Positions 1 to 64,000 of a stretch of DNA of 64,000 bases are shown here, in pieces. A model generated the notes under the pieces. It did not search any database. It was not told where the DNA came from and worked only from the letters and a program-made list of their open reading frames with translations. Source of the stretch: Adlercreutzia caecimuris B7 (GTDB lineage Bacteria > Actinomycetota > Coriobacteriia > Coriobacteriales > Eggerthellaceae); NCBI RefSeq assembly GCF_000403355.2, contig NZ_KE159646.1, positions 1,144,258-1,208,257 of the forward strand, given 5' to 3'. Each line of letters begins with the position of its first letter. The stretch's first letter is position 1. Made by a program: the position numbers and the translations under genes.

Positions 1-85
1 CTCCCCGCAGCTTATCGCAGCTTGCCGCGTCCTTCGTCGACTTCCTGTGCCAAGGCATCCGCCGTGCGCCCTCGGTATCTTCGCT
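1..85 (-). rRNA. rrl: 23S rRNA, 5' end only (runs off the left edge)
   Basis: Read on the minus strand, the first 85 bases match the conserved 5' end of bacterial 23S rRNA: a GGCGCACGG-GGATGCC block, then TTGGCACAGG, then GATGAAGGACG-like and CTGCGATAAGC segments. Only the extreme 5' end is present; the rest lies to the left of the window. It lies downstream of 16S on the same strand, the normal 16S-23S order. The exact 5' end is approximate, to within about 10 bases. Confidence 0.9.
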
Positions 86-1900
<1,815 letters not shown>

Positions 1901-2119
1901 AACAGCGCCCTTCCGGGCGCCACAGATCGTGTGAGTCTCGATTCTGTTAAAACTCTCCGCGGGGCCCGTGGCCCCGACGGGGATAAAAGTAAAGCTTTTC
2001 GCTTCGAATGTCCGTCTGACGCCCGAGATGAATCTCGGGCTTCCATCCTCAGTATCCGGTTGTGAAGGTGCCGCGGGGCCTCTCCCCGCCGCCGTCTCTC
2101 GCGAGCGGCGCAAGGAAGT
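1901..2119 (-). other. 16S rRNA leader region
   Basis: Transcribed leader between the rRNA promoters and 16S. It contains a GCGCCC-TTCC-GGGCGC hairpin (1905-1920) and a 9-bp GCCCGAGAT hairpin (2021-2040). It also holds a TTTTAACA stretch near 1946-1953 on the minus strand that resembles a boxA antitermination element. The boxA assignment is inference; the hairpins are visible directly. No gene is present. Confidence 0.5.
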
Positions 2120-2148
2120 ACTTTACGCGCTTCTCCAATCGGTGTCAA
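2120..2148 (-). promoter_or_regulatory. rRNA promoter P2 (TTGACA-17-TAAAGT)
   Basis: On the minus strand, a consensus -35 TTGACA (complement at 2143-2148) is separated by exactly 17 bp from TAAAGT (complement at 2120-2125), about 220 bp upstream of mature 16S. Strong sigma70-type promoter in the expected place. Confidence 0.7.
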
Positions 2149-2245
2149 CTCGTTCACAAAATCTTGACAACTTTGCTTTCTCGTCTCTCACCGCGAAGAG
2201 CCTTGCGAGGTTGTCTTCCGCACTTCCAAAAAAGACAACTTGCTT

Positions 2246-2273
2246 ATAATACCCATCTTCCATAGAAGCGCAA
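2246..2273 (-). promoter_or_regulatory. Upstream rRNA promoter P1 candidate (TTGCGC-16-TATTAT)
   Basis: On the minus strand, -35 TTGCGC (complement at 2268-2273) and -10 TATTAT (complement at 2246-2251) have a 16-bp spacer, about 125 bp upstream of P2. Tandem promoters are usual for rRNA operons. The -35 is weaker than that of P2. Confidence 0.5.
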
Positions 2274-2392
2274 GGGGTCAATTTGAGATTTCTTGAAAAT
2301 CTTTCCTTTCTGACATCGGTGGAAACTTTTTCGCAAAGAGAGACCGCTATACTGGGCACTCTTAGCTTCAATACACGTTAAAGGATACGCCC

Positions 2393-3832
2393 ATGGCCCA
2401 TCGCAACCCCAACATCAGCGCCCAACCCTTCCGTTTTGCGATGGAAAACGGCTCAGCGGCTTCCATCCGAAGGGGGGCGCTTCCCCTTCCCGATGTTGCC
2501 CGTGAAGCCCTGCGTATCTTGGAGGAGTCCGGGGGCGAGGCGTGGTGCGTGGGTGGCTGCGTGCGCGACGCGCTTCTGGAGCGACCCGTTCACGATGTCG
2601 ATCTGGCCACGAATCTGCCGTGGCCCTTGGTGCAGAAGGCGTTTCGCGACGAAGGCTGGGGCACGGTGGAGACCGGGGTGGCCCATGGCACTCTGACGGT
2701 TGTTCGGGATGGGGAGCCGCTGGAGATCACCACCTATCGCTGCGACGGCACCTACAGCGACGGGCGACACCCCGATGCGGTAACGCCCGCTGCCACCATA
2801 GAGGAGGATCTGCTGCGGCGCGATTTCACCGTGAACGCGCTGGCCTATCACCCCGATCGCGGCATCATCGATCCGTTCGGAGGCGCCGAGGACATCGGAC
2901 GCGGCATCATTCGCTGCGTGGGCGATCCGACGAGCCGCTTTTCCGAGGACGCCCTGCGCATCCTGCGAGCCTGCCGCTTCGCCTCGCAGCTGGGTTTTGC
3001 CATCGAGAAGACCACCTTCGATGCCATGCTGGCGTCGAAGCACCTGCTGCGCAAGGTATCGGGCGAGCGCATCTACCGCGAGCTGGAGCGCTTCCTCTGC
3101 GGCGACTACGTGCACGACGCCCTCATGGCCTGCGTGGACGTGCTGGCCTTCGTGCTCCCGGAGCTGGTGGCCATGAAGGGCTGCGAGCAGGTGACGAAGT
3201 ACCATATATACGACGTGCTGGAGCACACCGCCTGGGTAGTGCAGCACACACCGCCCGAGCCCCTGCAGCGCTGGAGCGCCCTATTCCACGACATGGGCAA
3301 GCCGGCGGCGGCCTTCTTCGAGAAGCGCGATGGCGAGCTTGTGGAGCACTTCTACGGCCATGCCGCCGTGAGCGTCGTACTGGCCGAGGGCATTATGCGG
3401 CGCCTGCCCTTCCCCGCATGGCTGCGGCGCGACGCGCCGACGCTCGTGCGCACCCACGACGATGTAGTGCCGGCGAACTCGCGGGCGGTGCGCCGAATGC
3501 TCGGGCGGCTGGGCGGTCGCACCGACCTGTTCGAGGCGCTCTGCGACATCAAGCGGGCCGATGCGCTCGCCCAAGCTCCCTTCTGCGCGCCTCGGGCCGA
3601 TGAAGCCGAAGAACTGCGATCCGCCCTGCACGAAGTGCTGGCGGCCGAGGAGGCCTTCACGGTGAAGCAGCTCGCCATCAGCGGCAACGATGTGATGGCC
3701 CTCGGCGTGAAAGCCGGGCCCGAGGTGGGCCGCATCTTGGATGCCGCGCTCGGCGCCGTCATTGATGAGCGCGTGCCCAACGAACGCGAGGCGCTGCTGG
3801 CATTCGCAAGGAGCGTGGCGTCAGCCGAATAG
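2393..3832 (+). CDS. cca: CCA tRNA nucleotidyltransferase
   Basis: A 479-residue class II nucleotidyltransferase that adds or repairs the 3' CCA of tRNAs. The head domain carries the GG-x-VRD motif (residues 54-59) and the DVD metal-binding pair (68-70), followed by the RRDFTVNALAY and R-rich neck segments typical of the family. A C-terminal HD domain is visible (FHDMGK, around 297-301), as in the bacterial CCA/HD fusion proteins. The ATG at 2393 has AAGGA (2381-2385) 7 bases upstream. A possible -10 TATACT lies at 2348-2353. The gene is divergent from the rRNA operon. All seven tRNAs in this window already encode CCA, so a repair role is likely. Confidence 0.93.
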   Translation: MAHRNPNISAQPFRFAMENGSAASIRRGALPLPDVAREALRILEESGGEAWCVGGCVRDALLERPVHDVDLATNLPWPLVQKAFRDEGWGTVETGVAHGTLTVVRDGEPLEITTYRCDGTYSDGRHPDAVTPAATIEEDLLRRDFTVNALAYHPDRGIIDPFGGAEDIGRGIIRCVGDPTSRFSEDALRILRACRFASQLGFAIEKTTFDAMLASKHLLRKVSGERIYRELERFLCGDYVHDALMACVDVLAFVLPELVAMKGCEQVTKYHIYDVLEHTAWVVQHTPPEPLQRWSALFHDMGKPAAAFFEKRDGELVEHFYGHAAVSVVLAEGIMRRLPFPAWLRRDAPTLVRTHDDVVPANSRAVRRMLGRLGGRTDLFEALCDIKRADALAQAPFCAPRADEAEELRSALHEVLAAEEAFTVKQLAISGNDVMALGVKAGPEVGRILDAALGAVIDERVPNEREALLAFARSVASAE

Positions 3833-3859
3833 GCGGCCGCCAGCCGAGGAGGGCCCGAG

Positions 3860-3941
3860 CATAACGGGCGCGCGGCATGTGCGGCAGCCTGTCGCTCATG
3901 CCGTATGTTGCCGGGACGGGCAGCCCATCGGCACGCAACAT
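3860..3941. other. Convergent gap with two hairpins
   Basis: The gap between cca (plus) and the TauE-like gene (minus) contains two short inverted repeats: CGGCATG/CATGCCG and ATGTTGC/GCAACAT, the second ending at the TauE stop. Neither is followed by a clear T-run. They may still separate the converging transcripts, but no terminator can be firmly called. Confidence 0.3.
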
Positions 3942-4691
3942 CTAGGCGATGAGATCGGCGATGAGCTTGACGGCGAACAGCGCGATGACCACGAGCATGA
4001 TGGGGCGCAGGACGAGCGCCCCCTTTCTGTCAAAGAAGGTGGAGCCGAGCCAGTTGCCCACGATGTTGAACGCCGCAGCGGCCAACCCGAGGGCGATGAG
4101 CACCTGACCGTTGACGAGAAACACCGCGAGAGCCGCCGCGTTCGTAGCCAGGTTGACAGCCTTGGTGGTGCCGGCCGCGCTCTTCACGTCCTGGCGGCCC
4201 ACCGCGGCGAGCAGCAGCATGAGGATGGTGCCGGTGCCCGGCCCGTAGAAGCCGTCGTAGATGCCCACGACCAGGGCGATGGCCGCGGTCGCTGCGAGGG
4301 CGGCGACCGACGGCAGAGGCCGCTCGGAGAACCGGTTGAGGTCTTTGGCGCGAAACACCAGCACAGCCACAGGCGGCAGGGCCACGAGCATGAACACCAT
4401 GAGTGCCGTGGCATCGGCAAGCAGGGCCAGGTTCGCGCCCGCGGCCGAACCAACCAGGCCGCAGACAACGCCCACGACGACGAACCGCTTCACCATATAG
4501 CCGAACAGCGCATAGCGCACACAGGCCACAGCGGTGCCCAGGGTGCTCGACAGCTTGTTGGTGGCGATAGCGGCATGGGCGGGAAGGCCGGCGAAGAAGT
4601 AAGCGGGCAGCGAGATGAGCCCTCCCCCGCCGGCGATGGCATCGACGAAGCCGGCGATGAGCGCCAGCGGGCACACGATGAGAAATTCCAT
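3942..4691 (-). CDS. TauE/SafE (TSUP) family membrane permease
   Basis: A 249-residue polytopic membrane protein of the TSUP/DUF81 family, whose members export or import small anions such as sulfite, sulfoacetate or thiosulfate. The N-terminus has the family GFVDAIAGGGGLISLP signature near residues 15-30, and a second similar repeat (GIYDGFYGPGTGT) sits at the start of the second half, giving the usual two-fold pseudo-symmetry of about 8 helices. The ATG at 4691 is preceded by AAAGGG about 6 bases away. It stands alone after the tRNA terminator. The substrate cannot be inferred from the neighbours. Confidence 0.85.
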   Translation of the reverse strand: MEFLIVCPLALIAGFVDAIAGGGGLISLPAYFFAGLPAHAAIATNKLSSTLGTAVACVRYALFGYMVKRFVVVGVVCGLVGSAAGANLALLADATALMVFMLVALPPVAVLVFRAKDLNRFSERPLPSVAALAATAAIALVVGIYDGFYGPGTGTILMLLLAAVGRQDVKSAAGTTKAVNLATNAAALAVFLVNGQVLIALGLAAAAFNIVGNWLGSTFFDRKGALVLRPIMLVVIALFAVKLIADLIA

Positions 4692-4821
4692 GGAGACCCT
4701 TTCCGCCGTCCGTTCGACTAGACGAACTCCAGCCTCGTCCCTTTAACAGCCGCAGGATGCGGGACACCGCGGTCTCGCGGCTGCCTCCTCGCCCCGGCGA
4801 CGACCGCCATCGCTCAGACAT

Positions 4822-4846
4822 GAAAAGAGCCGCCCGCAGGCGGCTC
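4822..4846 (-). terminator. Intrinsic terminator of the tRNA-Gln/Glu operon
   Basis: On the minus strand a perfect 8-bp GAGCCGCC/GGCGGCTC stem with a 4-base loop (4827-4846) is followed by TTTT (complement at 4823-4826), directly after the last tRNA-Glu. Almost the same hairpin terminates putP at 52225-52244. Confidence 0.85.
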
Positions 4847-4855
4847 GTGAGTTCT

Positions 4856-4932
4856 TGGTAGCTCCGACCGGATTCGAACCGGCGACCTCCGCCTTGAGAG
4901 GGCGGCGTCCTAAACCGCTAGACGACGGAGCC
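4856..4932 (-). tRNA. tRNA-Glu (anticodon CTC), copy 1
   Basis: A complete cloverleaf is readable on the minus strand: acceptor GGCTCCG pairs with CGGAGCT (first pair is G-U), and the anticodon arm CCGCC/GGCGG encloses loop CTCTCAA, giving anticodon CTC. The T arm contains GGTTCGAATCC. The 3' CCA is encoded (complement at 4856-4858). The mature sequence is identical to copy 2 at 4988-5064; only the flanks differ. Confidence 0.95.
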
Positions 4933-4948
4933 ACATAGTGCGCTTCAT

Positions 4949-4977
4949 AAAGCCGGGAGGGATAAACACCTCCCGGC
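4949..4977 (-). terminator. Hairpin between the two tRNA-Glu copies
   Basis: A 9-bp GCCGGGAGG/CCTCCCGGC stem with an 8-base loop (4952-4977) is followed on the minus strand by TTTATG. The T-run is short, so it may be a weak terminator or a processing hairpin between the tRNAs rather than a full stop. Confidence 0.5.
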
Positions 4978-4987
4978 CCGATTTCCC

Positions 4988-5064
4988 TGGTAGCTCCGAC
5001 CGGATTCGAACCGGCGACCTCCGCCTTGAGAGGGCGGCGTCCTAAACCGCTAGACGACGGAGCC
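4988..5064 (-). tRNA. tRNA-Glu (anticodon CTC), copy 2
   Basis: Identical in sequence to the downstream copy at 4856-4932: same acceptor stem with G1-U72 pair, same CTCTCAA anticodon loop (CTC, reads GAG), and encoded CCA (complement at 4988-4990). It is the second gene of a three-tRNA operon behind tRNA-Gln. Confidence 0.95.
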
Positions 5065-5088
5065 ACATAGTGCTTCGCGCGATGAAAA

Positions 5089-5162
5089 TGGCTGGGGTGG
5101 AAGGAGTCGAACCCTCACATACGGCACCAGAAACCGCTGTCCTGCCATTAGACGACACCCCA
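5089..5162 (-). tRNA. tRNA-Gln (anticodon CTG)
   Basis: On the minus strand, the acceptor TGGGGTG pairs with CACCCCA. The anticodon arm encloses loop TTCTGGT, giving anticodon CTG (reads CAG), and the T arm contains GGTTCGACTCC. The discriminator is G and CCA is encoded at the 3' end (complement at 5089-5091). U1-A72 is the usual first pair of bacterial tRNA-Gln. First gene of the tRNA operon. Confidence 0.94.
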
Positions 5163-5209
5163 ACGACAATTCTTCGCACGAACCGCTAAAGCGGTAAGCG
5201 CAAGTGAGT

Positions 5210-5238
5210 ATATTAATGATGAAGGAGCTGTCCGTCAA
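5210..5238 (-). promoter_or_regulatory. Promoter of the tRNA-Gln/Glu/Glu operon
   Basis: Minus strand: -35 TTGACG (complement at 5233-5238), 17-bp spacer, -10 TAATAT (complement at 5210-5215), about 50 bp upstream of tRNA-Gln. Near-consensus sigma70-type promoter. Confidence 0.75.
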
Positions 5239-5357
5239 GACCCAATTTTCTCTTTTTTCGGAATACCCCTCAAGCGGTACGGGCGGCAGAGACAGCGCGG
5301 TCTGCTCTCGGGCGGCGTGGAGCCCTGTGGAGTCGGGAGCTGTTCGCAAGCGACAGG

Positions 5358-6053
5358 CTATTCCTCGGGAGTGCGCCATGCGCAGGGATCGGGGGCGGAC
5401 AGAGCACGGATGCCCTGGATGATGATCTCCACGCCGTGGGCGAAGGCCTCCTCGGTGTAGGCGCTTCGCACGATGCGCTGCCACAGCGGCGCCGCAGCCG
5501 CCTCCCCGTCAGCGCCGCCCCCTCCCTCTTCCCTCAGCTCGGCAGCGGAAACCCCCTTCCGCTCCGCCTCAGCCTGCAAGGCAATGGCATTGCCGACGAA
5601 TCCGGCGAGATAGGCGTCCACCATAGCCCAGGCCTGGCGCAGCACCGGCTCGGGCATGCCCTGGGCCAAATGCAGGCTCACAATCTTCTCGGTATGGGCG
5701 GCCAGGCCGTTGCCGGCTGCCTGGGGGTTCACATCGATGGAGGCCACCTCGGGATGGGCCAGCTCCTCCCGGTAGATGGAGGTCATGGTGCGACGCAGGG
5801 TGTCGTCCCAACGCTCCCCGGGAACCGGATCGGTATCCATCGTGCCCATGAACCGCTCGAGCACCGCGCAGAGAACCTCGTCGCGGGAAACGAAGTGACT
5901 GTACACCGCCATGGCCGACACGCCCAGATCGCGGCCGAGCGCGCGCATGGTGAAGGCGCCGAGGCCCTCCCGTTCGATGAGCTCGGTCGCCACCTGAACG
6001 ATGTGGTCGCGCGTGAGCGCCGGGCGCTCCTTAGCGGCCGGGGCATGTCCCAT
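5358..6053 (-). CDS. TetR/AcrR family transcriptional regulator
   Basis: About 231 residues, with an N-terminal TetR helix-turn-helix (around residues 16-62: start of helix at LTRDHIVQVATELIEREG, recognition region LGVSAMAVYSHF) and a C-terminal ligand domain of the TetR_C type. The ATG at 6053 is chosen over an upstream in-frame TTG because it has AAGGGAG 7 bases upstream. A -10-like TATACT lies just upstream, inside the terminator of the adjacent flavocytochrome operon. Its target is not proven. The two TTTACA-N-TGTAAA palindromes at 7901-7960 are of a kind TetR proteins bind, making it a candidate repressor of that operon. No such palindrome lies before its own gene. Confidence 0.88.
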   Translation of the reverse strand: MGHAPAAKERPALTRDHIVQVATELIEREGLGAFTMRALGRDLGVSAMAVYSHFVSRDEVLCAVLERFMGTMDTDPVPGERWDDTLRRTMTSIYREELAHPEVASIDVNPQAAGNGLAAHTEKIVSLHLAQGMPEPVLRQAWAMVDAYLAGFVGNAIALQAEAERKGVSAAELREEGGGGADGEAAAAPLWQRIVRSAYTEEAFAHGVEIIIQGIRALSAPDPCAWRTPEE

Positions 6054-6101
6054 GGGGGCGACTCCCTTCTCCGTCGCGTTTACCTCGTAAGGCAAGTATA
6101 G

Positions 6102-6132
6102 AAAAGCGGCGCGCCCGCGAGGAGCGCGCCGC
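6102..6132 (-). terminator. Terminator of the flavocytochrome operon
   Basis: A perfect 9-bp GCGGCGCGC/GCGCGCCGC stem with a 9-base loop (6106-6132) is followed on the minus strand by TTTTC. It lies 35 bp downstream of the cytochrome stop codon and overlaps the presumed promoter of the TetR gene. Confidence 0.8.
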
Positions 6133-6164
6133 CTTCTTCCCCATCTGGAATCCAGACCCGATCC

Positions 6165-6548
6165 CTAGGCCGCTTGGAGCGCGGTGCCCGGACCCTGCTC
6201 GGGGTTATGGGGCCAGCTGTGGCAGTTGTCGCACTGGTTGTCGGTGACTTCCTTGTCCCGGGCGTGGCAGTTCACACAGGAGTTGGGGCCGCCGTGAATG
6301 GAGCCGTGGGGGTTCGACAGGCCGTAGTCGGCCGTGGTCTCGGCCAGGGCGTCGTAGGAGCCGCCGTGGCAGGACAGGCACTGCTCGTCGGAGACGTACA
6401 TGCCGTCGCCCGTATCAGCCATCTCGGTGTGGACGCCGCCGGCGGCATCCTCGGTCGTGGACTGAGTCGCCGGCGCGCAGGCGGCCAGGGCCGCGCAGAG
6501 GGCCACCGCACAGGCAACGCCGGCCAGCTTGATCATGTTCTTCTTCAT
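6165..6548 (-). CDS. Small multiheme c-type cytochrome lipoprotein (flavocytochrome partner)
   Basis: A 127-residue exported cytochrome. The N-terminus is a lipoprotein signal peptide (KKNMIK start, hydrophobic core, LAAC lipobox with Cys near residue 24). Three CxxCH heme-binding motifs are visible: CLSCH, CVNCH and CDNCH, with further histidines (NPHGSIHG, SWPHN) as likely distal ligands. It resembles the heme subunits that feed electrons to Tat-exported fumarate/urocanate-reductase-type flavoproteins. It starts 4 bp after the flavoprotein stop, with GGGGGAG as ribosome site, so the pair is translationally linked. It is intact although the flavoprotein is broken. Confidence 0.85.
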   Translation of the reverse strand: MKKNMIKLAGVACAVALCAALAACAPATQSTTEDAAGGVHTEMADTGDGMYVSDEQCLSCHGGSYDALAETTADYGLSNPHGSIHGGPNSCVNCHARDKEVTDNQCDNCHSWPHNPEQGPGTALQAA

Positions 6549-6552
6549 AGGA

Positions 6553-7817
6553 CTACTCCCCCTTCATCGCGTGCTCGGCGGCCACATAGCCGAAGGTGAT
6601 GGCGCGGCCGATGGATGTTCCCGGAATATGACGCGGGTAGTTGCCCGCGAAGAAATTGCCCGAGGCGTTGCCCACGGCGTACAGACCCTCGATGACCTTG
6701 TCGTCCACGTCGAGCACGCGGCAGTCGCCATCGATGGTGAGGCCGCCGCCCGTGGCCAGCACGCAGCTGTTGGTGGTCAGCGCGAAGAGGCGCGTGCCCG
6801 TGAACGGCATGGTGGTCGCCAGATCGCGGTTGAAGTCCTCATCGATGCCGCCGGCGAAGAAGCCGTTGTAGCGCTCGATAGTGGCGGCGAGGTTCTCCCC
6901 GTCGATGCCGGCGGCCTGGCCGAGCTCCTGGGGCGTGGCGCCCTCGAAGAGCCAGCCGCGGCCCTTGAACTCCTCGATGGCGGCGTCGTCCATGCCCTCC
7001 ATCATGTTCTCGTCGAACACCTGGAAGCAGCCGGCACCATAGCCGGGCTGGGCGTTCTGGGCGTTGGACACGGCCTGGAAGGGTAGATCCTCGCGCACGA
7101 AGCGCTTGCCCTCGGGGTTGATCATGAGGCCGAAGTAGATGGCGTTCCACGTGCGGGCATCGAAGAACGAGTCGGGGTTGCCCCAGCGGAAGTTCATGAC
7201 CGGCTGCGGGCACGGATCCATCTGGGCGCCGATCTTGAGGCCCATGAGGTGGCCGTCGCCGGTGGTGCCCCAACCGGGATTCCGCCAGCTGGACGTGGCG
7301 TAGTCCTCCGGTCGGGTCCAGGCCTCCATGAGCTCGGGGTTCGCGTCGTAGCCGCCCGTGGCCAGGATGACGCCCTTGGCGGCGTTGATGCGCCCGTAGG
7401 TGCCGTCGGCGTTCTTCACAATGACACCGGTCACACCAGCGCCCTCGCGCACCAGCTGCACGGCCGGGGTGGAGAAGCGCAGCTCCAGATTGCTGTACTG
7501 CTTGGCCACTTCCTGCATTTCCAGGCACACGTAGATGCCCGAGTAACCGGAGCGCACGCCGGCATCGGGCGGCAGGCAGGGGCTGTCGTAGAAGCCGAGC
7601 TCGGTGGGGATGAGATTGGTCACGGCCGGCATGCCGTTGGAGGAGGGAGGCTCCTCGACCGGCGTGATGACGAAGCCGTTGGAACCCTTGTCGAGCATGG
7701 TCTGCCAGAAGTCGGTGGCCTCGCCGGAGCAGTCCACGTAGGTGCGGATCGGTTCGAGGCGCCCACGGCACCGGCGCCGCGCAGGAAATCGCGCCGGGAT
7801 ACGCTTCTCTCCTTCAT
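6553..7817 (-). pseudogene. Tat-exported FAD-dependent reductase, N-terminal FAD domain deleted
   Basis: Remnant of a fumarate-reductase-like flavoprotein (family of flavocytochrome c, urocanate and related reductases). A good start exists at 7817 (AGGAGG, 4-base spacer) and opens with a Tat signal (SRRDFLRGAGAVGA). The reading frame then shifts near 7760 and the signal frame dies. The downstream frame resumes at TYVDCSGEATDFW and runs to the stop at 6553 with normal family motifs (ILATGGYDANPEL, and the C-terminal LYAVGNASGNFFAGNYPRHIPGTSIGRA). The whole N-terminal dinucleotide-binding segment (GxGxxG and the following FAD contacts, very roughly 100-150 codons) is missing. The product is therefore inactive unless this is an assembly error. 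Confidence 0.8.
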
Positions 7818-7900
7818 GGTTCCTCCTTCTCTCCCCGAACCCCTCTCACGGGTTCGCCAGATACCTCAGACCCGTCCTTTCCTTCATTGCCACACGGGCC

Positions 7901-7913
7901 TTACACTGTAAAG
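7901..7913. promoter_or_regulatory. Operator-like palindrome 1 (TTACA-C-TGTAA)
   Basis: An 11-bp perfect palindrome about 25 bp downstream of the -10 of the flavocytochrome promoter. It shares the TTACA-N-TGTAA core with the palindrome at 7946-7960; the centres are 47 bp apart. Probable repressor site. Confidence 0.6.
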
Positions 7914-7930
7914 TTAGCAGTGCAATGCGC

Positions 7931-7960
7931 ATCATAGCGACTTTACTTTACATTGTAAAG
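7931..7960 (-). promoter_or_regulatory. Flavocytochrome promoter with overlapping operator 2
   Basis: Minus strand: -35 TTTACA (complement at 7954-7959), 17-bp spacer, -10 TATGAT (complement at 7931-7936). The -35 is embedded in a perfect 15-bp palindrome, CTTTACA-T-TGTAAAG (7946-7960). Together with palindrome 1 this is the layout of a promoter repressed by a dimeric regulator. The adjacent TetR protein is the obvious candidate, by inference only. Confidence 0.7.
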
Positions 7961-7973
7961 AGACTGAGGGAAC

Positions 7974-7997
7974 AAAAGAGCCCCGCCGAAGCGGGGC
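7974..7997 (-). terminator. Terminator of the thiamine operon
   Basis: A GCCCCGC/GCGGGGC stem with a TTCG loop on the minus strand (7980-7997) is followed by TCTTTT. It lies about 90 bp downstream of the thiD stop and immediately upstream of the flavocytochrome promoter, insulating the two operons. Confidence 0.82.
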
Positions 7998-8085
7998 CGA
8001 TGGGTTCTACGGAAAACCCGATGATGAGAAGGGAGGGGAAGCGAGCCGGTGAACCGCGCCGATGCGGAGGGCGCCGAACGCAAGC

Positions 8086-8940
8086 CTAGCAGGGCACCGG
8101 GCCGTAGCGCCACATGTGGTTCAGAGGACCGCTGCCGCGCCCCAGATCGAGCCCGTCCGCCAGGGCACCGGCCACGTAGGCCTTGGCCTCGCGCACGGCC
8201 ACATCGACGGCGAAGCCCTGGGCCAGGTTGCAGGCGATGGCCGAGGAAAGGGAGCAGCCCGTACCGTGGGTGTTGCGGGTCTCGATGCGTGGCCCGCGCA
8301 GCCAAACGTGCTCGCCGTGAGCCAGATGCAGGTAATCGTCGGCCGCATCGGGCTCGCCCACCCCGTGACCTCCCTTGATCATGATGGCGGGAACGGGCGC
8401 GTCGCTGTCGGCGAAGTCGGGTGCCGTTTGCCGGGCCGCCACGATGCGGTCGGCGATAAGGCGGGCGGCCTGTTCCACGTCGGCGGCGCAGGAGATGGCA
8501 ATGCCGGCGAGCACTTCGGCCTCGGGAATATTCGGCGTGACGACCGCGGCCACGGGGAACAGCTCGGCCACCAGCGCGTCCACCGCCGCATCAGCGATGA
8601 GCGCCGAGCCGGAGGTGGCGACCATGACCGGGTCCACCACGATGTTGGCGGCACCGTGCCGGCGCAGCCCATCGGCAATGGCGCGGACGATGGCCGGCGA
8701 CGAGACCATGCCCACCTTCACCGCATCGGGGCGGATATCCTCGAACACGGCGTCGATCTGCGCGCCTACGAAGGCGGGGTCCACATCGAGCACGCCGGCC
8801 ACGCCCGTGGTGTTCTGGGCCGTGAGCGCCGTGATGACGCTCTCCCCGAAGAGCTGGTGAGCGACGATGGTCTTCAGATCGGCTTGGATGCCCGCGCCTC
8901 CGCTGGAATCGGAGCCGGCGATGGTGAGAACTGCCTTCAT
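8086..8940 (-). CDS. thiD: Hydroxymethylpyrimidine/phosphomethylpyrimidine kinase ThiD
   Basis: A 284-residue ribokinase-fold enzyme that phosphorylates HMP and HMP-P to the pyrophosphate used in thiamine synthesis. The N-terminus has the diagnostic IAGSDSSGGAGIQADLK (about residues 7-23), and the C-terminal part has the anion-hole motif NTHGTGCSLSSAIA. It is the last gene of the TPP-riboswitch operon. It starts 6 bp after the stop of the cysteine hydrolase, with AAGGG at the end of that gene as ribosome site, and is followed by an intrinsic terminator. Confidence 0.95.
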   Translation of the reverse strand: MKAVLTIAGSDSSGGAGIQADLKTIVAHQLFGESVITALTAQNTTGVAGVLDVDPAFVGAQIDAVFEDIRPDAVKVGMVSSPAIVRAIADGLRRHGAANIVVDPVMVATSGSALIADAAVDALVAELFPVAAVVTPNIPEAEVLAGIAISCAADVEQAARLIADRIVAARQTAPDFADSDAPVPAIMIKGGHGVGEPDAADDYLHLAHGEHVWLRGPRIETRNTHGTGCSLSSAIACNLAQGFAVDVAVREAKAYVAGALADGLDLGRGSGPLNHMWRYGPVPC

Positions 8941-8946
8941 AGGGGC

Positions 8947-9543
8947 CTACCCTTCGATGAACTTCACGGCCTCATCGGTATTGATGACCTTTGCAGCGTA
9001 GCACACCTTCATGTACTCGATGCCCTCCTCCTGATTTCCCACGAGGAAGGTTGCCGTCGCGTCATCCACGACGATGATATTGAAGTTGTTGAAGTAGGCA
9101 TCGGCCACGGTGTGCTTCACGCAGATGTTCGTGTCCATACCGCAGCAGATGAGCGTGTCCACGCCCAGCTCGTTCAGCAGCAGAAGCAGCCCCGTTTGGA
9201 AGAAGCCGCTGTAGCGGCGCTTCTCCACCACGTAGTCGGTGGGCTGCGGGTCCAAAAACGGCGAGGTCTGCGCCTCGGGCGTGCCGGCGATGCCGTGGGC
9301 GCCCCACAGGGCCAACTCGCGATCGATGCCGGGCAGGTGCGCGTCGTTGGTGAAGATGACGGGCACACCGGCCGCGCGGGCAGCGGTCGTAAGCTTCGCC
9401 GTCTGCAGGATGGAGGGCAGAAGCACGGCCTCCAGCGGGCCGCCCGTGGGGTCCCCTAACTCGTCGATGACAAGCAGCGCGCACTTCGCGCGATCGATGG
9501 CGTCCAGGTTCACCAGGTCGTTGTTGTTCTCGTCTCCCAGCAT
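8947..9543 (-). CDS. Isochorismatase-like cysteine hydrolase in the thiamine operon
   Basis: About 198 residues of the isochorismatase/nicotinamidase fold. The expected catalytic triad is visible: Asp in ALLVIDE (near 25), Lys in VVEKRRYSGF (about 102), and the nucleophile Cys in GMDTNICVKHT (near 137). The start is the ATG at 9543, which has GAGAGGA upstream; longer in-frame readings lack a ribosome site. It sits between thiE and thiD, an unusual place, suggesting it acts on a thiamine-related amide or a pyrimidine precursor. This is inference: family members hydrolyse many amides (nicotinamide, ureidoacrylate, isochorismate) and nothing in the sequence names the substrate. Confidence 0.82.
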   Translation of the reverse strand: MLGDENNNDLVNLDAIDRAKCALLVIDELGDPTGGPLEAVLLPSILQTAKLTTAARAAGVPVIFTNDAHLPGIDRELALWGAHGIAGTPEAQTSPFLDPQPTDYVVEKRRYSGFFQTGLLLLLNELGVDTLICCGMDTNICVKHTVADAYFNNFNIIVVDDATATFLVGNQEEGIEYMKVCYAAKVINTDEAVKFIEG

Positions 9544-9583
9544 GATCGTCCTCTCTCGATGGCGGCCGCGAAAGCAGGCCGGC

Positions 9584-10261
9584 CTAGGCTTGCGGGTTCG
9601 CAGCCCCTCGTTCACGGGGCAGCACCTCATCCATGATACGAGAAAGCTCGCGGGTCGCCGCCGCTATATCGTCGGCGGCGAAGATGGCGCTCACCACGGC
9701 GGCGCCGTCCACGCTCAGGTCGGCCAGAAGTGGCAGCGTGTCGCCGTTGATGCCGCCGATGGCCACGATGGGGATATCCACCGCTGCGGCAATGGCGCGG
9801 AACTCCTCGGGTGCGAGCACGCCAGCCTCGGGCTTGGTGGCCGTACCGCGCACGCCGCCCACTCCCAGATAGTCGGCGCCGGCGGCCTCGGCAGCGCGGG
9901 CCTGCTCTACCGTCTGGGTGCTCACGCCCACGATGGCATCGGGACCGAGCAACGCCCGGGCCCGCTCGCAGGCCATGTCGTCTTGGCCCACGTGCACCCC
10001 GTCGGCGCCGACCGCGAGCGCGCACTCCACATCGTCGTTCACCACGAAGGGAACCCCGGCCGCCCGGCACAGGGCCAAAAGCTCGGCGGCCTCCGTGCGC
10101 AGCGCGGCCCCATCGGCCCCCTTGTGACGCAACTGCACAAAGGTGGCGCCTCCCTCAAGTGCCTCTTCCACGCACGAGGCCAGGGTACGCTCCCCCAGCC
10201 ACGCATTGTCGGTCACCGCGTATAGGCGCAACGCGGCCTTCAGGTTTTTCTTATCGAACAT
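9584..10261 (-). CDS. thiE: Thiamine phosphate synthase ThiE
   Basis: A 225-residue TIM-barrel enzyme joining HMP pyrophosphate and thiazole phosphate to give thiamine phosphate. Family motifs in order: LYAVTDN near the N-terminus, TFVQLRHKG around 39-47, VNDDVECALAVGADGVHVGQDD around 76-97, and AIGGINGD near 170. The ATG at 10261 has GGGAGG 7 bases upstream. It is separated from thiC by 161 bp containing a stable stem-loop structure. Confidence 0.95.
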   Translation of the reverse strand: MFDKKNLKAALRLYAVTDNAWLGERTLASCVEEALEGGATFVQLRHKGADGAALRTEAAELLALCRAAGVPFVVNDDVECALAVGADGVHVGQDDMACERARALLGPDAIVGVSTQTVEQARAAEAAGADYLGVGGVRGTATKPEAGVLAPEEFRAIAAAVDIPIVAIGGINGDTLPLLADLSVDGAAVVSAIFAADDIAAATRELSRIMDEVLPRERGAANPQA

Positions 10262-10298
10262 GTTCTTACCTCCCGGGTTGAACCCATGTCAGCGAGGG

Positions 10299-10393
10299 TC
10301 CGATAGGTGCCTGGAATTGCCCCGCCTTCGCACCAAGTTGGCTTCGGCCAACGCCGCGCGCGAAACAAGGGGCAAGGCCAGGTGCCTATCGGA
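10299..10393 (-). repeat. Long imperfect inverted repeat in the thiC-thiE gap (element A)
   Basis: The outer arms 10299-10314 and 10378-10393 pair at 14 of 16 positions, with a central two-base mismatch. Inside them TTGCCCC (10317-10323) pairs with GGGGCAA (10369-10375), then TTCGC with GCGAA, and the core is a GTTGGC-TTCG-GCCAAC hairpin (10337-10352). The whole 95 bases can fold into one long interrupted hairpin within the thi mRNA. There is no T-run, so it is not a plain terminator. No open frame in it is credible. Confidence 0.65.
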
Positions 10394-10413
10394 GCCACAG
10401 CGTCGGCTTAATT

Positions 10414-10433
10414 CGTTGTCCGTCAGGACAACG
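10414..10433 (-). repeat. Hairpin across the thiC stop codon
   Basis: A perfect 8-bp CGTTGTCC/GGACAACG stem with a 4-base loop spans the last codons and the stop of thiC. On the minus strand it is followed by AATTAAG, which is too poor in T for a confident terminator. It may protect the thiC 3' end or lower read-through into thiE. Confidence 0.45.
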
Positions 10434-11793
10434 AAACAGTGAGTCCGTCCATGATGTCGTTCACCGTCTTCATGGCGCACATCTTGCCGCACATGGTGCA
10501 GGTGCCCTCAGTGGAGGGCGGAGCGCTCTCGAAGACAGCGCGGGCGCGGGCCGGATCCAGGGCCAGATCGAACATCTCGTCCCAGGCCACGCGCCGGCGG
10601 GCGTCGCTCATGCGGTTGTCGCGGTCACGGGCACCGGGCACGCCCTTGGCGATGTCGGCGGCGTGGGCGGCGATCTTCGTGGCCACCAATCCCTCGCGCA
10701 CATCGGCCGCGTCGGGCAGGCGCAGGTGCTCGGCCGGGGTCACATAGCACAAAAAGTCGGCGCCCGCAGTGGCCGCAACGGCCCCGCCGATGGCGGCCGT
10801 GATATGGTCGTAGCCGGGGGCGATGTCGCACACGAGCGGCCCCAGCACGTAGAAGGGGGCATCGTGGCACAGACGCTTCTGCAGCTTCATATTGGCGGCG
10901 ATCTCGTCGAGGGCCATATGTCCCGGGCCCTCCACCATCACCTGCACGCCGGCATCCCAAGCGCGACGCGTGAGCTTGCCCAGCTCGATGAGCTCGGCGA
11001 TCTGCGCCGCATCGGTGGCGTCGTAGCCGCTGCCGGGACGCATGGCATCGCCCAGCGAGATGGTCACGTCGTGCTCGTGCAGGATGGCCAGTACCTCGTC
11101 GTAGTACTCGTAGAAGGGGTTCTCACGCCCCGTGGCCTCCATCCAGGCGAAGATGAGGGAGCCGCCGCGGGAGACGATGTTGGTCAGGCGGCCCGTCTCC
11201 TTGAACGACTCGATGACCCGGCGGTTCATACCCGCGTGGATGGTGACGAAGTCCACGCCGTCTTCCGCATGGGCCCGCACCACTTCCAAAAAGTCCTCGG
11301 GCGTGATGGCGATGAGGGACTTTTCCAGATAGCCGATGGCATCGTACATGGGCACCGTGCCGATCATGGCCGGCGACTGCTCGATAAGCTTCGTGCGGAA
11401 GGCGCGCGTCTTGCCGGAGTTCGACAGATCCATGATGGCATCGGCCCCCAGTTCCAGGGCCACGGCCACCTTCTCCCATTCCGTCGCCTCGTCGGCCAAG
11501 TCGCCAGAGATACCGAGGTTCACGTTCACCTTGGTGGTCAGCGGCACGCCGTCCAAGGTGGAGCCCACGCCGCCCGGTGTCAGGCTCGCATGGTGGATGT
11601 TGGCGGGAATGGCGATGCGGCCGGCGGCCACGGCAGCGCGGATGGCCTCGGGCTCGCGGCCCTCGGCGGCGGCCACGGCGGCCATCTGGGGCGTGACGAT
11701 GCCGGCACGGGCATAATCGATCTGGGTGACGGGTGCGGCAGCGGCCGGGGCTGAGACGGCGGCAGATACGGACGTTGTGCGATCTTCGATCAT
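10423..11793 (-). CDS. thiC: Phosphomethylpyrimidine synthase ThiC
   Basis: A 456-residue radical-SAM enzyme converting aminoimidazole ribotide to HMP phosphate. Characteristic stretches include [12 protein letters not shown] (near 70), [12 protein letters not shown] (near 290), [11 protein letters not shown] (near 325), and the C-terminal cluster motif CTMCGKMC, in which three cysteines can bind the [4Fe-4S] cluster. The spacing seen is Cx2Cx3C. The start is the ATG at 11793, with AAGGGAG 4 bases upstream; an upstream in-frame ATG at 11820 lies inside the riboswitch and is rejected. Expression is controlled by the TPP riboswitch directly upstream. Confidence 0.96.
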
Positions 11794-11802
11794 AAAACTC
11801 CC

Positions 11803-11903
11803 TTCGTTGGCATTACCCACAGCAGGTTCGGCGGGTCGAGGCGTATGCGGCGCCTCCTCTCAGCCTGCCCGGCCGCCCATACGGCGGCTGCAAGCTCCCC
11901 GAA
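11803..11903 (-). promoter_or_regulatory. TPP riboswitch (THI element) upstream of thiC
   Basis: On the minus strand the conserved blocks appear in order: GGGGAGCTTG, then GGCTGAGAGG (pyrimidine-sensing J3/2 region), then CGACCC-GAACCTG, then TGGGTAATGCCAACGAAGGGA. These are the hallmarks of the TPP aptamer. The ribosome site of thiC (AAGGGAG) begins in the 3' strand of the closing helix and no T-run hairpin follows. Control by masking of the ribosome site is therefore more likely than attenuation. Confidence 0.95.
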
Positions 11904-11922
11904 TATGAGGTTGTGGTCGCTA

Positions 11923-12549
11923 TTATAACGGCAGGAACACCGCGAGTGTGCCGCTTTCCACGGAAATGCGGGCGGCGGCACCCGCGAGCTCGTTGGAAAG
12001 CCCCCAGCTCGTGCGGTTGGTGAGCGCAACGTGGTCGAGACCGTACTTCAGCCCCTCCTCGCACACGCCGGTGGCCACATCGGAAAGGGAGAACACCGAC
12101 ACGATGCCCTCGTCGGCCGCCTCGATCAGCAACTCACCCGGCCCTACCAGCAGTGCGATGCGCTCGCGCTCCCCCACGGCCACCACGTCCAGCCCGCGCT
12201 CGGCGAACGAGGCCAGAAGCGACAGGTTCGCAAGTGTGTGGTCGAGCCGACCGCCGAGGGCCCCGTACACTTCCACGGCTCCGGCGCCGCGCGTCAGCGC
12301 CTCTTCCAGGGCCAGCTCCATGTCCGAAGCGTCCTTCTCCGCTGGAAATAACTTCACGGGCACGCCCTCGGGCACGAAGCCCAGAGAGTCGAAATCGCCC
12401 AGAGCAAGATCGGGCACGCAGCCCGCCGCCTCAAGGGACGCGAAGCCGCCGTCCACAGCGATAACGGCATCGAAAGCACCGCGGGCCGCGCGCTCGGCGA
12501 AGTATGCCGCGTTGAAATCCGAGGCGCCGATAAGAGCGTAGGTGGTCAC
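11923..12549 (-). CDS. thiN: Thiamine pyrophosphokinase
   Basis: A 208-residue TPK-family enzyme making TPP from thiamine and ATP. Visible motifs are VIAVDGGFASL (near 29-39), DLALGDFDSL (near 47-56), the K-D-S/T-D segment AEKDASDMELAL (near 69-80), and GALGGRLDHTLANL (near 94-107). The start is the GTG at 12549, with AAGGGA upstream; the in-frame TTG further out has no ribosome site. It lies just ahead of the TPP riboswitch and so is read before it. It is divergent from rnpB. ThiL, ThiG and ThiM are not in this window. Confidence 0.93.
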   Translation of the reverse strand: MTTYALIGASDFNAAYFAERAARGAFDAVIAVDGGFASLEAAGCVPDLALGDFDSLGFVPEGVPVKLFPAEKDASDMELALEEALTRGAGAVEVYGALGGRLDHTLANLSLLASFAERGLDVVAVGERERIALLVGPGELLIEAADEGIVSVFSLSDVATGVCEEGLKYGLDHVALTNRTSWGLSNELAGAAARISVESGTLAVFLPL

Positions 12550-12583
12550 GAAAGTCCCTTCTGGCAAGTTCCGTCCTTTCTGC

Positions 12584-12589
12584 TACAAT
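12584..12589 (+). promoter_or_regulatory. -10 box of rnpB
   Basis: TACAAT at 12584-12589, 7 bp before the mature RNase P RNA 5' end. The -35 region is weak. The placement fits a start of transcription at about 12596. Confidence 0.5.
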
Positions 12590-12595
12590 ACCACA

Positions 12596-12966
12596 GGCGA
12601 GCGGGCCAGACGGCCGCGTACCCATCGGGTGCGAGGAAAGTCCGGGCTCCGCAGGGCAAGATGCCAGCTAACGGCTGGGCGGGGCGACCCGACGGAAAGT
12701 GCCACAGAAAAGAAGACTCCCCCGCGCGAAACGTGCCGCCTGCGCGGCACGCACGAAACGGGAGAAAAGCTGAAACGGTGCGGTAAGAGCGCACCAGCGC
12801 GCTGGCAACAGCGCGGCTTGGTAAACCCCATCTGGAGCAAGCGCAAATAGGAGCGCCATACGGTGGCCCGCCGTGCGCTCGGGTTGCGTGCTAGAGGCGT
12901 CTGGCGACAGGCGTTCGAGATAAATGGCCGTCCCACGACAGAACCCGGCTTACCGGCCCGCTCGTT
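12596..12966 (+). ncRNA. rnpB: RNase P RNA, type A
   Basis: The catalytic RNA that trims tRNA 5' leaders. The universal GAGGAAAGTCCGGGCTC segment (about 12636-12652, P4 and CR-I) and the 3' conserved GATAAATGGCCGTC-ACAGAACCCGGCTTA region (near 12919-12953) are both present. The 5' and 3' ends pair (GCGAGCGGGCC with GGCCCGCTCG), closing P1. The length of about 370 nt is typical. Open frames across it are spurious. An intrinsic terminator follows. Confidence 0.96.
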
Positions 12967-12976
12967 TTCTCAAAAA

Positions 12977-13000
12977 GAAAAGGCCCCGAAGGGCCTTTTC
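12977..13000. terminator. Bidirectional terminator between rnpB and divIVA
   Basis: An AAAAGGCCC/GGGCCTTTT inverted repeat with a short loop lies between the convergent rnpB (plus) and divIVA (minus). It provides a GC stem plus T-run on either strand and ends the long dcw transcript as well as rnpB. Confidence 0.88.
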
Positions 13001-13028
13001 GTGTTCCTTGGCGCTCTATCGCGGCAGG

Positions 13029-13859
13029 TTAGTCGATTTCCTCGAACTCGAAGTCGTCAGCGTCGCCGAAGCCCGAGAGATCCTTCTCGTAGGCCGAGGC
13101 CACCGGCGTGGCAGCGGCCACGGCAATGCCCGCCGAAGCGGCCGGAGCGGCCGCAGGGGCGGCCGGCGTCACATAGGAGGAAGGAGCCACGTACTCGTCG
13201 ATCTCGAAGTTGCCCGTAAGACCGGCGGCCACATCGTACTCGCCGTCGCCGGCAGCAGCGGCGGCGGCCGGCACGTTGGCGCCGATGTCGGCCAGCTTGC
13301 GGGAGGCGTCGGAGATGATGTCCTTCAGCAGGTCGGCATACTCCTCGCGCGCATCCTCGCGATCGTCCTGCAGCTTGCGAATGGCGTCGATGACGTCCTG
13401 ACGGTCGGTGTTGGCGCGATCGATGATGCGCTGGGCCTCGTCGCGGGCGTCCTGGATGGTCTCCGTGGCGTTGGCATTGGCCTTGGCGAGAATCTCGTCA
13501 GCGGAGCGCTGGGCGATGATGAGGGCCTGGGCGATGGCGTTGTCGTCGGCGCGCTTGTCGTTGAGCTGGCGCTCCAGATCGGCGATGATCGCGTCCTTCT
13601 GGGCGAGCTGGGCATCGTACTCGGCGGTGTCAACCGAGGCAGCCACCGTCTCGGTGATGGCCACCGTGGAGGCAGCCGGCGCGTCGAAGCCGCTGAAGCG
13701 ATCCTCCTCCAGCTGCGCCTGCAGCTGGGCGATGGTGTCGTTCAGAATGTCGATCTCGTCGGCCACATGCTCGAGGAAGACGTCCACCTCGTCGACATCG
13801 TAGCCCTTACGATCGATAGAGAAGCTCTGGTTGTGGATGTCGGAGGCGGTGATAGCCAT
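13029..13859 (-). CDS. divIVA: DivIVA/Wag31-type cell-pole and division-site protein
   Basis: 276 residues. The N-terminus holds the DivIVA membrane-curvature domain (about residues 4-45: IHNQSFSIDRKGYDVDEVDVFLEHVADEI), followed by a broken coiled coil (about 46-190). An Ala-rich linker and an acidic C-terminus (FGDADDFEFEEID) follow. In Actinobacteria these proteins recruit growth and division machinery to poles or septa. It is the last gene of the dcw run, after sepF and yggT, and ends at the bidirectional terminator. Confidence 0.9.
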   Translation of the reverse strand: MAITASDIHNQSFSIDRKGYDVDEVDVFLEHVADEIDILNDTIAQLQAQLEEDRFSGFDAPAASTVAITETVAASVDTAEYDAQLAQKDAIIADLERQLNDKRADDNAIAQALIIAQRSADEILAKANANATETIQDARDEAQRIIDRANTDRQDVIDAIRKLQDDREDAREEYADLLKDIISDASRKLADIGANVPAAAAAAGDGEYDVAAGLTGNFEIDEYVAPSSYVTPAAPAAAPAASAGIAVAAATPVASAYEKDLSGFGDADDFEFEEID

Positions 13860-13915
13860 GTAGTTACCCTAGCCCTTCTTACGTTGCCTTTGTTACCTGA
13901 ATGCTCATCGCTCGG

Positions 13916-14173
13916 TTAGATGAGCCAAGCGAGCAGACGTACCCCGAATTGTAATACAAGCAAGGCGATGATGGGAGTTACATCCACCATACCTCCAAGG
14001 GGCGGGATCAACTTTCGGAACAAGTCGAGGTACGGGTCGCAGAGTTTCCCCAGCGCTCGGTACACATCGCCAATCACGCCGCTTTGGGTGTTCGGGAGCC
14101 ACGACATCATCACGTAAATGAAGATGATCATGGAGTACGCGTCCACGAGACGGACGAGAAGCGAGAATAGCAT
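13916..14173 (-). CDS. YggT family membrane protein
   Basis: 85 residues with two hydrophobic segments (about 1-25 and 65-84) flanking the conserved SWLPNTQSG-DVYRALGKLCDPYLDLFRKLIPP stretch, the YggT family core. YggT proteins commonly sit between sepF and divIVA in actinobacterial and firmicute division clusters, as here; their function is not well defined but is linked to envelope and division. A slightly longer overlapping frame at this place is a shadow. Confidence 0.9.
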   Translation of the reverse strand: MLFSLLVRLVDAYSMIIFIYVMMSWLPNTQSGVIGDVYRALGKLCDPYLDLFRKLIPPLGGMVDVTPIIALLVLQFGVRLLAWLI

Positions 14174-14239
14174 AGAGCAGACTCCTTATCACGGGCCGCG
14201 AAACGCCGTTGCCGTACCGTTTGCGACCCTATGCGGCTA

Positions 14240-15061
14240 TTAGATCAGACCCTGGCTGCGCAGATACGAGCGCTCCGCTTCGGAAAGCTCGTTGATCCGC
14301 GTAAGGGCGAACACCTTGTTGCCCACGCACTCCACATTGGCATCGAGGGCGCTGGCCACGCCGAACGAGAAGTCGAGGATCCGCTTGGCCAGAGCATCGG
14401 GCGTGCCCGTCAGGCACAGCACCACGGCATCCCCCAGCTTAAGCGCTGTGGAGACCGCCTCGGCGTCGTTGTAGGCCACGGGCTTGACCACCTTCACCGT
14501 ACGGGAGGGGGCGGTGCGGCCGACAGCGGCCGCGCTGCTGGACGAGGTGAAGCTGCGCGCTGCGCCGCGGTCTTCGGAAGGCGCGGGCGCCGTCGGCTCG
14601 AACAGCGAGTTGAGACCCTCTGAACGCGCATGGTGAGCCGCCGAGGCCGCCGCCGAGGCCGCCGCGGTGCCCTCCGGGGTCATTTGGGGCGGCAGCGAGG
14701 AGTCCACCATGGTGCGGAAGGAGCTGGAGCCTGAGGAGCGACGCGTGGAAATCGCACCGTCATCGGGCAGCGAGGGCACCTGGGTACGGGCACGCACGTC
14801 GTCGATGGAAACGAGGCGCGGCATGCTCGAGCGGCCCGACGAGCGCACGCCCGGCTCGCGCGTCGTCACCGAGTCGTAGCGATCGTAGCTCGAGCGGGCG
14901 GAGGTGCGGGTGTAGCTCTCGTCGTAGCCGTACTCGCCGTAGTCCTCGCCGTCATCGAACTCCTCGTAATCGTCGTAGAACTCCTCGTGGTCGTCCTTGC
15001 GACCGAAGCCCAGTTTCGACTTGATGTCGCCGAACATGCGCTTGCCGTCGTTCAGATCCAT
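14240..15061 (-). CDS. sepF: Cell division protein SepF
   Basis: 273 residues. The N-terminal amphipathic membrane-anchoring helix region (MFGDIKSKLGFG) is followed by an acidic Tyr/Asp/Glu-rich linker and a long low-complexity middle. The C-terminal SepF fold (about 180-270: KVVKPVAYNDAEAVSTALKLGDAVVLCLTG, then KRILDFSFGVASAL) completes it. SepF anchors FtsZ to the membrane and is essential where ftsA is absent, as in this cluster. The start at 15061 has AGGAGG 4 bases upstream. It is longer than typical SepF (about 150) because of the linker. Confidence 0.92.
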   Translation of the reverse strand: MDLNDGKRMFGDIKSKLGFGRKDDHEEFYDDYEEFDDGEDYGEYGYDESYTRTSARSSYDRYDSVTTREPGVRSSGRSSMPRLVSIDDVRARTQVPSLPDDGAISTRRSSGSSSFRTMVDSSLPPQMTPEGTAAASAAASAAHHARSEGLNSLFEPTAPAPSEDRGAARSFTSSSSAAAVGRTAPSRTVKVVKPVAYNDAEAVSTALKLGDAVVLCLTGTPDALAKRILDFSFGVASALDANVECVGNKVFALTRINELSEAERSYLRSQGLI

Positions 15062-15174
15062 GGGGCCTCCTGCTTCGTTTTCGCGACCGCGGGGCCGCGT
15101 TCTTGTTCGTTGAAAGACACGGGGGTCTTTTTCCCTCCCGCTGTAAGCCATCCACCATCATAGCAGGTTCGGGG

Positions 15175-15867
15175 CTACTCCTGAAAAGATTCGCTAAAGA
15201 TAGCACGGCCGACGCGCACAATGGTGGCGCCGCAGGCGATGGCCTCGCGCCAGTCATCGCTCATGCCCATGGAAAGCTCGGTGAACGCAGCCGCCTCGTC
15301 GGAGGGAAGCTGAGCGCGAATCTCGCCCGCCAAGTCGGCCAGGCCGCGGAACGTATCGGCCGCCACGGACAGATCGCCTTGGGGCGCCATGGTCATGAGC
15401 CCGCAGACGCGCACATGGGGAAGCGCGGCGCACGAGCGCACGAGGGCGAGCGCCTCTTCGGGAGCCGCGCCGCTCTTCGACGCCTCCCCCGACACGTTCA
15501 CCTCGACGAGCACGTCCTGCACCTTGCCGAGAGCCTCGGCTGCGCGATCGATCTTCTCGGCGTGGCGAAGCTGGTACAGCGAGTGGATGAGGGTCGCGGC
15601 CCCCACGATATCGGGAATGCGCCGGGACTGGATGTTCCCGATGAAATGCCAACGGGCCTGCGGAAACGCCGGGGCCTTGGCAACGATCTGGTCGGGTCGG
15701 TTCTCGCCGAAATCCCGTGCACCGGCCTGCAGGGCGCAGGCAACCTCATCGGGGCCCACGGTCTTCGACACCGCGACCAGGCGCACCGATCCGGGGGCGC
15801 GCCCGCAGGCCGCGCACACCTCCGCCACCTCGTCGGCGACCGTCCGGTAGCGTTGAGCCGTATTCAT
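15175..15867 (-). CDS. PLP homeostasis protein (YggS/PROSC family)
   Basis: 231 residues with the alanine-racemase-like N-terminal barrel. The PLP-binding Lys is in VRLVAVSKTV (Lys35), and family motifs FGENRPDQI, WHFIGNIQSRR and the C-terminal ELSMGMSDDWREAI phosphate-binding region follow. These proteins control pyridoxal phosphate levels and have no known catalytic activity. The ATG at 15867 has AAAGGAG 7 bases upstream and lies 4 bp after the pgeF stop. The position between pgeF and sepF is a widely conserved order. Confidence 0.93.
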   Translation of the reverse strand: MNTAQRYRTVADEVAEVCAACGRAPGSVRLVAVSKTVGPDEVACALQAGARDFGENRPDQIVAKAPAFPQARWHFIGNIQSRRIPDIVGAATLIHSLYQLRHAEKIDRAAEALGKVQDVLVEVNVSGEASKSGAAPEEALALVRSCAALPHVRVCGLMTMAPQGDLSVAADTFRGLADLAGEIRAQLPSDEAAAFTELSMGMSDDWREAIACGATIVRVGRAIFSESFQE

Positions 15868-15871
15868 GTCG

Positions 15872-16699
15872 TCACTCCTTTCGACCGGCAAAAGCACCGT
15901 GGCGTCCGCAGCGCCCTCCGCTCTTGCGGTATGAGAAATAGCGGTCATCGCAGCAGGCGGTGCACTCCCCCGCCGCCGCGATGCGCCGCGCGGCAATACC
16001 CGCCTCGGCAAGACTGGCGCGCACGGCCATCTCGAGATTCAGATGATCGGTTCCGAGGGCGCAGGCCTCACCGAAGCGCTCGACGAAGCGGCCCACGAGC
16101 TCCTCGCCGCATTCATAGCAGGCCGCGGCGATATGCGGGCCGATGTAGGCGTTGAAATCGCCCGCATCTGTCAAAGCTCCGGCCTCGGCGTCCAGCGCCG
16201 CCACCGCACTGACCGCTTTCGCGGGAATACCGGCGAGCGCCCCGCGCCAGCCGGCGTGGGCCACGGCGAAGGCCCCCGTGGGAGAGGCGACGATCACCGG
16301 CGTGCAGTCGGCGAAGCACAGAAGCGCGGTCACCCCCGGCACGTCCACCGCCACGCCGTCGGCGCCCGCGCGAGCAGCGGCGGCGACGGCCGCGAAGGCG
16401 GGGGCGTCGGCAGACGACAATGAGAGCACCCTGTCGCCGTGGACCTGGTTCAACGTGAGCATCTCGGTGGCGGCAAGGCCGGCGGCATCGAGCAGGCGGC
16501 GGCGGTTCTCCGCAACGGCGGCCGGGTCGTCTTCCACGTGGTCGCCGAGGTTCAGGCTGTCATAGGGCGCCTCGCTCACGCCGCCCCAGCGCCGCGAGAA
16601 CCCCACACGCAGGCCCGTAGCGGCGAAAAGCGGCTCGTCGGTTAAAAAGGACAGGCCCGCACAAGCGCGGGCCTGCAATGTAGGCAGGGGAAGTGCCAT
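15872..16699 (-). CDS. pgeF: Peptidoglycan editing factor PgeF (laccase-domain protein)
   Basis: 275 residues of the YfiH/DUF152 family. Metal-site residues are visible in NQVHGDRV (His near 83), in the Cys of ALLCFADCTPVIVA (near 132-135) and in the His of VAHAGWRGALAGI (near 147). PgeF removes misincorporated L-Ser from UDP-MurNAc peptides in E. coli; some relatives act as purine-nucleoside phosphorylases. It follows ftsZ by 22 bp. The ribosome site of the ATG at 16699 is poor (the GGAGAGAGG lies 14 bases away). Confidence 0.9.
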   Translation of the reverse strand: MALPLPTLQARACAGLSFLTDEPLFAATGLRVGFSRRWGGVSEAPYDSLNLGDHVEDDPAAVAENRRRLLDAAGLAATEMLTLNQVHGDRVLSLSSADAPAFAAVAAAARAGADGVAVDVPGVTALLCFADCTPVIVASPTGAFAVAHAGWRGALAGIPAKAVSAVAALDAEAGALTDAGDFNAYIGPHIAAACYECGEELVGRFVERFGEACALGTDHLNLEMAVRASLAEAGIAARRIAAAGECTACCDDRYFSYRKSGGRCGRHGAFAGRKE

Positions 16700-16721
16700 A
16701 GGGCGTCGTCGGGCCTCTCTC

Positions 16722-17846
16722 CTAGCGCGAGCGCTTCAGGAAGTCGGGGATGTAGTCCTCGTCGGCAAAGCGGTTTGCAGGCGCCGGCGCGCTGAAGGTG
16801 ACCGGGGCCTGCTGCACCGGCTGGGGCGCGGGCGCCTCGGTGGAGGCGAACAGGTCCTTGCGCGGGGCGAAATCCATGGACGCCTGGGCGGCGCCCACCT
16901 TGAAGCCCGTGGCGATAACGGTGATACGCACCGCATCGCGCAGCTCCTCGTCGATGATCTGGCCGTAGATGATGTTCGCGTTGTCGTCGGCGCAGGCCTC
17001 CACGGTGCGGGCCGCCTCGGACACCTCGGTAAGCGTGAGGTCGGGGCCGCCGGCGATGGAGAACAGCACGCGGGAAGCGCCGGCGATGGAGGACTCCAGC
17101 AAGCTGGAAGAGGTGGCCTGCTGGGCGGCGTCGAGGGCGCGGTTCTCGCCCGTGGCCACGCCGATGCCCATCATGGCCGTGCCCGCATCTTTCATGACGG
17201 TGCGGATGTCGGCGAAGTCGAGGTTGATGAGGCCGGGGATGGTAATGAGATCGGTGACGCCCTGAATGCCCTGGCGCAGCGTGTCGTCGCAGATGCGGAA
17301 GGCGTCGATCATGGACGTCTTCTTATCGACGATCTCGAGCAGGCGGTCGTTGGGGATCACAATGAGAGTGTCGACCTTTTGCGAGAGCAGATCGATGCCC
17401 TGGTCGGCCTGGTTGCGACGCAGACGGCCTTCGAAGGAGAAGGGCTTGGTGACCACGCCCACCGTGAGGGCGCCGATCTCCTCACGAGCAATCTCGGCCA
17501 CGATGGGGGCCGCGCCCGTGCCCGTGCCGCCGCCCTCGCCGGCGGTGACGAAGACCATGTCGGCCTCGGCCAGCGCCTCGCGGATCTCCGCGCGGCTCTC
17601 TTCGGCAGCCTGGCAGCCCACCTGCGGGTTCGCGCCGGCGCCCAGACCACGCGTCAGCTCCTCGCCGATGTGGATGGTCTTATCGGCGTCGGACATGAGC
17701 AGCGCCTGGCGGTCGGTGTTGACCGCAATGAACTCGACGCCTTTCACGCCGGCTTCCACCATGCGGTTCACCGCATTGGTGCCGCCGCCGCCCACACCGA
17801 CGACCTTGATGACCGCCAGATGATCTCCGCCCGAGATATTCGCCAT
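16722..17846 (-). CDS. ftsZ: Cell division GTPase FtsZ
   Basis: 374 residues, the tubulin homologue forming the Z ring. The N-terminal [17 protein letters not shown], the [16 protein letters not shown] tubulin signature (near 105-120) and the T7 loop region [11 protein letters not shown] are present. The C-terminus has a proline-rich linker and the conserved peptide DYIPDFLKR that binds SepF or other partners. The ATG at 17846 has GGAGG 5 bases upstream; longer in-frame readings have no start support. A promoter lies about 110 bp upstream, in the 266-bp ftsQ-ftsZ gap. Confidence 0.97.
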
Positions 17847-17956
17847 GGTTTCCTCCACACTAGCTGCGTTTATTGCTGCGTTTTTCAATCGTTCTTCACG
17901 GGCCTTTGCAGGCACGCCCTTTGAGCCGCTCATTCGAGCAGCCGTTATGTGGGGAT

Positions 17957-17984
17957 ATTGTACACGATGAGCTGCCCATTGCAA
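17957..17984 (-). promoter_or_regulatory. ftsZ promoter candidate
   Basis: Minus strand: TTGCAA (17979-17984), 16-bp spacer, TACAAT (complement at 17957-17962), in the 266-bp gap between ftsQ and ftsZ. It allows ftsZ and the downstream genes to be transcribed independently of the main dcw promoter. Confidence 0.55.
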
Positions 17985-18112
17985 CGACTGGCGCGGTCAA
18001 AGGATTCCCCACGTCCACGAATACGACAGATTACCGATCCAGGATTTCGAAGCGCCGCGCGGCTCCTTGACCGGTAACAGGAGAATCGCCCTCCCCGGAC
18101 AAAGGCATCCCG

Positions 18113-19153
18113 CTATACGGCACGCCAGGTAGGACGGTCGGGGACGCGGACGTTGATATAGGCGACCTTGCCCTCGTTCTTGGCCATGATCTCCAGGCAG
18201 ATGCGCTCCTTATCGCGAATGTCCTCGGCGGTTCCGAAGGCGATCTGGATGCCGTTTTCCAGGGTGAGCAGCGTCGACTGCGCGTCGGTGGCCGAGACGG
18301 CCTTCACCTGGTCGGCCAGCTCGCCGGTCAAGCCGCCCAGAATCTCCAGCGCATTGTTCACGTTGCCGTCGGTGCAGTAGGTTCCCACCTCCGGCGCGAG
18401 CCCGAAGGGCACGCCGGTGATGTGCAGCACGCTGCCGGCATCCTCGTAGATCTGCGGACTGATGGACTGCCCCAGCTCGGAATTCTGATCGGGAATCTCC
18501 ATAAGCCACATGCCATCGGAGGCGATGGCCCAATGCTGGGTCGTCTTGGCGTTGTCGGCCACCACGTCCACCACGGCGGCGATCTTGCGCTCGGTCACAG
18601 CGATCTCCAGCGTGTTGGGAAAATGGCGGTTCACCCTCACGTCGGCCACCCAGGCATCGCGCACTACGCTGTCGGCCACCGCCGAGGCGTCCACGTTGAG
18701 CAAGGTGGTGCCCTGGGGCACCGCTGCGAGCACCGCCATCTCGTCGCTCGTCAAATGATCGGCGCCCGTCACCTCCACCTTCTCGATGGTGAAGGCCGAG
18801 GAGAAGTAGAGGCCCGCATAGACCACGCCGAGCACCGCCGCCGTCACAGCCAAGGCCACGATTACGCGAAAGGCGCCGGAGCGCTTGGGGCGCGCAACGC
18901 CCTCGCGCAACGTCGTAGCGCGACGGGATGCGCGCGAACGATCCATGTCGCCCAAACGGACCGAGGTCACCGCCTTGCGCGTGGAGGCGGCGCGGCCCGA
19001 AGACGGCCGGCTCGTGGGCGCCGATGCGCCGCGCGCGGATCTCGAGCGCGGCGACGGCATCCGACCGGCGGCGGGCTGCCAGCTCGACGAGGGTACGGCG
19101 CGGCGGGCGGCGGTCTTGTTGTAACGGGGGTTGTTCGCCCCTCCCCTAGCCAT
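18113..19153 (-). CDS. ftsQ: Cell division protein FtsQ/DivIB
   Basis: 346 residues. A basic, Ser/Arg-rich cytoplasmic tail of about 95 residues precedes a single membrane helix (VIVALAVTAAVLGVVYAGLYF). A POTRA domain (FTIEKVEVTGADHLTSDEMAVLAAV) and the beta-domain (NRHFPNTLEIAVTERKIAAVV) follow. FtsQ links the early and late divisome. The ATG at 19153 overlaps the last codons of murB and has GGGGAG just upstream. The cytoplasmic tail is long for the family and low in complexity. Confidence 0.9.
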   Translation of the reverse strand: MARGGANNPRYNKTAARRAVPSSSWQPAAGRMPSPRSRSARGASAPTSRPSSGRAASTRKAVTSVRLGDMDRSRASRRATTLREGVARPKRSGAFRVIVALAVTAAVLGVVYAGLYFSSAFTIEKVEVTGADHLTSDEMAVLAAVPQGTTLLNVDASAVADSVVRDAWVADVRVNRHFPNTLEIAVTERKIAAVVDVVADNAKTTQHWAIASDGMWLMEIPDQNSELGQSISPQIYEDAGSVLHITGVPFGLAPEVGTYCTDGNVNNALEILGGLTGELADQVKAVSATDAQSTLLTLENGIQIAFGTAEDIRDKERICLEIMAKNEGKVAYINVRVPDRPTWRAV

Positions 19154-20138
19154 GATGCTCCCCGACGGCGCCGTGAGCGCCGTGCACGGGCGCGTCGGCG
19201 GCAGCCGCCCGCGGTGCGTCGGCGCCGAAGCCCACCATGCGCACCTCGGGCACCAAATCGATACCGAACGTGGCCGCCACGCAGCGACGCACGTGCTCCA
19301 TGAGCGCACGCACGTCAGCCGCCGTGGCCGCACCGGCGTTCACGATGAAGTTGCCGTGCACGTCGGACACCCGGGCACCGCCCACGCACGTGCCCTTCAG
19401 CCCCAGCTCCTCCACGAGCTTGCCCACCGAGGCGCCGTCGGGGTTTTTGAACACGCTGCCGCAGGTGGGAAGCGACAGGGGCTGGGTCTGCTGGCGGCGC
19501 GCCAGGTTCTCCTCCATCTTATCCCGCACCTTGAACGGGTCGGCCGCCTCGGCGGACAGCTCGCATTCCAAGATGACCTCGTCGGGCGAGAACGAACTCT
19601 CGCGATAGCCCCAGGAGAGCTCCGAGCCGCGACGACGCAGAAGGCCGCGCCCGGGCCGGTAGGTGGTCACCGTCACCACGCGCTCGCCGATCCACTCGTC
19701 CCGGGAGCCCGCATTCATGCGCAGGGCCCCGCCGACCGTGCCCGGCGTGCCCACGGCGAACTCGAAGCCGCCCAAATTGCGGCGGAAGGCGTCCTGCACC
19801 ACCGAGGAGAGCGTGGCCCCCGCGCCGACCATGAAGCGGCCGTCCTCGAACCGCGAGGTGCGGAAGTCGCGCCCGAGGGCGATGGCCACGCCGCCGAAGC
19901 CCTCGTCGGCCACGAGCACGTTGGAGCCACGGCCCACAACGACCCACGGCACGTTCCCATCCGCGCACACGTCGACAAGACTGCAGAGCGCGCCGATGGA
20001 GTTGGCGCGCACGAAGAAACGCGCCGGGCCTCCGATACGGTAGGTGGTATGCCGGCTCATAGGCTCGTTGGGGTACACATCGCCGTCAAAGCGATCGTCT
20101 ACGAGCAGCGATTGGAGCGGAGAGGCGTGACGGGCCAT
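19146..20138 (-). CDS. murB: UDP-N-acetylenolpyruvoylglucosamine reductase MurB
   Basis: 330 residues; the FAD enzyme reducing the enolpyruvyl group to give UDP-MurNAc. The FAD-binding motifs RHTTYRIGGPARFFV (near 30-44) and VVVGRGSNVLVADEGFGGVAI (near 68-88) are visible, with the catalytic-region SYRESSF-like segment GYRESSFSPDEVILE near 190. The C-terminal QPLSLPTCGSVFKNP identifies a type I/II MurB. The ATG at 20138 (AGGGG 9 bases upstream) follows murC by 11 bp. Its end overlaps ftsQ by 8 bp. Confidence 0.95.
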   Translation of the reverse strand: MARHASPLQSLLVDDRFDGDVYPNEPMSRHTTYRIGGPARFFVRANSIGALCSLVDVCADGNVPWVVVGRGSNVLVADEGFGGVAIALGRDFRTSRFEDGRFMVGAGATLSSVVQDAFRRNLGGFEFAVGTPGTVGGALRMNAGSRDEWIGERVVTVTTYRPGRGLLRRRGSELSWGYRESSFSPDEVILECELSAEAADPFKVRDKMEENLARRQQTQPLSLPTCGSVFKNPDGASVGKLVEELGLKGTCVGGARVSDVHGNFIVNAGAATAADVRALMEHVRRCVAATFGIDLVPEVRMVGFGADAPRAAAADAPVHGAHGAVGEHHG

Positions 20139-20149
20139 GGACGCAACCC

Positions 20150-21532
20150 CTAGCGGCCCAGCTCGTCGACGAGCTGGGGCGCCACGGCGGTAACGTCCCC
20201 GGCGCCCATGGTGATGATCAGGTCCCCCGGCTCGGCCACCTCGATCATGGCGGGCACCACGTCGATGCGACGCGGCACGTACCGGGTTCCGCCATGGCCG
20301 TGCTCCACTACGGGCGCGAGAAAGGTCTTGCCCGTGATACCGGGCACCGGCGCCTCTCCGGCCGAGTACACGTCCATGAACGTCACTGTGTCGGCCCCGT
20401 CGAAGGCGGCCCCGAACTCGTCGCGCATCACCTCGGTGAACAGTGCCGCACGAGAGTAGCGATGCGGCTGGAACAGCACATGCACGCGCTTGAAGTCGAG
20501 TTCCTTGGCCGCCTTGATGGTGGCGGCGATCTCGGTGGGGTGGTGCGCGTAGTCGTCCACCACCGTCACCCCGGCCGCCTCGCCGGCCAGATCGAAGCGC
20601 CGGCGCACGCCCGAGAACTCGCCGAGCTTCTCGGCGGCCGTCTCCACGTCGAGACCCAGCGCGTCGATGAGCGTAAGCACCGCCGCGCCGTTGGCCACAT
20701 TGTGCAGGCCCGGGTTTTGCTTGATGGAGCTGGCCACCATGCGCCCGTCGGGCAAACGCAGCGTGAAGCGCGTGCCCACGCCGGCGGCCTCCCACACCGT
20801 CACCCGGGCATCGCAGCCCTCGGAAAAGCCGTAGGTGATCACCGGGCGCTTCGTCGAGCGAGCCTGCGCCACGAGCCCCTCGTCATCGCCGCACACCACG
20901 ATAGGGCCGCCCTCGCGCACCCCTTCCATGAACATGCGGAACTGGGAGTAAATCTCGTCGAGACCCTCGTAGTGATCCAGATGATCGGCCTCGATGTTGG
21001 TGACGATGGCCGCAGCCGGCGTGAGGTAGGTGAAGGACTTGTCGGACTCGTCGGCTTCCACCACGTAGTAGTCGCCGGTGCCGGAATGGGCGTTGGTGCC
21101 GTAGGCGCGCACGATGCCCCCGATGAGGAAGGTGGGGTCGCACCCCATGGCGTCCAGGGTACTCGCGAGCATGGACGAGGTGGTCGTCTTGCCATGGGTG
21201 CCGGCCACGGCGAGCGTGTCCAGGTTGCGCCCCAGATGAGCCAGCATCTGGGCACGGTGGCAGATCTTCAAATCGCGGCGGCGCGCCTCGATAAGCTCGG
21301 GGTTGTTGTCCAGAATGGCCGTGGACACCACGACCATGGGATCTCCTTCGGGAATGTTCGCGCCGTCCTGGCCGATGAAGACGGTCACGCCCGCGTCGCG
21401 CAGCTGCTTGGTATAGCGGCTCTCCTTCAAATCGGAGCCCGACACCTCCATACCCTGATCGTGGGCGACCCGCGCGATGCCGCTCATGCCGACGCCGCCG
21501 ACTCCGATGAAGTGAAGCTTGTCCGTGCTCAT
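20150..21532 (-). CDS. murC: UDP-N-acetylmuramate--L-alanine ligase MurC
   Basis: 460 residues; an ATP-dependent Mur ligase adding L-Ala to UDP-MurNAc. Domains in order: the UDP-binding Rossmann segment (FIGVGGVGMSGIARV), the ATP-binding P-loop VAGTHGKTTTSSML (near 109-122), the central metal-binding region VVEADESDKSFTYL, and the C-terminal DDYAHHPTEIAATI. The ATG at 21532 (AAGGCGG 6 bases upstream) is preferred to an in-frame TTG two codons earlier. Confidence 0.96.
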   Translation of the reverse strand: MSTDKLHFIGVGGVGMSGIARVAHDQGMEVSGSDLKESRYTKQLRDAGVTVFIGQDGANIPEGDPMVVVSTAILDNNPELIEARRRDLKICHRAQMLAHLGRNLDTLAVAGTHGKTTTSSMLASTLDAMGCDPTFLIGGIVRAYGTNAHSGTGDYYVVEADESDKSFTYLTPAAAIVTNIEADHLDHYEGLDEIYSQFRMFMEGVREGGPIVVCGDDEGLVAQARSTKRPVITYGFSEGCDARVTVWEAAGVGTRFTLRLPDGRMVASSIKQNPGLHNVANGAAVLTLIDALGLDVETAAEKLGEFSGVRRRFDLAGEAAGVTVVDDYAHHPTEIAATIKAAKELDFKRVHVLFQPHRYSRAALFTEVMRDEFGAAFDGADTVTFMDVYSAGEAPVPGITGKTFLAPVVEHGHGGTRYVPRRIDVVPAMIEVAEPGDLIITMGAGDVTAVAPQLVDELGR

Positions 21533-21570
21533 AGCCAACCGCCTTACACCCGTCTCGTGTTCAAACTTCG

Positions 21571-22686
21571 CTATTGTACAGCACGCGCGACCGGTTGGGC
21601 CGCCGCTTCCACGACATCTGCCAACATCGCGGCCGCCTCGGTCGTTTTCTGCGCCCGCGCGGCGTCGCGCTGGGCCTCGCGCACCGCTTCGTCGTCGATA
21701 AGCAGCGAGACGGCTTGAGCGAAGCTCTCGGTTTCAAGCTCGGCATCGGGCACCATAAAGGCGCAGCCGGCCTCCACGTAAGAGCGGGCGTTGGTGGTCT
21801 GGTGGTCCTCGGTAGCGTAGGGAAAGGGCACGAGCACCGCGGGGATGGCCAGAGCGGAGATCTCGGCAAGGGAGGTGGCGCCGGCCCGCGAGACGATGGC
21901 GTCGGCAGCGGCCATAGTCTCGCCCATGCGGTCCTGGTAGCCCATTACATGCCAGCGACGCTCCTCGTCGGGCGTGAGCGCCAGGGCCTCGCGCACCGCA
22001 TCGAGCTCCTTCGGACCGGTGATGTGCACCACATGCAGGTGCGGCCGGGCCAGCAGGTCGTCCTTCATCGCGACGACGGCCTGGTTGATATGACGCGCCC
22101 CGAGAGAGCCGCCGAAGACGAGCAGCATGAAGTCGTCCTCGCCCAAGCCGAACAGGGCCCGGCCACTTGCGCGGTCGGCCTCGACGACCTGGCGGCGCAC
22201 CGGGTTGCCTGTCAGGCGCACCGATGCGCCCTCAGGCAATCCGGCCCGAGCGTGCTCGTAGGTCAGGCATACCGCCTCGGCCTTCTTCGCGAGGTACCTG
22301 TTGGCCATGCCGGCTACGGAGTTCTGCTCGTGCAGCACCACCGGAATGCCCGCCTTCTCGGCGGCGCGGGCCACGGGAATGGACACATAGCCCCCGAAGC
22401 CGACGACCACATCGGGCTCGATCTCGCGGAACCACTTCCGCGCCTTGGCCGTGGATGCGGCGATCTTAGCCACGCCGCGGGGCAGCGACAGCAGGTGCGC
22501 CCGATCGAATCCCGAGGCCTCGAAAGCAGTGAAGGGCACGCCGGCCGCCGGCACGAGACGGGCCTCGACCCCCTCGGGCGTGCCGGCGAAGCGCACCTCC
22601 CACCCGCGCGCGGTCAGCTCCTCGGCCAAGGCGAGGGCCGGATTGATATGGCCGGCGGTTCCGCCGCCGGAAAGCACTGCCAGCAT
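21571..22686 (-). CDS. murG: Lipid II synthase (GlcNAc transferase) MurG
   Basis: 371 residues; the membrane-associated GT28 enzyme adding GlcNAc to lipid I. The N-terminal glycine-rich loop LSGGGTAGHINPALALAEEL, the second G loop VVGFGGYVSIPV, the third loop FGGSLGARHIN and the UDP-GlcNAc-binding VSRAGATSLAEI (near 260-272) are all visible. AGGAGG lies 6 bases before the ATG at 22686. It sits 3 bp after ftsW. Confidence 0.96.
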   Translation of the reverse strand: MLAVLSGGGTAGHINPALALAEELTARGWEVRFAGTPEGVEARLVPAAGVPFTAFEASGFDRAHLLSLPRGVAKIAASTAKARKWFREIEPDVVVGFGGYVSIPVARAAEKAGIPVVLHEQNSVAGMANRYLAKKAEAVCLTYEHARAGLPEGASVRLTGNPVRRQVVEADRASGRALFGLGEDDFMLLVFGGSLGARHINQAVVAMKDDLLARPHLHVVHITGPKELDAVREALALTPDEERRWHVMGYQDRMGETMAAADAIVSRAGATSLAEISALAIPAVLVPFPYATEDHQTTNARSYVEAGCAFMVPDAELETESFAQAVSLLIDDEAVREAQRDAARAQKTTEAAAMLADVVEAAAQPVARAVQ

Positions 22687-22689
22687 AGC

Positions 22690-24039
22690 CTACCTCCTCG
22701 AAGATCGGGATCGGGTTCTTTCGGATCGGCCGCCGGCTCTATCGGCGGATCCCGCAGGCCGGCGCCGCTGCGCGCAGGCCCGCGCGTCGCGGGGGCCCGC
22801 ATCGTCGACAAACCGGGTGCGCCCGGCACGCTCGGCTCCTTCCGCACGCCCCTGCTTCACGAGGCGCAAGTCGGCCCGACGCTGCTCGTAGACGGACGGG
22901 GCCGCATCGGCCCTCGAGACCGACAGCACGAGCCCCACCAAGATAAACGACGCGAGCATGGACGTGCCGCCCGACGAAATGAAGGGCAGGGGCTTGCCCG
23001 TGGTGGGAAACACGCCGATAACGCAGGCGATGTTCAGAAACGCCTGAAAGACGAGCATCACCGTGCAGCCGCCGGCGATCATGGATCCCACCTCGTCGGG
23101 CGACCCCTCGGCAATGGAGAGCCCCGAGAGGAGCACCCCGAAGAACAGCGCGATAACGGCCATGGCGCCCACAAGCCCCAGCTCCTCGCCGATAACCGCG
23201 AAGATGAAATCGCTCTCGGAGGCGAACAGGTACTGGAACTTCTCATGGGAGTTGCCGAGGCCCACGCCGAACAGGCCGCCCTCGGAGAGCGCGTAGAACG
23301 AGCGGATGATGTTGTAGCCGGTGCCGTAGCCGCCCTTCCCGTCGTTCCACGGATCGAGGAACACCATACGGTCGGCACGATAGCCGGTGCCGAACACAGC
23401 GATGAGGCCGCCCACGAAAGCGGCTACGAGCAGTGCCGCGATAGCCCGCCGACTCACCCCGCCCATCCAGAGCACCGCGAGAATACCCACGAAGCAGATG
23501 GCCGTGGTGCCCAGATCGGACTGGGTTCGGTACATAAGTCCTACGGGCAGGATGACGAACAGAAACGCGCGGACCATAGCGGCGCGAAAATCAACCGCCC
23601 CGCTTTGGTAGTCCACTAAAAGGCGCACGGCCACGAGCAGAAAGGCGATCTTGCAGAATTCGGAGGGCTGCATCTCGGTGCCTCCGACGGCGAGCCAGCG
23701 CTGGGCGCCGTAGTGGTCGACGCCCACGAGCCACACCGCGAAGATGAGCAGGACGGCCACACCCCACACGATCCACACCAAAGGCCCGATCCACACATGG
23801 TAGGGCACGACCTTCCACAGCACGAGGGCGACGATGACGCCGAGCACAGCGTAGATCACTTGATTGCGGAAGAACGTCTCGGCGGGCGCGCCGTTCTCCA
23901 GGGCCTTAACGATGGAGGCGGAAAACACCATTACGAGCCCGATGAGCACCAGCGCGAGCACGCACAGGAGCAGGAGAACACGAGGCCCCTGCAAGAAGGG
24001 GCCCATCGTGGAAGGACTCTGTCGCGCGGCGCGGCTCAT
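22690..24039 (-). CDS. ftsW: Septal peptidoglycan polymerase FtsW
   Basis: 449 residues of the SEDS family, about 10 membrane helices, which polymerises lipid II at the septum with the ftsI-encoded transpeptidase. Visible motifs are LVMVFSAS near the first helix, AQRWLAVGGTEMQPSEFCKIAFLL (extracytoplasmic family signature), and the C-terminal FISSGGTSMLASFI. The start overlaps the murD stop (ATGA). A hydrophilic Arg-rich C-terminal tail of about 70 residues follows the last helix. Confidence 0.94.
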   Translation of the reverse strand: MSRAARQSPSTMGPFLQGPRVLLLLCVLALVLIGLVMVFSASIVKALENGAPAETFFRNQVIYAVLGVIVALVLWKVVPYHVWIGPLVWIVWGVAVLLIFAVWLVGVDHYGAQRWLAVGGTEMQPSEFCKIAFLLVAVRLLVDYQSGAVDFRAAMVRAFLFVILPVGLMYRTQSDLGTTAICFVGILAVLWMGGVSRRAIAALLVAAFVGGLIAVFGTGYRADRMVFLDPWNDGKGGYGTGYNIIRSFYALSEGGLFGVGLGNSHEKFQYLFASESDFIFAVIGEELGLVGAMAVIALFFGVLLSGLSIAEGSPDEVGSMIAGGCTVMLVFQAFLNIACVIGVFPTTGKPLPFISSGGTSMLASFILVGLVLSVSRADAAPSVYEQRRADLRLVKQGRAEGAERAGRTRFVDDAGPRDARACAQRRRPAGSADRAGGRSERTRSRSSRR

Positions 24040-25517
24040 GCGCCTGCCCGAACCGCCGCAGCACGGGCGGCCACGAGCTTTTTGAAGACATCGCCGCGTT
24101 CCTCGAAGCAGGAGAACTCGTCGAAGGAGGCGCAGGCCGGCGAGAGGAGGACAACCTCGTCGGGCGTGGCGACGGCCAAGGCCTCATCGAGGGCCGCCTC
24201 CATGGTGGGAGCACCGAGCACCCGCAGAACCCGCGAGCCCGCAAAGGCCGCCTCAAAGCGCTCGCGCGCCTCGCCGAAGCACACGACCGCCGCGGCGCTC
24301 TCCTCGCAGGCCGCCACGAGCGGCGCCAGATCGGTTCCCTTGTCGCGGCCGCCGAGCAACACCACAGGCCGCGCGGGCAGAAACGCCGTCAGCGCCACAA
24401 GCGTCGCGTCGACGTTCGTGGCCTTGGAATCGTTATAGCAAGCCACGCCGGCCACGCTGCCGGCCGGCTCGATGCGATGCTCCAGGGGCGCGAAGGACAG
24501 AAGCCCCTCGGCCACAAGCGACGCCGGCGCGCCGAGCGCCAGGGCGGCCGATGCCGCGGCCAGGGCGTTGGCCTGGTTGTGGGAGCCCTTGATCTGAAGG
24601 TCGTCGACGGAGACGAGCTCGGAGACCTCGCCGCCCAACGCCACCATAAGGCGCCCTCCCGCTCCGCGGAACGCCGCGTTCGCTGATCCGCAGGCCGCGC
24701 GCATGTCGCCCCCCACGCCCGCCGCGGTGCCCACGGGCGCATAGGGAAACGGGAACCCGCCGGCCTCGCGCGCCGCGCGGATAGCCGCGCGCACCTCCTC
24801 GTCGCAGGCAACGAGAATCGCCATGGCACCCGGGGTGCGCTTCAAGTTCGCGAGCACCTTCCACTTGGCCGCCGCGTAGTTCTCGTGGCTGCGGTGCCAC
24901 GCCACATGATCGGGGGTGATGTTGAGCACCACCGCCGCATTCGGGGCGAAGTCGCGGGTAGAGGCCAGCTGATAGCTCGACACCTCGGCGACGTAGACCT
25001 CGGTCTCCCCCGCTGCCACGGCCTCGATGCACGTATCGCCGATGTTTCCCACCGCCGCGGCGTCAAAGCCGGCATGGCGCAGCACGTGGGCGATCAGGGC
25101 CGTCGTGGTGGTCTTGCCGTTGGTGCCGGTCACCGCCACCCACTTCGCGTCGGCGGCGCTCTCGCGCCAGGCAAACTCCACCTCGCTCACCACTTCGGCG
25201 GCCGCCGCCTGGGCGCTGCCGTAGAAATCGGAGAACTGGGAGATGCCCGGACTTGCGATGCACAGGTCGTAGACGCCCTCGATAGCCTCGTGGTCGAACA
25301 TGACCACCGCGCCCCGCTCCCGCGCGGTCTCAGCCCACGCCTCGGCATCGGCGCCCGGCGCGCCCGTCGCCACGGCGAGCGCCTCCACGCGGCCGCCCAG
25401 CAGGTTCAGGCAGTAGTCGGCCACGGCGCGGCCCGACTTGCCGAGGCCGAGCACGAGCACGCGCCCGAGGTTCGCCGGGGCGAGCTTGCGCCCTTCCAGA
25501 TACTCGCGCGCCCCCAT
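24036..25517 (-). CDS. murD: UDP-N-acetylmuramoylalanine--D-glutamate ligase MurD
   Basis: 493 residues; the Mur ligase adding D-Glu. The N-terminal VLVLGLGKSGRAVADYCL, the P-loop VAVTGTNGKTTTTALIAHVL (near 129-148), NITPDHVAWHRSHENYAAAKW (near 200-220), the KGSHNQANALAA segment and the C-terminal LLGGRDKGTDLAPL and LLSPACASFDEFSCFEERGDVF are all present. The ATG at 25517 lies 1 bp after the mraY stop, so translation is coupled. An upstream extension is unsupported. Confidence 0.95.
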   Translation of the reverse strand: MGAREYLEGRKLAPANLGRVLVLGLGKSGRAVADYCLNLLGGRVEALAVATGAPGADAEAWAETARERGAVVMFDHEAIEGVYDLCIASPGISQFSDFYGSAQAAAAEVVSEVEFAWRESAADAKWVAVTGTNGKTTTTALIAHVLRHAGFDAAAVGNIGDTCIEAVAAGETEVYVAEVSSYQLASTRDFAPNAAVVLNITPDHVAWHRSHENYAAAKWKVLANLKRTPGAMAILVACDEEVRAAIRAAREAGGFPFPYAPVGTAAGVGGDMRAACGSANAAFRGAGGRLMVALGGEVSELVSVDDLQIKGSHNQANALAAASAALALGAPASLVAEGLLSFAPLEHRIEPAGSVAGVACYNDSKATNVDATLVALTAFLPARPVVLLGGRDKGTDLAPLVAACEESAAAVVCFGEARERFEAAFAGSRVLRVLGAPTMEAALDEALAVATPDEVVLLSPACASFDEFSCFEERGDVFKKLVAARAAAVRAGA

Positions 25518-25518
25518 G

Positions 25519-26568
25519 CTAGGCCACCGCCAGAGACGAGGCGAACTGCAGCACGAAACCGCAGGCCGCAAGCATGCCCGACACGATCCAGAAGCGCACG
25601 ACCACCTTCGTCTCCGACCAGCCCTTCTTCTCGAAGTGATGGTGCAAAGGCGCCATGAGGAAGATGCGCTTCTTCGTCTTTTTATAGTAGAACACCTGGA
25701 TCATGACCGAGAGGGCCTCGGCCACGAACAGGCCGCCGATGATGATGACGATGAACTCCACCTTGGCGACCACAGCCAAACAGCCCAGCGCCATGCCGAG
25801 CGCGAGCGAGCCGGTATCCCCCATGAAGATGTCGGCCGGAAAGGAGTTGAACCACAGAAACCCGATGCAGGCGCCGGCGAGCGCCCCGGCAAACAGCGCC
25901 GGCTCCAGGGAACCGTGGCTGAAGGCGATGGCGGCCATCACGAGCATGACCACCATGACCGTGCCGGCGGCCAGCCCGTCCAAACCGTCGGTGAGGTTAA
26001 CCGCGTTGCACAGGCCCACGAGCAGGATGAGGCAGTAGACGAGGTAGAGCCAGGGAATCTCGATGCCATCGCCCACGGGCACCACCGTGGTGAGCACGCC
26101 CAAGTCGATCACGCACACGAAGGGGATCTCCACCGTGGGCGCCACATCGAGCAGGTTCACCGCGGCCAGGACGAATACGCCCGCGATGAGAAACTGCCCG
26201 ACGAGCTTCGCCTTGGGGGTGAGGCCCAGCGAGCGCTCATGGGCCACCTTCGAGGCGTCGTCGACAAGACCCAGAAGTCCCGTGGCCAGCGTGGCGCCCA
26301 AGAGCAGCCACAATTCCGCAGTGGGGGCGTTCACCGAGGCCACCAGCGTGAAGACGATAACGGCCACGAGCATGATGACACCGCCCATGGTGGGCGTGCC
26401 CTGCTTCACCAGGTGGCTCTGGGGGCCGTCGGCGCGCACCTGCTGGCCGATCTGAGCGCGCTTGAGGAAACGTATCCAGGCGGGCATGAGCACCATGGTG
26501 ATGACCATGGACAGCACCACCGCCAGAAAGACCATGAACGTGGGATAGGCAGAGAACAGCGACAGCAT
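25519..26568 (-). CDS. mraY: Phospho-N-acetylmuramoyl-pentapeptide transferase MraY
   Basis: 349 residues with about 10 membrane helices; it makes lipid I from UDP-MurNAc-pentapeptide and undecaprenyl phosphate. Family signatures: GTPTMGGVIML (near 57-67), NAVNLTDGLDGLAAG (catalytic Asp region, near 190), GDTGSLALGMALG and the C-terminal LMAPLHHHFEKKGWSE. Its start overlaps the murF stop by one base (TAATG). Confidence 0.96.
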   Translation of the reverse strand: MLSLFSAYPTFMVFLAVVLSMVITMVLMPAWIRFLKRAQIGQQVRADGPQSHLVKQGTPTMGGVIMLVAVIVFTLVASVNAPTAELWLLLGATLATGLLGLVDDASKVAHERSLGLTPKAKLVGQFLIAGVFVLAAVNLLDVAPTVEIPFVCVIDLGVLTTVVPVGDGIEIPWLYLVYCLILLVGLCNAVNLTDGLDGLAAGTVMVVMLVMAAIAFSHGSLEPALFAGALAGACIGFLWFNSFPADIFMGDTGSLALGMALGCLAVVAKVEFIVIIIGGLFVAEALSVMIQVFYYKKTKKRIFLMAPLHHHFEKKGWSETKVVVRFWIVSGMLAACGFVLQFASSLAVA

Positions 26569-28070
26569 TAGCGAACCAATCCTTCGACAACACGGGTAAG
26601 CCCCATGAAATGAGACGCCTTCACCAGCACGGCGTCCCCGGGCTCCAACAGGGTATCAAGTTCCTCTAGCACATCGGCCACGGTGGCCGCACGGCTTATG
26701 CGGGCGGCATCCATGCCGGCATCGCGAGCGCCCTCGGCGATGAACGAGGACAGCGCTCCCACGCAGACGAGGCGATCCAGGGAAAGGGCGGCCGCATGGG
26801 CCCCTACGCCCCGGTGGCATGCCTCGGCGAAGTCGCCCAGCTCTCCCATATCGCCGAGCACGGCGATACGGCGGCCGGCCACCTCGGTGGCGGCGAAAGT
26901 GGAAAGCGACGCGCGCATAGAGTCGGGGCTCGCGTTATAGGCGTCGTTGACGATGGTAAAGCCCCCGCGGGCGGCGATGACCTCCTGACGGCCCGGCTCG
27001 GGCACCGAGGCGCCGAGGGCGGCGGCGATCGTCTCCAAATCCAGACCGAGGGCAAAACCCACCGAGGCTGCCGCCACGGCGTTGTCCACGTTGTGGGCTC
27101 CGGTCAGGGTGAGAGCGCACCGGCACCGCTCCACCGGGGCGAGCAGCGCCTCCTCCTCATGGTCGGCATGGTCGCGAGCGCAGAGAGCGAAGCGGGCACG
27201 GCCCTCGCCGTCCAGCGCCACGTCCTCGGCCCACACCACCTCCTCGCAGACCGTCCCGTCGCGCTCGAGCATCTCGCGCAGGTCCTCGTCGGGATTGCCC
27301 GCGAAACCCGACAGCAGCATCGGGCGCTCGCGCAGGCCGCCGGCTTCCATCAGCACATCGAGGTAGGCGCCGTCCAGATTGAGGAAGGCGCGGCCGCGCC
27401 CGGCGGGCAGCGCCGCATACAGCTCCGCTTTCGCCCGGGCGATATTCTCGCGCGAGCCCAGAAGCTCGATGTGGCTCTCCCCCACGTTGGTGACAAGACC
27501 CCAGTCGGGACGCACGAAATCGCACAGCTCGGCGATCTGGCCGCTCCCGCGCATGCCCATCTCGACCACCACGACGGCGGTCTCCGGATCGGCAGCCAGA
27601 AGCGTGCGGGGCACCCCGAGCTCGTTGTTCTGATTGCCGCGTGTGGCCACGACGCTGCCATAGGCGGCGCACACGTCGCGCACGAGGTTCTTGGTGGTCG
27701 TCTTGCCCACCGATCCGGTGAGCGCGATCACGCGCCCGCGCAGGTACCCGCGCCACGCGCGGGCCAAGTCGGTGACGGCACTGGCGGTGTTGGCCACCTC
27801 GATGACAGCGGCCCCCATCTCGCGGGCGAGCAGGCAGGCGGCACGGCCGGGGCTCTGCATGACAAGCGCGCCCGCAGCGCCAGCGCGCAGGGCCGCCTCC
27901 ACGAAATCATGGCCGTCCACCCGCTCGCCGGGCAGCGCCACGTACAGCCACCCGGGCTGCATCTCGCGGGAATCCCAGGTAACGCCCGTCATGAGGGCGC
28001 TCGGGTCAATGGCTTCTACGAGAAATTGTCCGCCCGTGCATGCTGCGATTTGTTTTGCGTTGAGGCGCAC
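26568..28070 (-). CDS. murF: UDP-MurNAc-tripeptide--D-alanyl-D-alanine ligase MurF
   Basis: 500 residues; the Mur ligase adding the D-Ala-D-Ala dipeptide. Motifs: VTWDSREMQPGWLYVAL near 30-46, the P-loop IALTGSVGKTTTKNLVRDV (near 114-132), EMGMRGSGQIAELC, VTNVGESHIELLGSRENIARAK, NDAYNASPDSMRASL and GDMGELG. The start is a GTG at 28070 with GGAAGG upstream. A large apparent frame on the opposite strand across murF and murE is a GC-bias shadow. Confidence 0.95.
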   Translation of the reverse strand: MRLNAKQIAACTGGQFLVEAIDPSALMTGVTWDSREMQPGWLYVALPGERVDGHDFVEAALRAGAAGALVMQSPGRAACLLAREMGAAVIEVANTASAVTDLARAWRGYLRGRVIALTGSVGKTTTKNLVRDVCAAYGSVVATRGNQNNELGVPRTLLAADPETAVVVVEMGMRGSGQIAELCDFVRPDWGLVTNVGESHIELLGSRENIARAKAELYAALPAGRGRAFLNLDGAYLDVLMEAGGLRERPMLLSGFAGNPDEDLREMLERDGTVCEEVVWAEDVALDGEGRARFALCARDHADHEEEALLAPVERCRCALTLTGAHNVDNAVAAASVGFALGLDLETIAAALGASVPEPGRQEVIAARGGFTIVNDAYNASPDSMRASLSTFAATEVAGRRIAVLGDMGELGDFAEACHRGVGAHAAALSLDRLVCVGALSSFIAEGARDAGMDAARISRAATVADVLEELDTLLEPGDAVLVKASHFMGLTRVVEGLVR

Positions 28071-28085
28071 GCGACTTCCTTCCCC

Positions 28086-29576
28086 TTAGTTGGTCTCCGT
28101 CTCGCCGAAGGCGCGCACGAGCTCCTCGGCGGCCACCTTGCGGTCGTCGAAATCGAGCACGGCATCGCCCACCAGCTGGTAATCCTCATGGCCCTTGCCG
28201 GCCAGAAGAATGGCATCGCCCGGACGAGCCTCGGCAATGGCGGCCGCGATGGCGGCGCGGCGGTCGGGCTCCACGATAAAGGCGCCGTCGGCATCCATGC
28301 CCGCCACGATGTCGTCGATGATGGCCTGCGGATCCTCGTGACGCGGGTTGTCGCTCGTCACCACGGCGAAATCGGCGGCCAGGGCCGCGGCGCCCATGAT
28401 GGGCCGCTTGCCCGCGTCGCGGTTTCCACCGCAGCCGAAGACCACGATGGTGCGCCCGCCCGACAGCTCTTGGATGGAAGCGATAGCCTTCGTCAGCGCG
28501 TCGGGGGTATGGGCGTAGTCCACATAAACGGTCACCGGCGCATCGACGCCGGCATCCACCTGCTCCAGGCGGCCGGGAACGGCCGGCATGGTGGCAAGCG
28601 CGTCCACGATGACATCGGTCGGAATGCCGAGCGCGAGCGCGCAGCCGAAGGCCGTCATGACGTTCTCCACATTGAAGCGGCCCACGAGGGGATAGACGAC
28701 GTCCACCTTCGCCCCGCGCACCTCGAGCGTCACGCGCGTGCGCGTGGCCTCGTAGGCGATGTCGACCGGATGAATCTGGGCCATGGACGCAAAGCCGGTG
28801 GTGATCACCTCGTCGCCCGCCTCGGTCGCGCGTCGCAGAAGCTCGCGACCCCAGGAGCTGTCGATATTGATGACGCGGCGCGCCGGATAGGCGCGGGAGA
28901 ACAAGAGCGCCTTGGCTTCGAAGTAGTCGTCGAAGGTATGGTGGTAGTCCAGGTGGTCCTGGGTCAGGTTCGTGAACGCGGTCACCGCGAAGTCGGTGCC
29001 CCAGGTGCGCTGCAGGTCGAGCGCGTGCGAGCTTACCTCCATGGCCACCACCGTGCAGCCTGCGTCCCGCATGCGGGCGAAGAGCTTCTGCAGGTCGGGC
29101 GACTCGGGAGTGGTGTGCTCGGAGTGCTCCATACGCCCGGCGATCTTGTTGCCCACCGTGCCGATGACGCCGCAGCGGTTGCCGGCCACGCTCGCGATAT
29201 GCTCCACCAGATAGGTCGTGGTGGTCTTGCCGTTGGTACCCGTAATGCCCACGAGCGAGAAGTCGGCCGAGGGATGGTCGTAGAAGCTCACAGCGGCGTG
29301 GGCCATGGCCTTGCGGGAATCGGCCACCACCACCTCGGCAACGTCGGTGGCATCGGCCAGATACACCTTGCGCTGAACCACCAGCGACGTGGCGCCGCGA
29401 TCGATGGCGTCTTGGGCAAAGGAGTGGCCGTCCACCACATTGCCTACGATGCAGAAGAACATGTCGCCCGGCTCGACGGCATCGGAGCGGAACGACAGGC
29501 CCGTCACCTCCTCGTCGCCGTTGCCGATGATGGTGCATTCCATTCCCTGGAAGAGCTCTGCGCAAGTATGGGTCAT
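28086..29576 (-). CDS. murE: UDP-MurNAc-L-Ala-D-Glu--diaminopimelate ligase MurE
   Basis: 496 residues; adds the third stem residue. Motifs: the P-loop GITGTNGKTTTTYLVEHIA (near 108-126), SSHALDLQRTWG, FTNLTQDHLDYHHTFDDYFEAK, YAHTPDALTKAI, and VTSDNPRHEDP in the C-terminal domain. The DNPR motif is that of the meso-diaminopimelate-adding enzymes; lysine-type MurE has a different sequence there. A DAP-containing wall is therefore expected. The ATG at 29576 lies just after the ftsI stop, with AAAGGA about 10 bases upstream. Confidence 0.95.
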   Translation of the reverse strand: MTHTCAELFQGMECTIIGNGDEEVTGLSFRSDAVEPGDMFFCIVGNVVDGHSFAQDAIDRGATSLVVQRKVYLADATDVAEVVVADSRKAMAHAAVSFYDHPSADFSLVGITGTNGKTTTTYLVEHIASVAGNRCGVIGTVGNKIAGRMEHSEHTTPESPDLQKLFARMRDAGCTVVAMEVSSHALDLQRTWGTDFAVTAFTNLTQDHLDYHHTFDDYFEAKALLFSRAYPARRVINIDSSWGRELLRRATEAGDEVITTGFASMAQIHPVDIAYEATRTRVTLEVRGAKVDVVYPLVGRFNVENVMTAFGCALALGIPTDVIVDALATMPAVPGRLEQVDAGVDAPVTVYVDYAHTPDALTKAIASIQELSGGRTIVVFGCGGNRDAGKRPIMGAAALAADFAVVTSDNPRHEDPQAIIDDIVAGMDADGAFIVEPDRRAAIAAAIAEARPGDAILLAGKGHEDYQLVGDAVLDFDDRKVAAEELVRAFGETETN

Positions 29577-29583
29577 GGCTCGT

Positions 29584-31353
29584 CTATTCCTTTGAGGTTG
29601 CGGGTTGCTTTGCTTCGGCCGCCGTGATGTTGTACTGCTTGACGGCATTAGACATTATATCGTTAAAAATTTGGGTAGTCTGGCGCATGGCGTAAACCTC
29701 GTTGGCTCCTACAAAACAAACCAATTTGCTCGAGGAGTTGTCGATAAACCCGCAGAACCCGAGGTTGTAGACCTCCTGCTTATAGCCGCCCTCCTCTGAG
29801 GGGATCTCGGCGGTGGAGGTTTTGCCGCACACCTCGTAGCCCTCGATGTCGGCCGCCACGCCAGTGCCGTTGGTCACCACCGAGCGCAGCATCGAGCGCA
29901 GATCCTCGATGGCCTCCATATCCTCGGTCACCGTCTCCTCGTGGTAGGTGGGAACCTCCCCGCTCTGGGTCTTCGCGATGAGGAAGTGCGGGGTGACCAT
30001 GACGCCGTCGTTGGCGATGGCGCCGTAGAAACGCACCATCTGCAAGGGGGTCACCGAAATGCCCTGGCCGAAGCTGATGTTGTAGCCGGTGATGCGGCCC
30101 CACTTGCTGAAATCGAGCACACTGCCAGAACCCTCGCCGGGGTAGTCGATGCCCGTGGCCTCGGTAAGGTGGTAGCGCTTGATGGCGTCGTTGAGCTTGT
30201 CGAAGCCGGCATTGTAGCTGGCCAGCGAGATACCCACGTTCGAGGAGTGGTTCAGGATCTCGCGCAGCGAGTAGGTGGCGCCGTCTCGCTCATGGGAGTC
30301 GGAGACGTCGTAGTCGTTGGCCGAGATGGTGCTCGGGCAGAACATGGTGGTCTCAGGCCCCATGGCCTTGCTCTCCAGAATAGCCATGGCCGATACCGAT
30401 TTGAAAGTGCTTCCGGGCTCGTAGGGCTGGGTGATGGCCTTCACATGCTCGCTTCCCACCTCGGATTTCGTCATATCGGTAGGATCCATGTAGGGCAGCG
30501 AGCAGGCTGCGTACACCTCGCCGGTGGCCGCATCCATCACGATGGAGGAACCCTCCTCGGTTTCCAGCTCCTCCACGCCCTCTTCCAGGGCGCGCTCCAC
30601 GGTATCCTGGAGCTTGATATCGAGCGAGATCATGATGTCCTGGCCGTCAACGGCGGCCACTTCCTCCTTCACCCCGCCGGGGATGGGAAAGCCCTTCTCG
30701 CCGCGCTCGGCCACATAGACGCCGGGGGTGCCCTTCAAAATGTCGTCGTACTGCAGCTCCAGGCCCGTAAGGCCCTCGCCGTCGGCGTTGCAGAAACCCA
30801 CCACCTGGCCGCCTACGGAACCGTGGGGGTACTCGCGGCGCATGTCGGCGATGAAGTAGATGCCGTCCAGATCGAGTTCCTTCACCTTCTCGGCCTTGTC
30901 CACATCGGCCTGGCGCTTGATGTAGACGAAGGTGGTGGAGGGGGTGGCGAGCAGATCCTGGTAGTCGTCGGCCTCGCCGCCGAGCACGTCGGCCAGCTGA
31001 CGGGCCTCCTCGACGGCGTTGCTCACTTCCACCGGGTTCGCGTAAATGGTCGTGGCCTCCACGCTCGTGGCGAGCACGATGCCGTTGCGATCGTAAATGG
31101 TCCCGCGGCGCGGGGAGGTCTCGAAGCTGACCGTACGCGACTCCTCGGCCATGGCCGAGTACTGATCGGCAACGATAACCTGGAGGAATATCAGGCGCAA
31201 GAAGAAGGCGGCCGCAATGGCAGCGAAAACGAGCAGCACGACCCGCGTCCGCTCGGGCAGCGCTCCGATCACGGAGGCGAAAGCGTCGCGGGCGCCCATA
31301 GGCGTCGAGCTGGCGCGACCGCGGCCGCGGCGCTGACGAGACGGGGTGCCCAT
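29584..31353 (-). CDS. ftsI: Class B penicillin-binding protein (FtsI/PBP3 type)
   Basis: 589 residues. A short basic tail and one membrane helix (VVLLVFAAIAAAFFLRLIFL) are followed by the dimerisation domain (RRGTIYDRNGIVLATSVEATTIYANP). The transpeptidase domain has the SxxK motif in PGSTFKSVSAM, the SxN motif in HSSNVGISLA and the KT(S/G) motif as GKTSTAE. It cross-links septal peptidoglycan with FtsW. The ATG at 31353 has GGAG upstream and overlaps nothing; ftsL ends 4 bp earlier. No C-terminal PASTA domains were seen. Confidence 0.95.
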   Translation of the reverse strand: MGTPSRQRRGRGRASSTPMGARDAFASVIGALPERTRVVLLVFAAIAAAFFLRLIFLQVIVADQYSAMAEESRTVSFETSPRRGTIYDRNGIVLATSVEATTIYANPVEVSNAVEEARQLADVLGGEADDYQDLLATPSTTFVYIKRQADVDKAEKVKELDLDGIYFIADMRREYPHGSVGGQVVGFCNADGEGLTGLELQYDDILKGTPGVYVAERGEKGFPIPGGVKEEVAAVDGQDIMISLDIKLQDTVERALEEGVEELETEEGSSIVMDAATGEVYAACSLPYMDPTDMTKSEVGSEHVKAITQPYEPGSTFKSVSAMAILESKAMGPETTMFCPSTISANDYDVSDSHERDGATYSLREILNHSSNVGISLASYNAGFDKLNDAIKRYHLTEATGIDYPGEGSGSVLDFSKWGRITGYNISFGQGISVTPLQMVRFYGAIANDGVMVTPHFLIAKTQSGEVPTYHEETVTEDMEAIEDLRSMLRSVVTNGTGVAADIEGYEVCGKTSTAEIPSEEGGYKQEVYNLGFCGFIDNSSSKLVCFVGANEVYAMRQTTQIFNDIMSNAVKQYNITAAEAKQPATSKE

Positions 31354-31356
31354 GGG

Positions 31357-31902
31357 CTACTCCTGAGCCGCTGCGGCGGCGATGCTCTGCGAAAGCGACA
31401 ACTTGCCCGCCGCGTCCACGATGACGATGTCCTCGGGCAGCACGATGTGATCGGTGTACTCGGCGCTCGGCGCGGCCATGCCGAGCGACTCGGCCTTGTG
31501 CTTGATGCGCGAGGGATTGGACAGCATGCTCTGGGCCACTTCCAAATCGTTGCCCTCGGTGCGAGCGGTCTCGATGTCCTGCTCGATCGCCTTGGTTTCC
31601 AGGGCGCAGGCCGCCGCCGCCGAGGTAATGGCCACGCGGACCACGGCGATGAGGGCCAGGGAGACGAACACGATCGCGCAGACCTTCGCCAGAACCAGCG
31701 CGCCGGCGGCCAGACCGGCGGGCTCAACGGCCGCGCCGCGGCCTGGAACGACCGAAATGGCCGGTTTCTCATCGAAGTCGGGCAGCGCCTCGGCCACCGA
31801 GGTGGAGACGTAGCGCGCGCCGCGATAGCCAGCCGCGAAGCTCGCGCCGCGCGAGGAGGCGCCCGCACGAGCGCGCGCGTTGGGGCGAGCTGAAGCGCTC
31901 AT
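31357..31902 (-). CDS. ftsL: FtsL-like septum formation protein
   Basis: 181 residues, recognised mainly by position between rsmH and ftsI and by topology: a basic low-complexity N-tail, a single membrane helix (about 68-92: LVLAKVCAIVFVSLALIAVVRVAI), then a short coiled coil (ALETKAIEQDIETARTEGNDLEVAQSML) and the NPSRIKHKAESLGM segment typical of FtsL/DivIC proteins. AGGAGG lies 8 bases before the ATG at 31902. Sequence conservation of this family is low, so the name rests partly on context. Confidence 0.8.
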   Translation of the reverse strand: MSASARPNARARAGASSRGASFAAGYRGARYVSTSVAEALPDFDEKPAISVVPGRGAAVEPAGLAAGALVLAKVCAIVFVSLALIAVVRVAITSAAAACALETKAIEQDIETARTEGNDLEVAQSMLSNPSRIKHKAESLGMAAPSAEYTDHIVLPEDIVIVDAAGKLSLSQSIAAAAAQE

Positions 31903-31945
31903 GGGCCGTTCCTCCTTCGAACTCATCGGGCCGTATAGGCTACGC

Positions 31946-31972
31946 AAGCCCGAGAAGTGCGTCCTCGGGCTT
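31946..31972. repeat. Hairpin before ftsL
   Basis: A perfect 9-bp AAGCCCGAG/CTCGGGCTT stem with a 9-base loop sits in the 121-bp rsmH-ftsL gap. There is no T-run on the minus strand, so it is more likely an mRNA-stability or processing hairpin than a terminator. Confidence 0.4.
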
Positions 31973-32023
31973 GTCGTCACAGTCTGTCATAGTCGGTGAG
32001 TTTCCCCTGCTTGGAGAAGGCTC

Positions 32024-32980
32024 TCACCGTTTCCGCGCCACACGCAGCTTGGCGCTGCGGGCCCGCGGATTCCTCTCAATTTCCTCAGGCGTGGGAAGTT
32101 GGGGTTTTCTCGTTACCACATCGAGTATCGGCTGCTTACCGCACGCGCACACCGGCAGCTCCGGCGGGCAGGTGCATCGGTTCGCGAAACGCGCGAACGT
32201 GTCCTTCACGATGCGGTCCTCGAGCGAGTGGTAGCTGATCACCACCAGCATGCCGCCCGGATTCAGCCAGCGAACCGCCGCGTCGAGTCCGCGACGCAGA
32301 ACGGTCAGCTCCGAGTTGACCTCTATCCGGAGGGCCTGGAAGGTGCGCTTGGCAGGGTGTCCCCCAGCCCGGCGCGCCGAGGCGGGAATAGCCGCCTTGA
32401 TGATGTCGACCAGCTGCCCACTCTCTTCGATGGGAGCCTCCTCGCGGGCCTTCACGATGAAGTCCGCGATGCGGCTCGCCCATTTCTCGTCCGAGTAGGC
32501 GCGAATGATCCGAGCGAGATCTGCTGCGTTGTAAGTGTTGACGATCTCTTGTGCGGTTAGGGTTTGTTTACCCGGATCCATCCGCATGTCAAGCGGGCCG
32601 TTCTCCTTGAAGGAGAAGCCGCGTGATTGCGTGTCTATCTGCACCGACGAGACGCCCAGATCGAACAGGATCGCATCGATCCCGGGAATCTCGCAGGATG
32701 CGAGCATATCGTCGAGATCCCCGAAGTTGCCGCGCAGAAGCGCCAGTTCCGGACGGTTCGCCCCGGGAATCGCCTCCAGGCGCTCGGACGCGCTCGCAAG
32801 CGCCACCTCGTCCTGGTCGATGCCGATGAGCAACCCGTCACGCCCCAGCTGCTTGGCAGCCTCGAAGGAGTGTCCCGCGAAACCGAGCGTCGCGTCCACG
32901 AACACCGGGTGATCCGGCAGATCGAGGGCATCGATGCACTCGTCGAGAAGAACAGGTATGTGCCGATATTCGCTTGTCAC
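32024..32980 (-). CDS. rsmH: 16S rRNA (cytosine-1402-N4)-methyltransferase RsmH
   Basis: 318 residues (MraW family), methylating C1402 in the ribosomal P site. Visible motifs: HIPVLLDECIDAL, DATLGFAGHS (SAM-binding motif I), LFDLGVSSVQIDTQSRGFSFKENGPLDMRMD, and the C-terminal SYHSLEDRIVKDTF. The start is a GTG at 32980, about 25 bp after mraZ, with AAGG upstream. Standard second gene of dcw clusters. Confidence 0.96.
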   Translation of the reverse strand: MTSEYRHIPVLLDECIDALDLPDHPVFVDATLGFAGHSFEAAKQLGRDGLLIGIDQDEVALASASERLEAIPGANRPELALLRGNFGDLDDMLASCEIPGIDAILFDLGVSSVQIDTQSRGFSFKENGPLDMRMDPGKQTLTAQEIVNTYNAADLARIIRAYSDEKWASRIADFIVKAREEAPIEESGQLVDIIKAAIPASARRAGGHPAKRTFQALRIEVNSELTVLRRGLDAAVRWLNPGGMLVVISYHSLEDRIVKDTFARFANRCTCPPELPVCACGKQPILDVVTRKPQLPTPEEIERNPRARSAKLRVARKR

Positions 32981-33004
32981 GGTTCCGCTGCCTTACGCCC
33001 CGTT

Positions 33005-33481
33005 CTAGGTGAACAGCAGGCTCAGATCGACATCGTCCATCATTGCCTCGTAGCGTTCGGCGTCCCACACCTCGAACCGGCTTCCGTTGCCCACCACGAT
33101 GATGTCCTTGTCGATGCCGCAGGCCTCGCGCATGTCCGCCGAGAGCATGATGCGGCCAGCCGAATCGACCTCCACATCGCGGGCGCGGCTCTTCAGGGCA
33201 CGATGGTATTTGTCCTGCTGCCGGTCGTTGGCCTTCCGCTCGGGAAAGGCACCGCCCATAACGCTCTCGACCCACTGGTTGAAGTCCGGCGCCTCGAACG
33301 CGTACACGCATTCGTCGAAGGGGTTCCGGGTGACCGTGAGGTCGTTGGAAAGAACCTTGCGGAACTTCGCGGGAAGGGTCACGCGGCCCTTGCCGTCGAC
33401 CTTCAAACGGAACTCGCCATTCAGATCCACCTCGCGGCGAGGCGCATCTTCAGCGATTCCGTTGTCGACGGTTGCGGCCAA
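33005..33481 (-). CDS. mraZ: Transcriptional regulator MraZ
   Basis: 158 residues with two tandem SpoVT/AbrB-like domains, each bearing the DxxGR signature: KVDGKGRVTLPAKFR (near 28-42) and VDSAGRIMLSADMR (near 108-121). MraZ forms a ring and represses its own dcw promoter by binding direct repeats; four such repeats lie in the promoter upstream. The start is a TTG at 33481 with AAAGGA 4 bases upstream. First gene of the dcw cluster. Confidence 0.95.
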   Translation of the reverse strand: MAATVDNGIAEDAPRREVDLNGEFRLKVDGKGRVTLPAKFRKVLSNDLTVTRNPFDECVYAFEAPDFNQWVESVMGGAFPERKANDRQQDKYHRALKSRARDVEVDSAGRIMLSADMREACGIDKDIIVVGNGSRFEVWDAERYEAMMDDVDLSLLFT

Positions 33482-33571
33482 GGCTTCCTTTCCCCTGCTG
33501 CGTTTTGAGTGGGATTTGATTTCGTGTGTGGTGCGTTTCGAAATCCCGCTCGGTCGTTTTCCACGGGATGC

Positions 33572-33635
33572 ATATTACCCCACTATGCCCCACTTCGCAA
33601 CATTTTGCCCCACTTTTGCCGCATTTTCACCCCAC
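33572..33635 (-). promoter_or_regulatory. mraZ (dcw) promoter with four MraZ-box repeats
   Basis: Minus strand: -35 TTGCGA (complement at 33595-33600), 17-bp spacer, -10 TAATAT (complement at 33572-33577). GTGGGG repeats (complement CCCCAC) lie at 33578-33583, 33588-33593, 33608-33613 and 33630-33635. Two fill the spacer and two lie upstream. Offsets are 10, 20 and 22 bp, so they fall near one face of the helix. This matches the TGGGN direct repeats bound by MraZ in E. coli, and predicts autorepression of the cluster. Confidence 0.85.
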
Positions 33636-33652
33636 TTGTTACCCGCAAGATA

Positions 33653-33681
33653 TTGAAAAAGAAAGCGGACAATCGTACAAT
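33653..33681 (+). promoter_or_regulatory. Plus-strand promoter upstream of xerD
   Basis: TTGAAA (33653-33658), 17-bp spacer, TACAAT (33676-33681), reading towards xerD, whose start is 290 bp further on. The leader has an open 34-codon frame (33703-33807) without a ribosome site; I see no further support for it as a gene. The rest of the 33690-33973 stretch shows nothing recognisable. Confidence 0.5.
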
Positions 33682-33973
33682 TTTCTACATCTTGTATTTC
33701 TGATGCAAGAACCAAACGCGATACCACTAGATGTGCCCAATCGTCTCATAAATGGGGGACAACCCGTCGGACGCAAGGGTTTCGCCCATGCTGTGAGCGA
33801 GATTTGAAGAGGCTGTGCACAGGGCGCCGCGAACGGCAGACGCGATTGCGGGCGGCAGGGCCATGGCGGCCAGGCGAGCTCCGTGCGGCTGTGGCCGAAC
33901 GGAGCAGGGTGCCCACTCCGGCGGCATCGCGCGAAGGCGGTACAATGGGGCCGTCCCGAGAGAAGGAGCCGCC

Positions 33974-34894
33974 GTGTTCGAGTTGGAGAACGCCTTAGAC
34001 GAGTACCTTTCGCACCTGCGCATCGAGCGGGGCGCCTCGCCGCGCACCGCCGAGGCCTATCGACGCGATCTGGAAAGGTATCTGGCCTTCCTCGACGAGC
34101 AGGGCGTCGGCAGCTGCGATGCGGTAACCCCCGAGATTATCGCAGCCTTCGAGAAGCGGCTGGCCGAAGAGGGCCTGGCCACCACCACGGTGCGTCGCCG
34201 CATCTCAGCGGTGCGCGGCTATCACAAGTTCCTCGTGCGGGAAGGGCTCACCGCGTCCAACCCCGCCGAGGCGGTGGACATCCCCAAGGCGGCCGACGTG
34301 CTGCCCGACGTGCTCTCCATCGAGGAAGTGGGGCGCATGCTGGACGCCTATATCGACGAGCGACCGAGCGGCCTGCGCGACCGCGCCATTCTGGAAGTGC
34401 TCTACGGCTGCGGGCTGCGCGTGAGCGAGGTATGCGGACTCGACCTGGACAACCTGCACCTGGACGATGGCTTCCTCCGGGTGTTCGGCAAGGGGTCCAA
34501 GGAGCGCATCGTGCCCATCGCCGGCGCGGCCGATGCGGCCCTGCGCACCTACTTGGCCGAGGGACGCCCGACCCTTGCCCGGGGCACGTCCCAGGGCAAC
34601 GGAGCCGATGCCCAGGCCGCGGTATTCCTCAACCAGCGGGGCGGTCGCCTCGGGCGCCAGAGCGTGTTCAATCTGGTGCGCAAGGCGGGCCGGGCCATCA
34701 GCCGCTACGATCTGCACCCCCACACCCTGCGCCACTCATTCGCCACCCATATGCTAAAGGGCGGTGCCGACCTGCGCGTGCTCCAGGAGATCTTGGGCCA
34801 CGCCGACATGTCCACCTTGCAGGTGTACACCCACCTGGACCGCACCCACCTCCACGAGGAATATGCCCACGCCCATCCCCGCGACAAGATGTAA
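33974..34894 (+). CDS. xerD: Tyrosine recombinase XerD/XerC
   Basis: 306 residues. An N-terminal SAM-like core-binding domain (LDEYLSHLRIERGASPRTAEAYRRDLERYL) is followed by the catalytic domain. All active-site residues are visible: Arg in YGCGLRVSEVCGL, Lys in GKGSKERIVPI, HxxR in HTLRHSFATHML, His in LGHADMSTLQ and the nucleophile Tyr in VYTHLDRTHL. It resolves chromosome dimers at dif. The start is the GTG at 33974, with AAGGAG 5 bases upstream. No attachment site or mobile cargo is nearby, favouring the housekeeping enzyme; XerC versus XerD cannot be settled here. Confidence 0.92.
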   Translation: MFELENALDEYLSHLRIERGASPRTAEAYRRDLERYLAFLDEQGVGSCDAVTPEIIAAFEKRLAEEGLATTTVRRRISAVRGYHKFLVREGLTASNPAEAVDIPKAADVLPDVLSIEEVGRMLDAYIDERPSGLRDRAILEVLYGCGLRVSEVCGLDLDNLHLDDGFLRVFGKGSKERIVPIAGAADAALRTYLAEGRPTLARGTSQGNGADAQAAVFLNQRGGRLGRQSVFNLVRKAGRAISRYDLHPHTLRHSFATHMLKGGADLRVLQEILGHADMSTLQVYTHLDRTHLHEEYAHAHPRDKM

Positions 34895-34897
34895 GGG

Positions 34898-35932
34898 TTA
34901 CTTCCCCACGGTCAATTCGCCGGCGAGGGGACGCGTCATGGCGGCGGTCACCTCGGCAGCGGTGAGGCCCTGGCCGAACAGGTGCATGAGCTTGGTGAGG
35001 GCCGCCTCGCAGGTCATGTCGCAGCCCGACACCACGCCGGCCTTCGCCAGGGCGTCGCCAGTAGCGTAGCGCTTCTCCTCCACGCCGCCCGCAGGGCACT
35101 GGGTCACGTTCACCACCACCTTGCCTGCACCCACGGCCTCGGCCACCAGATCGGTGAACCAGGTCTCGGTGGGGGCGTTGCCGGCGCCGAAGGTGCGCAG
35201 CACCACGGCCTTGGTGCCGGGAGCCAGAAGCTGGGGCCGCAGGGCCGCCTCGGTGATGCCCGGGTACAAGAAGGCCACGGCCACGGCATCGTCCATGGCG
35301 TAGAGCGGTGCCAGGGCCGTGCCCGCCGCCGGCCGGGCGAGCAGCCGCTCGCGGTACACGATATGCAGGTCCATATCGGCTAGGGGCGGGTAGTTGTAGG
35401 AGGCGAAGGCGCCGAAGTTCGTGGAGCTCACCTTCATAGCCCGGTTGCCGCGCCACAGGTGACGCCCGAAGGAGATGGCCACTTCCTGCACCATGGGCGC
35501 CCCGTCCCCGGTGCGGGCCGCGGCGATCTGCAGGGCCGTGATGAGGTTCTCGGTGCCGTCCTCGCGAATCTCGCCGATGGGCAGCTGGCTGCCCGTGAGG
35601 ATGACCGGCTTGGCCAGGCCGCGCAGCATGAAGGATAAAGCCGAGGCCGTGTAGGCCATGGTGTCGGTGCCGTGGAGCACCACGAAGCCGTCGAAGTCGT
35701 CGTAGGCGTCGGCGATCATCTTCGCCACCTGGGCCCAATGGGCCGGGTTCATATTCGACGAGTCGATGGGCGGGTCGATCTCCACGTGGTCGAGCGCGTA
35801 GCCGAGCCGCCCGATTTTCGGGACGTTCCTCACAAGGTGATCGAAGCTGAAGGGCACGAGCGCCCCGGTGGCCAAATCCTCCGTCATGCCGATGGTGCCG
35901 CCGGTGTACACGATGAGAATGCGCGGTTTCAC
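34898..35932 (-). CDS. ansA: L-asparaginase (type I)
   Basis: 344 residues. The N-terminal IVYTGGTIGM carries the first catalytic Thr, and FVVLHGTDTMAYTASALSFML the second Thr-Asp pair with the downstream Lys region (VILTGSQLPIGEIREDGTENLI). No signal peptide, so it is the cytoplasmic type. It hydrolyses Asn to Asp and ammonia. The start is a GTG at 35932 with AAGGA 7 bases upstream, immediately after the TRIC-type gene (gap 3 bp), so they share a transcript. Confidence 0.93.
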   Translation of the reverse strand: MKPRILIVYTGGTIGMTEDLATGALVPFSFDHLVRNVPKIGRLGYALDHVEIDPPIDSSNMNPAHWAQVAKMIADAYDDFDGFVVLHGTDTMAYTASALSFMLRGLAKPVILTGSQLPIGEIREDGTENLITALQIAAARTGDGAPMVQEVAISFGRHLWRGNRAMKVSSTNFGAFASYNYPPLADMDLHIVYRERLLARPAAGTALAPLYAMDDAVAVAFLYPGITEAALRPQLLAPGTKAVVLRTFGAGNAPTETWFTDLVAEAVGAGKVVVNVTQCPAGGVEEKRYATGDALAKAGVVSGCDMTCEAALTKLMHLFGQGLTAAEVTAAMTRPLAGELTVGK

Positions 35933-35935
35933 GAT

Positions 35936-36700
35936 CTAGTCCTTTCGCTTGCGGAAGAAGGGCGCCCGTGCCACCGAGTCGCGCTTGCGGTGCAGGGTGG
36001 CGCGGCGGAACAGCTCGGCACAGAAATCCTTGGCGGCGTGGGCCCCGCGGGACACCTTCGGCGTCAGGTCGGCCTCGTCGGCGGTCTTCCAATCGAAGTA
36101 CACCGACAGGTAGCGCAGAAACACCACGGCGAACACGCAGGCCACCGCTGCCAGCACGAGCGGCGCGCCGGCGAAGGCCATGGCCGCGAACACGAGTGCC
36201 CCGCCGAAGCCGGCCACCGCGTAGAAGTTCGACCGCTGAAACACCCCGGGCGTCTCCCCCACCGATATGTCGCGCAGGGCACCACCGCCCACGCTGGTGA
36301 GCGCGCCTAAGATGACCACCATGACGAAGCCCTCCCCGCAGGCGAAGGCCTTGTTGGCCCCGGCCAAGGCGAACAGGGCCACCGACAGGGCGTCGGCGAA
36401 GAACAGCAGCTGGCCCGAATGGCGGAACAGCCCGCGGAAGTAGAACACGAACACGGCCAGCCCGATGCAGATGAGGATGACGCTCGGGTGCTCCATGAAG
36501 TACACCCCGTCGTCTTGCAGCAAAAGATCGCGGATGATGCCGCCCCCGTAGGCGGTCATGAGGCCCAGCACGATGGTGCCGACGATATCCAGTTTGCGGT
36601 CGCAGGCGAACATGGCGCCGGTGATCACGCCCACGGCCACCGAGAAGAAGTCGGCGCCGAAGGGCACGGTCAGGGCCCCGTCCGAGAAGAGCTGCTCCAT
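35936..36700 (-). CDS. TRIC/UPF0126 family cation channel-like membrane protein
   Basis: 254 residues with two repeats of about three helices, each carrying a glycine-rich kinked-helix motif: TAYGGGIIRDLLL (near 50-62) and TSVGGGALRDISVGETP (near 135-150). These are the signatures of prokaryotic TRIC channels (YadS/YicG family), trimeric potassium channels. The charged C-terminal tail (about 210-254) extends past the membrane domain. Start ATG at 36700 has only a weak ribosome site. It follows the DUF1846 gene by 21 bp. Confidence 0.85.
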   Translation of the reverse strand: MEQLFSDGALTVPFGADFFSVAVGVITGAMFACDRKLDIVGTIVLGLMTAYGGGIIRDLLLQDDGVYFMEHPSVILICIGLAVFVFYFRGLFRHSGQLLFFADALSVALFALAGANKAFACGEGFVMVVILGALTSVGGGALRDISVGETPGVFQRSNFYAVAGFGGALVFAAMAFAGAPLVLAAVACVFAVVFLRYLSVYFDWKTADEADLTPKVSRGAHAAKDFCAELFRRATLHRKRDSVARAPFFRKRKD

Positions 36701-36721
36701 GATCAGCGGAACGGGCGCCGG

Positions 36722-38203
36722 CTACTTGTGGTAGTAGCGGTGCTGCTCGTACTTCGGCTCGCAGCACACGTTGATGCCGAGCGTGCGGTACAGCTTCTCA
36801 TCAGCCGCCGAGATGATGACCGAGAAGTAGGCGTCGCAGCCGCGCAGCTTGTCCGCATTGTCGATGAGCTCGGCGGCCAGCGGATTGCTCACCGAGGAGA
36901 TGGACAACGCGAGCAGGGTCTCGTCGGAGTGCAGGCGCGGGTTGTGGCTGCGCAGGTGGGCCGTCTTCAGGTGGCAGATGGGCTCCAACACGTCGTCGGA
37001 GATGACGTAGAGCTCGTCGTCCACCCCCGATACGCCCTTGAGCGCGTTCATGAGCAGGGCCGAGGCGGCACCCAGAAGATTGCCGGTCTTGCCCGTGACC
37101 ACCCGCCCGTCGGGCAGCACCATGGCGCCGGCCGGGCCTCCCGTGGTCTCCTCCTTCAGCAGCGCCGCCGAACGGGCCGGCGACAGGTTCTGGTTGATGC
37201 CGGCCTGGTTCATGAGAAGCTCGATCTTCTTCAGGGCCTCCTCACCGGTGCCGGTGCGCTTGATCTCCTCGGCGGTCTGGAAGTAGCGGCGCACGATCTC
37301 GTTGTTGCCCGCATCGCGGCAGGCCTCGTCGTCGGAAATGGCCACGCCGGCCATGTTCACGCCCATGTCCGTGGGCGACTGGTAGGGGCACGCCCCCGCG
37401 ATGCGCTCCATAGTGGCCCTCAGCACGGGGAATATCTCCACGTCGCGGTTGTAGTTCACCGTGGTCTCGCCATAGGCCTCCAGGTGGAAGGGATCGATGA
37501 TGTTGTCGTCGTCCAGGTCGGCCGTGGCCGCCTCGTAGGCGATGTTCACCGGGTGGGTGAGCGGCAGATTCCAAATGGGGAAGGTCTCGTACTTGGCGTA
37601 GCCGGCCGTGACCCCGCGCTTGTGCTCGTGGTAGAGCTGCGAGAGGCAGGTGGCCATCTTGCCCGAGCCGGGGCCCGGGGCCGTCACCACCACAAGTGGC
37701 CGCTCGGTCTCGATGTAGTCGTTCTTGCCGAAGCCCTCATCGGACACGATATGATCGATGTCGTTGGGGTAGCCGGCGATGGGATAATGCAGGTAGCTCG
37801 TGATGCCCATGGCCGTAAGCCGCTTGCGGAACAGGTCGGCGTTGGGTTGGTTCGCGTAGCGGGTGATGACGACCGAGCCCACCGCAAATCCCATGGAGCG
37901 GAAGATGTCCATGAGGCGCAGCACGTCCTCGTCGTAGGTGATGCCCAAGTCGCCCCGCACCTTCGAGCGCTCGATGTCGTTGGCGTTGATGGCGATGACA
38001 ATCTCCGCCTCGTCCTTCATGGACTGGAGCATGGAGATCTTCGTATCGGGCTTGAAACCGGGCAGCACGCGGGAGGCGTGGTAGTCGTCGAAGAGCTTGC
38101 CGCCGAATTCCAGGTACAGCTTGCCGCCGAACTGGTCGATGCGCTCGCGGATGCGCTCCGCCTGCAGCTCGATGTACTTGTCGTTGTCGAATCCCTCGCG
38201 CAT
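36722..38203 (-). CDS. DUF1846 domain protein
   Basis: 493 residues of the DUF1846 family, common in Firmicutes and Actinobacteria and structurally known but without an established function. Recognisable stretches: GFDNDKYIELQAERIRERI at the N-terminus, KLYLEFGGKLFDDYHASRVLPGF, and PLVVVTAPGPGSGKMATCLSQLYHE, which looks like a nucleotide-binding loop. The ATG at 38203 has AAGGAG 8 bases upstream. It begins a three-gene transcript with the TRIC-like channel and the asparaginase. I cannot assign a reaction. Confidence 0.88.
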   Translation of the reverse strand: MREGFDNDKYIELQAERIRERIDQFGGKLYLEFGGKLFDDYHASRVLPGFKPDTKISMLQSMKDEAEIVIAINANDIERSKVRGDLGITYDEDVLRLMDIFRSMGFAVGSVVITRYANQPNADLFRKRLTAMGITSYLHYPIAGYPNDIDHIVSDEGFGKNDYIETERPLVVVTAPGPGSGKMATCLSQLYHEHKRGVTAGYAKYETFPIWNLPLTHPVNIAYEAATADLDDDNIIDPFHLEAYGETTVNYNRDVEIFPVLRATMERIAGACPYQSPTDMGVNMAGVAISDDEACRDAGNNEIVRRYFQTAEEIKRTGTGEEALKKIELLMNQAGINQNLSPARSAALLKEETTGGPAGAMVLPDGRVVTGKTGNLLGAASALLMNALKGVSGVDDELYVISDDVLEPICHLKTAHLRSHNPRLHSDETLLALSISSVSNPLAAELIDNADKLRGCDAYFSVIISAADEKLYRTLGINVCCEPKYEQHRYYHK

Positions 38204-38361
38204 GGGCGACACTCCTTCGCATGAATGGGGCCAAGGCGGCGGGAACCACGAGCGGGCACCGGCAACCGCCAGCGTCGATGACCGATCCAGTATAGCGCAG
38301 GGGCCGGTTTCGCCTCCGTTAAATCATCGCGTTCGCGGCTTTTGCACAGAGCCGCTGCCAC

Positions 38362-38390
38362 AAGAAAAGGCGCCGACCGAAGCCGACGCC
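38362..38390 (-). terminator. Terminator after the DUF1269 gene
   Basis: On the minus strand a 9-bp stem (GGCGTCGGC with GTCGGCGCC, including G-U pairs) with a TTCG loop is followed by TTTTCTT. A second GC-rich hairpin (GGACGC...GCGTCC, about 38409-38436) lies between it and the DUF1269 stop. Confidence 0.75.
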
Positions 38391-38458
38391 CAGAGATGGT
38401 GAAGCGAGGGACGCTGGGGCCGCCGGGCCCGCGTCCGCCAAGCGAGGCGCTCAGCAGG

Positions 38459-38947
38459 TTAGCACTTGCCCAGCTCGCATTTGAGCTCTTCCTCGTCCTT
38501 GATAGACAGCGAGGTCTGCAGGATGTCGCCGCCGAAGGGGCGCATAGCCTCGGCGAACTTGTCCTCGGTCATAGAGCTGACCACCATGAACACAGCCGCC
38601 TCGTCCTTCTGGGTCAGAAGGTTGCGCACGCGGTCCTGGAAGTCCTCGTCCACACCGCGCTTCACGAAGAAGCCCGTAAGCGCGCCCAGGCCGGCGCCGA
38701 TAGCGGCGCCCCAGAAGGGGATGAGGAAGATGAGGCCGAAGAGCATGCCCCAGAACAGGCCCCACACGGTGGAGTTGCCGATGGGCTGCCCCGGGGTGAC
38801 CACGTCGAACTTGTCGTTGTCGCGGCGGGCAACCACGGCTACCGACTGAAGGTTCACGATGAAGTCGTTGCCGAGGTTCAGCACCTCCTGGTAGGCCTCC
38901 TTGGCCTTCTCCTCGGTGGGGTAGCCCAAAACGAGCAGCGTAGACAT
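38459..38947 (-). CDS. DUF1269 family membrane protein
   Basis: 162 residues. A ferredoxin-like N-terminal half (STLLVLGYPTEEKAKEAYQEVLNLG) is followed by a glycine-rich hydrophobic hairpin (about 63-95: WGLFWGMLFGLIFLIPFWGAAIGAGLGALTGFF). A second soluble half follows, ending EELKCELGKC. This layout is that of the DUF1269 family, of unknown function, sometimes stress-related. ATG at 38947 with AAAGGA 7 bases upstream. It stands as a single gene with its own terminator. Confidence 0.8.
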   Translation of the reverse strand: MSTLLVLGYPTEEKAKEAYQEVLNLGNDFIVNLQSVAVVARRDNDKFDVVTPGQPIGNSTVWGLFWGMLFGLIFLIPFWGAAIGAGLGALTGFFVKRGVDEDFQDRVRNLLTQKDEAAVFMVVSSMTEDKFAEAMRPFGGDILQTSLSIKDEEELKCELGKC

Positions 38948-38996
38948 AAGCACGTCCTTTCTCTTGAAATCGGGTTGACGCCCAGTCTAAAGATGA

Positions 38997-40841
<1,845 letters not shown>

Positions 40842-40852
40842 CCGAAAAAGCA

Positions 40853-41053
40853 GCGCGTTCCGGCCGGCCTCGCTTCCGACGGCCTCTGAGCGCCTTCCGG
40901 AGAACGCGGCCGTTAAGAAGCGGATTCCACTTCGCCAGCACCGATGCGGGGACAGTACCGACCTGTGGGCATCATTTTCTCCGCTTCTGTTGCCGCGTTC
41001 GGAGGAAGAGCAGCGATCAGCGGACGGCGGGAGCGAGGCCGGCCGGAACGCGC
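40853..41053. repeat. Long inverted repeat in the pyrG-map gap (element B)
   Basis: The outer arms 40853-40873 and 41033-41053 are perfect 21-bp reverse complements (GCGCGTTCCGG...CCTCGC). Pairing continues inwards imperfectly: 15 of the next 20 positions match, then TTCC, GAACGCGGC and GAAGCGG blocks on both sides. The arms thus run about 71 and 73 bases (40853-40923, 40981-41053) around a 57-base centre. It fills nearly the whole gap between the convergent pyrG and map. No open frame, transposase or target duplication was seen. Confidence 0.85.
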
Positions 41054-41061
41054 GAACAGCC

Positions 41062-41835
41062 CTAGACCGGCCGCTCGTGGCCCTCTTCGGTGGTGAGGAT
41101 CACCGGGCCGTCCTCGGTGATGGCCACGGTCTTCTCGAAGTGCACCGAGGGACGCCCGTCCCGCGTGCGCACCTCCCAGCCGTCGGCGCCCTGCACGGTG
41201 CGCCGCGTGCCCATGTTCACCATGGGCTCGATGGCGAGTACCATGCCGGGCAGGAGCTTCAATCCCGTACGGCGGCGCCCGAAGTTGGGTACATTGGGAT
41301 CCTCGTGCATATCGCGCCCGATGCCGTGGCCCACGTACTCGCGCACCACGCTGAAGCCCGCAGCTTCGGCCATGGACTGCACCGCGTGCCCGATGTCGCC
41401 GAGGCGCTTCTTAGGGCACGCTGCCGCAAGCCCCTCCCACATGCACCGCTCCCCCACGGCCAGAAGGCGCGCCACCTCGGGCGCCACCTCCCCCACCGGA
41501 TAGGTCCAGGCGTTGTCGCCCACCCAGCCGTCCACAATGGCCCCGGTGTCGATGGAGATGATGTCCCCTTCGCGCAGCTTCACGCGCCTTGAGGGAATCC
41601 CGTGCACGATCTGGTCGTTCACCGAGGCGCAGATACTGCCCGGGAACCCGCCGTAACCCTTGAACGCGGGAATGCCGCCCTCGGCGCGAATGGCCTTCTC
41701 GGCGATGGCATCCAGCTCGCGCGTAGTGATGCCGCACTCCACGGCCTCGCCCACACGGCGCAGGGCCAGGGCCGACACGCGGCCGGCTTCCCTCATGGCC
41801 TCGATCTGGGCCGGCGATTTCAACTTCACTGCCAT
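41062..41835 (-). CDS. map: Methionine aminopeptidase, type I
   Basis: 257 residues; removes initiator Met. The metal ligands of the pita-bread fold are visible: Asp in IISIDTGAIVDGWVGDNAWT (both Asp), His in YVGHGIGRDMHEDP, Glu in MVLAIEPMV and Glu in VAITEDGPVILTTEEG. The ATG at 41835 follows the murJ stop by 4 bp with GGGGGT upstream, so the two are co-transcribed. Confidence 0.95.
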   Translation of the reverse strand: MAVKLKSPAQIEAMREAGRVSALALRRVGEAVECGITTRELDAIAEKAIRAEGGIPAFKGYGGFPGSICASVNDQIVHGIPSRRVKLREGDIISIDTGAIVDGWVGDNAWTYPVGEVAPEVARLLAVGERCMWEGLAAACPKKRLGDIGHAVQSMAEAAGFSVVREYVGHGIGRDMHEDPNVPNFGRRRTGLKLLPGMVLAIEPMVNMGTRRTVQGADGWEVRTRDGRPSVHFEKTVAITEDGPVILTTEEGHERPV

Positions 41836-41839
41836 GGCG

Positions 41840-43843
41840 CTACCCCCGCTTCAACTTTCGCGTCACTTTGCGCACGGCGCCGGCGATAAACGATGCCTCG
41901 GGCCAATTCCAATGCACTGCCGGCCCGAAGGTGACCGCGAGGGCCGCGATGCCCCCTGCCGCAATATAGGCGAAGGCCTGGCCCACGCTGCCGCTCAACG
42001 GGCCGAAGCCCAGCGACAGCCCCACGAGCACCCCGTAGCCCGCAACCGCACCTGCGCCGCCCAAGGCAAGCGCCAGGAAAAGCGACTTCACCACACTGCC
42101 CAGCCCCATGGGCCCGTAGTGGCGCCGCAGGTAGATGAAGGCGATGAGGTCGCCAATCACATAGGACACGATGGTGGAGGCGGCAATAGCCTCCAGAGTG
42201 ACGGCAAAGCCGGCTTGGTAGGCCGCCGCCGCGCCCATGGTCACGGCCACCTGGGCCGCCACGGCGATGAAGTTGATCACCGAGAAGATGCCCATACGCC
42301 GAATGGAGCTGAAGATCTTGTTCAGGTAGGCGTTCACCCCGTAGAACGGCAGGGCCACGGCCATAACCGCCAGGTAGCGGGCAATCTGGGCGATAGCGTC
42401 CTCAGTGAAGGCGCCGATATGATACAGGGTCACGAGCGGCGTGGCAAACACCATGAGGTACAGGGCCATGGGGACCATGAGGAACAGAATCTGCCGCGTG
42501 CCGTCGATGATGCCCGCCACCACCCCGCGCACGTTCCCATCGGCCTGCATCTCCGAAAGCTCCGTGAACAGCGTGGTGGTCACGGGCACCGCGAGGAAGG
42601 AGTACGGGAAGGTGAACCACAGCCGCGCGTAGGCGATGACCGACGGCCCATTGTCGGCGAACACGTAGGAGGCGGCGTTTTGGGCCGACACCGTGGCAAA
42701 GGAGCACACGGTCACGAAGATGGCCGGCGCCCCCAGACGCAGCGTGTCCACGAGGGCCGGATCGCGCAGATCGATGCGCGGTCGCAGGCGGATGCCCACC
42801 TTCTTGAGGGCAGGAATCTGGAAGGCCATCTGCACGAACACGCCGAGGGGGTTGCCGATGGCGATGGCGAAGTAGGCCAGGTTCTGATCATGGGTTGCAA
42901 GCACCGCGTACAAGATGAACGACGCAATGACGATGACGTTGTTGAATACCGGCGCGAAGGATGACCAGAAGTACTCCCGGTTCGCGTTCAGCAGGCCCGA
43001 CACGATGGAAGATGCCCCGTAGAACACCACTTGCACGGCGAAGAACTGGAAGAAGAAAGTGGCGAGCGCCATCTCGTCCTGGTTCGAATAGAAGCTCTGG
43101 GTGTAGATGACCTGGCCGGCGAAGACGACGCAGAGCGCCGATACTACCGCGAGCAGAACCACCACAATGGTGAGCAGGTTCGAGGCGTACTCGTTGCCCC
43201 GCTCCCAGCCGAGCTCTTTCTTCACCGACAGGTACACCGGCAGAAACGCCGTGATGAGCATGCCGCCCATCACGAGCTCGTAGAGCATGTTGGGCAGGTT
43301 GTTGGCCACCTGGTAGGAGCTGGACACGAAGGTGGATCCCAGGGCGAAGGCCATGGCCCAGGTGCGGGCGAAGCCGGTGATGCGCGAGGCGATGACGCAG
43401 ATGGAGATGAGGGCCGCACTGGCTCCCACCGACTCGGCACGGGCATCGGCGTCGGGAACGGCCGTCTCGGCGGCGAGCGCGCCGGGGGCGGCGGACTGCT
43501 CCACCGCGAGCACCTCCTGCTGGCGGATGGACTGCTCCATCACCGCCGAGGGAATGGTGCGATCGAGCCCGGCGTGGGCCCCCACCACGGGAATGAGCCC
43601 CGTGGCCCCGGGATCCATGGGCGGGTTCACAAGCGTCTTGTCGGAGCCGCGATGGCGTCCGCGAGCGGGAAGGTCACGCGCCTCTTTGAGCCAGCGGGGG
43701 TTGTTGGTGGCGGGCAGCGCAGGCTCGCCCGCGCGCTCGGGCGTCGGCCGGGGGGCCGCCGAGCGCGCGTCCGACGACGGCGCGGCCGGCCGTGCTGGGC
43801 CGCCGTGCTTGATGTGTCGTGCTCGTTGGAGCTTATCTGGCAT
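41840..43843 (-). CDS. murJ: Lipid II flippase MurJ (MviN family)
   Basis: 667 residues. About 130 hydrophilic, Pro/Arg/Ala-rich residues precede the MOP-superfamily membrane domain of about 14 helices, which opens with ALISICVIASRITGFARTWAMAFALG. Other family segments are ANNLPNMLYELVMGGMLITAFLPVYL (near 210) and YGVNAYLNKIFSS. MurJ flips lipid II for wall synthesis. The ATG at 43843 has AGAGG about 8 bases upstream; further upstream frame is not supported. The disordered cytoplasmic head is long; in mycobacteria MurJ has an extra C-terminal regulatory part instead. Confidence 0.92.
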   Translation of the reverse strand: MPDKLQRARHIKHGGPARPAAPSSDARSAAPRPTPERAGEPALPATNNPRWLKEARDLPARGRHRGSDKTLVNPPMDPGATGLIPVVGAHAGLDRTIPSAVMEQSIRQQEVLAVEQSAAPGALAAETAVPDADARAESVGASAALISICVIASRITGFARTWAMAFALGSTFVSSSYQVANNLPNMLYELVMGGMLITAFLPVYLSVKKELGWERGNEYASNLLTIVVVLLAVVSALCVVFAGQVIYTQSFYSNQDEMALATFFFQFFAVQVVFYGASSIVSGLLNANREYFWSSFAPVFNNVIVIASFILYAVLATHDQNLAYFAIAIGNPLGVFVQMAFQIPALKKVGIRLRPRIDLRDPALVDTLRLGAPAIFVTVCSFATVSAQNAASYVFADNGPSVIAYARLWFTFPYSFLAVPVTTTLFTELSEMQADGNVRGVVAGIIDGTRQILFLMVPMALYLMVFATPLVTLYHIGAFTEDAIAQIARYLAVMAVALPFYGVNAYLNKIFSSIRRMGIFSVINFIAVAAQVAVTMGAAAAYQAGFAVTLEAIAASTIVSYVIGDLIAFIYLRRHYGPMGLGSVVKSLFLALALGGAGAVAGYGVLVGLSLGFGPLSGSVGQAFAYIAAGGIAALAVTFGPAVHWNWPEASFIAGAVRKVTRKLKRG

Positions 43844-43868
43844 GAACGCGCCTCTGAAAACCTTCGGG

Positions 43869-43874
43869 TATAAT
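43869..43874 (+). promoter_or_regulatory. -10 box of nadK
   Basis: Consensus TATAAT at 43869-43874, 36 bp before the nadK start, in the short gap to divergent murJ. No good -35 is visible. Confidence 0.45.
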
Positions 43875-43909
43875 CGACAATCATAGCAAAGATGCGAAAG
43901 TGGAACCCC

Positions 43910-44914
43910 ATGCAGATACTCGTTGTGCGCAATAACTCCAATCCGCAGGCCGTGGATGCCTCGATGCTCCTCGTCGCTTATCTCGGAGAACAGGGCATCC
44001 GGGCCCTCGTGGCCGACTCGGCCTCCCTCGGCAACGACCAAGGCCGCGCCGCCATCCGCGCCCAGCTACCCGAGGTGCTCGACATGGCCGTCGTGCTCGG
44101 CGGCGATGGCACCGTGCTGCACACGGTGCATCTGCTGAACAACCGCCAGGTGCCCATCCTGCCCGTGAACTTCGGCCGCCTGGGGTTTCTCGCCAACGCC
44201 GACGACAACGGCCTCATCCCCCTTGTGGCCGAGGCTCTTGCCGGCGAGCTCACAGCCGAGCGCCGCAGCGTGCTCTCCCTCGATGTAGCTTGCGAAGGCG
44301 AACCCGACCCCTACGGCGAGGGCGCCGAGGAGGTGCCCTACCCCCAGATCGTCACCGAGGAGGACTACGCCGCCAGCGTCGATCCGAACGCTGCCTTCGT
44401 GGGCGGCACGATGATGCCACCGGACAAGTTCGGCGTGAACCTGCGCGGGATGGCCGGCATTCGCCGCTTCATCGCTCTGAACGAGATCGCCATTACCCGC
44501 GGGGCGCTCGGCCGCATCATCGAGCTATCGCTGGGTATCTCGGGCACTCACGTGGCCCGTATGCGCGGCGACGGGCTCGTGGTGTCCACCGCCACCGGCT
44601 CCACCGCCTACGCGCTTTCGGCCGGCGGCCCCCTCATCTCGCCGCGTTTTGGCGGCATGGTTGCCGTGCCCCTGGCACCTCATACCTTGCGCTCGCGAGC
44701 CATCGTCACCGACACGAGCGACGTCATCGAGATCACCTTCGACGACACCGAGGACTACCGCGATGCCACCTTGTTCGTCGACGGCGAAATCGTCCCCTTC
44801 GAGCGTTCCCTCCAGAAGATCTACGTGCAGGTAGCCCCCTTCCCCGTCACTCTCCTACGCGCCAATGGCGCCAGCTTCTACGAGCGTATCTCCCACGACT
44901 TTTTTGGCGAGTAG
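43910..44914 (+). CDS. nadK: NAD kinase
   Basis: 334 residues; phosphorylates NAD to NADP. The diagnostic VLGGDGTVLHTVHLL (near 61-75) and NEIAITRGALGR, GDGLVVSTATGSTAYALSAGGPLISP motifs are present. Between the VLSLDV strand and the NEIAI motif there is an insertion of about 45 residues (DPYGEGAEEVPYPQIVTEED... region) not present in typical 290-residue enzymes. The start at 43910 is chosen on homology (MQILVVRNNSN); an in-frame ATG six codons earlier is possible. Divergent from murJ; ends at a bidirectional terminator. Confidence 0.92.
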   Translation: MQILVVRNNSNPQAVDASMLLVAYLGEQGIRALVADSASLGNDQGRAAIRAQLPEVLDMAVVLGGDGTVLHTVHLLNNRQVPILPVNFGRLGFLANADDNGLIPLVAEALAGELTAERRSVLSLDVACEGEPDPYGEGAEEVPYPQIVTEEDYAASVDPNAAFVGGTMMPPDKFGVNLRGMAGIRRFIALNEIAITRGALGRIIELSLGISGTHVARMRGDGLVVSTATGSTAYALSAGGPLISPRFGGMVAVPLAPHTLRSRAIVTDTSDVIEITFDDTEDYRDATLFVDGEIVPFERSLQKIYVQVAPFPVTLLRANGASFYERISHDFFGE

Positions 44915-44937
44915 ACCCGTTTTTCGCCCGCAAAACG

Positions 44938-44977
44938 CAAAAGGGCCCCGCAGCCTCATCGGCTGCGGGGCCTTCTG
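44938..44977. terminator. Bidirectional terminator between nadK and rplA
   Basis: A perfect 12-bp GGCCCCGCAGCC/GGCTGCGGGGCC stem with a 5-base loop (44944-44972) has AAAA on its left and TTCTGTT on its right. It serves the convergent nadK (plus) and rplA (minus, T-run CCCTTTTG). Confidence 0.9.
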
Positions 44978-45000
44978 TTGATAGAGAAACGAGGAGTCGC

Positions 45001-45705
45001 TTACTCGGCGGTGTAGGCGCGGGTCACTGCAGAATCAACGGCAACGCCCGGCGTCATGGTGGCGGACACGGTAATGGACTTCACGTACTTGCCCTTGGCC
45101 GCGGCCGGCTTCATGCGCAGGATCTCGTCGTAGACGGCGCCGTAGTTCTCGGCCAGCTGCTCGGGGGTGAAGGACACCTTGCCGAGCACCACATGCGCGA
45201 TACCGTAACGGTCGGCACGGTACTCCACGCGACCGCCCTTCAGCTCGCTGATGGCCTTCGCCACGTCGTTGGTGACGGTGCCGAGCTTCGGGTTCGGCAT
45301 AAGACCGCGGGGGCCGAGGATCTTGCCGAGACGACCGACCTTGCCCATCTGATCCGGGGTAGCCACGGCGGCGTCGAAGTTGAACTCGCCGGCCTGGATC
45401 TGCTCCATGAGGATGTCGGTGCCCACGATGTCGGCGCCGGCCTCCTCGGCCGCGCGAGCAGCCTCGCCCTCAGCGAAAACGGCCACGCGCACAGTCTTGC
45501 CGGAGCCGTTGGGCAGGCTCACGGTGCCGCGCAGCTGCTGGTCGGCCTGACGGGTGTCGATGCCCAGGCGGAAGTCGCCGGTCACGGTCTCGTCAAAGTT
45601 GGCCGTGGAGATCTCCTTCAGCAGCTTCATAGCCTCGAGCGGAGACACCGCCTCGGCCGGGATCTGCTTCTCAGCCGCGTCGTACTTCTTTCCATGCTTT
45701 GCCAT
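45001..45705 (-). CDS. rplA: 50S ribosomal protein L1
   Basis: 234 residues, the L1-stalk protein. Recognised by [41 protein letters not shown], and the near-invariant [19 protein letters not shown]. The ATG at 45705 (AAAGGA 9 bases upstream) is preferred to an ATG three codons earlier that touches the ribosome site. Last gene of the secE-nusG-rplK-rplA run; rplJL are not next to it here. Confidence 0.96.
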
Positions 45706-45768
45706 GTTAGACATTCCTTTCGTGGTAATGGCGGGCGCTTCTCACCCTTCCACTGGTTCTTCTACAGA

Positions 45769-46266
45769 TTAATCGAGGGTCTTGCCCTGAAGCATGGCGG
45801 CAACCTTGCGGCTGGGCACGTACTTCTTCTTCATCTCGCGGCCCTCGATGCGCACGCCCATGGAGCGGGCAGTGCCGGCAACGATCTCCTTGGCGGCCTC
45901 GATATCGTTGGCGTTCAGGTCGGGCATCTTGATCTCGGCGATCTCGCGGAGCTGATCCTCGGTCAGAGTGCCGGCCACCTGAATCTGCGGGATGGCGGCG
46001 CCGCTCTTGATGCCGAGCTTCTCCTTGATGAGCACGGCTGCCGGAGGGGTCTTGCACACGAAGGTGAAGGACTTGTCCTCGTAGACAGTGATCTCAACGG
46101 GGATGATGGTGCCGGACTGGTCCTGCGTCTGGGCGTTGAACGCCTGGCAAAACTGCATGATGTTGACGCCCTGGGCGCCGAGGGCCGGGCCAACCGGAGG
46201 AGCCGGATTAGCGGCACCGGCGGGGATTTGCAACTTTACAAATCCGGTGACTTTCTTGTCAGCCAT
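45769..46266 (-). CDS. rplK: 50S ribosomal protein L11 with C-terminal extension
   Basis: 165 residues. Residues 1-141 are a standard L11 ([31 protein letters not shown] at the N-terminus, [11 protein letters not shown] at the usual end), which binds the GTPase-associated 23S region. A further 23 or so basic residues ([21 protein letters not shown]) follow the normal end. Lies between nusG and rplA as in most bacteria, behind a terminator-like hairpin. Confidence 0.95.
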
Positions 46267-46310
46267 CTGTGACTACCTTTCAGATGAATCGACTACTACT
46301 TCTCTATCAC

Positions 46311-46365
46311 TAAAAACTCGAGGTTCGCGAGAAGCCCCGGTCCACGCGGGCACAACCCCTCGAGT
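46311..46365 (-). terminator. Terminator or attenuator between nusG and rplK
   Basis: On the minus strand ACTCGAGGGGTT (complement at 46354-46365) pairs with AACCTCGAGT (complement at 46316-46325) around an inner CCCG/CGGG stem, followed by TTTTTA. Lying between nusG and rplK it probably gives partial termination, separating secE-nusG from rplKA. Confidence 0.7.
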
Positions 46366-46381
46366 CAAAGTGCTCTCGCAA

Positions 46382-46912
46382 TTAAATCTTCGCCACCTGG
46401 TCGAACGACAGCTCGACGGGGGTTTCGCGGCCGAAGATGGAGACCATGACCTTCACCTTGCCGGCCTCGGGCATAACCTCGGACACCGTGCCGTCGAACT
46501 CGGCAAGGGGGCCGTGGGTGACCTTCACCGACTGGCCGACCTCCAGGTTGGAGGAGGTCTTCTTCGGAGCCTCGCGGCTCGTGCGCTTCATGATCTTGTT
46601 GTATTCGTCGCGGGTAAGCGCCTGGGGATTGCCCTGGCTACCCACAAAACCGGTGACGCCGGGGGTGTTGCGTACCGCAGCCCAGCTGCGGTCATCGAGC
46701 TCCATACGCACGAGCACGTAGCCCGGGAACACCTTCTTCTCGCTCTCGACGCGACGACCGCCCTCTTTGATCTCGGTGACCATCTCGGTGGGGATCTCGA
46801 TGCCAAAGACGTTGTTCTCGAGGCCCATGGCCTCGATGCGCTGCTCGAGGTTCGACTTCACCTTGTTCTCGTAGCCCGAGTAGGTGTGCAGCACGTACCA
46901 CTTTTTAGCCAT
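46382..46912 (-). CDS. nusG: Transcription termination/antitermination factor NusG
   Basis: 176 residues. N-terminal NGN domain ([24 protein letters not shown], then [31 protein letters not shown]) and a C-terminal KOW domain ([48 protein letters not shown]). It binds RNA polymerase and links it to Rho or ribosomes. The start lies 3 bp after the secE stop. Confidence 0.96.
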
Positions 46913-46915
46913 GTC

Positions 46916-47320
46916 TTAAGCCCCAATCCCAGAGACCAGCACGAGCAGAGGCGTGATGATCGCGTTGTCGAGAACCGCCACGAAGATACCGAAGAACAGC
47001 AGGGCCACCACGACCACGCCGCTCCAACGGAGCACGTCGGTACGGGTCGGCCAGGTAACGCGCTTCATCTCGCCCTTCACATCGCGGAAGAACTGGAAGC
47101 GCTTCTTCTTCGGCTTCTCATCGGCCTTCTTCGCGGCCTTGCCGCTATCGGAGGACGCAGGGGCAGCATCGGCGCTCTTCTTGAAGAGCCCCTTCTTTTC
47201 GGGCTCATCCGCCACAGCCTGGGTCGCCTGCGGGTTCTGGGCCTCGAGCTCGCGTTCGGCCTTGCGCTGCTGGCGAGCAGCGGATGCCTTTGCCTTCTGT
47301 GTCTTTGATTTCTTAGCCAT
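46916..47320 (-). CDS. secE: Preprotein translocase subunit SecE
   Basis: 134 residues. The conserved core is at the C-terminus: FQFFRDVKGEMKRVTWPTRTDVLRWSGVVVVALLFFGIFVAVLDNAIITPLL, with one membrane helix (about 98-130). The first 70 residues are a lysine/alanine-rich hydrophilic extension, so the protein is about twice the minimal SecE. Co-transcribed with nusG; lies just downstream of the tRNA-Trp terminator-like hairpin. Confidence 0.93.
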   Translation of the reverse strand: MAKKSKTQKAKASAARQQRKAERELEAQNPQATQAVADEPEKKGLFKKSADAAPASSDSGKAAKKADEKPKKKRFQFFRDVKGEMKRVTWPTRTDVLRWSGVVVVALLFFGIFVAVLDNAIITPLLVLVSGIGA

Positions 47321-47356
47321 GGGGTTCCTTACGGAATAATCTTTTCTCTAATCGCC

Positions 47357-47379
47357 AAAAAAGCAGCCTCTAGGCTGCT
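47357..47379 (-). terminator. Terminator after tRNA-Trp
   Basis: Minus strand: AGCAGCC/GGCTGCT stem with a 4-base loop (47362-47379) followed by TTTTTT, 37 bp before the secE start. No convincing separate secE promoter is visible between it and secE, so read-through past this hairpin probably feeds secE-nusG. Confidence 0.8.
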
Positions 47380-47392
47380 CACGTAAACAAGC

Positions 47393-47469
47393 TGGCAGGC
47401 CAGGAGGGACTCGAACCCCCAACATGCGGTTTTGGAGACCGCCGCTCTACCAATTGGAGCTACTGGCCT
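47393..47469 (-). tRNA. tRNA-Trp (anticodon CCA)
   Basis: Minus strand: acceptor AGGCCAG pairs with CTGGCCT, anticodon arm with loop CTCCAAA gives anticodon CCA, T arm contains GGTTCGAGTCC, discriminator G, and 3' CCA is encoded (complement at 47393-47395). The rpmG/tRNA-Trp/secE/nusG order is common in bacteria. Confidence 0.95.
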
Positions 47470-47492
47470 ATGCCTGTTTCGAACCTAACCTC

Positions 47493-47642
47493 TTATCGGG
47501 TTTCCTTATGCAGCGTGTGCTTGTTGCACCACTTGCAGTACTTCTTGAACTCGATGCGGTCAGGATTGTTCTGCTTGTTCTTCTTGGTCGTGTAGTTGCG
47601 GCGCTTGCACTCGGTGCAGGCCAGGGTGACCAGAGTACGCAT
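47493..47642 (-). CDS. rpmG: 50S ribosomal protein L33
   Basis: 49 residues, short but complete. It reads [19 protein letters not shown], then [17 protein letters not shown] and ends [12 protein letters not shown]. Four cysteines in two CxxC pairs (CTEC, CKWC) form the zinc-binding version of L33. GGAG lies upstream of the ATG at 47642. Located between tuf and tRNA-Trp, the usual place. Confidence 0.95.
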
Positions 47643-47697
47643 GAATTCTCCTTTTACCTATAAAACCAAAACGCAGGATTGATGATACACATGAAGC

Positions 47698-47740
47698 GCT
47701 GGAAAGGAAGGGGCTGCTCGGTTGAGGAACAGCCCCTTCC
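47698..47740 (-). terminator. Terminator after tuf
   Basis: A perfect 11-bp GGAAGGGGCTG/CAGCCCCTTCC stem (47706-47716 with 47730-47740) is followed on the minus strand by TTTCC. It ends most tuf transcripts; rpmG lies 56 bp further downstream. Confidence 0.75.
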
Positions 47741-47765
47741 GGTGAAGCGATCAGTAAGGGTTAGC

Positions 47766-48968
<1,203 letters not shown>

Positions 48969-49046
48969 GTTTCATCCTCCTTCAAGGGTGGTGGCGATTC
49001 GATTTCAACAAAATAAACGCGCCCAAAAAGGACGCGGTAAATCTAA

Positions 49047-49123
49047 TGGTAGCGGTGACTGGATTTGAACCAGTGACGCCACGGGTATGAACCGTGTGCT
49101 CTGACCAACTGAGCTACACCGCC
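49047..49123 (-). tRNA. tRNA-Met (anticodon CAT, elongator type)
   Basis: Minus strand: acceptor GGCGGTG pairs with CACCGCT, anticodon stem CACGG/CCGTG encloses loop TTCATAC (CAT), T arm GGTTCAAATCC, 3' CCA encoded (complement at 49047-49049). The paired first acceptor position and the anticodon stem without three G-C pairs argue for elongator Met rather than initiator. Confidence 0.93.
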
Positions 49124-49126
49124 AAG

Positions 49127-49202
49127 TGGAGCCTGCGACCGGACTTGAACCGGTGACCTCTTCGTTACCAACGAAGTGCTCTACCGACTGAGCTACACAG
49201 GC
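49127..49202 (-). tRNA. tRNA-Thr (anticodon GGT)
   Basis: Minus strand: acceptor GCCTGTG pairs with CGCAGGC, anticodon stem CTTCG/CGAAG encloses loop TTGGTAA (GGT), T arm GGTTCAAGTCC, 3' CCA encoded (complement at 49127-49129). Lies 3 bp from tRNA-Met. Confidence 0.95.
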
Positions 49203-49208
49203 GAGAAA

Positions 49209-49293
49209 TGGTGGGCGCGCTAGGATTCGAACCTAGGTAGGCATAACCAACGGGTTTACAGCCCGTCCCCTTTAACCACTCGGGCACACGCCC
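49209..49293 (-). tRNA. tRNA-Tyr (anticodon GTA)
   Basis: Minus strand, 85 nt with a long variable arm as expected for class II tRNA-Tyr. Acceptor GGGCGTG pairs with CGCGCCC, anticodon stem CGGGC/CCCG encloses loop CTGTAAA (GTA), T arm GGTTCGAATCC, 3' CCA encoded (complement at 49209-49211). First gene of the tRNA-tuf unit. Confidence 0.95.
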
Positions 49294-49372
49294 ATTTCGG
49301 CGCTGAATTCATGTGTACTTTTCAAGCTGCCACCCGTCTTTCGCGGTTCCCCGTGAAAAGCGAGCGAACGGA

Positions 49373-49401
49373 ATAATACGCTACGGCAACGAACGTGTCA
49401 A
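49373..49401 (-). promoter_or_regulatory. Strong promoter of the tRNA-Tyr/Thr/Met-tuf unit
   Basis: Minus strand: consensus -35 TTGACA (complement at 49396-49401), 17-bp spacer, -10 TATTAT (complement at 49373-49378), about 80 bp before tRNA-Tyr. The best-matching promoter in the window. Confidence 0.82.
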
Positions 49402-49560
49402 CTGTTTCCACGCCCCCGGGCGTGTCTCCATCATTCCTCCCCAAAATCGCGCGACCTACTATATATATGAGATGCAAGCCACGACACCCACAAGAGCGTC
49501 GCCATTGGGGGTTTTGGAATGTGAATCCCTTCTGGAAGGGACGTGAAGACCCTTCTCGCG

Positions 49561-49569
49561 TGCTATGAT
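49561..49569 (+). promoter_or_regulatory. Extended -10 upstream of the NlpC/P60 gene
   Basis: TGC-TATGAT at 49561-49569, 55 bp before the start at 49624. An extended -10 (TGn) without a clear -35. The rest of the 49402-49560 gap shows nothing recognisable. Confidence 0.45.
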
Positions 49570-49623
49570 ACACAAACTAGTTTGCAATGAACGCACCAGA
49601 TGCTCCCCAGGAGGACACTATAT

Positions 49624-50802
49624 ATGAGTGAGCATACACGCCCTTTTAGCAGACGCGCTTTCGTCGGCGGCGCTGCGGCCTTCGGCATCTCGCTATGCCT
49701 GCCCACGCTGACCCCGACCCCGGCCCATGCCGTCACGGCTGCCGAGAAGCAGGCCGAGGCGAACGCCGCGCTCGAAAAGCTGAACGCCATGCAGGAGAAG
49801 CTCGACCGCGCCTCCGACGCGCACTTTGAGGCTGTCGAGGAGCGCAAGGCGGCCGAGGCCCGCATGGACGAGGCCCAGGGTCGTATCGACGACGCTTCTT
49901 CCCGCATCAGCGAGCTGCAGGGGCAGCTGGGCGACCGCGCCCGCTCCATGTACCGATCCGGCTCCAGCACCTTCCTCGATCTCCTGCTCGGCTCCACCAC
50001 GTTCCAGGCCTTCGCCTCGAACTGGGATCTGCTGAACGATATGAACGAGAACGACGCGAACATGGTGGAGGAAACCAAGACGCTGCGCGCCGAGGTGGAA
50101 TCCGAGAAGGCCGTCTACGCCGAGCAGCGCGATGTGGCCGACAAGAAGGCCAAGGAAGCCGAGGAGGTCGAGAAGGAGGCCAACGCCCTCGTCGACCAGA
50201 TGACCGAGACCTACAACTCGCTGTCCGCCGAGGCTGCCGAGCTGCTGCGCCAGGAGGAAGAGGCCCGCGAGGCCGCGGCCCGCGAGGCCGCCCGTCGCGC
50301 CGAAGAGGAGATGCGCCGCCAGGCTGAAGCCGAAGAGGCTGCCGCGCGCGAGCGCCAGCAGAGCAACGGCGGCGGCAACAACGACAGCTCGAACGACGGC
50401 GGCGGCAACAACGACAGCTCTGACGACGGGAGTTCCGACGACGAGCCGAAGCCGTCCAGCTCGGGCAACTCCAAGCCCCAGTCCGTTTCCGGCAACACCG
50501 TGGTGGATCGCGCCTACGGCGAGCTGGGCAAGCCCTATGCCTGGGGTGCTGTGGGCCCGAACTCCTACGACTGCTCCGGCCTCGTAAGCTACTGCCTCAC
50601 TGGCAGCCACTCGCGCCTGGGCACCACGGGCACGTTCATGGGCTGGACCCACGTGAGCAATCCGCAGCCCGGCGACATCTGCGTGAACAGCCACCACTGC
50701 GGCATCTACATCGGCGACGGCCAGATGATCCACGCCCCCCGCACGGGTGATGTGGTAAAAGTGTCGGGCGTGCACTCCGGCATGGTATACGTGCGCTACT
50801 AG
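49624..50802 (+). CDS. Tat-exported NlpC/P60 peptidoglycan hydrolase with coiled coil
   Basis: 392 residues. A Tat signal (SRRAFVGGAAAFGI, cleavage after AHA near 39) leads into a long coiled coil (about 42-235, Ala/Glu/Lys-rich, PcsB/CwlO-like). A Gly/Asn/Ser/Asp linker (about 245-285) made of a repeated unit and a C-terminal NlpC/P60 domain follow. The catalytic Cys is in NSYDCSGLVSYC and the His in NSHHCGIYIGDGQMIHA. Such proteins cleave stem peptides for growth or daughter-cell separation, with the coiled coil controlling activity through FtsEX-like partners. AGGAGG lies 9 bases before the ATG at 49624. Confidence 0.92.
   Translation: MSEHTRPFSRRAFVGGAAAFGISLCLPTLTPTPAHAVTAAEKQAEANAALEKLNAMQEKLDRASDAHFEAVEERKAAEARMDEAQGRIDDASSRISELQGQLGDRARSMYRSGSSTFLDLLLGSTTFQAFASNWDLLNDMNENDANMVEETKTLRAEVESEKAVYAEQRDVADKKAKEAEEVEKEANALVDQMTETYNSLSAEAAELLRQEEEAREAAAREAARRAEEEMRRQAEAEEAAARERQQSNGGGNNDSSNDGGGNNDSSDDGSSDDEPKPSSSGNSKPQSVSGNTVVDRAYGELGKPYAWGAVGPNSYDCSGLVSYCLTGSHSRLGTTGTFMGWTHVSNPQPGDICVNSHHCGIYIGDGQMIHAPRTGDVVKVSGVHSGMVYVRY
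50371..50430 (+). repeat. 30-bp tandem duplication in the linker of the NlpC/P60 gene
   Basis: 50371-50400 and 50401-50430 match at 27 of 30 positions (GGCGGCAACAACGACAGCTC, then 10 more bases). They encode two copies of a GGNNDSS-type unit. In-frame, so copy changes would lengthen or shorten the linker without breaking the gene. Confidence 0.8.
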
Positions 50803-50827
50803 GCGGCACGGCATATCCCGACATAAC

Positions 50828-50860
50828 GAGGCGCTCCCTGCGGGGAGCGCCTCTCTTTTT
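50828..50860 (+). terminator. Terminator of the NlpC/P60 gene
   Basis: GAGGCGCTCCC/GGGGAGCGCCTC stem with a 3-4 base loop (50828-50853) followed by TCTTTTT on the plus strand. Also lies near the 3' end of the convergent flavodiiron gene. Confidence 0.88.
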
Positions 50861-50922
50861 CTCGACCAAGGGAAATACGCAGGGCGGAAGCACCGTCTCG
50901 CGCGACAGCGAAAACCTCTCCC

Positions 50923-52116
50923 CTACTCCACTTTGTCGTGGAACAGGCTCACAAACTCCACCACGGCATCGTGCAGGGCGTTCAAGCCATCGGCGTCTTC
51001 CACCCACTGATGGGTAAGCGGAGCCTCGGGCAGGGTGAACTTGCAGCTCTCCAGGGCCGAGTATACCTCGCCCGGCCCCATGGGCGCCCAACCGTAGCTG
51101 CCGAAGGGAATGCCCACGCGCCCTGCCGGCGCTAAGCCGCGCATGTAGCAGAGGAAGGCCGACACCGTGGGCATCATGGTCTTGTTGAGCGTCGGCGAGC
51201 CCACAGCGATATAGCGGGCCGAGAGCACCTCGGCCATGATGTCGGAGATGTGGTTCACCTTCAAATCGAGCAGGCGCGCCGGAATGCCCATTTCCACGAA
51301 GGCCTCGGTGATCTCCACGGCCATGGCCTCGGTGGTGTGCCACATGGAGTCGTACACCACGAGCGCGTACTCGTCGGGTTCCCCGCTGCTCCACTTCGCG
51401 TACATATCCAGGATCTCGGGCACATGGCTGCGCCAGATGATGCCGTGGGCTGGCGCGATCATATCGAAGGAGAGACCGGAGAGCGCCTTCAAGGCCGCCT
51501 CCACGTTCTTGCCGTAGGGCATCACGATGTTCGCGTAGTATTTCTTGGCCTGCACGAGCACCTCCGGCAGCCCCACCTCGTCATCGAAGCGCTTCGAGGA
51601 GGCGTAGTGCTGGCCGAAGGAGTCGTTGGAGAAGAGAATCTGGTCGTACTCGTCGTAGGTGACCATGGAGTCGGGCCAGTGCACCATGGGCGTCTGCACG
51701 AAGGTAAGCGTGCGGCGGCCAATGTCCAGAGTGTCGCCGGTCTTCACGCCCATGAGGTTCAATCCCTCGCCGTAATGGGCGGTGAGCCCCGCCACGCCCT
51801 TGGGGGCGCCGGTGACGATGGTGGCGTTCGGCGCGATCTCGGCTAAGGCTGGAAGCCCGCCGGAGTGGTCCATCTCCACGTGGTTCGACACGATGTAGTC
51901 TATCTTGGCCGGGTCCACGATAGTGCCGATACGTTCAATGAGCTCGTCTACGAAGGGTCGCTTACAGGTGTCGATAAGCGTAATCTTCTCATCCATGATG
52001 AGATAGGCGTTGTAGGTGCTGCCCCGCTCGGTGGTATAGCCGTGGAAGTTGCGCTCGTTCCAATCGATGCCGCCCACCCAGAACACGTCCGGCTTGATCT
52101 CAACTGCTTTCAGCAT
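50923..52116 (-). CDS. fprA: Flavodiiron protein (FprA family A-type flavoprotein)
   Basis: 397 residues. The N-terminal metallo-beta-lactamase-like domain carries the diiron ligands in SNHVEMDHSGGLP (HxExDH, near 80-88) and further His in TPMVHWPDSM and APAHGIIW. The C-terminal flavodoxin domain binds FMN (VVYDSMWHTTEAMAVEI, near 255-271; GSPTLNKTMMP). It reduces oxygen and/or NO to protect anaerobes. No rubredoxin domain is fused, so the electron donor is encoded elsewhere. AAGGGG lies 5 bases before the ATG. Confidence 0.94.
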   Translation of the reverse strand: MLKAVEIKPDVFWVGGIDWNERNFHGYTTERGSTYNAYLIMDEKITLIDTCKRPFVDELIERIGTIVDPAKIDYIVSNHVEMDHSGGLPALAEIAPNATIVTGAPKGVAGLTAHYGEGLNLMGVKTGDTLDIGRRTLTFVQTPMVHWPDSMVTYDEYDQILFSNDSFGQHYASSKRFDDEVGLPEVLVQAKKYYANIVMPYGKNVEAALKALSGLSFDMIAPAHGIIWRSHVPEILDMYAKWSSGEPDEYALVVYDSMWHTTEAMAVEITEAFVEMGIPARLLDLKVNHISDIMAEVLSARYIAVGSPTLNKTMMPTVSAFLCYMRGLAPAGRVGIPFGSYGWAPMGPGEVYSALESCKFTLPEAPLTHQWVEDADGLNALHDAVVEFVSLFHDKVE

Positions 52117-52217
52117 GGAAACCCCTTACTCGTCGGTTACCGGCCTATGATAGCCCAGATGCCGGCCACCGCCCAGCGGCGTGGGCGCTTGTTGGGGAAC
52201 TGTTTGAGCCGCAACGT

Positions 52218-52244
52218 GAAAAAAGAGCCGCCCGAAGGCGGCTC
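52218..52244 (-). terminator. Terminator of putP
   Basis: Minus strand GAGCCGCC-TTCG-GGCGGCTC (52225-52244) followed by TTTTTTC. Stem identical to that of the tRNA-Glu terminator at 4827-4846. Confidence 0.88.
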
Positions 52245-52269
52245 GAGAACATGCGGCGCGGATGCGCTG

Positions 52270-53832
52270 CTACACGTCCAGCTCCATGTAGGTGTCGAAG
52301 TCGTCGGTGACCTCCTTGCTGGGCTCGGGCGTGAGCTTGGAGACCACGATGATCACCAGCAGCGCCAGCACGAAGCCGGGCAGAAGCTCGTAGACGGCGA
52401 ACCATCCGCCCAGAGGCGCGATGAAGTTGTTCCAGATGATGACCGTGGCGGCACCGGTGAGCATGCCGGCGATGGCGCCGGGCAGCGTGGTGCGACGCCA
52501 ATACAGCGCGCACAGCATGAGCGGGCCGAACGAGGCGCCGAAGCCGGCCCAGGCGTAGGACACGATGTTGAAGATGGAGGAGTTCTGGTCCATGGCCAAG
52601 AAGCACCCGAGCACGAGGATGCAGGTGAGCGTCACCCGGGCCACGATCATGACCTGGCGGTCGGTGGCGTCGCGCTTGATGAGGCCCTTGAAGATGTTCG
52701 TGGCCACCGCGCTGCCCGAGATGAGCAGATAGGAGGACGACGAGCTCATGGCCGCCGCGAAGATGCCCGAGACCACCAGGCCGCAGAAGAACGACGGCAA
52801 GAGGATCTGGGCCAGCACGATGAACACACTCTCGGCCGCCGCCTGGGTGGCGAAGGCGTCGGGCAGATACGCGCGGCCGATAAGGCCGATGCACACGGCG
52901 GCGCTCATGGACACCACGAGCCAGATCATGGCGATGAGGCGGGACTTCTTGATCTCGTCGGAGTGGCGGATGGACATGAAGCGGATGAGCACCTGGGGCA
53001 TGCCGAAGTAGCCGAGGCCCCAGGCCAGGCCGCTCACGATGGTGATGATGCCGTAGGTGTTGGCGTCGCCGAACTGCGGCAGCCCGTCGATCATGAGCTG
53101 GGCGCCCCCCTCGTCGAGCACCGGCGTGGCGATCTGGGTAGCTGACAGGAAGCCGGGGATGGACTGGAGGAAGGCCACGGTGTTCTCCACACCGCCGGCC
53201 GCCGTGACGCTGCCGACGAAGATGGTCACGAGTGCGCAGAACATGAGGGTGCCCTGCACGAGATCGGTGGTGCACACCGAGAGATACCCGCCCATGAAGG
53301 TGTACAGGAACACGATGATGGCGCCGATGACCATCATGGCCGCGTAATCCCAGCCGAACAGCGTGGCGAACAGCTTGCCCACGGTCACGAAGCACGAGGC
53401 CGTGTAGATGGTGAAGAACAAAAGGATGATGACCGCGGCGATGGTCATGAGGATGTGCTTCTTATCGTGGAAGCGGTTGCTGAAGAAGTCGGGCACGGTA
53501 ATGGCGTTGCCGGCCTTCTCGGAGTACTTGCGCAGGCGCTTGGCCACGAACTTCCAATTCAGGTACGTGCCGATAACCAGGCCGATGGCCGTCCACATGG
53601 CATCGGATGCACCGGTGAAGTAGGCCACGCCGGGCAGGCCCATGAGCAGCCACCCCGACATGTCCGAGGCCTCGGCCGACAGGGCCGTCAGCCACGGGCC
53701 CAGCCCGCGCCCGCCGAGGAAGTACTCCTCACTCGACGAGTTGGAGCGCCGCGCGTAGACGAAGCCGATGACGACCACGACGACGAAGTAGATGAGCATG
53801 GCGAAAACTACCCAGAAGTCGCTTTCGATCAT
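52270..53832 (-). CDS. putP: Sodium/proline symporter (SSS family)
   Basis: 520 residues with about 13 membrane helices. Family landmarks: SSEEYFLGGRGLGPWLTALSAEASDMSGWLLMGLPG (near 35-70), which includes sodium-site and substrate residues of PutP, and GLVVSGIFAAAMSSSSSYLLISGSAVATNIFKG (near 325-360). Takes up proline with sodium. The ATG at 53832 has AAAGGGGG close upstream. It is a single-gene unit, divergent from the aminotransferase across a gap holding a long inverted repeat. Confidence 0.92.
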   Translation of the reverse strand: MIESDFWVVFAMLIYFVVVVVIGFVYARRSNSSSEEYFLGGRGLGPWLTALSAEASDMSGWLLMGLPGVAYFTGASDAMWTAIGLVIGTYLNWKFVAKRLRKYSEKAGNAITVPDFFSNRFHDKKHILMTIAAVIILLFFTIYTASCFVTVGKLFATLFGWDYAAMMVIGAIIVFLYTFMGGYLSVCTTDLVQGTLMFCALVTIFVGSVTAAGGVENTVAFLQSIPGFLSATQIATPVLDEGGAQLMIDGLPQFGDANTYGIITIVSGLAWGLGYFGMPQVLIRFMSIRHSDEIKKSRLIAMIWLVVSMSAAVCIGLIGRAYLPDAFATQAAAESVFIVLAQILLPSFFCGLVVSGIFAAAMSSSSSYLLISGSAVATNIFKGLIKRDATDRQVMIVARVTLTCILVLGCFLAMDQNSSIFNIVSYAWAGFGASFGPLMLCALYWRRTTLPGAIAGMLTGAATVIIWNNFIAPLGGWFAVYELLPGFVLALLVIIVVSKLTPEPSKEVTDDFDTYMELDV

Positions 53833-53878
53833 GTTTCCCCCTTTACCACGAGAGTCTTTCATTCGGAAGTCCCCGGGG

Positions 53879-53989
53879 GTCGGTTTCGGCAGGGGGCGCC
53901 GTGCTCAAACAGTCCTCGCTTTGGAGGACAGTCCGCTGGACTGCCCTCGTCGCTGCGGAACTGCGCGCGGACCCCCTGCCGAAACCGAC
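53879..53989. repeat. Long inverted repeat between putP and the aminotransferase (element C)
   Basis: The arms 53879-53896 and 53972-53989 are perfect 18-bp reverse complements (GTCGGTTTCGGCAGGGGG). The 75-base centre holds two short hairpins, GTCCTC/GAGGAC (53912-53929) and CAGTCC/GGACTG (53929-53943). It lies in the 292-bp gap between two divergent genes, so inside a promoter region. No terminator T-run and no open frame. Confidence 0.8.
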
Positions 53990-54124
53990 ACCGCATGGCC
54001 GGCCTTTCCTGCAAAGTGCCGTAATCCATGGCGCCGAACTTTACCTTCGGGATTATACTTTACCGTACTGGAGTAGACGGCCGCATCTTGTGCGGGCGAA
54101 CAGTTTTACGGCGAAAGGACGATT

Positions 54125-55414
54125 ATGCCGCGCTACGCAGATATGTCGAAGGCGGAATTGGAGACCGAGCTAGCGGCCGTGCGGGCCCTCTACGACGAGA
54201 TGGTCGCCCGGGGGCTTTCCCTGAATATGGCCCGCGGCAAGCCGTCGGCGGCGCAGCTGGAGCTTTCCCTGCCGATGCTGGACGTCCTGGACGCAACCGC
54301 CGATCTTGCAGCCGAGGACGGCACCGACTGCCGCAACTACGGGGTGCTCGACGGCATTCCCGAGGCGAAGCGGCTCATGGCACGCCTTCTGGATGATGAG
54401 CCCGAGAACGTCATCGTGCTGGGCAACGCCAGCCTCACGGCCATGTACGACGCCATGGTGCGATACCTGCTGTTCGGTGCCTTGGGAAGCGAGCCCTGGG
54501 GGCAGCTCGGCGAGGTGACGTGGCTCTGCCCCGTGCCGGGCTACGACCGCCACTTCACCATCTGCGAGGCGTTGGGCATCCGGATGATCCCCGTGCCCAT
54601 GGACGAGCACGGCCCGGACATGGACGAGGTGGAGCGCCTGGTGGCCGAGGACGCCTCCATCAAGGGCATCTGGTGCGTGCCGAAGTACTCGAACCCCACG
54701 GGCATCACCTACTCCGATGACGTGGTGCGCCGCCTGGCGGCCATGGACACCGCCGCGCCCGACTTCCGCATCTTCTGGGACAACGCCTACGCCGTGCACC
54801 ACTTCTCCGCCGATGCCGCCGAGCAGGATACCGTACTCGACATCGCCATCGCCTGCCGCGAGGCGGGCAACCCCGACCGCTACCTGAAGTTCGGTTCTAC
54901 CTCCAAGATCACTTTCCCCGGGGCTGGCGTGGCGGCCGTGGCGGCGAGCCCTGCCAACGTAGCGGAGATCAAGCGCCACATGAGCGCCCAGGCCATCGGC
55001 CACGACAAGCTGAACCAGCTGCGCCATGCCCGCTTTTTGGACGAGGGACGCAAGCTCGCGGCCCACATGGCACGCCACGGTGAGCTCATGGCGCCGAAGT
55101 TCGACCTGGTGTGCCGCCGCCTGGGCGAGGAGCTGGGCGAGGCCGGCATTGCCACGTGGACGAACCCCCGGGGCGGTTACTTCGTGAGCTTCGAGGGGCC
55201 CGAGGGCACCGCCCGCCGCATCGTGGAGTTGGCGAAGGAGGCCGGCGTGACCATGACCGGCGCGGGCGCCACCTGGCCCTACGGCGACGACCCGGCCGAT
55301 TCCAACATCCGCATCGCGCCGTCGCTGCCGCCCCTGGAAGAGCTGGACGCCGCCATGGACGTGTTCTGCTGCTGCGTGAAGCGCGCTGCCTTGGAGAAGA
55401 TACTCGCAGACTAA
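54125..55414 (+). CDS. Aspartate-type aminotransferase (PLP, fold type I)
   Basis: 429 residues of the class I/II aminotransferases, closest in appearance to the type Ic aspartate aminotransferases of Actinobacteria (PF12897). Visible motifs: LNMARGKPSAAQLELSLPML (near 35-54), NYGVLDGIPEAKRLMA, WCVPKYSNPTGITYSDDVVRRLA, FRIFWDNAYAVHHF (PLP-pyridine Asp), and the PLP-Lys in KFGSTSKITFPGAGVA (near 265). It interconverts aspartate and oxaloacetate, so could supply Asp to the operon that follows. ATG at 54125 with AAAGGA 5 bases upstream. A terminator separates it from the ATP-grasp gene. Confidence 0.9.
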   Translation: MPRYADMSKAELETELAAVRALYDEMVARGLSLNMARGKPSAAQLELSLPMLDVLDATADLAAEDGTDCRNYGVLDGIPEAKRLMARLLDDEPENVIVLGNASLTAMYDAMVRYLLFGALGSEPWGQLGEVTWLCPVPGYDRHFTICEALGIRMIPVPMDEHGPDMDEVERLVAEDASIKGIWCVPKYSNPTGITYSDDVVRRLAAMDTAAPDFRIFWDNAYAVHHFSADAAEQDTVLDIAIACREAGNPDRYLKFGSTSKITFPGAGVAAVAASPANVAEIKRHMSAQAIGHDKLNQLRHARFLDEGRKLAAHMARHGELMAPKFDLVCRRLGEELGEAGIATWTNPRGGYFVSFEGPEGTARRIVELAKEAGVTMTGAGATWPYGDDPADSNIRIAPSLPPLEELDAAMDVFCCCVKRAALEKILAD

Positions 55415-55425
55415 ACAATCTGTCC

Positions 55426-55586
55426 GCGCGGGAGGGGCCGGCATCATCGCCGGCTTACCCGCTTCGCTATTCGCCCTTCGGGCTCAGGCGCTGCGCTGCC
55501 TCATGCATTTACCGGGACGGTCTTCGACCGTCCTCTTTTCTGCAGTATTCAGAGAAAGCCGTCGACGACGCCGGCCCCTCCCGCGC
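55426..55586. repeat. Long inverted repeat after the aminotransferase (element D)
   Basis: The arms 55426-55442 and 55570-55586 are perfect 17-bp reverse complements (GCGCGGGAGGGGCCGGC). A further 18 positions inwards match at 12. The centre contains a GCCGGC/GCCGGC hairpin on the left and the aminotransferase terminator (55515-55539). Same plan as elements B and C, different sequence. No open frame. Confidence 0.8.
55515..55539 (+). terminator. Terminator of the aminotransferase gene
   Basis: GGACGGTC/GACCGTCC stem with a TTC loop (55515-55533) followed by TCTTTT on the plus strand, nested inside inverted-repeat element D. Confidence 0.82.
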
Positions 55587-55715
55587 TCCCCATCTCCGTA
55601 AGGAAAAGTTACGGGGGTCTTACTATTTCTTCAGCTTTTGCTATGGGAAGCGTAATGGGGGCGACCCCTACCATGGACCTTGGACGGAACAATGCGAGTT
55701 CAGGAGTTGAGCGCC

Positions 55716-57149
55716 ATGGAGAAAACGGACGCCCCCGACGTGCTGCCGGTGATACTGGGGGGCGACATCGGCGCCTACAGCCTGGCCCGGGCCTTCCACG
55801 AGGCCTACGGCATCGTCTCCCTCGTGCTGTCCCAGGCCGACTGCCATATGTGCGGCGACTCCTCCATCCTCGTGAACCGGGTGGTACCGCATCTGGAGCG
55901 CCGCGAGGTGCTGCTGTCCACCCTGGCCGATGTGGCCGAATGCTTCGACCACCGCCCTCTGCTGCTGCTCGGCTGCGGCGACTGGTACGTGCGCGCCATC
56001 GTGGAGATGCGCACCCAGCTCGAGAGCGCCTTCATCATCCCCTACATCGGCGAGGATCTCCTGAACCGCCTCACCGACAAGGAGCGTTTCTACGCCCTGT
56101 GCGCCGAAGTCGGCGTGCCCACCCCGCGCACCGTTGTGGTGGATCTGGCCGACCCGCAGTTCGACCCCGCCGCGCTGAAGCTCCCCTTCCCCTTCCCCGT
56201 CGTGGCCAAGCCCGCCTCCTCGGCGGCCTACCACTATGCCGACTTTCCCGGCAAGGAGAAGGTGTTCTTCCCCCGCGACGGCGCCGAGCTCGCCCGCGTG
56301 CTCGGCGCCGTGCAGAAAAGCCGCTACGACGGATCGTTTCTCATTCAGGAGACCATTCCCGGTGACGACACCCATATGCGCATCTTGACCACCTATTCCG
56401 ATCAGACGGGAAAAGTGCGCTTCGCCGCCTTCGGCCAGACGCTTCTGGAAGACATGCGGCCCATGGGGGTGGGCAACCCGCTGGCCATTGTGAGCCGAGT
56501 AGACGAGACCGTCGTGGCCGAGGCGATGCGGCTTTTGGAGGCCGTGGGCTACACCGGCTTCGCGAACTTCGACATCAAGGTGGATCCGCGCGATGGCAGC
56601 CACGTGTTCTTCGAGATCAACACGCGGCTCGGCCGCAGCAACTACTATGTGACGGCCGCCGGCTACAACGTGGCCCGCTGGCTCGTGGACGACCTCGTAG
56701 AGGGCCGCGGGCTTCCGGCCGGGCTCACCGTAGCCCGCACCACCGACTCGCTGTACACCGTGGTGCCGAAGGCCATTTTGGTGGACTACATCCGAGACGA
56801 CGACCTTAAGCGCGAGGTGCGCAGCCTGTATGCCCTGGGCCTCGACGCCGACCCTCTGGACTACGAGGCCGAGCGCAACCTGCGACGACGACTCTATCCC
56901 CTCGCATTCGCCGCCCGCCAATGGCGCACCTGCCGGGCGGCTCTGGCCGCCAAACGAGCCCGGGAAATGCGCGGGGAAGCCTCTTTCGGGTGCGGGGTAA
57001 CCCCGCACCCGGCCCGTGCCCAGCACGGGCCGGCGCCTGATGGGAGTCCCGACTGCGGGCAGGAGGACCCCGCGCCCTCTGCCGGCGGCGCGCCTGCGCC
57101 CACCACGCTCAAGGGCGCCGAAGACTGCTGGGCGGGAGCAACCCTGTGA
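55716..57149 (+). CDS. ATP-grasp carboxylate-amine ligase, D-aspartate-ligase-like
   Basis: 477 residues. The N-terminus (VLPVILGGDIGAYSLARAFHEAYGI) and the ATP-grasp core (FPFPVVAKPASSAAYHYADFPGKEKVF, SFLIQETIPGDDTHMRILTTY, and metal-site FANFDIKVDPRDGSHVFFEINTRLGRSNYY) resemble the family of the Enterococcus faecium D-aspartate ligase, which attaches D-Asp to the peptidoglycan stem peptide. The next gene is an aspartate/glutamate racemase, as in E. faecium, supporting that role. AGGAG lies 9 bases before the ATG at 55716; an ATG at 55692 is possible. The last 50 or so residues are Gly/Pro/Ala-rich and encoded by GC hairpins, unlike the family. Stop overlaps the racemase GTG (GTGA). Confidence 0.75.
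   Translation: MEKTDAPDVLPVILGGDIGAYSLARAFHEAYGIVSLVLSQADCHMCGDSSILVNRVVPHLERREVLLSTLADVAECFDHRPLLLLGCGDWYVRAIVEMRTQLESAFIIPYIGEDLLNRLTDKERFYALCAEVGVPTPRTVVVDLADPQFDPAALKLPFPFPVVAKPASSAAYHYADFPGKEKVFFPRDGAELARVLGAVQKSRYDGSFLIQETIPGDDTHMRILTTYSDQTGKVRFAAFGQTLLEDMRPMGVGNPLAIVSRVDETVVAEAMRLLEAVGYTGFANFDIKVDPRDGSHVFFEINTRLGRSNYYVTAAGYNVARWLVDDLVEGRGLPAGLTVARTTDSLYTVVPKAILVDYIRDDDLKREVRSLYALGLDADPLDYEAERNLRRRLYPLAFAARQWRTCRAALAAKRAREMRGEASFGCGVTPHPARAQHGPAPDGSPDCGQEDPAPSAGGAPAPTTLKGAEDCWAGATL
56988..57033. repeat. Twin GC hairpins inside the 3' end of the ATP-grasp gene
   Basis: Two back-to-back perfect palindromes: GGGTGCGGGG-TAA-CCCCGCACCC (56988-57010) and CCGGCCCGTGC-CCA-GCACGGGCCGG (57009-57033). 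They are read in frame as part of the ligase tail, which looks like extra sequence appended to the gene. Confidence 0.8.
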
Positions 57150-57943
57150 CCGCTCGCTTGGTGGGTGTACTCGGCGGCGTGGGGCCGGGGGCAACCGCCT
57201 ACTTCCTGCAGCGCATCGTGGAGCGCACCAATGCCTCCTGCGATCAAGACCACGTACGCACCCTGGCCTTCAACGATACCGCCATCCCCGACCGCACGGC
57301 CTTCATCACCGGCGAAAGCGCCCGCTCGCCCATATCCGCGCTCATCGAGGATGGCCAGCTTCTGGAGGCCTGCGGCTGTGAAGTGCTGGCCCTGCCCTGC
57401 AACACGGCGCATGCGTTCTTCGACGAGATACAGGCATCCCTGCGCGTGCCCGTGGTGCACATGGTGCGCGAGACCGTGCGCGCCGCCACCGAGGCAGGCT
57501 GCCGCCGCTTGGGCGTGCTGGCCACCCGCGGCACCGTGCTCACCGACGTGTACGGCCGCGAAGGGGCGCGTCGGGGCGTGGAATGCCGCTACCCCGCCGA
57601 AGCCGTGCAACAGCACGTGGGCCGCATTATCTTCGACGAGGTGAAGGCGGGGCGCACGGTGCATCGCGTCGTGCTCGACGAGCTGGCGACCGACCTGGCC
57701 GATGCGGGCTGCGACGGCATCGTGCTCGGATGCACCGAGCTGTCGCTGGCCTTCGGGGGCGCACGGCATGCGGCCGGGCTGCCCGTCATAGATGCCCTGG
57801 ACGTGCTCGCCGACCGCGTGATCGCGCTCGGCGGCGGCACCCCCGTGCGCGCAACCGTCGAGAAAACGCCGAGGCAGGCGGGTGCCGAAGCGGATCCTGC
57901 ACCGCTACCGCAAAAACGCGCCATTTCACTATCCGAGATTTGA
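57146..57943 (+). CDS. Aspartate/glutamate racemase family protein
   Basis: 265 residues of the cofactor-independent two-cysteine racemases. Both catalytic Cys are visible: CEVLALPCNTAHAFF (near 83) and DGIVLGCTELSLAF (near 197), with the N-terminal LVGVLGGVGPGATAYFLQRI. The pattern is that of aspartate racemases, giving D-Asp from L-Asp. The start is a GTG at 57146 overlapping the ligase stop by three bases, so the two are translationally coupled. This pairing (ligase + racemase) is the known D-Asp branch module. The last 30 residues are an extra tail. Confidence 0.85.
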   Translation: MTARLVGVLGGVGPGATAYFLQRIVERTNASCDQDHVRTLAFNDTAIPDRTAFITGESARSPISALIEDGQLLEACGCEVLALPCNTAHAFFDEIQASLRVPVVHMVRETVRAATEAGCRRLGVLATRGTVLTDVYGREGARRGVECRYPAEAVQQHVGRIIFDEVKAGRTVHRVVLDELATDLADAGCDGIVLGCTELSLAFGGARHAAGLPVIDALDVLADRVIALGGGTPVRATVEKTPRQAGAEADPAPLPQKRAISLSEI

Positions 57944-58036
57944 CCAGGCATTTTTCAAAGTTTTACCAGATCAGGCGCACTGGCGCGAATGTTCGCTTTT
58001 GGTGCAGAAGACATCGAGGAACGTGAGGAGAACCCT

Positions 58037-59908
58037 ATGTGCGGATTTGTCGGCTGGGTCGATGAGGGCGCCGCGGGCTACGATGCCGCCACGACCATCC
58101 GGCGCATGGCCGACGCCATCGCCCATCGCGGCCCCGACTCCGAGGGCTTTTACGCCGATGAGCGATGCGCCTTGGGCTTCCGCCGCCTGGCCATCATCGA
58201 CCTGGCCGGCGCGAACCAGCCCCTCTTCAACGAGGACGGGTCGCTCGTGCTCGTGTTCAACGGCGAGGTGTACAACTACCGCACGCTGCGGCGCGAGCTC
58301 ATCGCGCACGGCCACGCCTTTGCCACCGAAGGCGATGCGGAAGTGGTGCTCCACGGCTTCGAGCAATGGGGCGAAGCCGTGCTCGACCGCCTGCGCGGCA
58401 TGTTCGCCTTCGCGCTGTACCGCCCCGCAAAAGGCGAGCTCTTCCTGGCACGGGACGCCTTCGGTATCAAGCCCCTGTACTGGCACGCCGAAGGCGGCGC
58501 CGTCGTGTTCGGTTCCGAGATAAAGGCCCTTCTCGCGCACCCCCGCGTGCCCCGGCAGCTGAACGAGCGGCGGCTCGGGCACTGGCTGTGCATGGAATAC
58601 CTGCCCGACGAGGAGACCCTGTTCCGAGGCGTGCGCAAGCTGCCCGCGGGCCACTGGCTCCGCTGGCGCGACGGACACGCCGAGGTGCGCCGCTGGTTTG
58701 CCCCGCGCTTCGCGCCCGACCCCTCCCTGCGCCCCGAGGCGGCGGCCGAGGCCATCGAGGCCGCGGTGCGGGAGTCGGTGGCGGCCCACGCGGTGGCCGA
58801 TGTGGAAGTGGGCTGCTTCCTCTCGGCGGGCGTGGATTCCAGCCTCGTCGCCGCCGAAGCGTCCCGCATCATGGAGGCGCGCACCTTCTCCATCGGCTAC
58901 GGCGAGGAGCGCTACTCGGAGCTTGCCGCCGCGGCGGCCTTCGCCAAGGCGACGGGGCTGCCCAACCGAGCGCGGCACCTGGGCGCCGAGGAGTTCTTCG
59001 CCTCGGTGCCCGCCGTGCAGTACGCCATGGACGAGCCTCTGCCCAACCCCTCCGCCGTGCCCCTGTACCACCTGTGCCGCATGGCGGCCGAATCGGTGAA
59101 GGTGGTGCTGTCGGGGGAAGGGGCCGACGAGCTGTTCGGCGGGTATCCCTACTACCAGGAATACCTCGCCTTCGAGCCCTACCGGGCCCTGCCCGCGCCC
59201 CTGCGCCGCGCCCTGGCCGCCGGCGCGCGCCAGCTGCCGCCGGGCATGCACGGGCGGCGCTTCCTCTTGCGCGGGGCGCACCCCCTCGCCGAGCGCTACA
59301 TCCGCCTGGAGTACAACTTCACCTGGGAAGAGGCTCTCGGCCTGCTCGCCGGCGACCTGGCCGCCGAAGCGGCAGGTGCGAAAGCTCCCTGGGAGGCGAC
59401 ATCCGCGCTCTTCGCCGAGCTGGAGCGCGATGGGGCGGATCGGCTCGACGAGGCGACCCTCATGCAGACCGCCGACATCCTCACCTGGATGCAGCAGGAC
59501 ATCCTGCTGAAGGCCGACAAGATGTCCATGGCCGCCTCGCTGGAGCTGCGCGTGCCCTTTCTCGATCGCGAGGTGTTCGCCTGCGCCCGCACCCTGCCGC
59601 GAAAGATGCGTGTGACGCGCCGTGAGACGAAGCCGGCCCTGCGCCGCGCCGCTGCCCGCACTCTGCCGTCCGTCACGGCGGCCATGCCCAAGAAGGGCTT
59701 TCTCACACCGCTTTCCCAGTGGCTGCGCGAGGAGCCGTGGGCAGGTCAGGTGCGCGAGGCGCTCCACAGCGCCACGGCGCGGCAGTTCTTCCGCGTCGAG
59801 GCACTGGATGCGCTCCTTGACGAGCACCGAAGCGGCGCCCGTTCGCATATGAAGAGGATTTGGTCGGCCTACTGCTTCGTCCTGTGGCACGAAGCCTACT
59901 TCAGCTAG
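58037..59908 (+). CDS. asnB: Asparagine synthetase, glutamine-hydrolysing
   Basis: 623 residues. It must start at the ATG at 58037, since Cys2 (MCGFVGWVDE) is the glutaminase nucleophile; GAGGAG lies upstream. The N-terminal class II GATase domain (HRGPDSEGFY, FNGEVYNYRTLR) is followed by the synthetase domain with the PP-loop LSAGVDSSLVA (near 264-274) and SGEGADELFGGY. It makes Asn from Asp, or in the Lactococcus AsnH variant amidates D-Asp in the peptidoglycan branch. It lies 93 bp behind the racemase on the same strand, so the second role is plausible here by context only. Confidence 0.92.
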   Translation: MCGFVGWVDEGAAGYDAATTIRRMADAIAHRGPDSEGFYADERCALGFRRLAIIDLAGANQPLFNEDGSLVLVFNGEVYNYRTLRRELIAHGHAFATEGDAEVVLHGFEQWGEAVLDRLRGMFAFALYRPAKGELFLARDAFGIKPLYWHAEGGAVVFGSEIKALLAHPRVPRQLNERRLGHWLCMEYLPDEETLFRGVRKLPAGHWLRWRDGHAEVRRWFAPRFAPDPSLRPEAAAEAIEAAVRESVAAHAVADVEVGCFLSAGVDSSLVAAEASRIMEARTFSIGYGEERYSELAAAAAFAKATGLPNRARHLGAEEFFASVPAVQYAMDEPLPNPSAVPLYHLCRMAAESVKVVLSGEGADELFGGYPYYQEYLAFEPYRALPAPLRRALAAGARQLPPGMHGRRFLLRGAHPLAERYIRLEYNFTWEEALGLLAGDLAAEAAGAKAPWEATSALFAELERDGADRLDEATLMQTADILTWMQQDILLKADKMSMAASLELRVPFLDREVFACARTLPRKMRVTRRETKPALRRAAARTLPSVTAAMPKKGFLTPLSQWLREEPWAGQVREALHSATARQFFRVEALDALLDEHRSGARSHMKRIWSAYCFVLWHEAYFS

Positions 59909-59911
59909 AAC

Positions 59912-60010
59912 AGGCGGGGCACCGGGCAAATCGGGAGGGAGGGGGATGAATCTGTCCGGTACCCGCCTTGATTTCGGATTATACCGACCTCGCCGCCCAT
60001 TGGGGCGGCG
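59912..60010. repeat. Paired inverted repeats in the asnB-SPFH gap (element F)
   Basis: AGGCGGG-ACCGG (59912-59925) pairs with CCGGT-CCCGCCT (59956-59968), and a perfect CGCCGCCC-ATTG-GGGCGGCG hairpin follows (59991-60010). They lie between convergent asnB and the SPFH gene. No T-run follows either stem; they may still end transcription. Confidence 0.55.
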
Positions 60011-60061
60011 TTGGCAAGGTTCACGAAAGGGGCACAGGTCGCACGGGCCGCGACGGGGCGA

Positions 60062-60099
60062 AAAGGTTGCGTCGGAGCGCAAAGGTCGCGCCGGAACGC
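60062..60099. repeat. Two 19-bp imperfect tandem repeats
   Basis: 60062-60080 (AAAGGTTGCGTCGGAGCGC) and 60081-60099 (AAAGGTCGCGCCGGAACGC) match at 16 of 19 positions. Similar fragments flank them on both sides (60030-60060 and 60100-60112). Noncoding gap between asnB and SPFH; nothing else is recognised there. Confidence 0.6.
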
Positions 60100-60167
60100 A
60101 CGGGCCGCACAGGATACGGCGGAATGCGCAGAGAGCCCCGCAACACCGCCGCGCTGGCAGCTGCCGG

Positions 60168-61124
60168 CTATTTCCCGCGCTTCAGGCTGTCGATGGCCTT
60201 GTCCAAAGCCGCGTCCGAGAAACCCTCGGAATACGCGCTCGGCACCACCACGGTGCCGCCCGACCCCTTCACCGACTCGTAGAGCAGGTGCATGGTGCGC
60301 AGGCGCACGGCCAGATCGTTCTCCTCGTACACGTTCGCGGCGTCCACGAGCATGGCCGAGATGTCCTTCTCCACTTCGGCGAGCACCATGCGGGCGTTCT
60401 TCTCCCGCTCGGCCTGGGCCTCGGCCGACATCACCTCCTGCAGCTCGGCGGGAATGACGATGTCGCGGATCTCCACCGACAGCACCGTGATGCCCCACAC
60501 GCTCGTGCGCTCCTCGATGACCTCCTGCAGCTCCTGGTCGAGCTGGTTGCGGCGGATGGCCACCTCCGACACGCTGGCCCGGCCGATGGCGTCGCGCAGG
60601 GCCGTTTGGGCCGCCAGAGACACGGAGTTGTAGTAGTTCTCCACCTCCAAGCAGGCCTTCTTCGCGTCCCATACCATCCAGAACAGCACCGCGTCCACGT
60701 TGATGGGCACCAGATCGCTCGTCAGCGTCTCCTCGGCGCCGAAACCCGTGACCATGATGCGCTGGTCGGCTTTAAGCGCGGTCTGCTCGATGAAGGGAAT
60801 GGTGAAGTAGAGCCCCGGCCCCTTCACGCGGGAGAACTTACCGAGGCGGAAGACCACCACCTTCTCCCACTGCATGGCGATATGCACCGACATGGTAGCC
60901 ACCCACGCCACGAGCAGCGCAACCACAAGCCCCTCGACGGTGAACATGCCCGCGAGCACGAACCCTGTGCCGAGTGCCGCCAGGAACACGACAACGGCCG
61001 CGAAAGCTGAGAATACGAGCGGGCCTGTCTGCGAGGCGCGCCTCTCGATGTTCGAGTTGTAGCGCTCGATGCCCGCGAGCTTGGGCTCCTCGCCACGAGC
61101 GTGCTTCTCGGTGCGCTTCTTCAT
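60168..61124 (-). CDS. SPFH/Band 7 (slipin-type) membrane protein
   Basis: 318 residues. Two hydrophobic segments (about 35-85) anchor an SPFH domain (VVVFRLGKFSRVKGPGLYFTIPFIEQTALKADQRIMVTGF), followed by the helical region (AAQTALRDAIGRASVSEVAIRRNQLDQELQEVIEERTSVWGI) and a flotillin-like coiled coil (EVMSAEAQAEREKNARMVLAE). Such proteins scaffold membrane microdomains. The ATG at 61124 is preferred to an in-frame GTG three codons earlier that abuts the AAGGA. It follows a YtrA-like GntR gene by 23 bp, probably its regulator. Confidence 0.9.
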   Translation of the reverse strand: MKKRTEKHARGEEPKLAGIERYNSNIERRASQTGPLVFSAFAAVVVFLAALGTGFVLAGMFTVEGLVVALLVAWVATMSVHIAMQWEKVVVFRLGKFSRVKGPGLYFTIPFIEQTALKADQRIMVTGFGAEETLTSDLVPINVDAVLFWMVWDAKKACLEVENYYNSVSLAAQTALRDAIGRASVSEVAIRRNQLDQELQEVIEERTSVWGITVLSVEIRDIVIPAELQEVMSAEAQAEREKNARMVLAEVEKDISAMLVDAANVYEENDLAVRLRTMHLLYESVKGSGGTVVVPSAYSEGFSDAALDKAIDSLKRGK

Positions 61125-61147
61125 GGAAATCACGTCCTTCGAACGGA

Positions 61148-61534
61148 TCAGGACTTCTCATCCTGAATGCGATGGGCCACATCGATAAGGCGCAGCTTCA
61201 CATCGTCGATGCTCATGCCGAGGGCGAGGCAGCGCCGTATGCAACCCTCTATCTCGGTGTCGGCGACGGAGAGCACGTCATCGCCCCTGCTGCCGATATC
61301 GCGCACGAACACGCCGCGCCCGCGTATCGATTCCACGTAGCCGTCGCTCTCCAGGTTCACGTACACCTTGCTGACGGTGTTGTAGTTGATGGCGGCCTCG
61401 GCGGCCAGCGTGCGCACGCTGGGCAGCTGATCGCCCGGCTGGTAGTGGCCTGTTTTGATGAGGTAGACGAAGCGGTTGCGCAGCTGCACCCACACGGGCA
61501 GTCCGCTTGATTCGTCTATCTCGAACAGAGCCAT
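61148..61534 (-). CDS. GntR family regulator (YtrA type)
   Basis: 128 residues. A winged helix-turn-helix of the GntR type occupies about 10-78 (PVWVQLRNRFVYLIKTGHYQPGDQLPSVRTLAAEAAINYNTVSKVYVNLESDGYVESIRGRGVFV), with only a short C-terminal helical part, as in the small YtrA subfamily. These usually repress the membrane-protein operon they belong to; here that is the SPFH gene. The start at 61534 (MALFEIDESSG) is set by homology; the ribosome site is weak. A longer upstream reading overlaps NrfD and is rejected. Confidence 0.88.
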   Translation of the reverse strand: MALFEIDESSGLPVWVQLRNRFVYLIKTGHYQPGDQLPSVRTLAAEAAINYNTVSKVYVNLESDGYVESIRGRGVFVRDIGSRGDDVLSVADTEIEGCIRRCLALGMSIDDVKLRLIDVAHRIQDEKS

Positions 61535-61596
61535 AATGCCCGTGCCGCCCTTCTCCCGCCAAATCACGGGGTCGTCCCGCATTTCCGTTGCCCCGC

Positions 61597-61605
61597 ATTG
61601 TATCA
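61597..61605 (-). promoter_or_regulatory. Extended -10 for the GntR/SPFH operon
   Basis: Minus strand TGA-TACAAT (complement at 61597-61605), about 60 bp before the GntR start, overlapping the 3' end of the NrfD gene. No clear -35. Confidence 0.4.
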
Positions 61606-62484
61606 CCCGAGCCAATGGCTTCCGGCGGCCACTAAGCAGAACCGCAGAATCAGCCCGCCGAGAACGCAGAGCACCTCGACGACCTGCAGCGTCGCGGGCA
61701 CCCTGAGAAGGGCGCGGGCACCCTCGGCGGCCAGGGGCACGATGACGCCGAGACCCGCGAACCCGACGGCGAACCACGGGCCGGCGCCCTCGGGCGCGAG
61801 GAGAACCGCGAGGGCCGGGCGCGCGAAGGGCCCGGCAAGAGCCAGGGCGAGGAAAGCCGCAAGGGCACCCGCCTCCAGCAAGAGCACGACGCGGTGGACA
61901 CGACGCAAGGCCTCGGTCCACCCGCCCAGAAGCGCGCTATCCCGCACGAAGGGGACAGCCAGAAGCACGACCGCCACCCCCGAGGAAGCCGAGGAGAGGG
62001 CGAGCAGCACGGGCAGGGCGGCATTGTTCCACAAGGGCACCGCCTCCATGAGCGCCATGTAGAGCCCCGTGTACACCATGAGGGCGAGGGCGAGAACGAC
62101 CGCCGCCCCCTCGAGCGCTATGCGCAGCGGCTCGGATACGACCCGCGGGGCAACCAGGTGCGCCGCAGCCAGAACGCCCGAAACGCCAAGGGAGGCGAGC
62201 AGGGCGAAGGAGCCGAAGGTGAGCAGCGAGGGGGTTGGACGCGTGAACAGCAGGAAGAACCGCTGGGGACGCCCTAAATCAAGCAGCAGGCAGAACGCCG
62301 ACACCGCGAGCAGCACGAAGGCGATGGCGGCCAAGATGCCCATTAGACCGTCGAAAGCCCGGCTCTGGGCCCGGCTGCGCGTGCGGGTGCGATGAAAGAG
62401 CAGCGACCAGGCGGCGGCCGCGAGCAGCACGCCGGCGCCGCATCCGCCCAGAAACAGGTACATCACCACGAATGATCCTAGCAT
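61603..62484 (-). CDS. NrfD/DmsC-type membrane anchor subunit
   Basis: 293 residues with about 8 membrane helices. The N-terminal GSFVVMYLFLGGCGAGVLLAAAAW and LLDLGRPQRFFLLFTRPTPSLLTFGS are typical of NrfD/PsrC quinol-oxidising anchor subunits of molybdopterin and related reductases. It would pass electrons from menaquinol to the Fe-S subunit encoded upstream. GGGGAGG lies 5 bases before the ATG at 62484. Order Fe-S subunit, TorD, NrfD on one strand suggests one operon with a catalytic gene beyond the window. Confidence 0.88.
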   Translation of the reverse strand: MLGSFVVMYLFLGGCGAGVLLAAAAWSLLFHRTRTRSRAQSRAFDGLMGILAAIAFVLLAVSAFCLLLDLGRPQRFFLLFTRPTPSLLTFGSFALLASLGVSGVLAAAHLVAPRVVSEPLRIALEGAAVVLALALMVYTGLYMALMEAVPLWNNAALPVLLALSSASSGVAVVLLAVPFVRDSALLGGWTEALRRVHRVVLLLEAGALAAFLALALAGPFARPALAVLLAPEGAGPWFAVGFAGLGVIVPLAAEGARALLRVPATLQVVEVLCVLGGLILRFCLVAAGSHWLG

Positions 62485-62543
62485 GGGCACCTCCCCTCGC
62501 CCTCGCCTCAGCCTCGGCCCTCGATGCGGGCCCTGATCCGGCG

Positions 62544-63335
62544 CTAGCCGAGCCGCTTCTTGAACGCCTGGGCCGCCTCATCATAACGAATGCCGAAACG
62601 CTCCGCATAGCAGGCGCACAGGCCGAAGACGAAATCGCCCAAGCCACGGAAGTAGTCGGTGCGGGCATGCTTCTCCACCGCATAGCGCCACGCAGCCAGC
62701 CAGGGCAGCACGTGCTCGGTAAGAAACGCCTCCTGCTCGACAGCGGCCTCGTCAGCAGCCGCTTCGTCCCCCGCCTCGCGGGCCGCTCGCTCCTCTTGCA
62801 CGAGACGCGCGAGGAAGCCGAGCATGAGGGCAAGGTGATCGTCGGGCTCCCTGCCGACGCGCTCGGACACAAGTCCGTGGCGACGGTAGGCGGCGCGCGC
62901 CGTCAGCGCGGTGCGACCGAACATGTGGCTGTTGGGCTCGACGTAAAACGACTCCAAACACGACGCCTCGGGAGCGCCCGCGCCCACGAAAAGGCGCAGC
63001 CACTCGCGGCGCAACTCGCCCACGCGCTCGGCGAAGGAGACATCCTCGGCAAGGACGGCCGCGACTTCGGCGACGGCAGCCTCCGCAGGAACCGAGCCGC
63101 CCCCATCGACGGCCAGGCCGGCAGCTCGGACCGCTTCGGCACACCAGCCGTCCATGAGGGCGAGGCCCCGGGCAGCCCGGGCATTATCGGCAGCGAAAGG
63201 CGCGGAGGCGAATTGGCAGGCGGCCACCTGGGCCGCAACGGCCGGCACCGCGGGCTCGCTGTAGAGCAGCGCCGACGCCCCGGCAAGGCAGACCTCGACC
63301 GCCGCCAGCGTTTCGGATGAGAATGGTGCGTTCAT
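62544..63335 (-). CDS. TorD/DmsD family molybdoenzyme chaperone
   Basis: 263 residues, all-helical. The family signature is visible as LRREWLRLFVGAGAPEASCLESFYVEP (about 95-122) and the downstream PDDHLALMLGFLARLVQEE; the usual E-x-D-H motif reads EPDDHLA. Such chaperones bind the Tat signal of a DMSO-reductase-type catalytic subunit until the cofactor is inserted. The start at 63335 (MNAPFSSETL) has GAGGT upstream; longer in-frame readings have no ribosome site. Confidence 0.88.
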   Translation of the reverse strand: MNAPFSSETLAAVEVCLAGASALLYSEPAVPAVAAQVAACQFASAPFAADNARAARGLALMDGWCAEAVRAAGLAVDGGGSVPAEAAVAEVAAVLAEDVSFAERVGELRREWLRLFVGAGAPEASCLESFYVEPNSHMFGRTALTARAAYRRHGLVSERVGREPDDHLALMLGFLARLVQEERAAREAGDEAAADEAAVEQEAFLTEHVLPWLAAWRYAVEKHARTDYFRGLGDFVFGLCACYAERFGIRYDEAAQAFKKRLG

Positions 63336-63449
63336 GAGCATACCTCGGATAGGAAGGGCGGCCCCGAACACGCGAAGAGAACCGTCGCGCATCCGGCAGC
63401 CGCATCGGAGCGGGAGGCCGCACGCCATGGCGCGGCCCGATGACGCGAA

Positions 63450-63480
63450 AGGGGCGTCGGCTCGAAACCGGCACCCCTTC
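63450..63480 (-). repeat. Imperfect hairpin between the Fe-S subunit and TorD genes
   Basis: GGGGCGTCGG pairs with CCGGCACCCC (one mismatch) at about 63456-63475, followed on the minus strand by TTTCGCG. It could be a weak terminator or processing hairpin in the 172-bp gap; the T-run is poor. Confidence 0.35.
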
Positions 63481-63507
63481 CCATCTTAAGAGTACGAGCC
63501 AGAAGAT

Positions 63508-64000
63508 CTACAGCTCTTCCTCCAAATTGACGACGGAACCGGTGCCGGAGCCCGATTTCTGGGCATCGCGATGGGGCGTCACGATGAGGTTCGCCTCGGT
63601 GGTGTCCTGCGGCAGCGGCTCCACCTCCACATCGCCCTCGCCATACTTGTCCACCAGCTCCTCGCGGGTGCCGAAGTCCAGCGCGCGCATGGGGCAGCCA
63701 GTCACGCAGATAGGCTTGCCGCCACCCTCGACTTCGCTCTTGCACATGTCGCACTTGAGCATGTAGCCCTCGTCCTCACCGAAGGTGGGGGCACCGTAGG
63801 GGCAGGCGGTCTCACAGGTCTTGCAGCCGATGCACACATCGTGATCGGTCCAGACGATGCCGGTCTCCTCGTCCTTCTGCATGGCGCCCGTGGGGCAGTT
63901 GGCCACACACGCTGGGTTCGTGCAGTGGTTGCAGGCCAGCGACACGAAGTAGCCGAACACGCCGTCGGGCGCGTAATGGCCCGCCTCGGTGGCCTTCCAA
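63508..64000 (-). CDS. 4Fe-4S electron-transfer subunit (DmsB-like), truncated by the window edge
   Basis: At least 163 residues; the 5' end lies beyond the right edge. Ferredoxin-like Cys clusters appear in order: CNHCTNPACVANCP, CIGCKTCETACP and CDMC...CVTGCP, the pattern of DmsB/PsrB/NrfC-type subunits with several [4Fe-4S] clusters. The first visible residues (WKATEAGHYAPDGVFGYFVSLACNHC) match the region before the second cluster, so about one cluster's worth of N-terminus is missing. It connects NrfD to the catalytic subunit. The acidic C-terminal tail ends NLEEEL. Confidence 0.92.
   Translation of the reverse strand, partial: WKATEAGHYAPDGVFGYFVSLACNHCTNPACVANCPTGAMQKDEETGIVWTDHDVCIGCKTCETACPYGAPTFGEDEGYMLKCDMCKSEVEGGGKPICVTGCPMRALDFGTREELVDKYGEGDVEVEPLPQDTTEANLIVTPHRDAQKSGSGTGSVVNLEEEL

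What the first reader, a model, noticed from the sequence alone, without database searches (positions are those of the whole stretch)
55716..59908. D-aspartate ligase-like/racemase/AsnB operon in a genome with a DAP-type MurE
An ATP-grasp ligase of the E. faecium D-Asp-ligase type, an aspartate/glutamate racemase (coupled by a GTGA overlap) and AsnB form one operon, with an aspartate aminotransferase just upstream. In enterococci and lactococci the ligase and racemase build a D-Asp branch on lysine, and an AsnB homologue (AsnH) amidates it. Here MurE has the meso-DAP motif DNPRHEDP, and DAP walls usually have direct cross-links. Either this organism has a D-Asp/D-Asn branch on DAP (A4-gamma-like) or the module makes another D-Asp product. 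What is seen: gene order and motifs. What is inference: the product.
Basis: partly seen in the sequence, partly recalled or inferred. Interest (0 to 1): 0.75.

Follow-up and report, generated by a model that had tools for sequence, protein, structure and literature searches.

The report
D-aspartate module in diaminopimelate-wall bacterium
Three neighbouring genes of a gut Adlercreutzia-like bacterium look like a complete kit for hanging D-aspartate (or its amide) on the cell-wall peptide, a kit known from bacteria with lysine or ornithine walls, yet this family has diaminopimelate walls that are recorded as directly cross-linked or not analysed, so a simple wall analysis would show whether the recorded type is wrong.

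Summary
Observation confirmed. Ligase (55716-57149), racemase (57146-57943, GTGA overlap) and AsnB-type amidotransferase (58037-59908) form one unit in an Adlercreutzia-like genome whose MurE (28086-29648, minus) has DNPRHEDP. The aminotransferase upstream is probably separate. The ligase belongs with ATP-grasp ligases of lactobacilli and of a genome matching Olsenella uli (L-Orn-D-Asp wall); in four relatives it shares a gene cluster with a non-DAP MurE. The module also occurs in DAP-motif Eggerthellaceae, Eggerthella lenta included, and Clostridia. A genome matching Brachybacterium faecium, a meso-DAP wall of type A4gamma, has two such ligases in tandem. In one congener distant homologues of all three genes sit in the same slot. 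The ligase-linked AsnB clade was not found in 16 ligase-less relatives read. Best explanation (0.72): D-Asp is joined to the side amino group of meso-DAP in the peptidoglycan precursor and probably amidated by the AsnB. The chemistry is not shown. E. lenta is published as A1gamma, which speaks against this; a 2024 review gives no type for Adlercreutzia. New variant of a known kind, apparently widespread.

The parts
55716..57149 (+). ATP-grasp carboxylate-amine ligase, D-Asp ligase type (477 aa; residues 426-477 a low-confidence tail)
57146..57943 (+). PLP-independent aspartate/glutamate-family racemase (265 aa), overlapping the ligase by GTGA; cysteines 85 and 196 lie in PCNTAH and GCTE
58037..59908 (+). 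AsnB-type glutamine amidotransferase (623 aa) with Cys2 and SAGVDS loop; ligase-linked clade IV
28086..29648 (-). MurE with the meso-DAP motif DNPRHEDP
54125..55414 (+). Aspartate aminotransferase type Ic (Rv3722c family), conserved neighbour in the genus, probably not in the operon
55514..55618 (+). two terminator-like hairpins (55514-55534 and 55592-55618) between aminotransferase and ligase
   Evidence: consensus scan, number close to chance expectation

Best explanation
The three genes are a peptidoglycan branch module. The racemase turns L-Asp into D-Asp. The ATP-grasp ligase activates a D-Asp carboxyl with ATP (for AslA as beta-aspartyl phosphate) and joins it to the free amino group of meso-DAP in the precursor made by the DAP-type MurE. 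The AsnB-type enzyme then amidates, most likely the free carboxyl of the added D-Asp (AsnH-like), less likely the DAP carboxyl. The wall would carry D-Asp or D-Asn on DAP, as a bridge (A4gamma-like) or as a side branch. Shown here: gene order, homology, motifs, co-occurrence, a cassette exchange. Inferred: substrate, acceptor, order of steps, and whether the branch is cross-linked. That the ligase joins a D-acidic amino acid to peptidoglycan precursor is about 0.85 likely, DAP as acceptor about 0.72, D-Asp rather than DAP amidation by the AsnB about 0.6.
For: 1) The ligase has tblastn matches of 30-36% identity in plasmid records of Lactobacillus crispatus, Limosilactobacillus fermentum and Latilactobacillus curvatus, beside asnB in L. 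crispatus and beside an amino acid racemase in L. curvatus. Most lactobacilli have D-Asp/D-Asn bridges; in L. lactis aslA and racD share an operon and AsnH amidates (PMC4155827, passages). 2) A genome of exactly the length of Olsenella uli (2,051,896 bp), wall L-Orn-D-Asp, holds a 37% identical ligase with a divergent racemase next to it. 3) In G070, G251, G198 and G256 a MurE with a non-DAP motif is in the same gene cluster as the ligase, in three of them with AsnB between. 4) 55 of 77 ligase-positive family genomes have an AsnB within 4.5 kb (only copied AsnB rows used, so a lower bound). 5) All 28 rows of AsnB clade IV come from ligase-positive genomes; AsnB of 16 ligase-less family genomes read all fall in clade III. 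6) In congener G213 the same slot holds distant homologues of the three genes (36-41%) between flanks 88-93% identical. 7) DAP as acceptor: DNPR here, in 35 of 50 ligase-positive Eggerthellaceae and in 18 of 21 Clostridia/other Bacillota genomes asked; family walls contain DL-A2pm (PMC6113628, passages); the genome of exactly the length of B. faecium (3,614,992 bp), wall A4gamma with meso-DAP, has two tandem ligases and a DNPR MurE. 8) No FemAB family match in this genome.
Against: E. lenta type strain is published as A1gamma (PMC3035228, passage), yet the genome of its length (G068) has ligase and clade IV AsnB; no racemase lies in the 13 kb read around that ligase. The ligase is no marker of DAP walls: 15 of 17 family genomes without the DNPR pattern have it against 35 of 59 with the pattern, and in the rest of the order 124 of 137 have it while 9 of 137 have the pattern. 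Outside the order 72 of 83 class genomes have the pattern and 2 the ligase. The characterised Aslfm and AslA sequences were not compared. The MurE motif is only part of DAP specificity (PMC3829189, passages). The racemase passes the cut-off of cysteate racemase CuyB. The AsnB is the only one found in this genome at E 1e-60 and an AsnRS is present, so it may make free L-Asn. The ligase family includes Cellulomonas, where walls with D-Glu are recalled, so the added residue could be D-Glu. No residue position cleanly separates DAP from non-DAP ligases.
Confidence: 0.72

Rival explanations
1. The ligase and racemase act as above, but the AsnB amidates the free carboxyl of meso-DAP (like AsnB1/LtsA) and not the added D-Asp; the linkage reflects a shared substrate.
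For: The linked clade IV AsnB is found in genomes that mostly have the DAP motif. G179 and G274, which lack the DNPR pattern (MurE of G179 read as DNAH), have ligase and racemase but no AsnB hit at E 1e-60. In Oceanobacillus limi (DNPR MurE) the ligase is followed by an AsnB 62% identical to that of Listeria.
Against: Listeria- and Tsukamurella-type AsnB form a distant clade. In G070 and G198 an AsnB (clade II) lies between ligase and a non-DAP MurE. Clade IV was not found in 16 ligase-less family genomes read, most with the DAP motif.
Confidence: 0.25
2. The AsnB is the cell's L-asparagine synthetase and only ligase and racemase make the wall branch (D-Asp, not amidated).
For: Only one AsnB is found in this genome and an AsnRS is present; TIGR01536 asparagine synthase is over cut-off.
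Against: Clade IV was seen only with the ligase in what was read, and G068, G155, G072 and G030 carry a clade III AsnB as well.
Confidence: 0.2
3. The module makes another D-Asp or D-Glu product (a secreted peptide, a polymer, or cysteate-type metabolism), not a wall branch.
For: No curated family names the ligase; the racemase passes the CuyB cut-off; E. lenta is published as A1gamma.
Against: Non-DAP MurE in the same cluster as the ligase in four relatives, presence in organisms with D-Asp walls and in the genome matching A4gamma B. faecium. The neighbours look by eye like ordinary redox, transport and regulator genes; they were not searched against families.
Confidence: 0.12
4. The genome is in practice not DAP-type: MurE takes lysine or ornithine in spite of the motif, and the wall is an ordinary A4alpha/A4beta type.
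For: The motif alone does not fix specificity (PMC3829189, passages); some family members have non-DAP MurE motifs.
Against: Family walls contain DL-A2pm, Adlercreutzia DL- or LL-A2pm (PMC6113628, passages); MurE is 71% identical to that of the genome matching E. lenta, whose wall has meso-DAP.
Confidence: 0.06

Closest known systems
AslA/RacD/AsnH system of Lactococcus lactis and Aslfm of Enterococcus faecium
   Same: ATP-grasp ligase, aspartate racemase and AsnB-type amidotransferase; ligase and racemase in one operon (PMC4155827, passages)
   Different: There the acceptor is L-Lys; here MurE is DAP-type. The AsnB is in another clade than lactobacillus AsnB. The characterised sequences were not compared.
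A4gamma peptidoglycan of Dermabacteraceae (Brachybacterium, Dermabacter, Devriesea)
   Same: meso-DAP wall of type A4gamma (A31.2 being m-Dpm-D-Asp-D-Glu is recalled); the genome of B. faecium length has two tandem ligases of this family
   Different: One ligase here, with racemase and AsnB; its ligases lie apart from the window clade in the tree
A4alpha / A4beta walls of Atopobium parvulum and Olsenella uli
   Same: Same class, D-Asp bridge; homologous ligase in the genome of O. uli length
   Different: L-Lys or L-Orn instead of DAP
meso-DAP amidotransferases AsnB1 (L. plantarum) and LtsA (Corynebacterium, recalled)
   Same: AsnB architecture acting on peptidoglycan precursors
   Different: The window AsnB does not group with Listeria/Tsukamurella AsnB; AsnB1 and LtsA sequences were not compared

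Membership tests
D-aspartate ligase (Aslfm/AslA type) | ATP-grasp fold | tested here: met
   AlphaFold2 pLDDT 84.3; Foldseek best hits L-amino acid ligase 3vot, biotin carboxylase, PurK, TM about 0.5 by query
D-aspartate ligase (Aslfm/AslA type) | homologous to ligases of organisms with D-Asp walls | tested here: met
   lactobacilli and genome of O. uli length; Aslfm and AslA themselves not at hand
D-aspartate ligase (Aslfm/AslA type) | Asp racemase in the same operon | tested here: met
   GTGA overlap
D-aspartate ligase (Aslfm/AslA type) | joins D-Asp to the precursor | not testable with these tools
   needs enzyme assay
PLP-independent aspartate racemase | two cysteines in PCNTAH and GCTE as in P. 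horikoshii enzyme 1jfl | tested here: met
   that these are the catalytic cysteines is recalled
PLP-independent aspartate racemase | specific for Asp rather than cysteate or Glu | tested here: inconclusive
   asp_race 200 bits (cut-off 93), CuyB 207 bits (cut-off 190)
AsnH (D-Asp amidation) | AsnB architecture linked to the ligase | tested here: met
AsnH (D-Asp amidation) | groups with AsnB of lactobacilli with D-Asp walls | tested here: not met
   separate clades II and IV; hence called AsnH-like only; AsnH of L. lactis itself not compared
meso-DAP amidotransferase (AsnB1/LtsA) | groups with Listeria/Tsukamurella AsnB | tested here: not met
   that these two are meso-DAP amidases is recalled
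A4gamma peptidoglycan | DAP-type MurE | tested here: met
   DNPRHEDP; motif is suggestive, not proof
A4gamma peptidoglycan | D-Asp or D-Glu bridge on meso-DAP in the wall | not testable with these tools
   needs muropeptide analysis; E. lenta reported A1gamma, Adlercreutzia listed without a type

The most novel reading that the evidence does not exclude
D-Asp/D-Asn-branched meso-DAP peptidoglycan is not a curiosity of Dermabacteraceae but common in DAP-type gut Actinomycetota and Clostridia (Eggerthellaceae including E. lenta, Oscillospiraceae, Lachnospiraceae) and in some Bacillaceae and Intrasporangiaceae, having been acquired several times. The A1gamma type of such bacteria would often be a default assignment; at least one description assigned A1gamma to a meso-DAP wall by exclusion (Oceanobacillus massiliensis, PMC4062624, passage).
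Probability: 0.5. Interest if true: 0.82.

Novelty: new variant of a known kind. Interest (0 to 1): 0.62.

Why it matters
If true, the cross-link chemistry of much of a family of gut bacteria, and of many gut Clostridia, is recorded wrongly or not at all. A table in a 2024 review of the gut peptidoglycome gives no type for Adlercreutzia, Gordonibacter and Ruminococcus (PMC11382707, passages). Substituting and amidating meso-DAP would change which hydrolases and endolysins cut the wall and, as recalled, how well NOD1, which senses DAP peptides, responds. It also gives a clear test: one LC-MS run on E. lenta decides whether its published A1gamma type stands.

Tried and rejected
Tried without result: Pfam and NCBIfam do not name the ligase. 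PDB sequence search gives no relative better than E 0.0044. A scan for residues separating DAP from non-DAP ligases gave no clean column (best score 0.75 of 1 over all columns, not corrected for many tries). Ten literature searches (open PMC papers only, capped listings) showed no paper that reports D-Asp on DAP in Eggerthellaceae or Clostridia among those I opened; of the ten papers opened I saw passages only.

Considered and rejected: aminotransferase as an operon member (gap and hairpins; not in the 13 kb read around the ligase in G242, G203, G185); an unrelated ATP-grasp function; FemABX bridge enzyme (none found in this genome).

Rows left out and limits of counts: one search used 50 ligases of more than 350 aa; one search used 64 rows (chosen from the 80 loci and from earlier rows); one search dropped rows named L15x or L16x for speed; one search used 57 chosen AsnB rows. 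One search used only AsnB rows copied, mostly those starting at residue 1-3, so 55 of 77 is a lower bound; one of the 55 (G213) is clade III. In some searches, of 21 Clostridia/other Bacillota genomes 18 read DNPR, one DNCR (L167), one gave no read at the motif (L155) and one no MurE match (L144); Shouchella and Bacillus timonensis have further MurE-like copies reading DNPN and DNPK, and a Cellulomonas genome (L189) was not held. In one search DNPR also occurs in many genomes of unknown wall type, so there the motif proves less. The counts 137 and 83 (genomes of the order outside the family, and outside the order) are hand counts. Names of flanking genes (stomatin, PutP, FprA, GntR, NrfD, TorD) are by eye. 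Many genomes are incomplete assemblies, so absences are weak.
Full report
What is there. The window lies at C1:1144258-1208257 of a 2.96 Mb genome. By the ligase its nearest relatives in the named collection are uncultured Enterorhabdus/Adlercreutzia (76-83%) and Adlercreutzia hattorii (77%), so it is Adlercreutzia-like, family Eggerthellaceae. Four genes on the plus strand were checked: aspartate aminotransferase type Ic 54125-55414, ATP-grasp ligase 55716-57149, racemase 57146-57943 and AsnB-type amidotransferase 58037-59908. Ligase and racemase share GTGA; the AsnB starts 93 nt after the racemase stop. The aminotransferase ends 301 nt upstream, with two terminator-like hairpins between; their number is near chance. 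MurE at 28086-29648 minus reads DNPRHEDP.

What the proteins are. The ligase model (pLDDT 84.3; residues 426-477 below 50) is an ATP-grasp fold whose best PDB matches are an L-amino acid ligase, biotin carboxylase and PurK. Sequence search of plasmid records found it in Lactobacillus crispatus (35.6%), Limosilactobacillus fermentum (34.1%) and Latilactobacillus curvatus (29.5%), beside asnB in the first and beside an amino acid racemase in the last. A Subdoligranulum record has ligase, racemase and AsnB in the same order. The racemase aligns along 223 residues with Pyrococcus horikoshii aspartate racemase, PCNTAH and GCTE kept. The amidotransferase has Cys2 and an SAGVDS loop.

Distribution in the class. 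The ligase was found in 176 of 296 Coriobacteriia genomes and in 77 of 138 family genomes. Of the 76 family genomes in the class sample, 35 have ligase and the DNPRxExP pattern, 24 the pattern without ligase, 15 the ligase without the pattern and 2 neither. In the rest of the order 124 of 137 have the ligase and 9 of 137 the pattern; outside the order 2 of 83 have the ligase and 72 of 83 the pattern (hand counts). So the ligase goes mainly with non-DAP walls, and the DAP-motif Eggerthellaceae are the exception. This is the expected pattern for a D-Asp ligase and is what makes the DAP cases interesting. MurE reads from the other families of the order are EDPA, DDPG, DDPW and the like in place of DNPR, and in G070, G251, G198 and G256 such a MurE is in the same cluster as the ligase, with AsnB between in the first three. 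This ties the ligase to the diamino acid of the stem.

Known chemistry. A genome whose single contig has exactly the published length of Olsenella uli, wall L-Orn-D-Asp (PMC3035265, passage), holds the ligase with a divergent racemase next to it. Atopobium parvulum, same class, has L-Lys-D-Asp (PMC3035223, passage; I did not identify its genome). Against the reading, Eggerthella lenta is given as A1gamma with meso-DAP (PMC3035228, passage), but the genome of its length (G068) has a ligase 307 bp from an AsnB; no racemase lies in the 13 kb read there. Eggerthellaceae walls contain DL-A2pm (PMC6113628, passages). One description states that meso-Dpm is known only from A1gamma types and from A4gamma of Dermabacteraceae, and assigned A1gamma by exclusion (PMC4062624, passage). 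Such practice would hide a D-Asp branch; whether it was used for E. lenta I do not know.

A positive control for DAP as acceptor. Of 396 genomes sampled from the order of an Isoptericola genome, 202 have the ligase. One, G709, has a contig of 3,614,992 bp, exactly the length of Brachybacterium faecium, whose wall is A4gamma with meso-DAP (PMC3035206, passages); the stretch read has 71% G+C against 72.1% published. It carries two ligases in tandem (L270) and a DNPR MurE. Two ligases would fit a two-residue bridge (the composition m-Dpm-D-Asp-D-Glu is recalled). Of two other Brachybacterium species, one was found to have aspartic acid in its meso-DAP wall and one not (PMC6090031, passages). Both B. 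faecium ligases lie apart from the window clade, so this shows that the family can serve DAP walls, not that the window enzyme is their orthologue.

Evolution. Ligases of DAP-motif Eggerthellaceae fall in three separate clades: the window clade, the E. lenta clade within those of the non-DAP families, and a clade beside lactobacilli (the label needs at least four changes on the starred branches). The window clade nests among Clostridia ligases of 47-56% identity. Of 44 Clostridia/other Bacillota loci outside Bacillaceae, 29 have the racemase, 31 an AsnB and 22 both near the ligase; 6 have neither, several on short contigs. Of 21 such genomes asked for MurE, 18 read DNPR. Of 25 other Actinomycetota loci 20 have the racemase and none an AsnB.

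The AsnB. Trees separate a Listeria/Tsukamurella pair (joined by Oceanobacillus limi), clade II (lactobacilli, Planococcaceae, Collinsella, Subdoligranulum, Eggerthellaceae with non-DAP MurE), clade III (family genomes with or without ligase) and clade IV with the window protein. All 28 rows of clade IV come from ligase-positive genomes, but the Clostridia rows were found through the ligase. AsnB of 16 ligase-less family genomes that I read all fall in clade III: G257, G270, G282, G297, G188, G211, G004, G134, G132, G235, G271, G344, G345, G346, G306, G299. In 55 of 77 ligase-positive family genomes an AsnB lies within 4.5 kb (lower bound). Hence clade IV most likely works with the ligase. Which carboxyl it amidates is open: G179 and G274, without the DNPR pattern, keep ligase and racemase but have no AsnB hit, which favours DAP; clade II lying between ligase and a non-DAP MurE favours D-Asp for its relatives. 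The branching order of clades II, III and IV is weakly supported (92/75). The window genome has no other AsnB at E 1e-60, so a role in L-Asn supply is not excluded.

Cassette exchange. In G213, same genus, the slot between the stomatin gene (92% over the part read) and aminotransferase/PutP (88%, 93% over the part read) holds a racemase (41%), a ligase of the E. lenta clade (36%) and a clade III AsnB (41%), in another order and orientation. Exchange of all three in one place indicates one function.

Verdict. The module is most likely a D-Asp (D-Asn) branch system working on meso-DAP. It works like AslA/RacD/AsnH; membership of the AsnB in AsnH proper is not met by the tree. The missing evidence is chemical. 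Interest is raised by the breadth of the distribution and by the direct conflict with the published type of E. lenta, and lowered because each enzyme kind is known and A4gamma on meso-DAP already exists.

Noticed in passing
L091 (G213:C15:8000-18000): Same chromosomal slot as in the window, but racemase, ligase and AsnB are distant homologues (36-41% identity) between flanks that are 88-93% identical.
   Followed up: yes
L270 (G709, contig 3,614,992 bp) 3770-4975 and 5116-6237: Two tandem ligases of this family in the genome that matches Brachybacterium faecium by length; similar pairs in L279, L280, L286, L287.
   Followed up: partly
L190, L199, L200, L201, L205, L206, L209: Isoptericola genomes carry two tandem ligases followed by the racemase, which may mean a two-residue bridge or two specificities.
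   Followed up: no
L123 (G056) and L124 (G179): MurE 48-58% identical to the window MurE with the DNPR motif degraded (SADFEG, NDNAHGE); G056 also has a second MurE-like gene. Possible switches of the diamino acid.
   Followed up: partly
L125 and L139 (G198): Two MurE-like genes: a short one 46% identical to the window MurE with no read at the motif, and one with DDPG beside ligase and AsnB.
   Followed up: no
L081 (Collinsella aerofaciens): asnB, a MurE annotated as DAP ligase but reading EDPA, HAD hydrolase, murI and rph in a row.
   Followed up: no
L194 (Oceanobacillus limi): Ligase followed by an AsnB 62% identical to that of Listeria, in a genome with a DNPR MurE: a possible second way of pairing ligase and amidotransferase on DAP.
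   Followed up: partly
L077 (Lactobacillus crispatus plasmid p1): asnB and the ligase gene (annotated hypothetical) lie on a 96 kb plasmid next to nrdDG.
   Followed up: no
window 56991-57146: Ligase residues 426-477 are a low-confidence tail that most rows outside the window clade lack in the alignment.
   Followed up: no
L080 (NZ_CP030101.1): A 2.9 Mb Listeria record is filed as a plasmid; by its size it is a chromosome.
   Followed up: no
window 11782-11911 (-): TPP riboswitch just over its gathering score.
   Followed up: no
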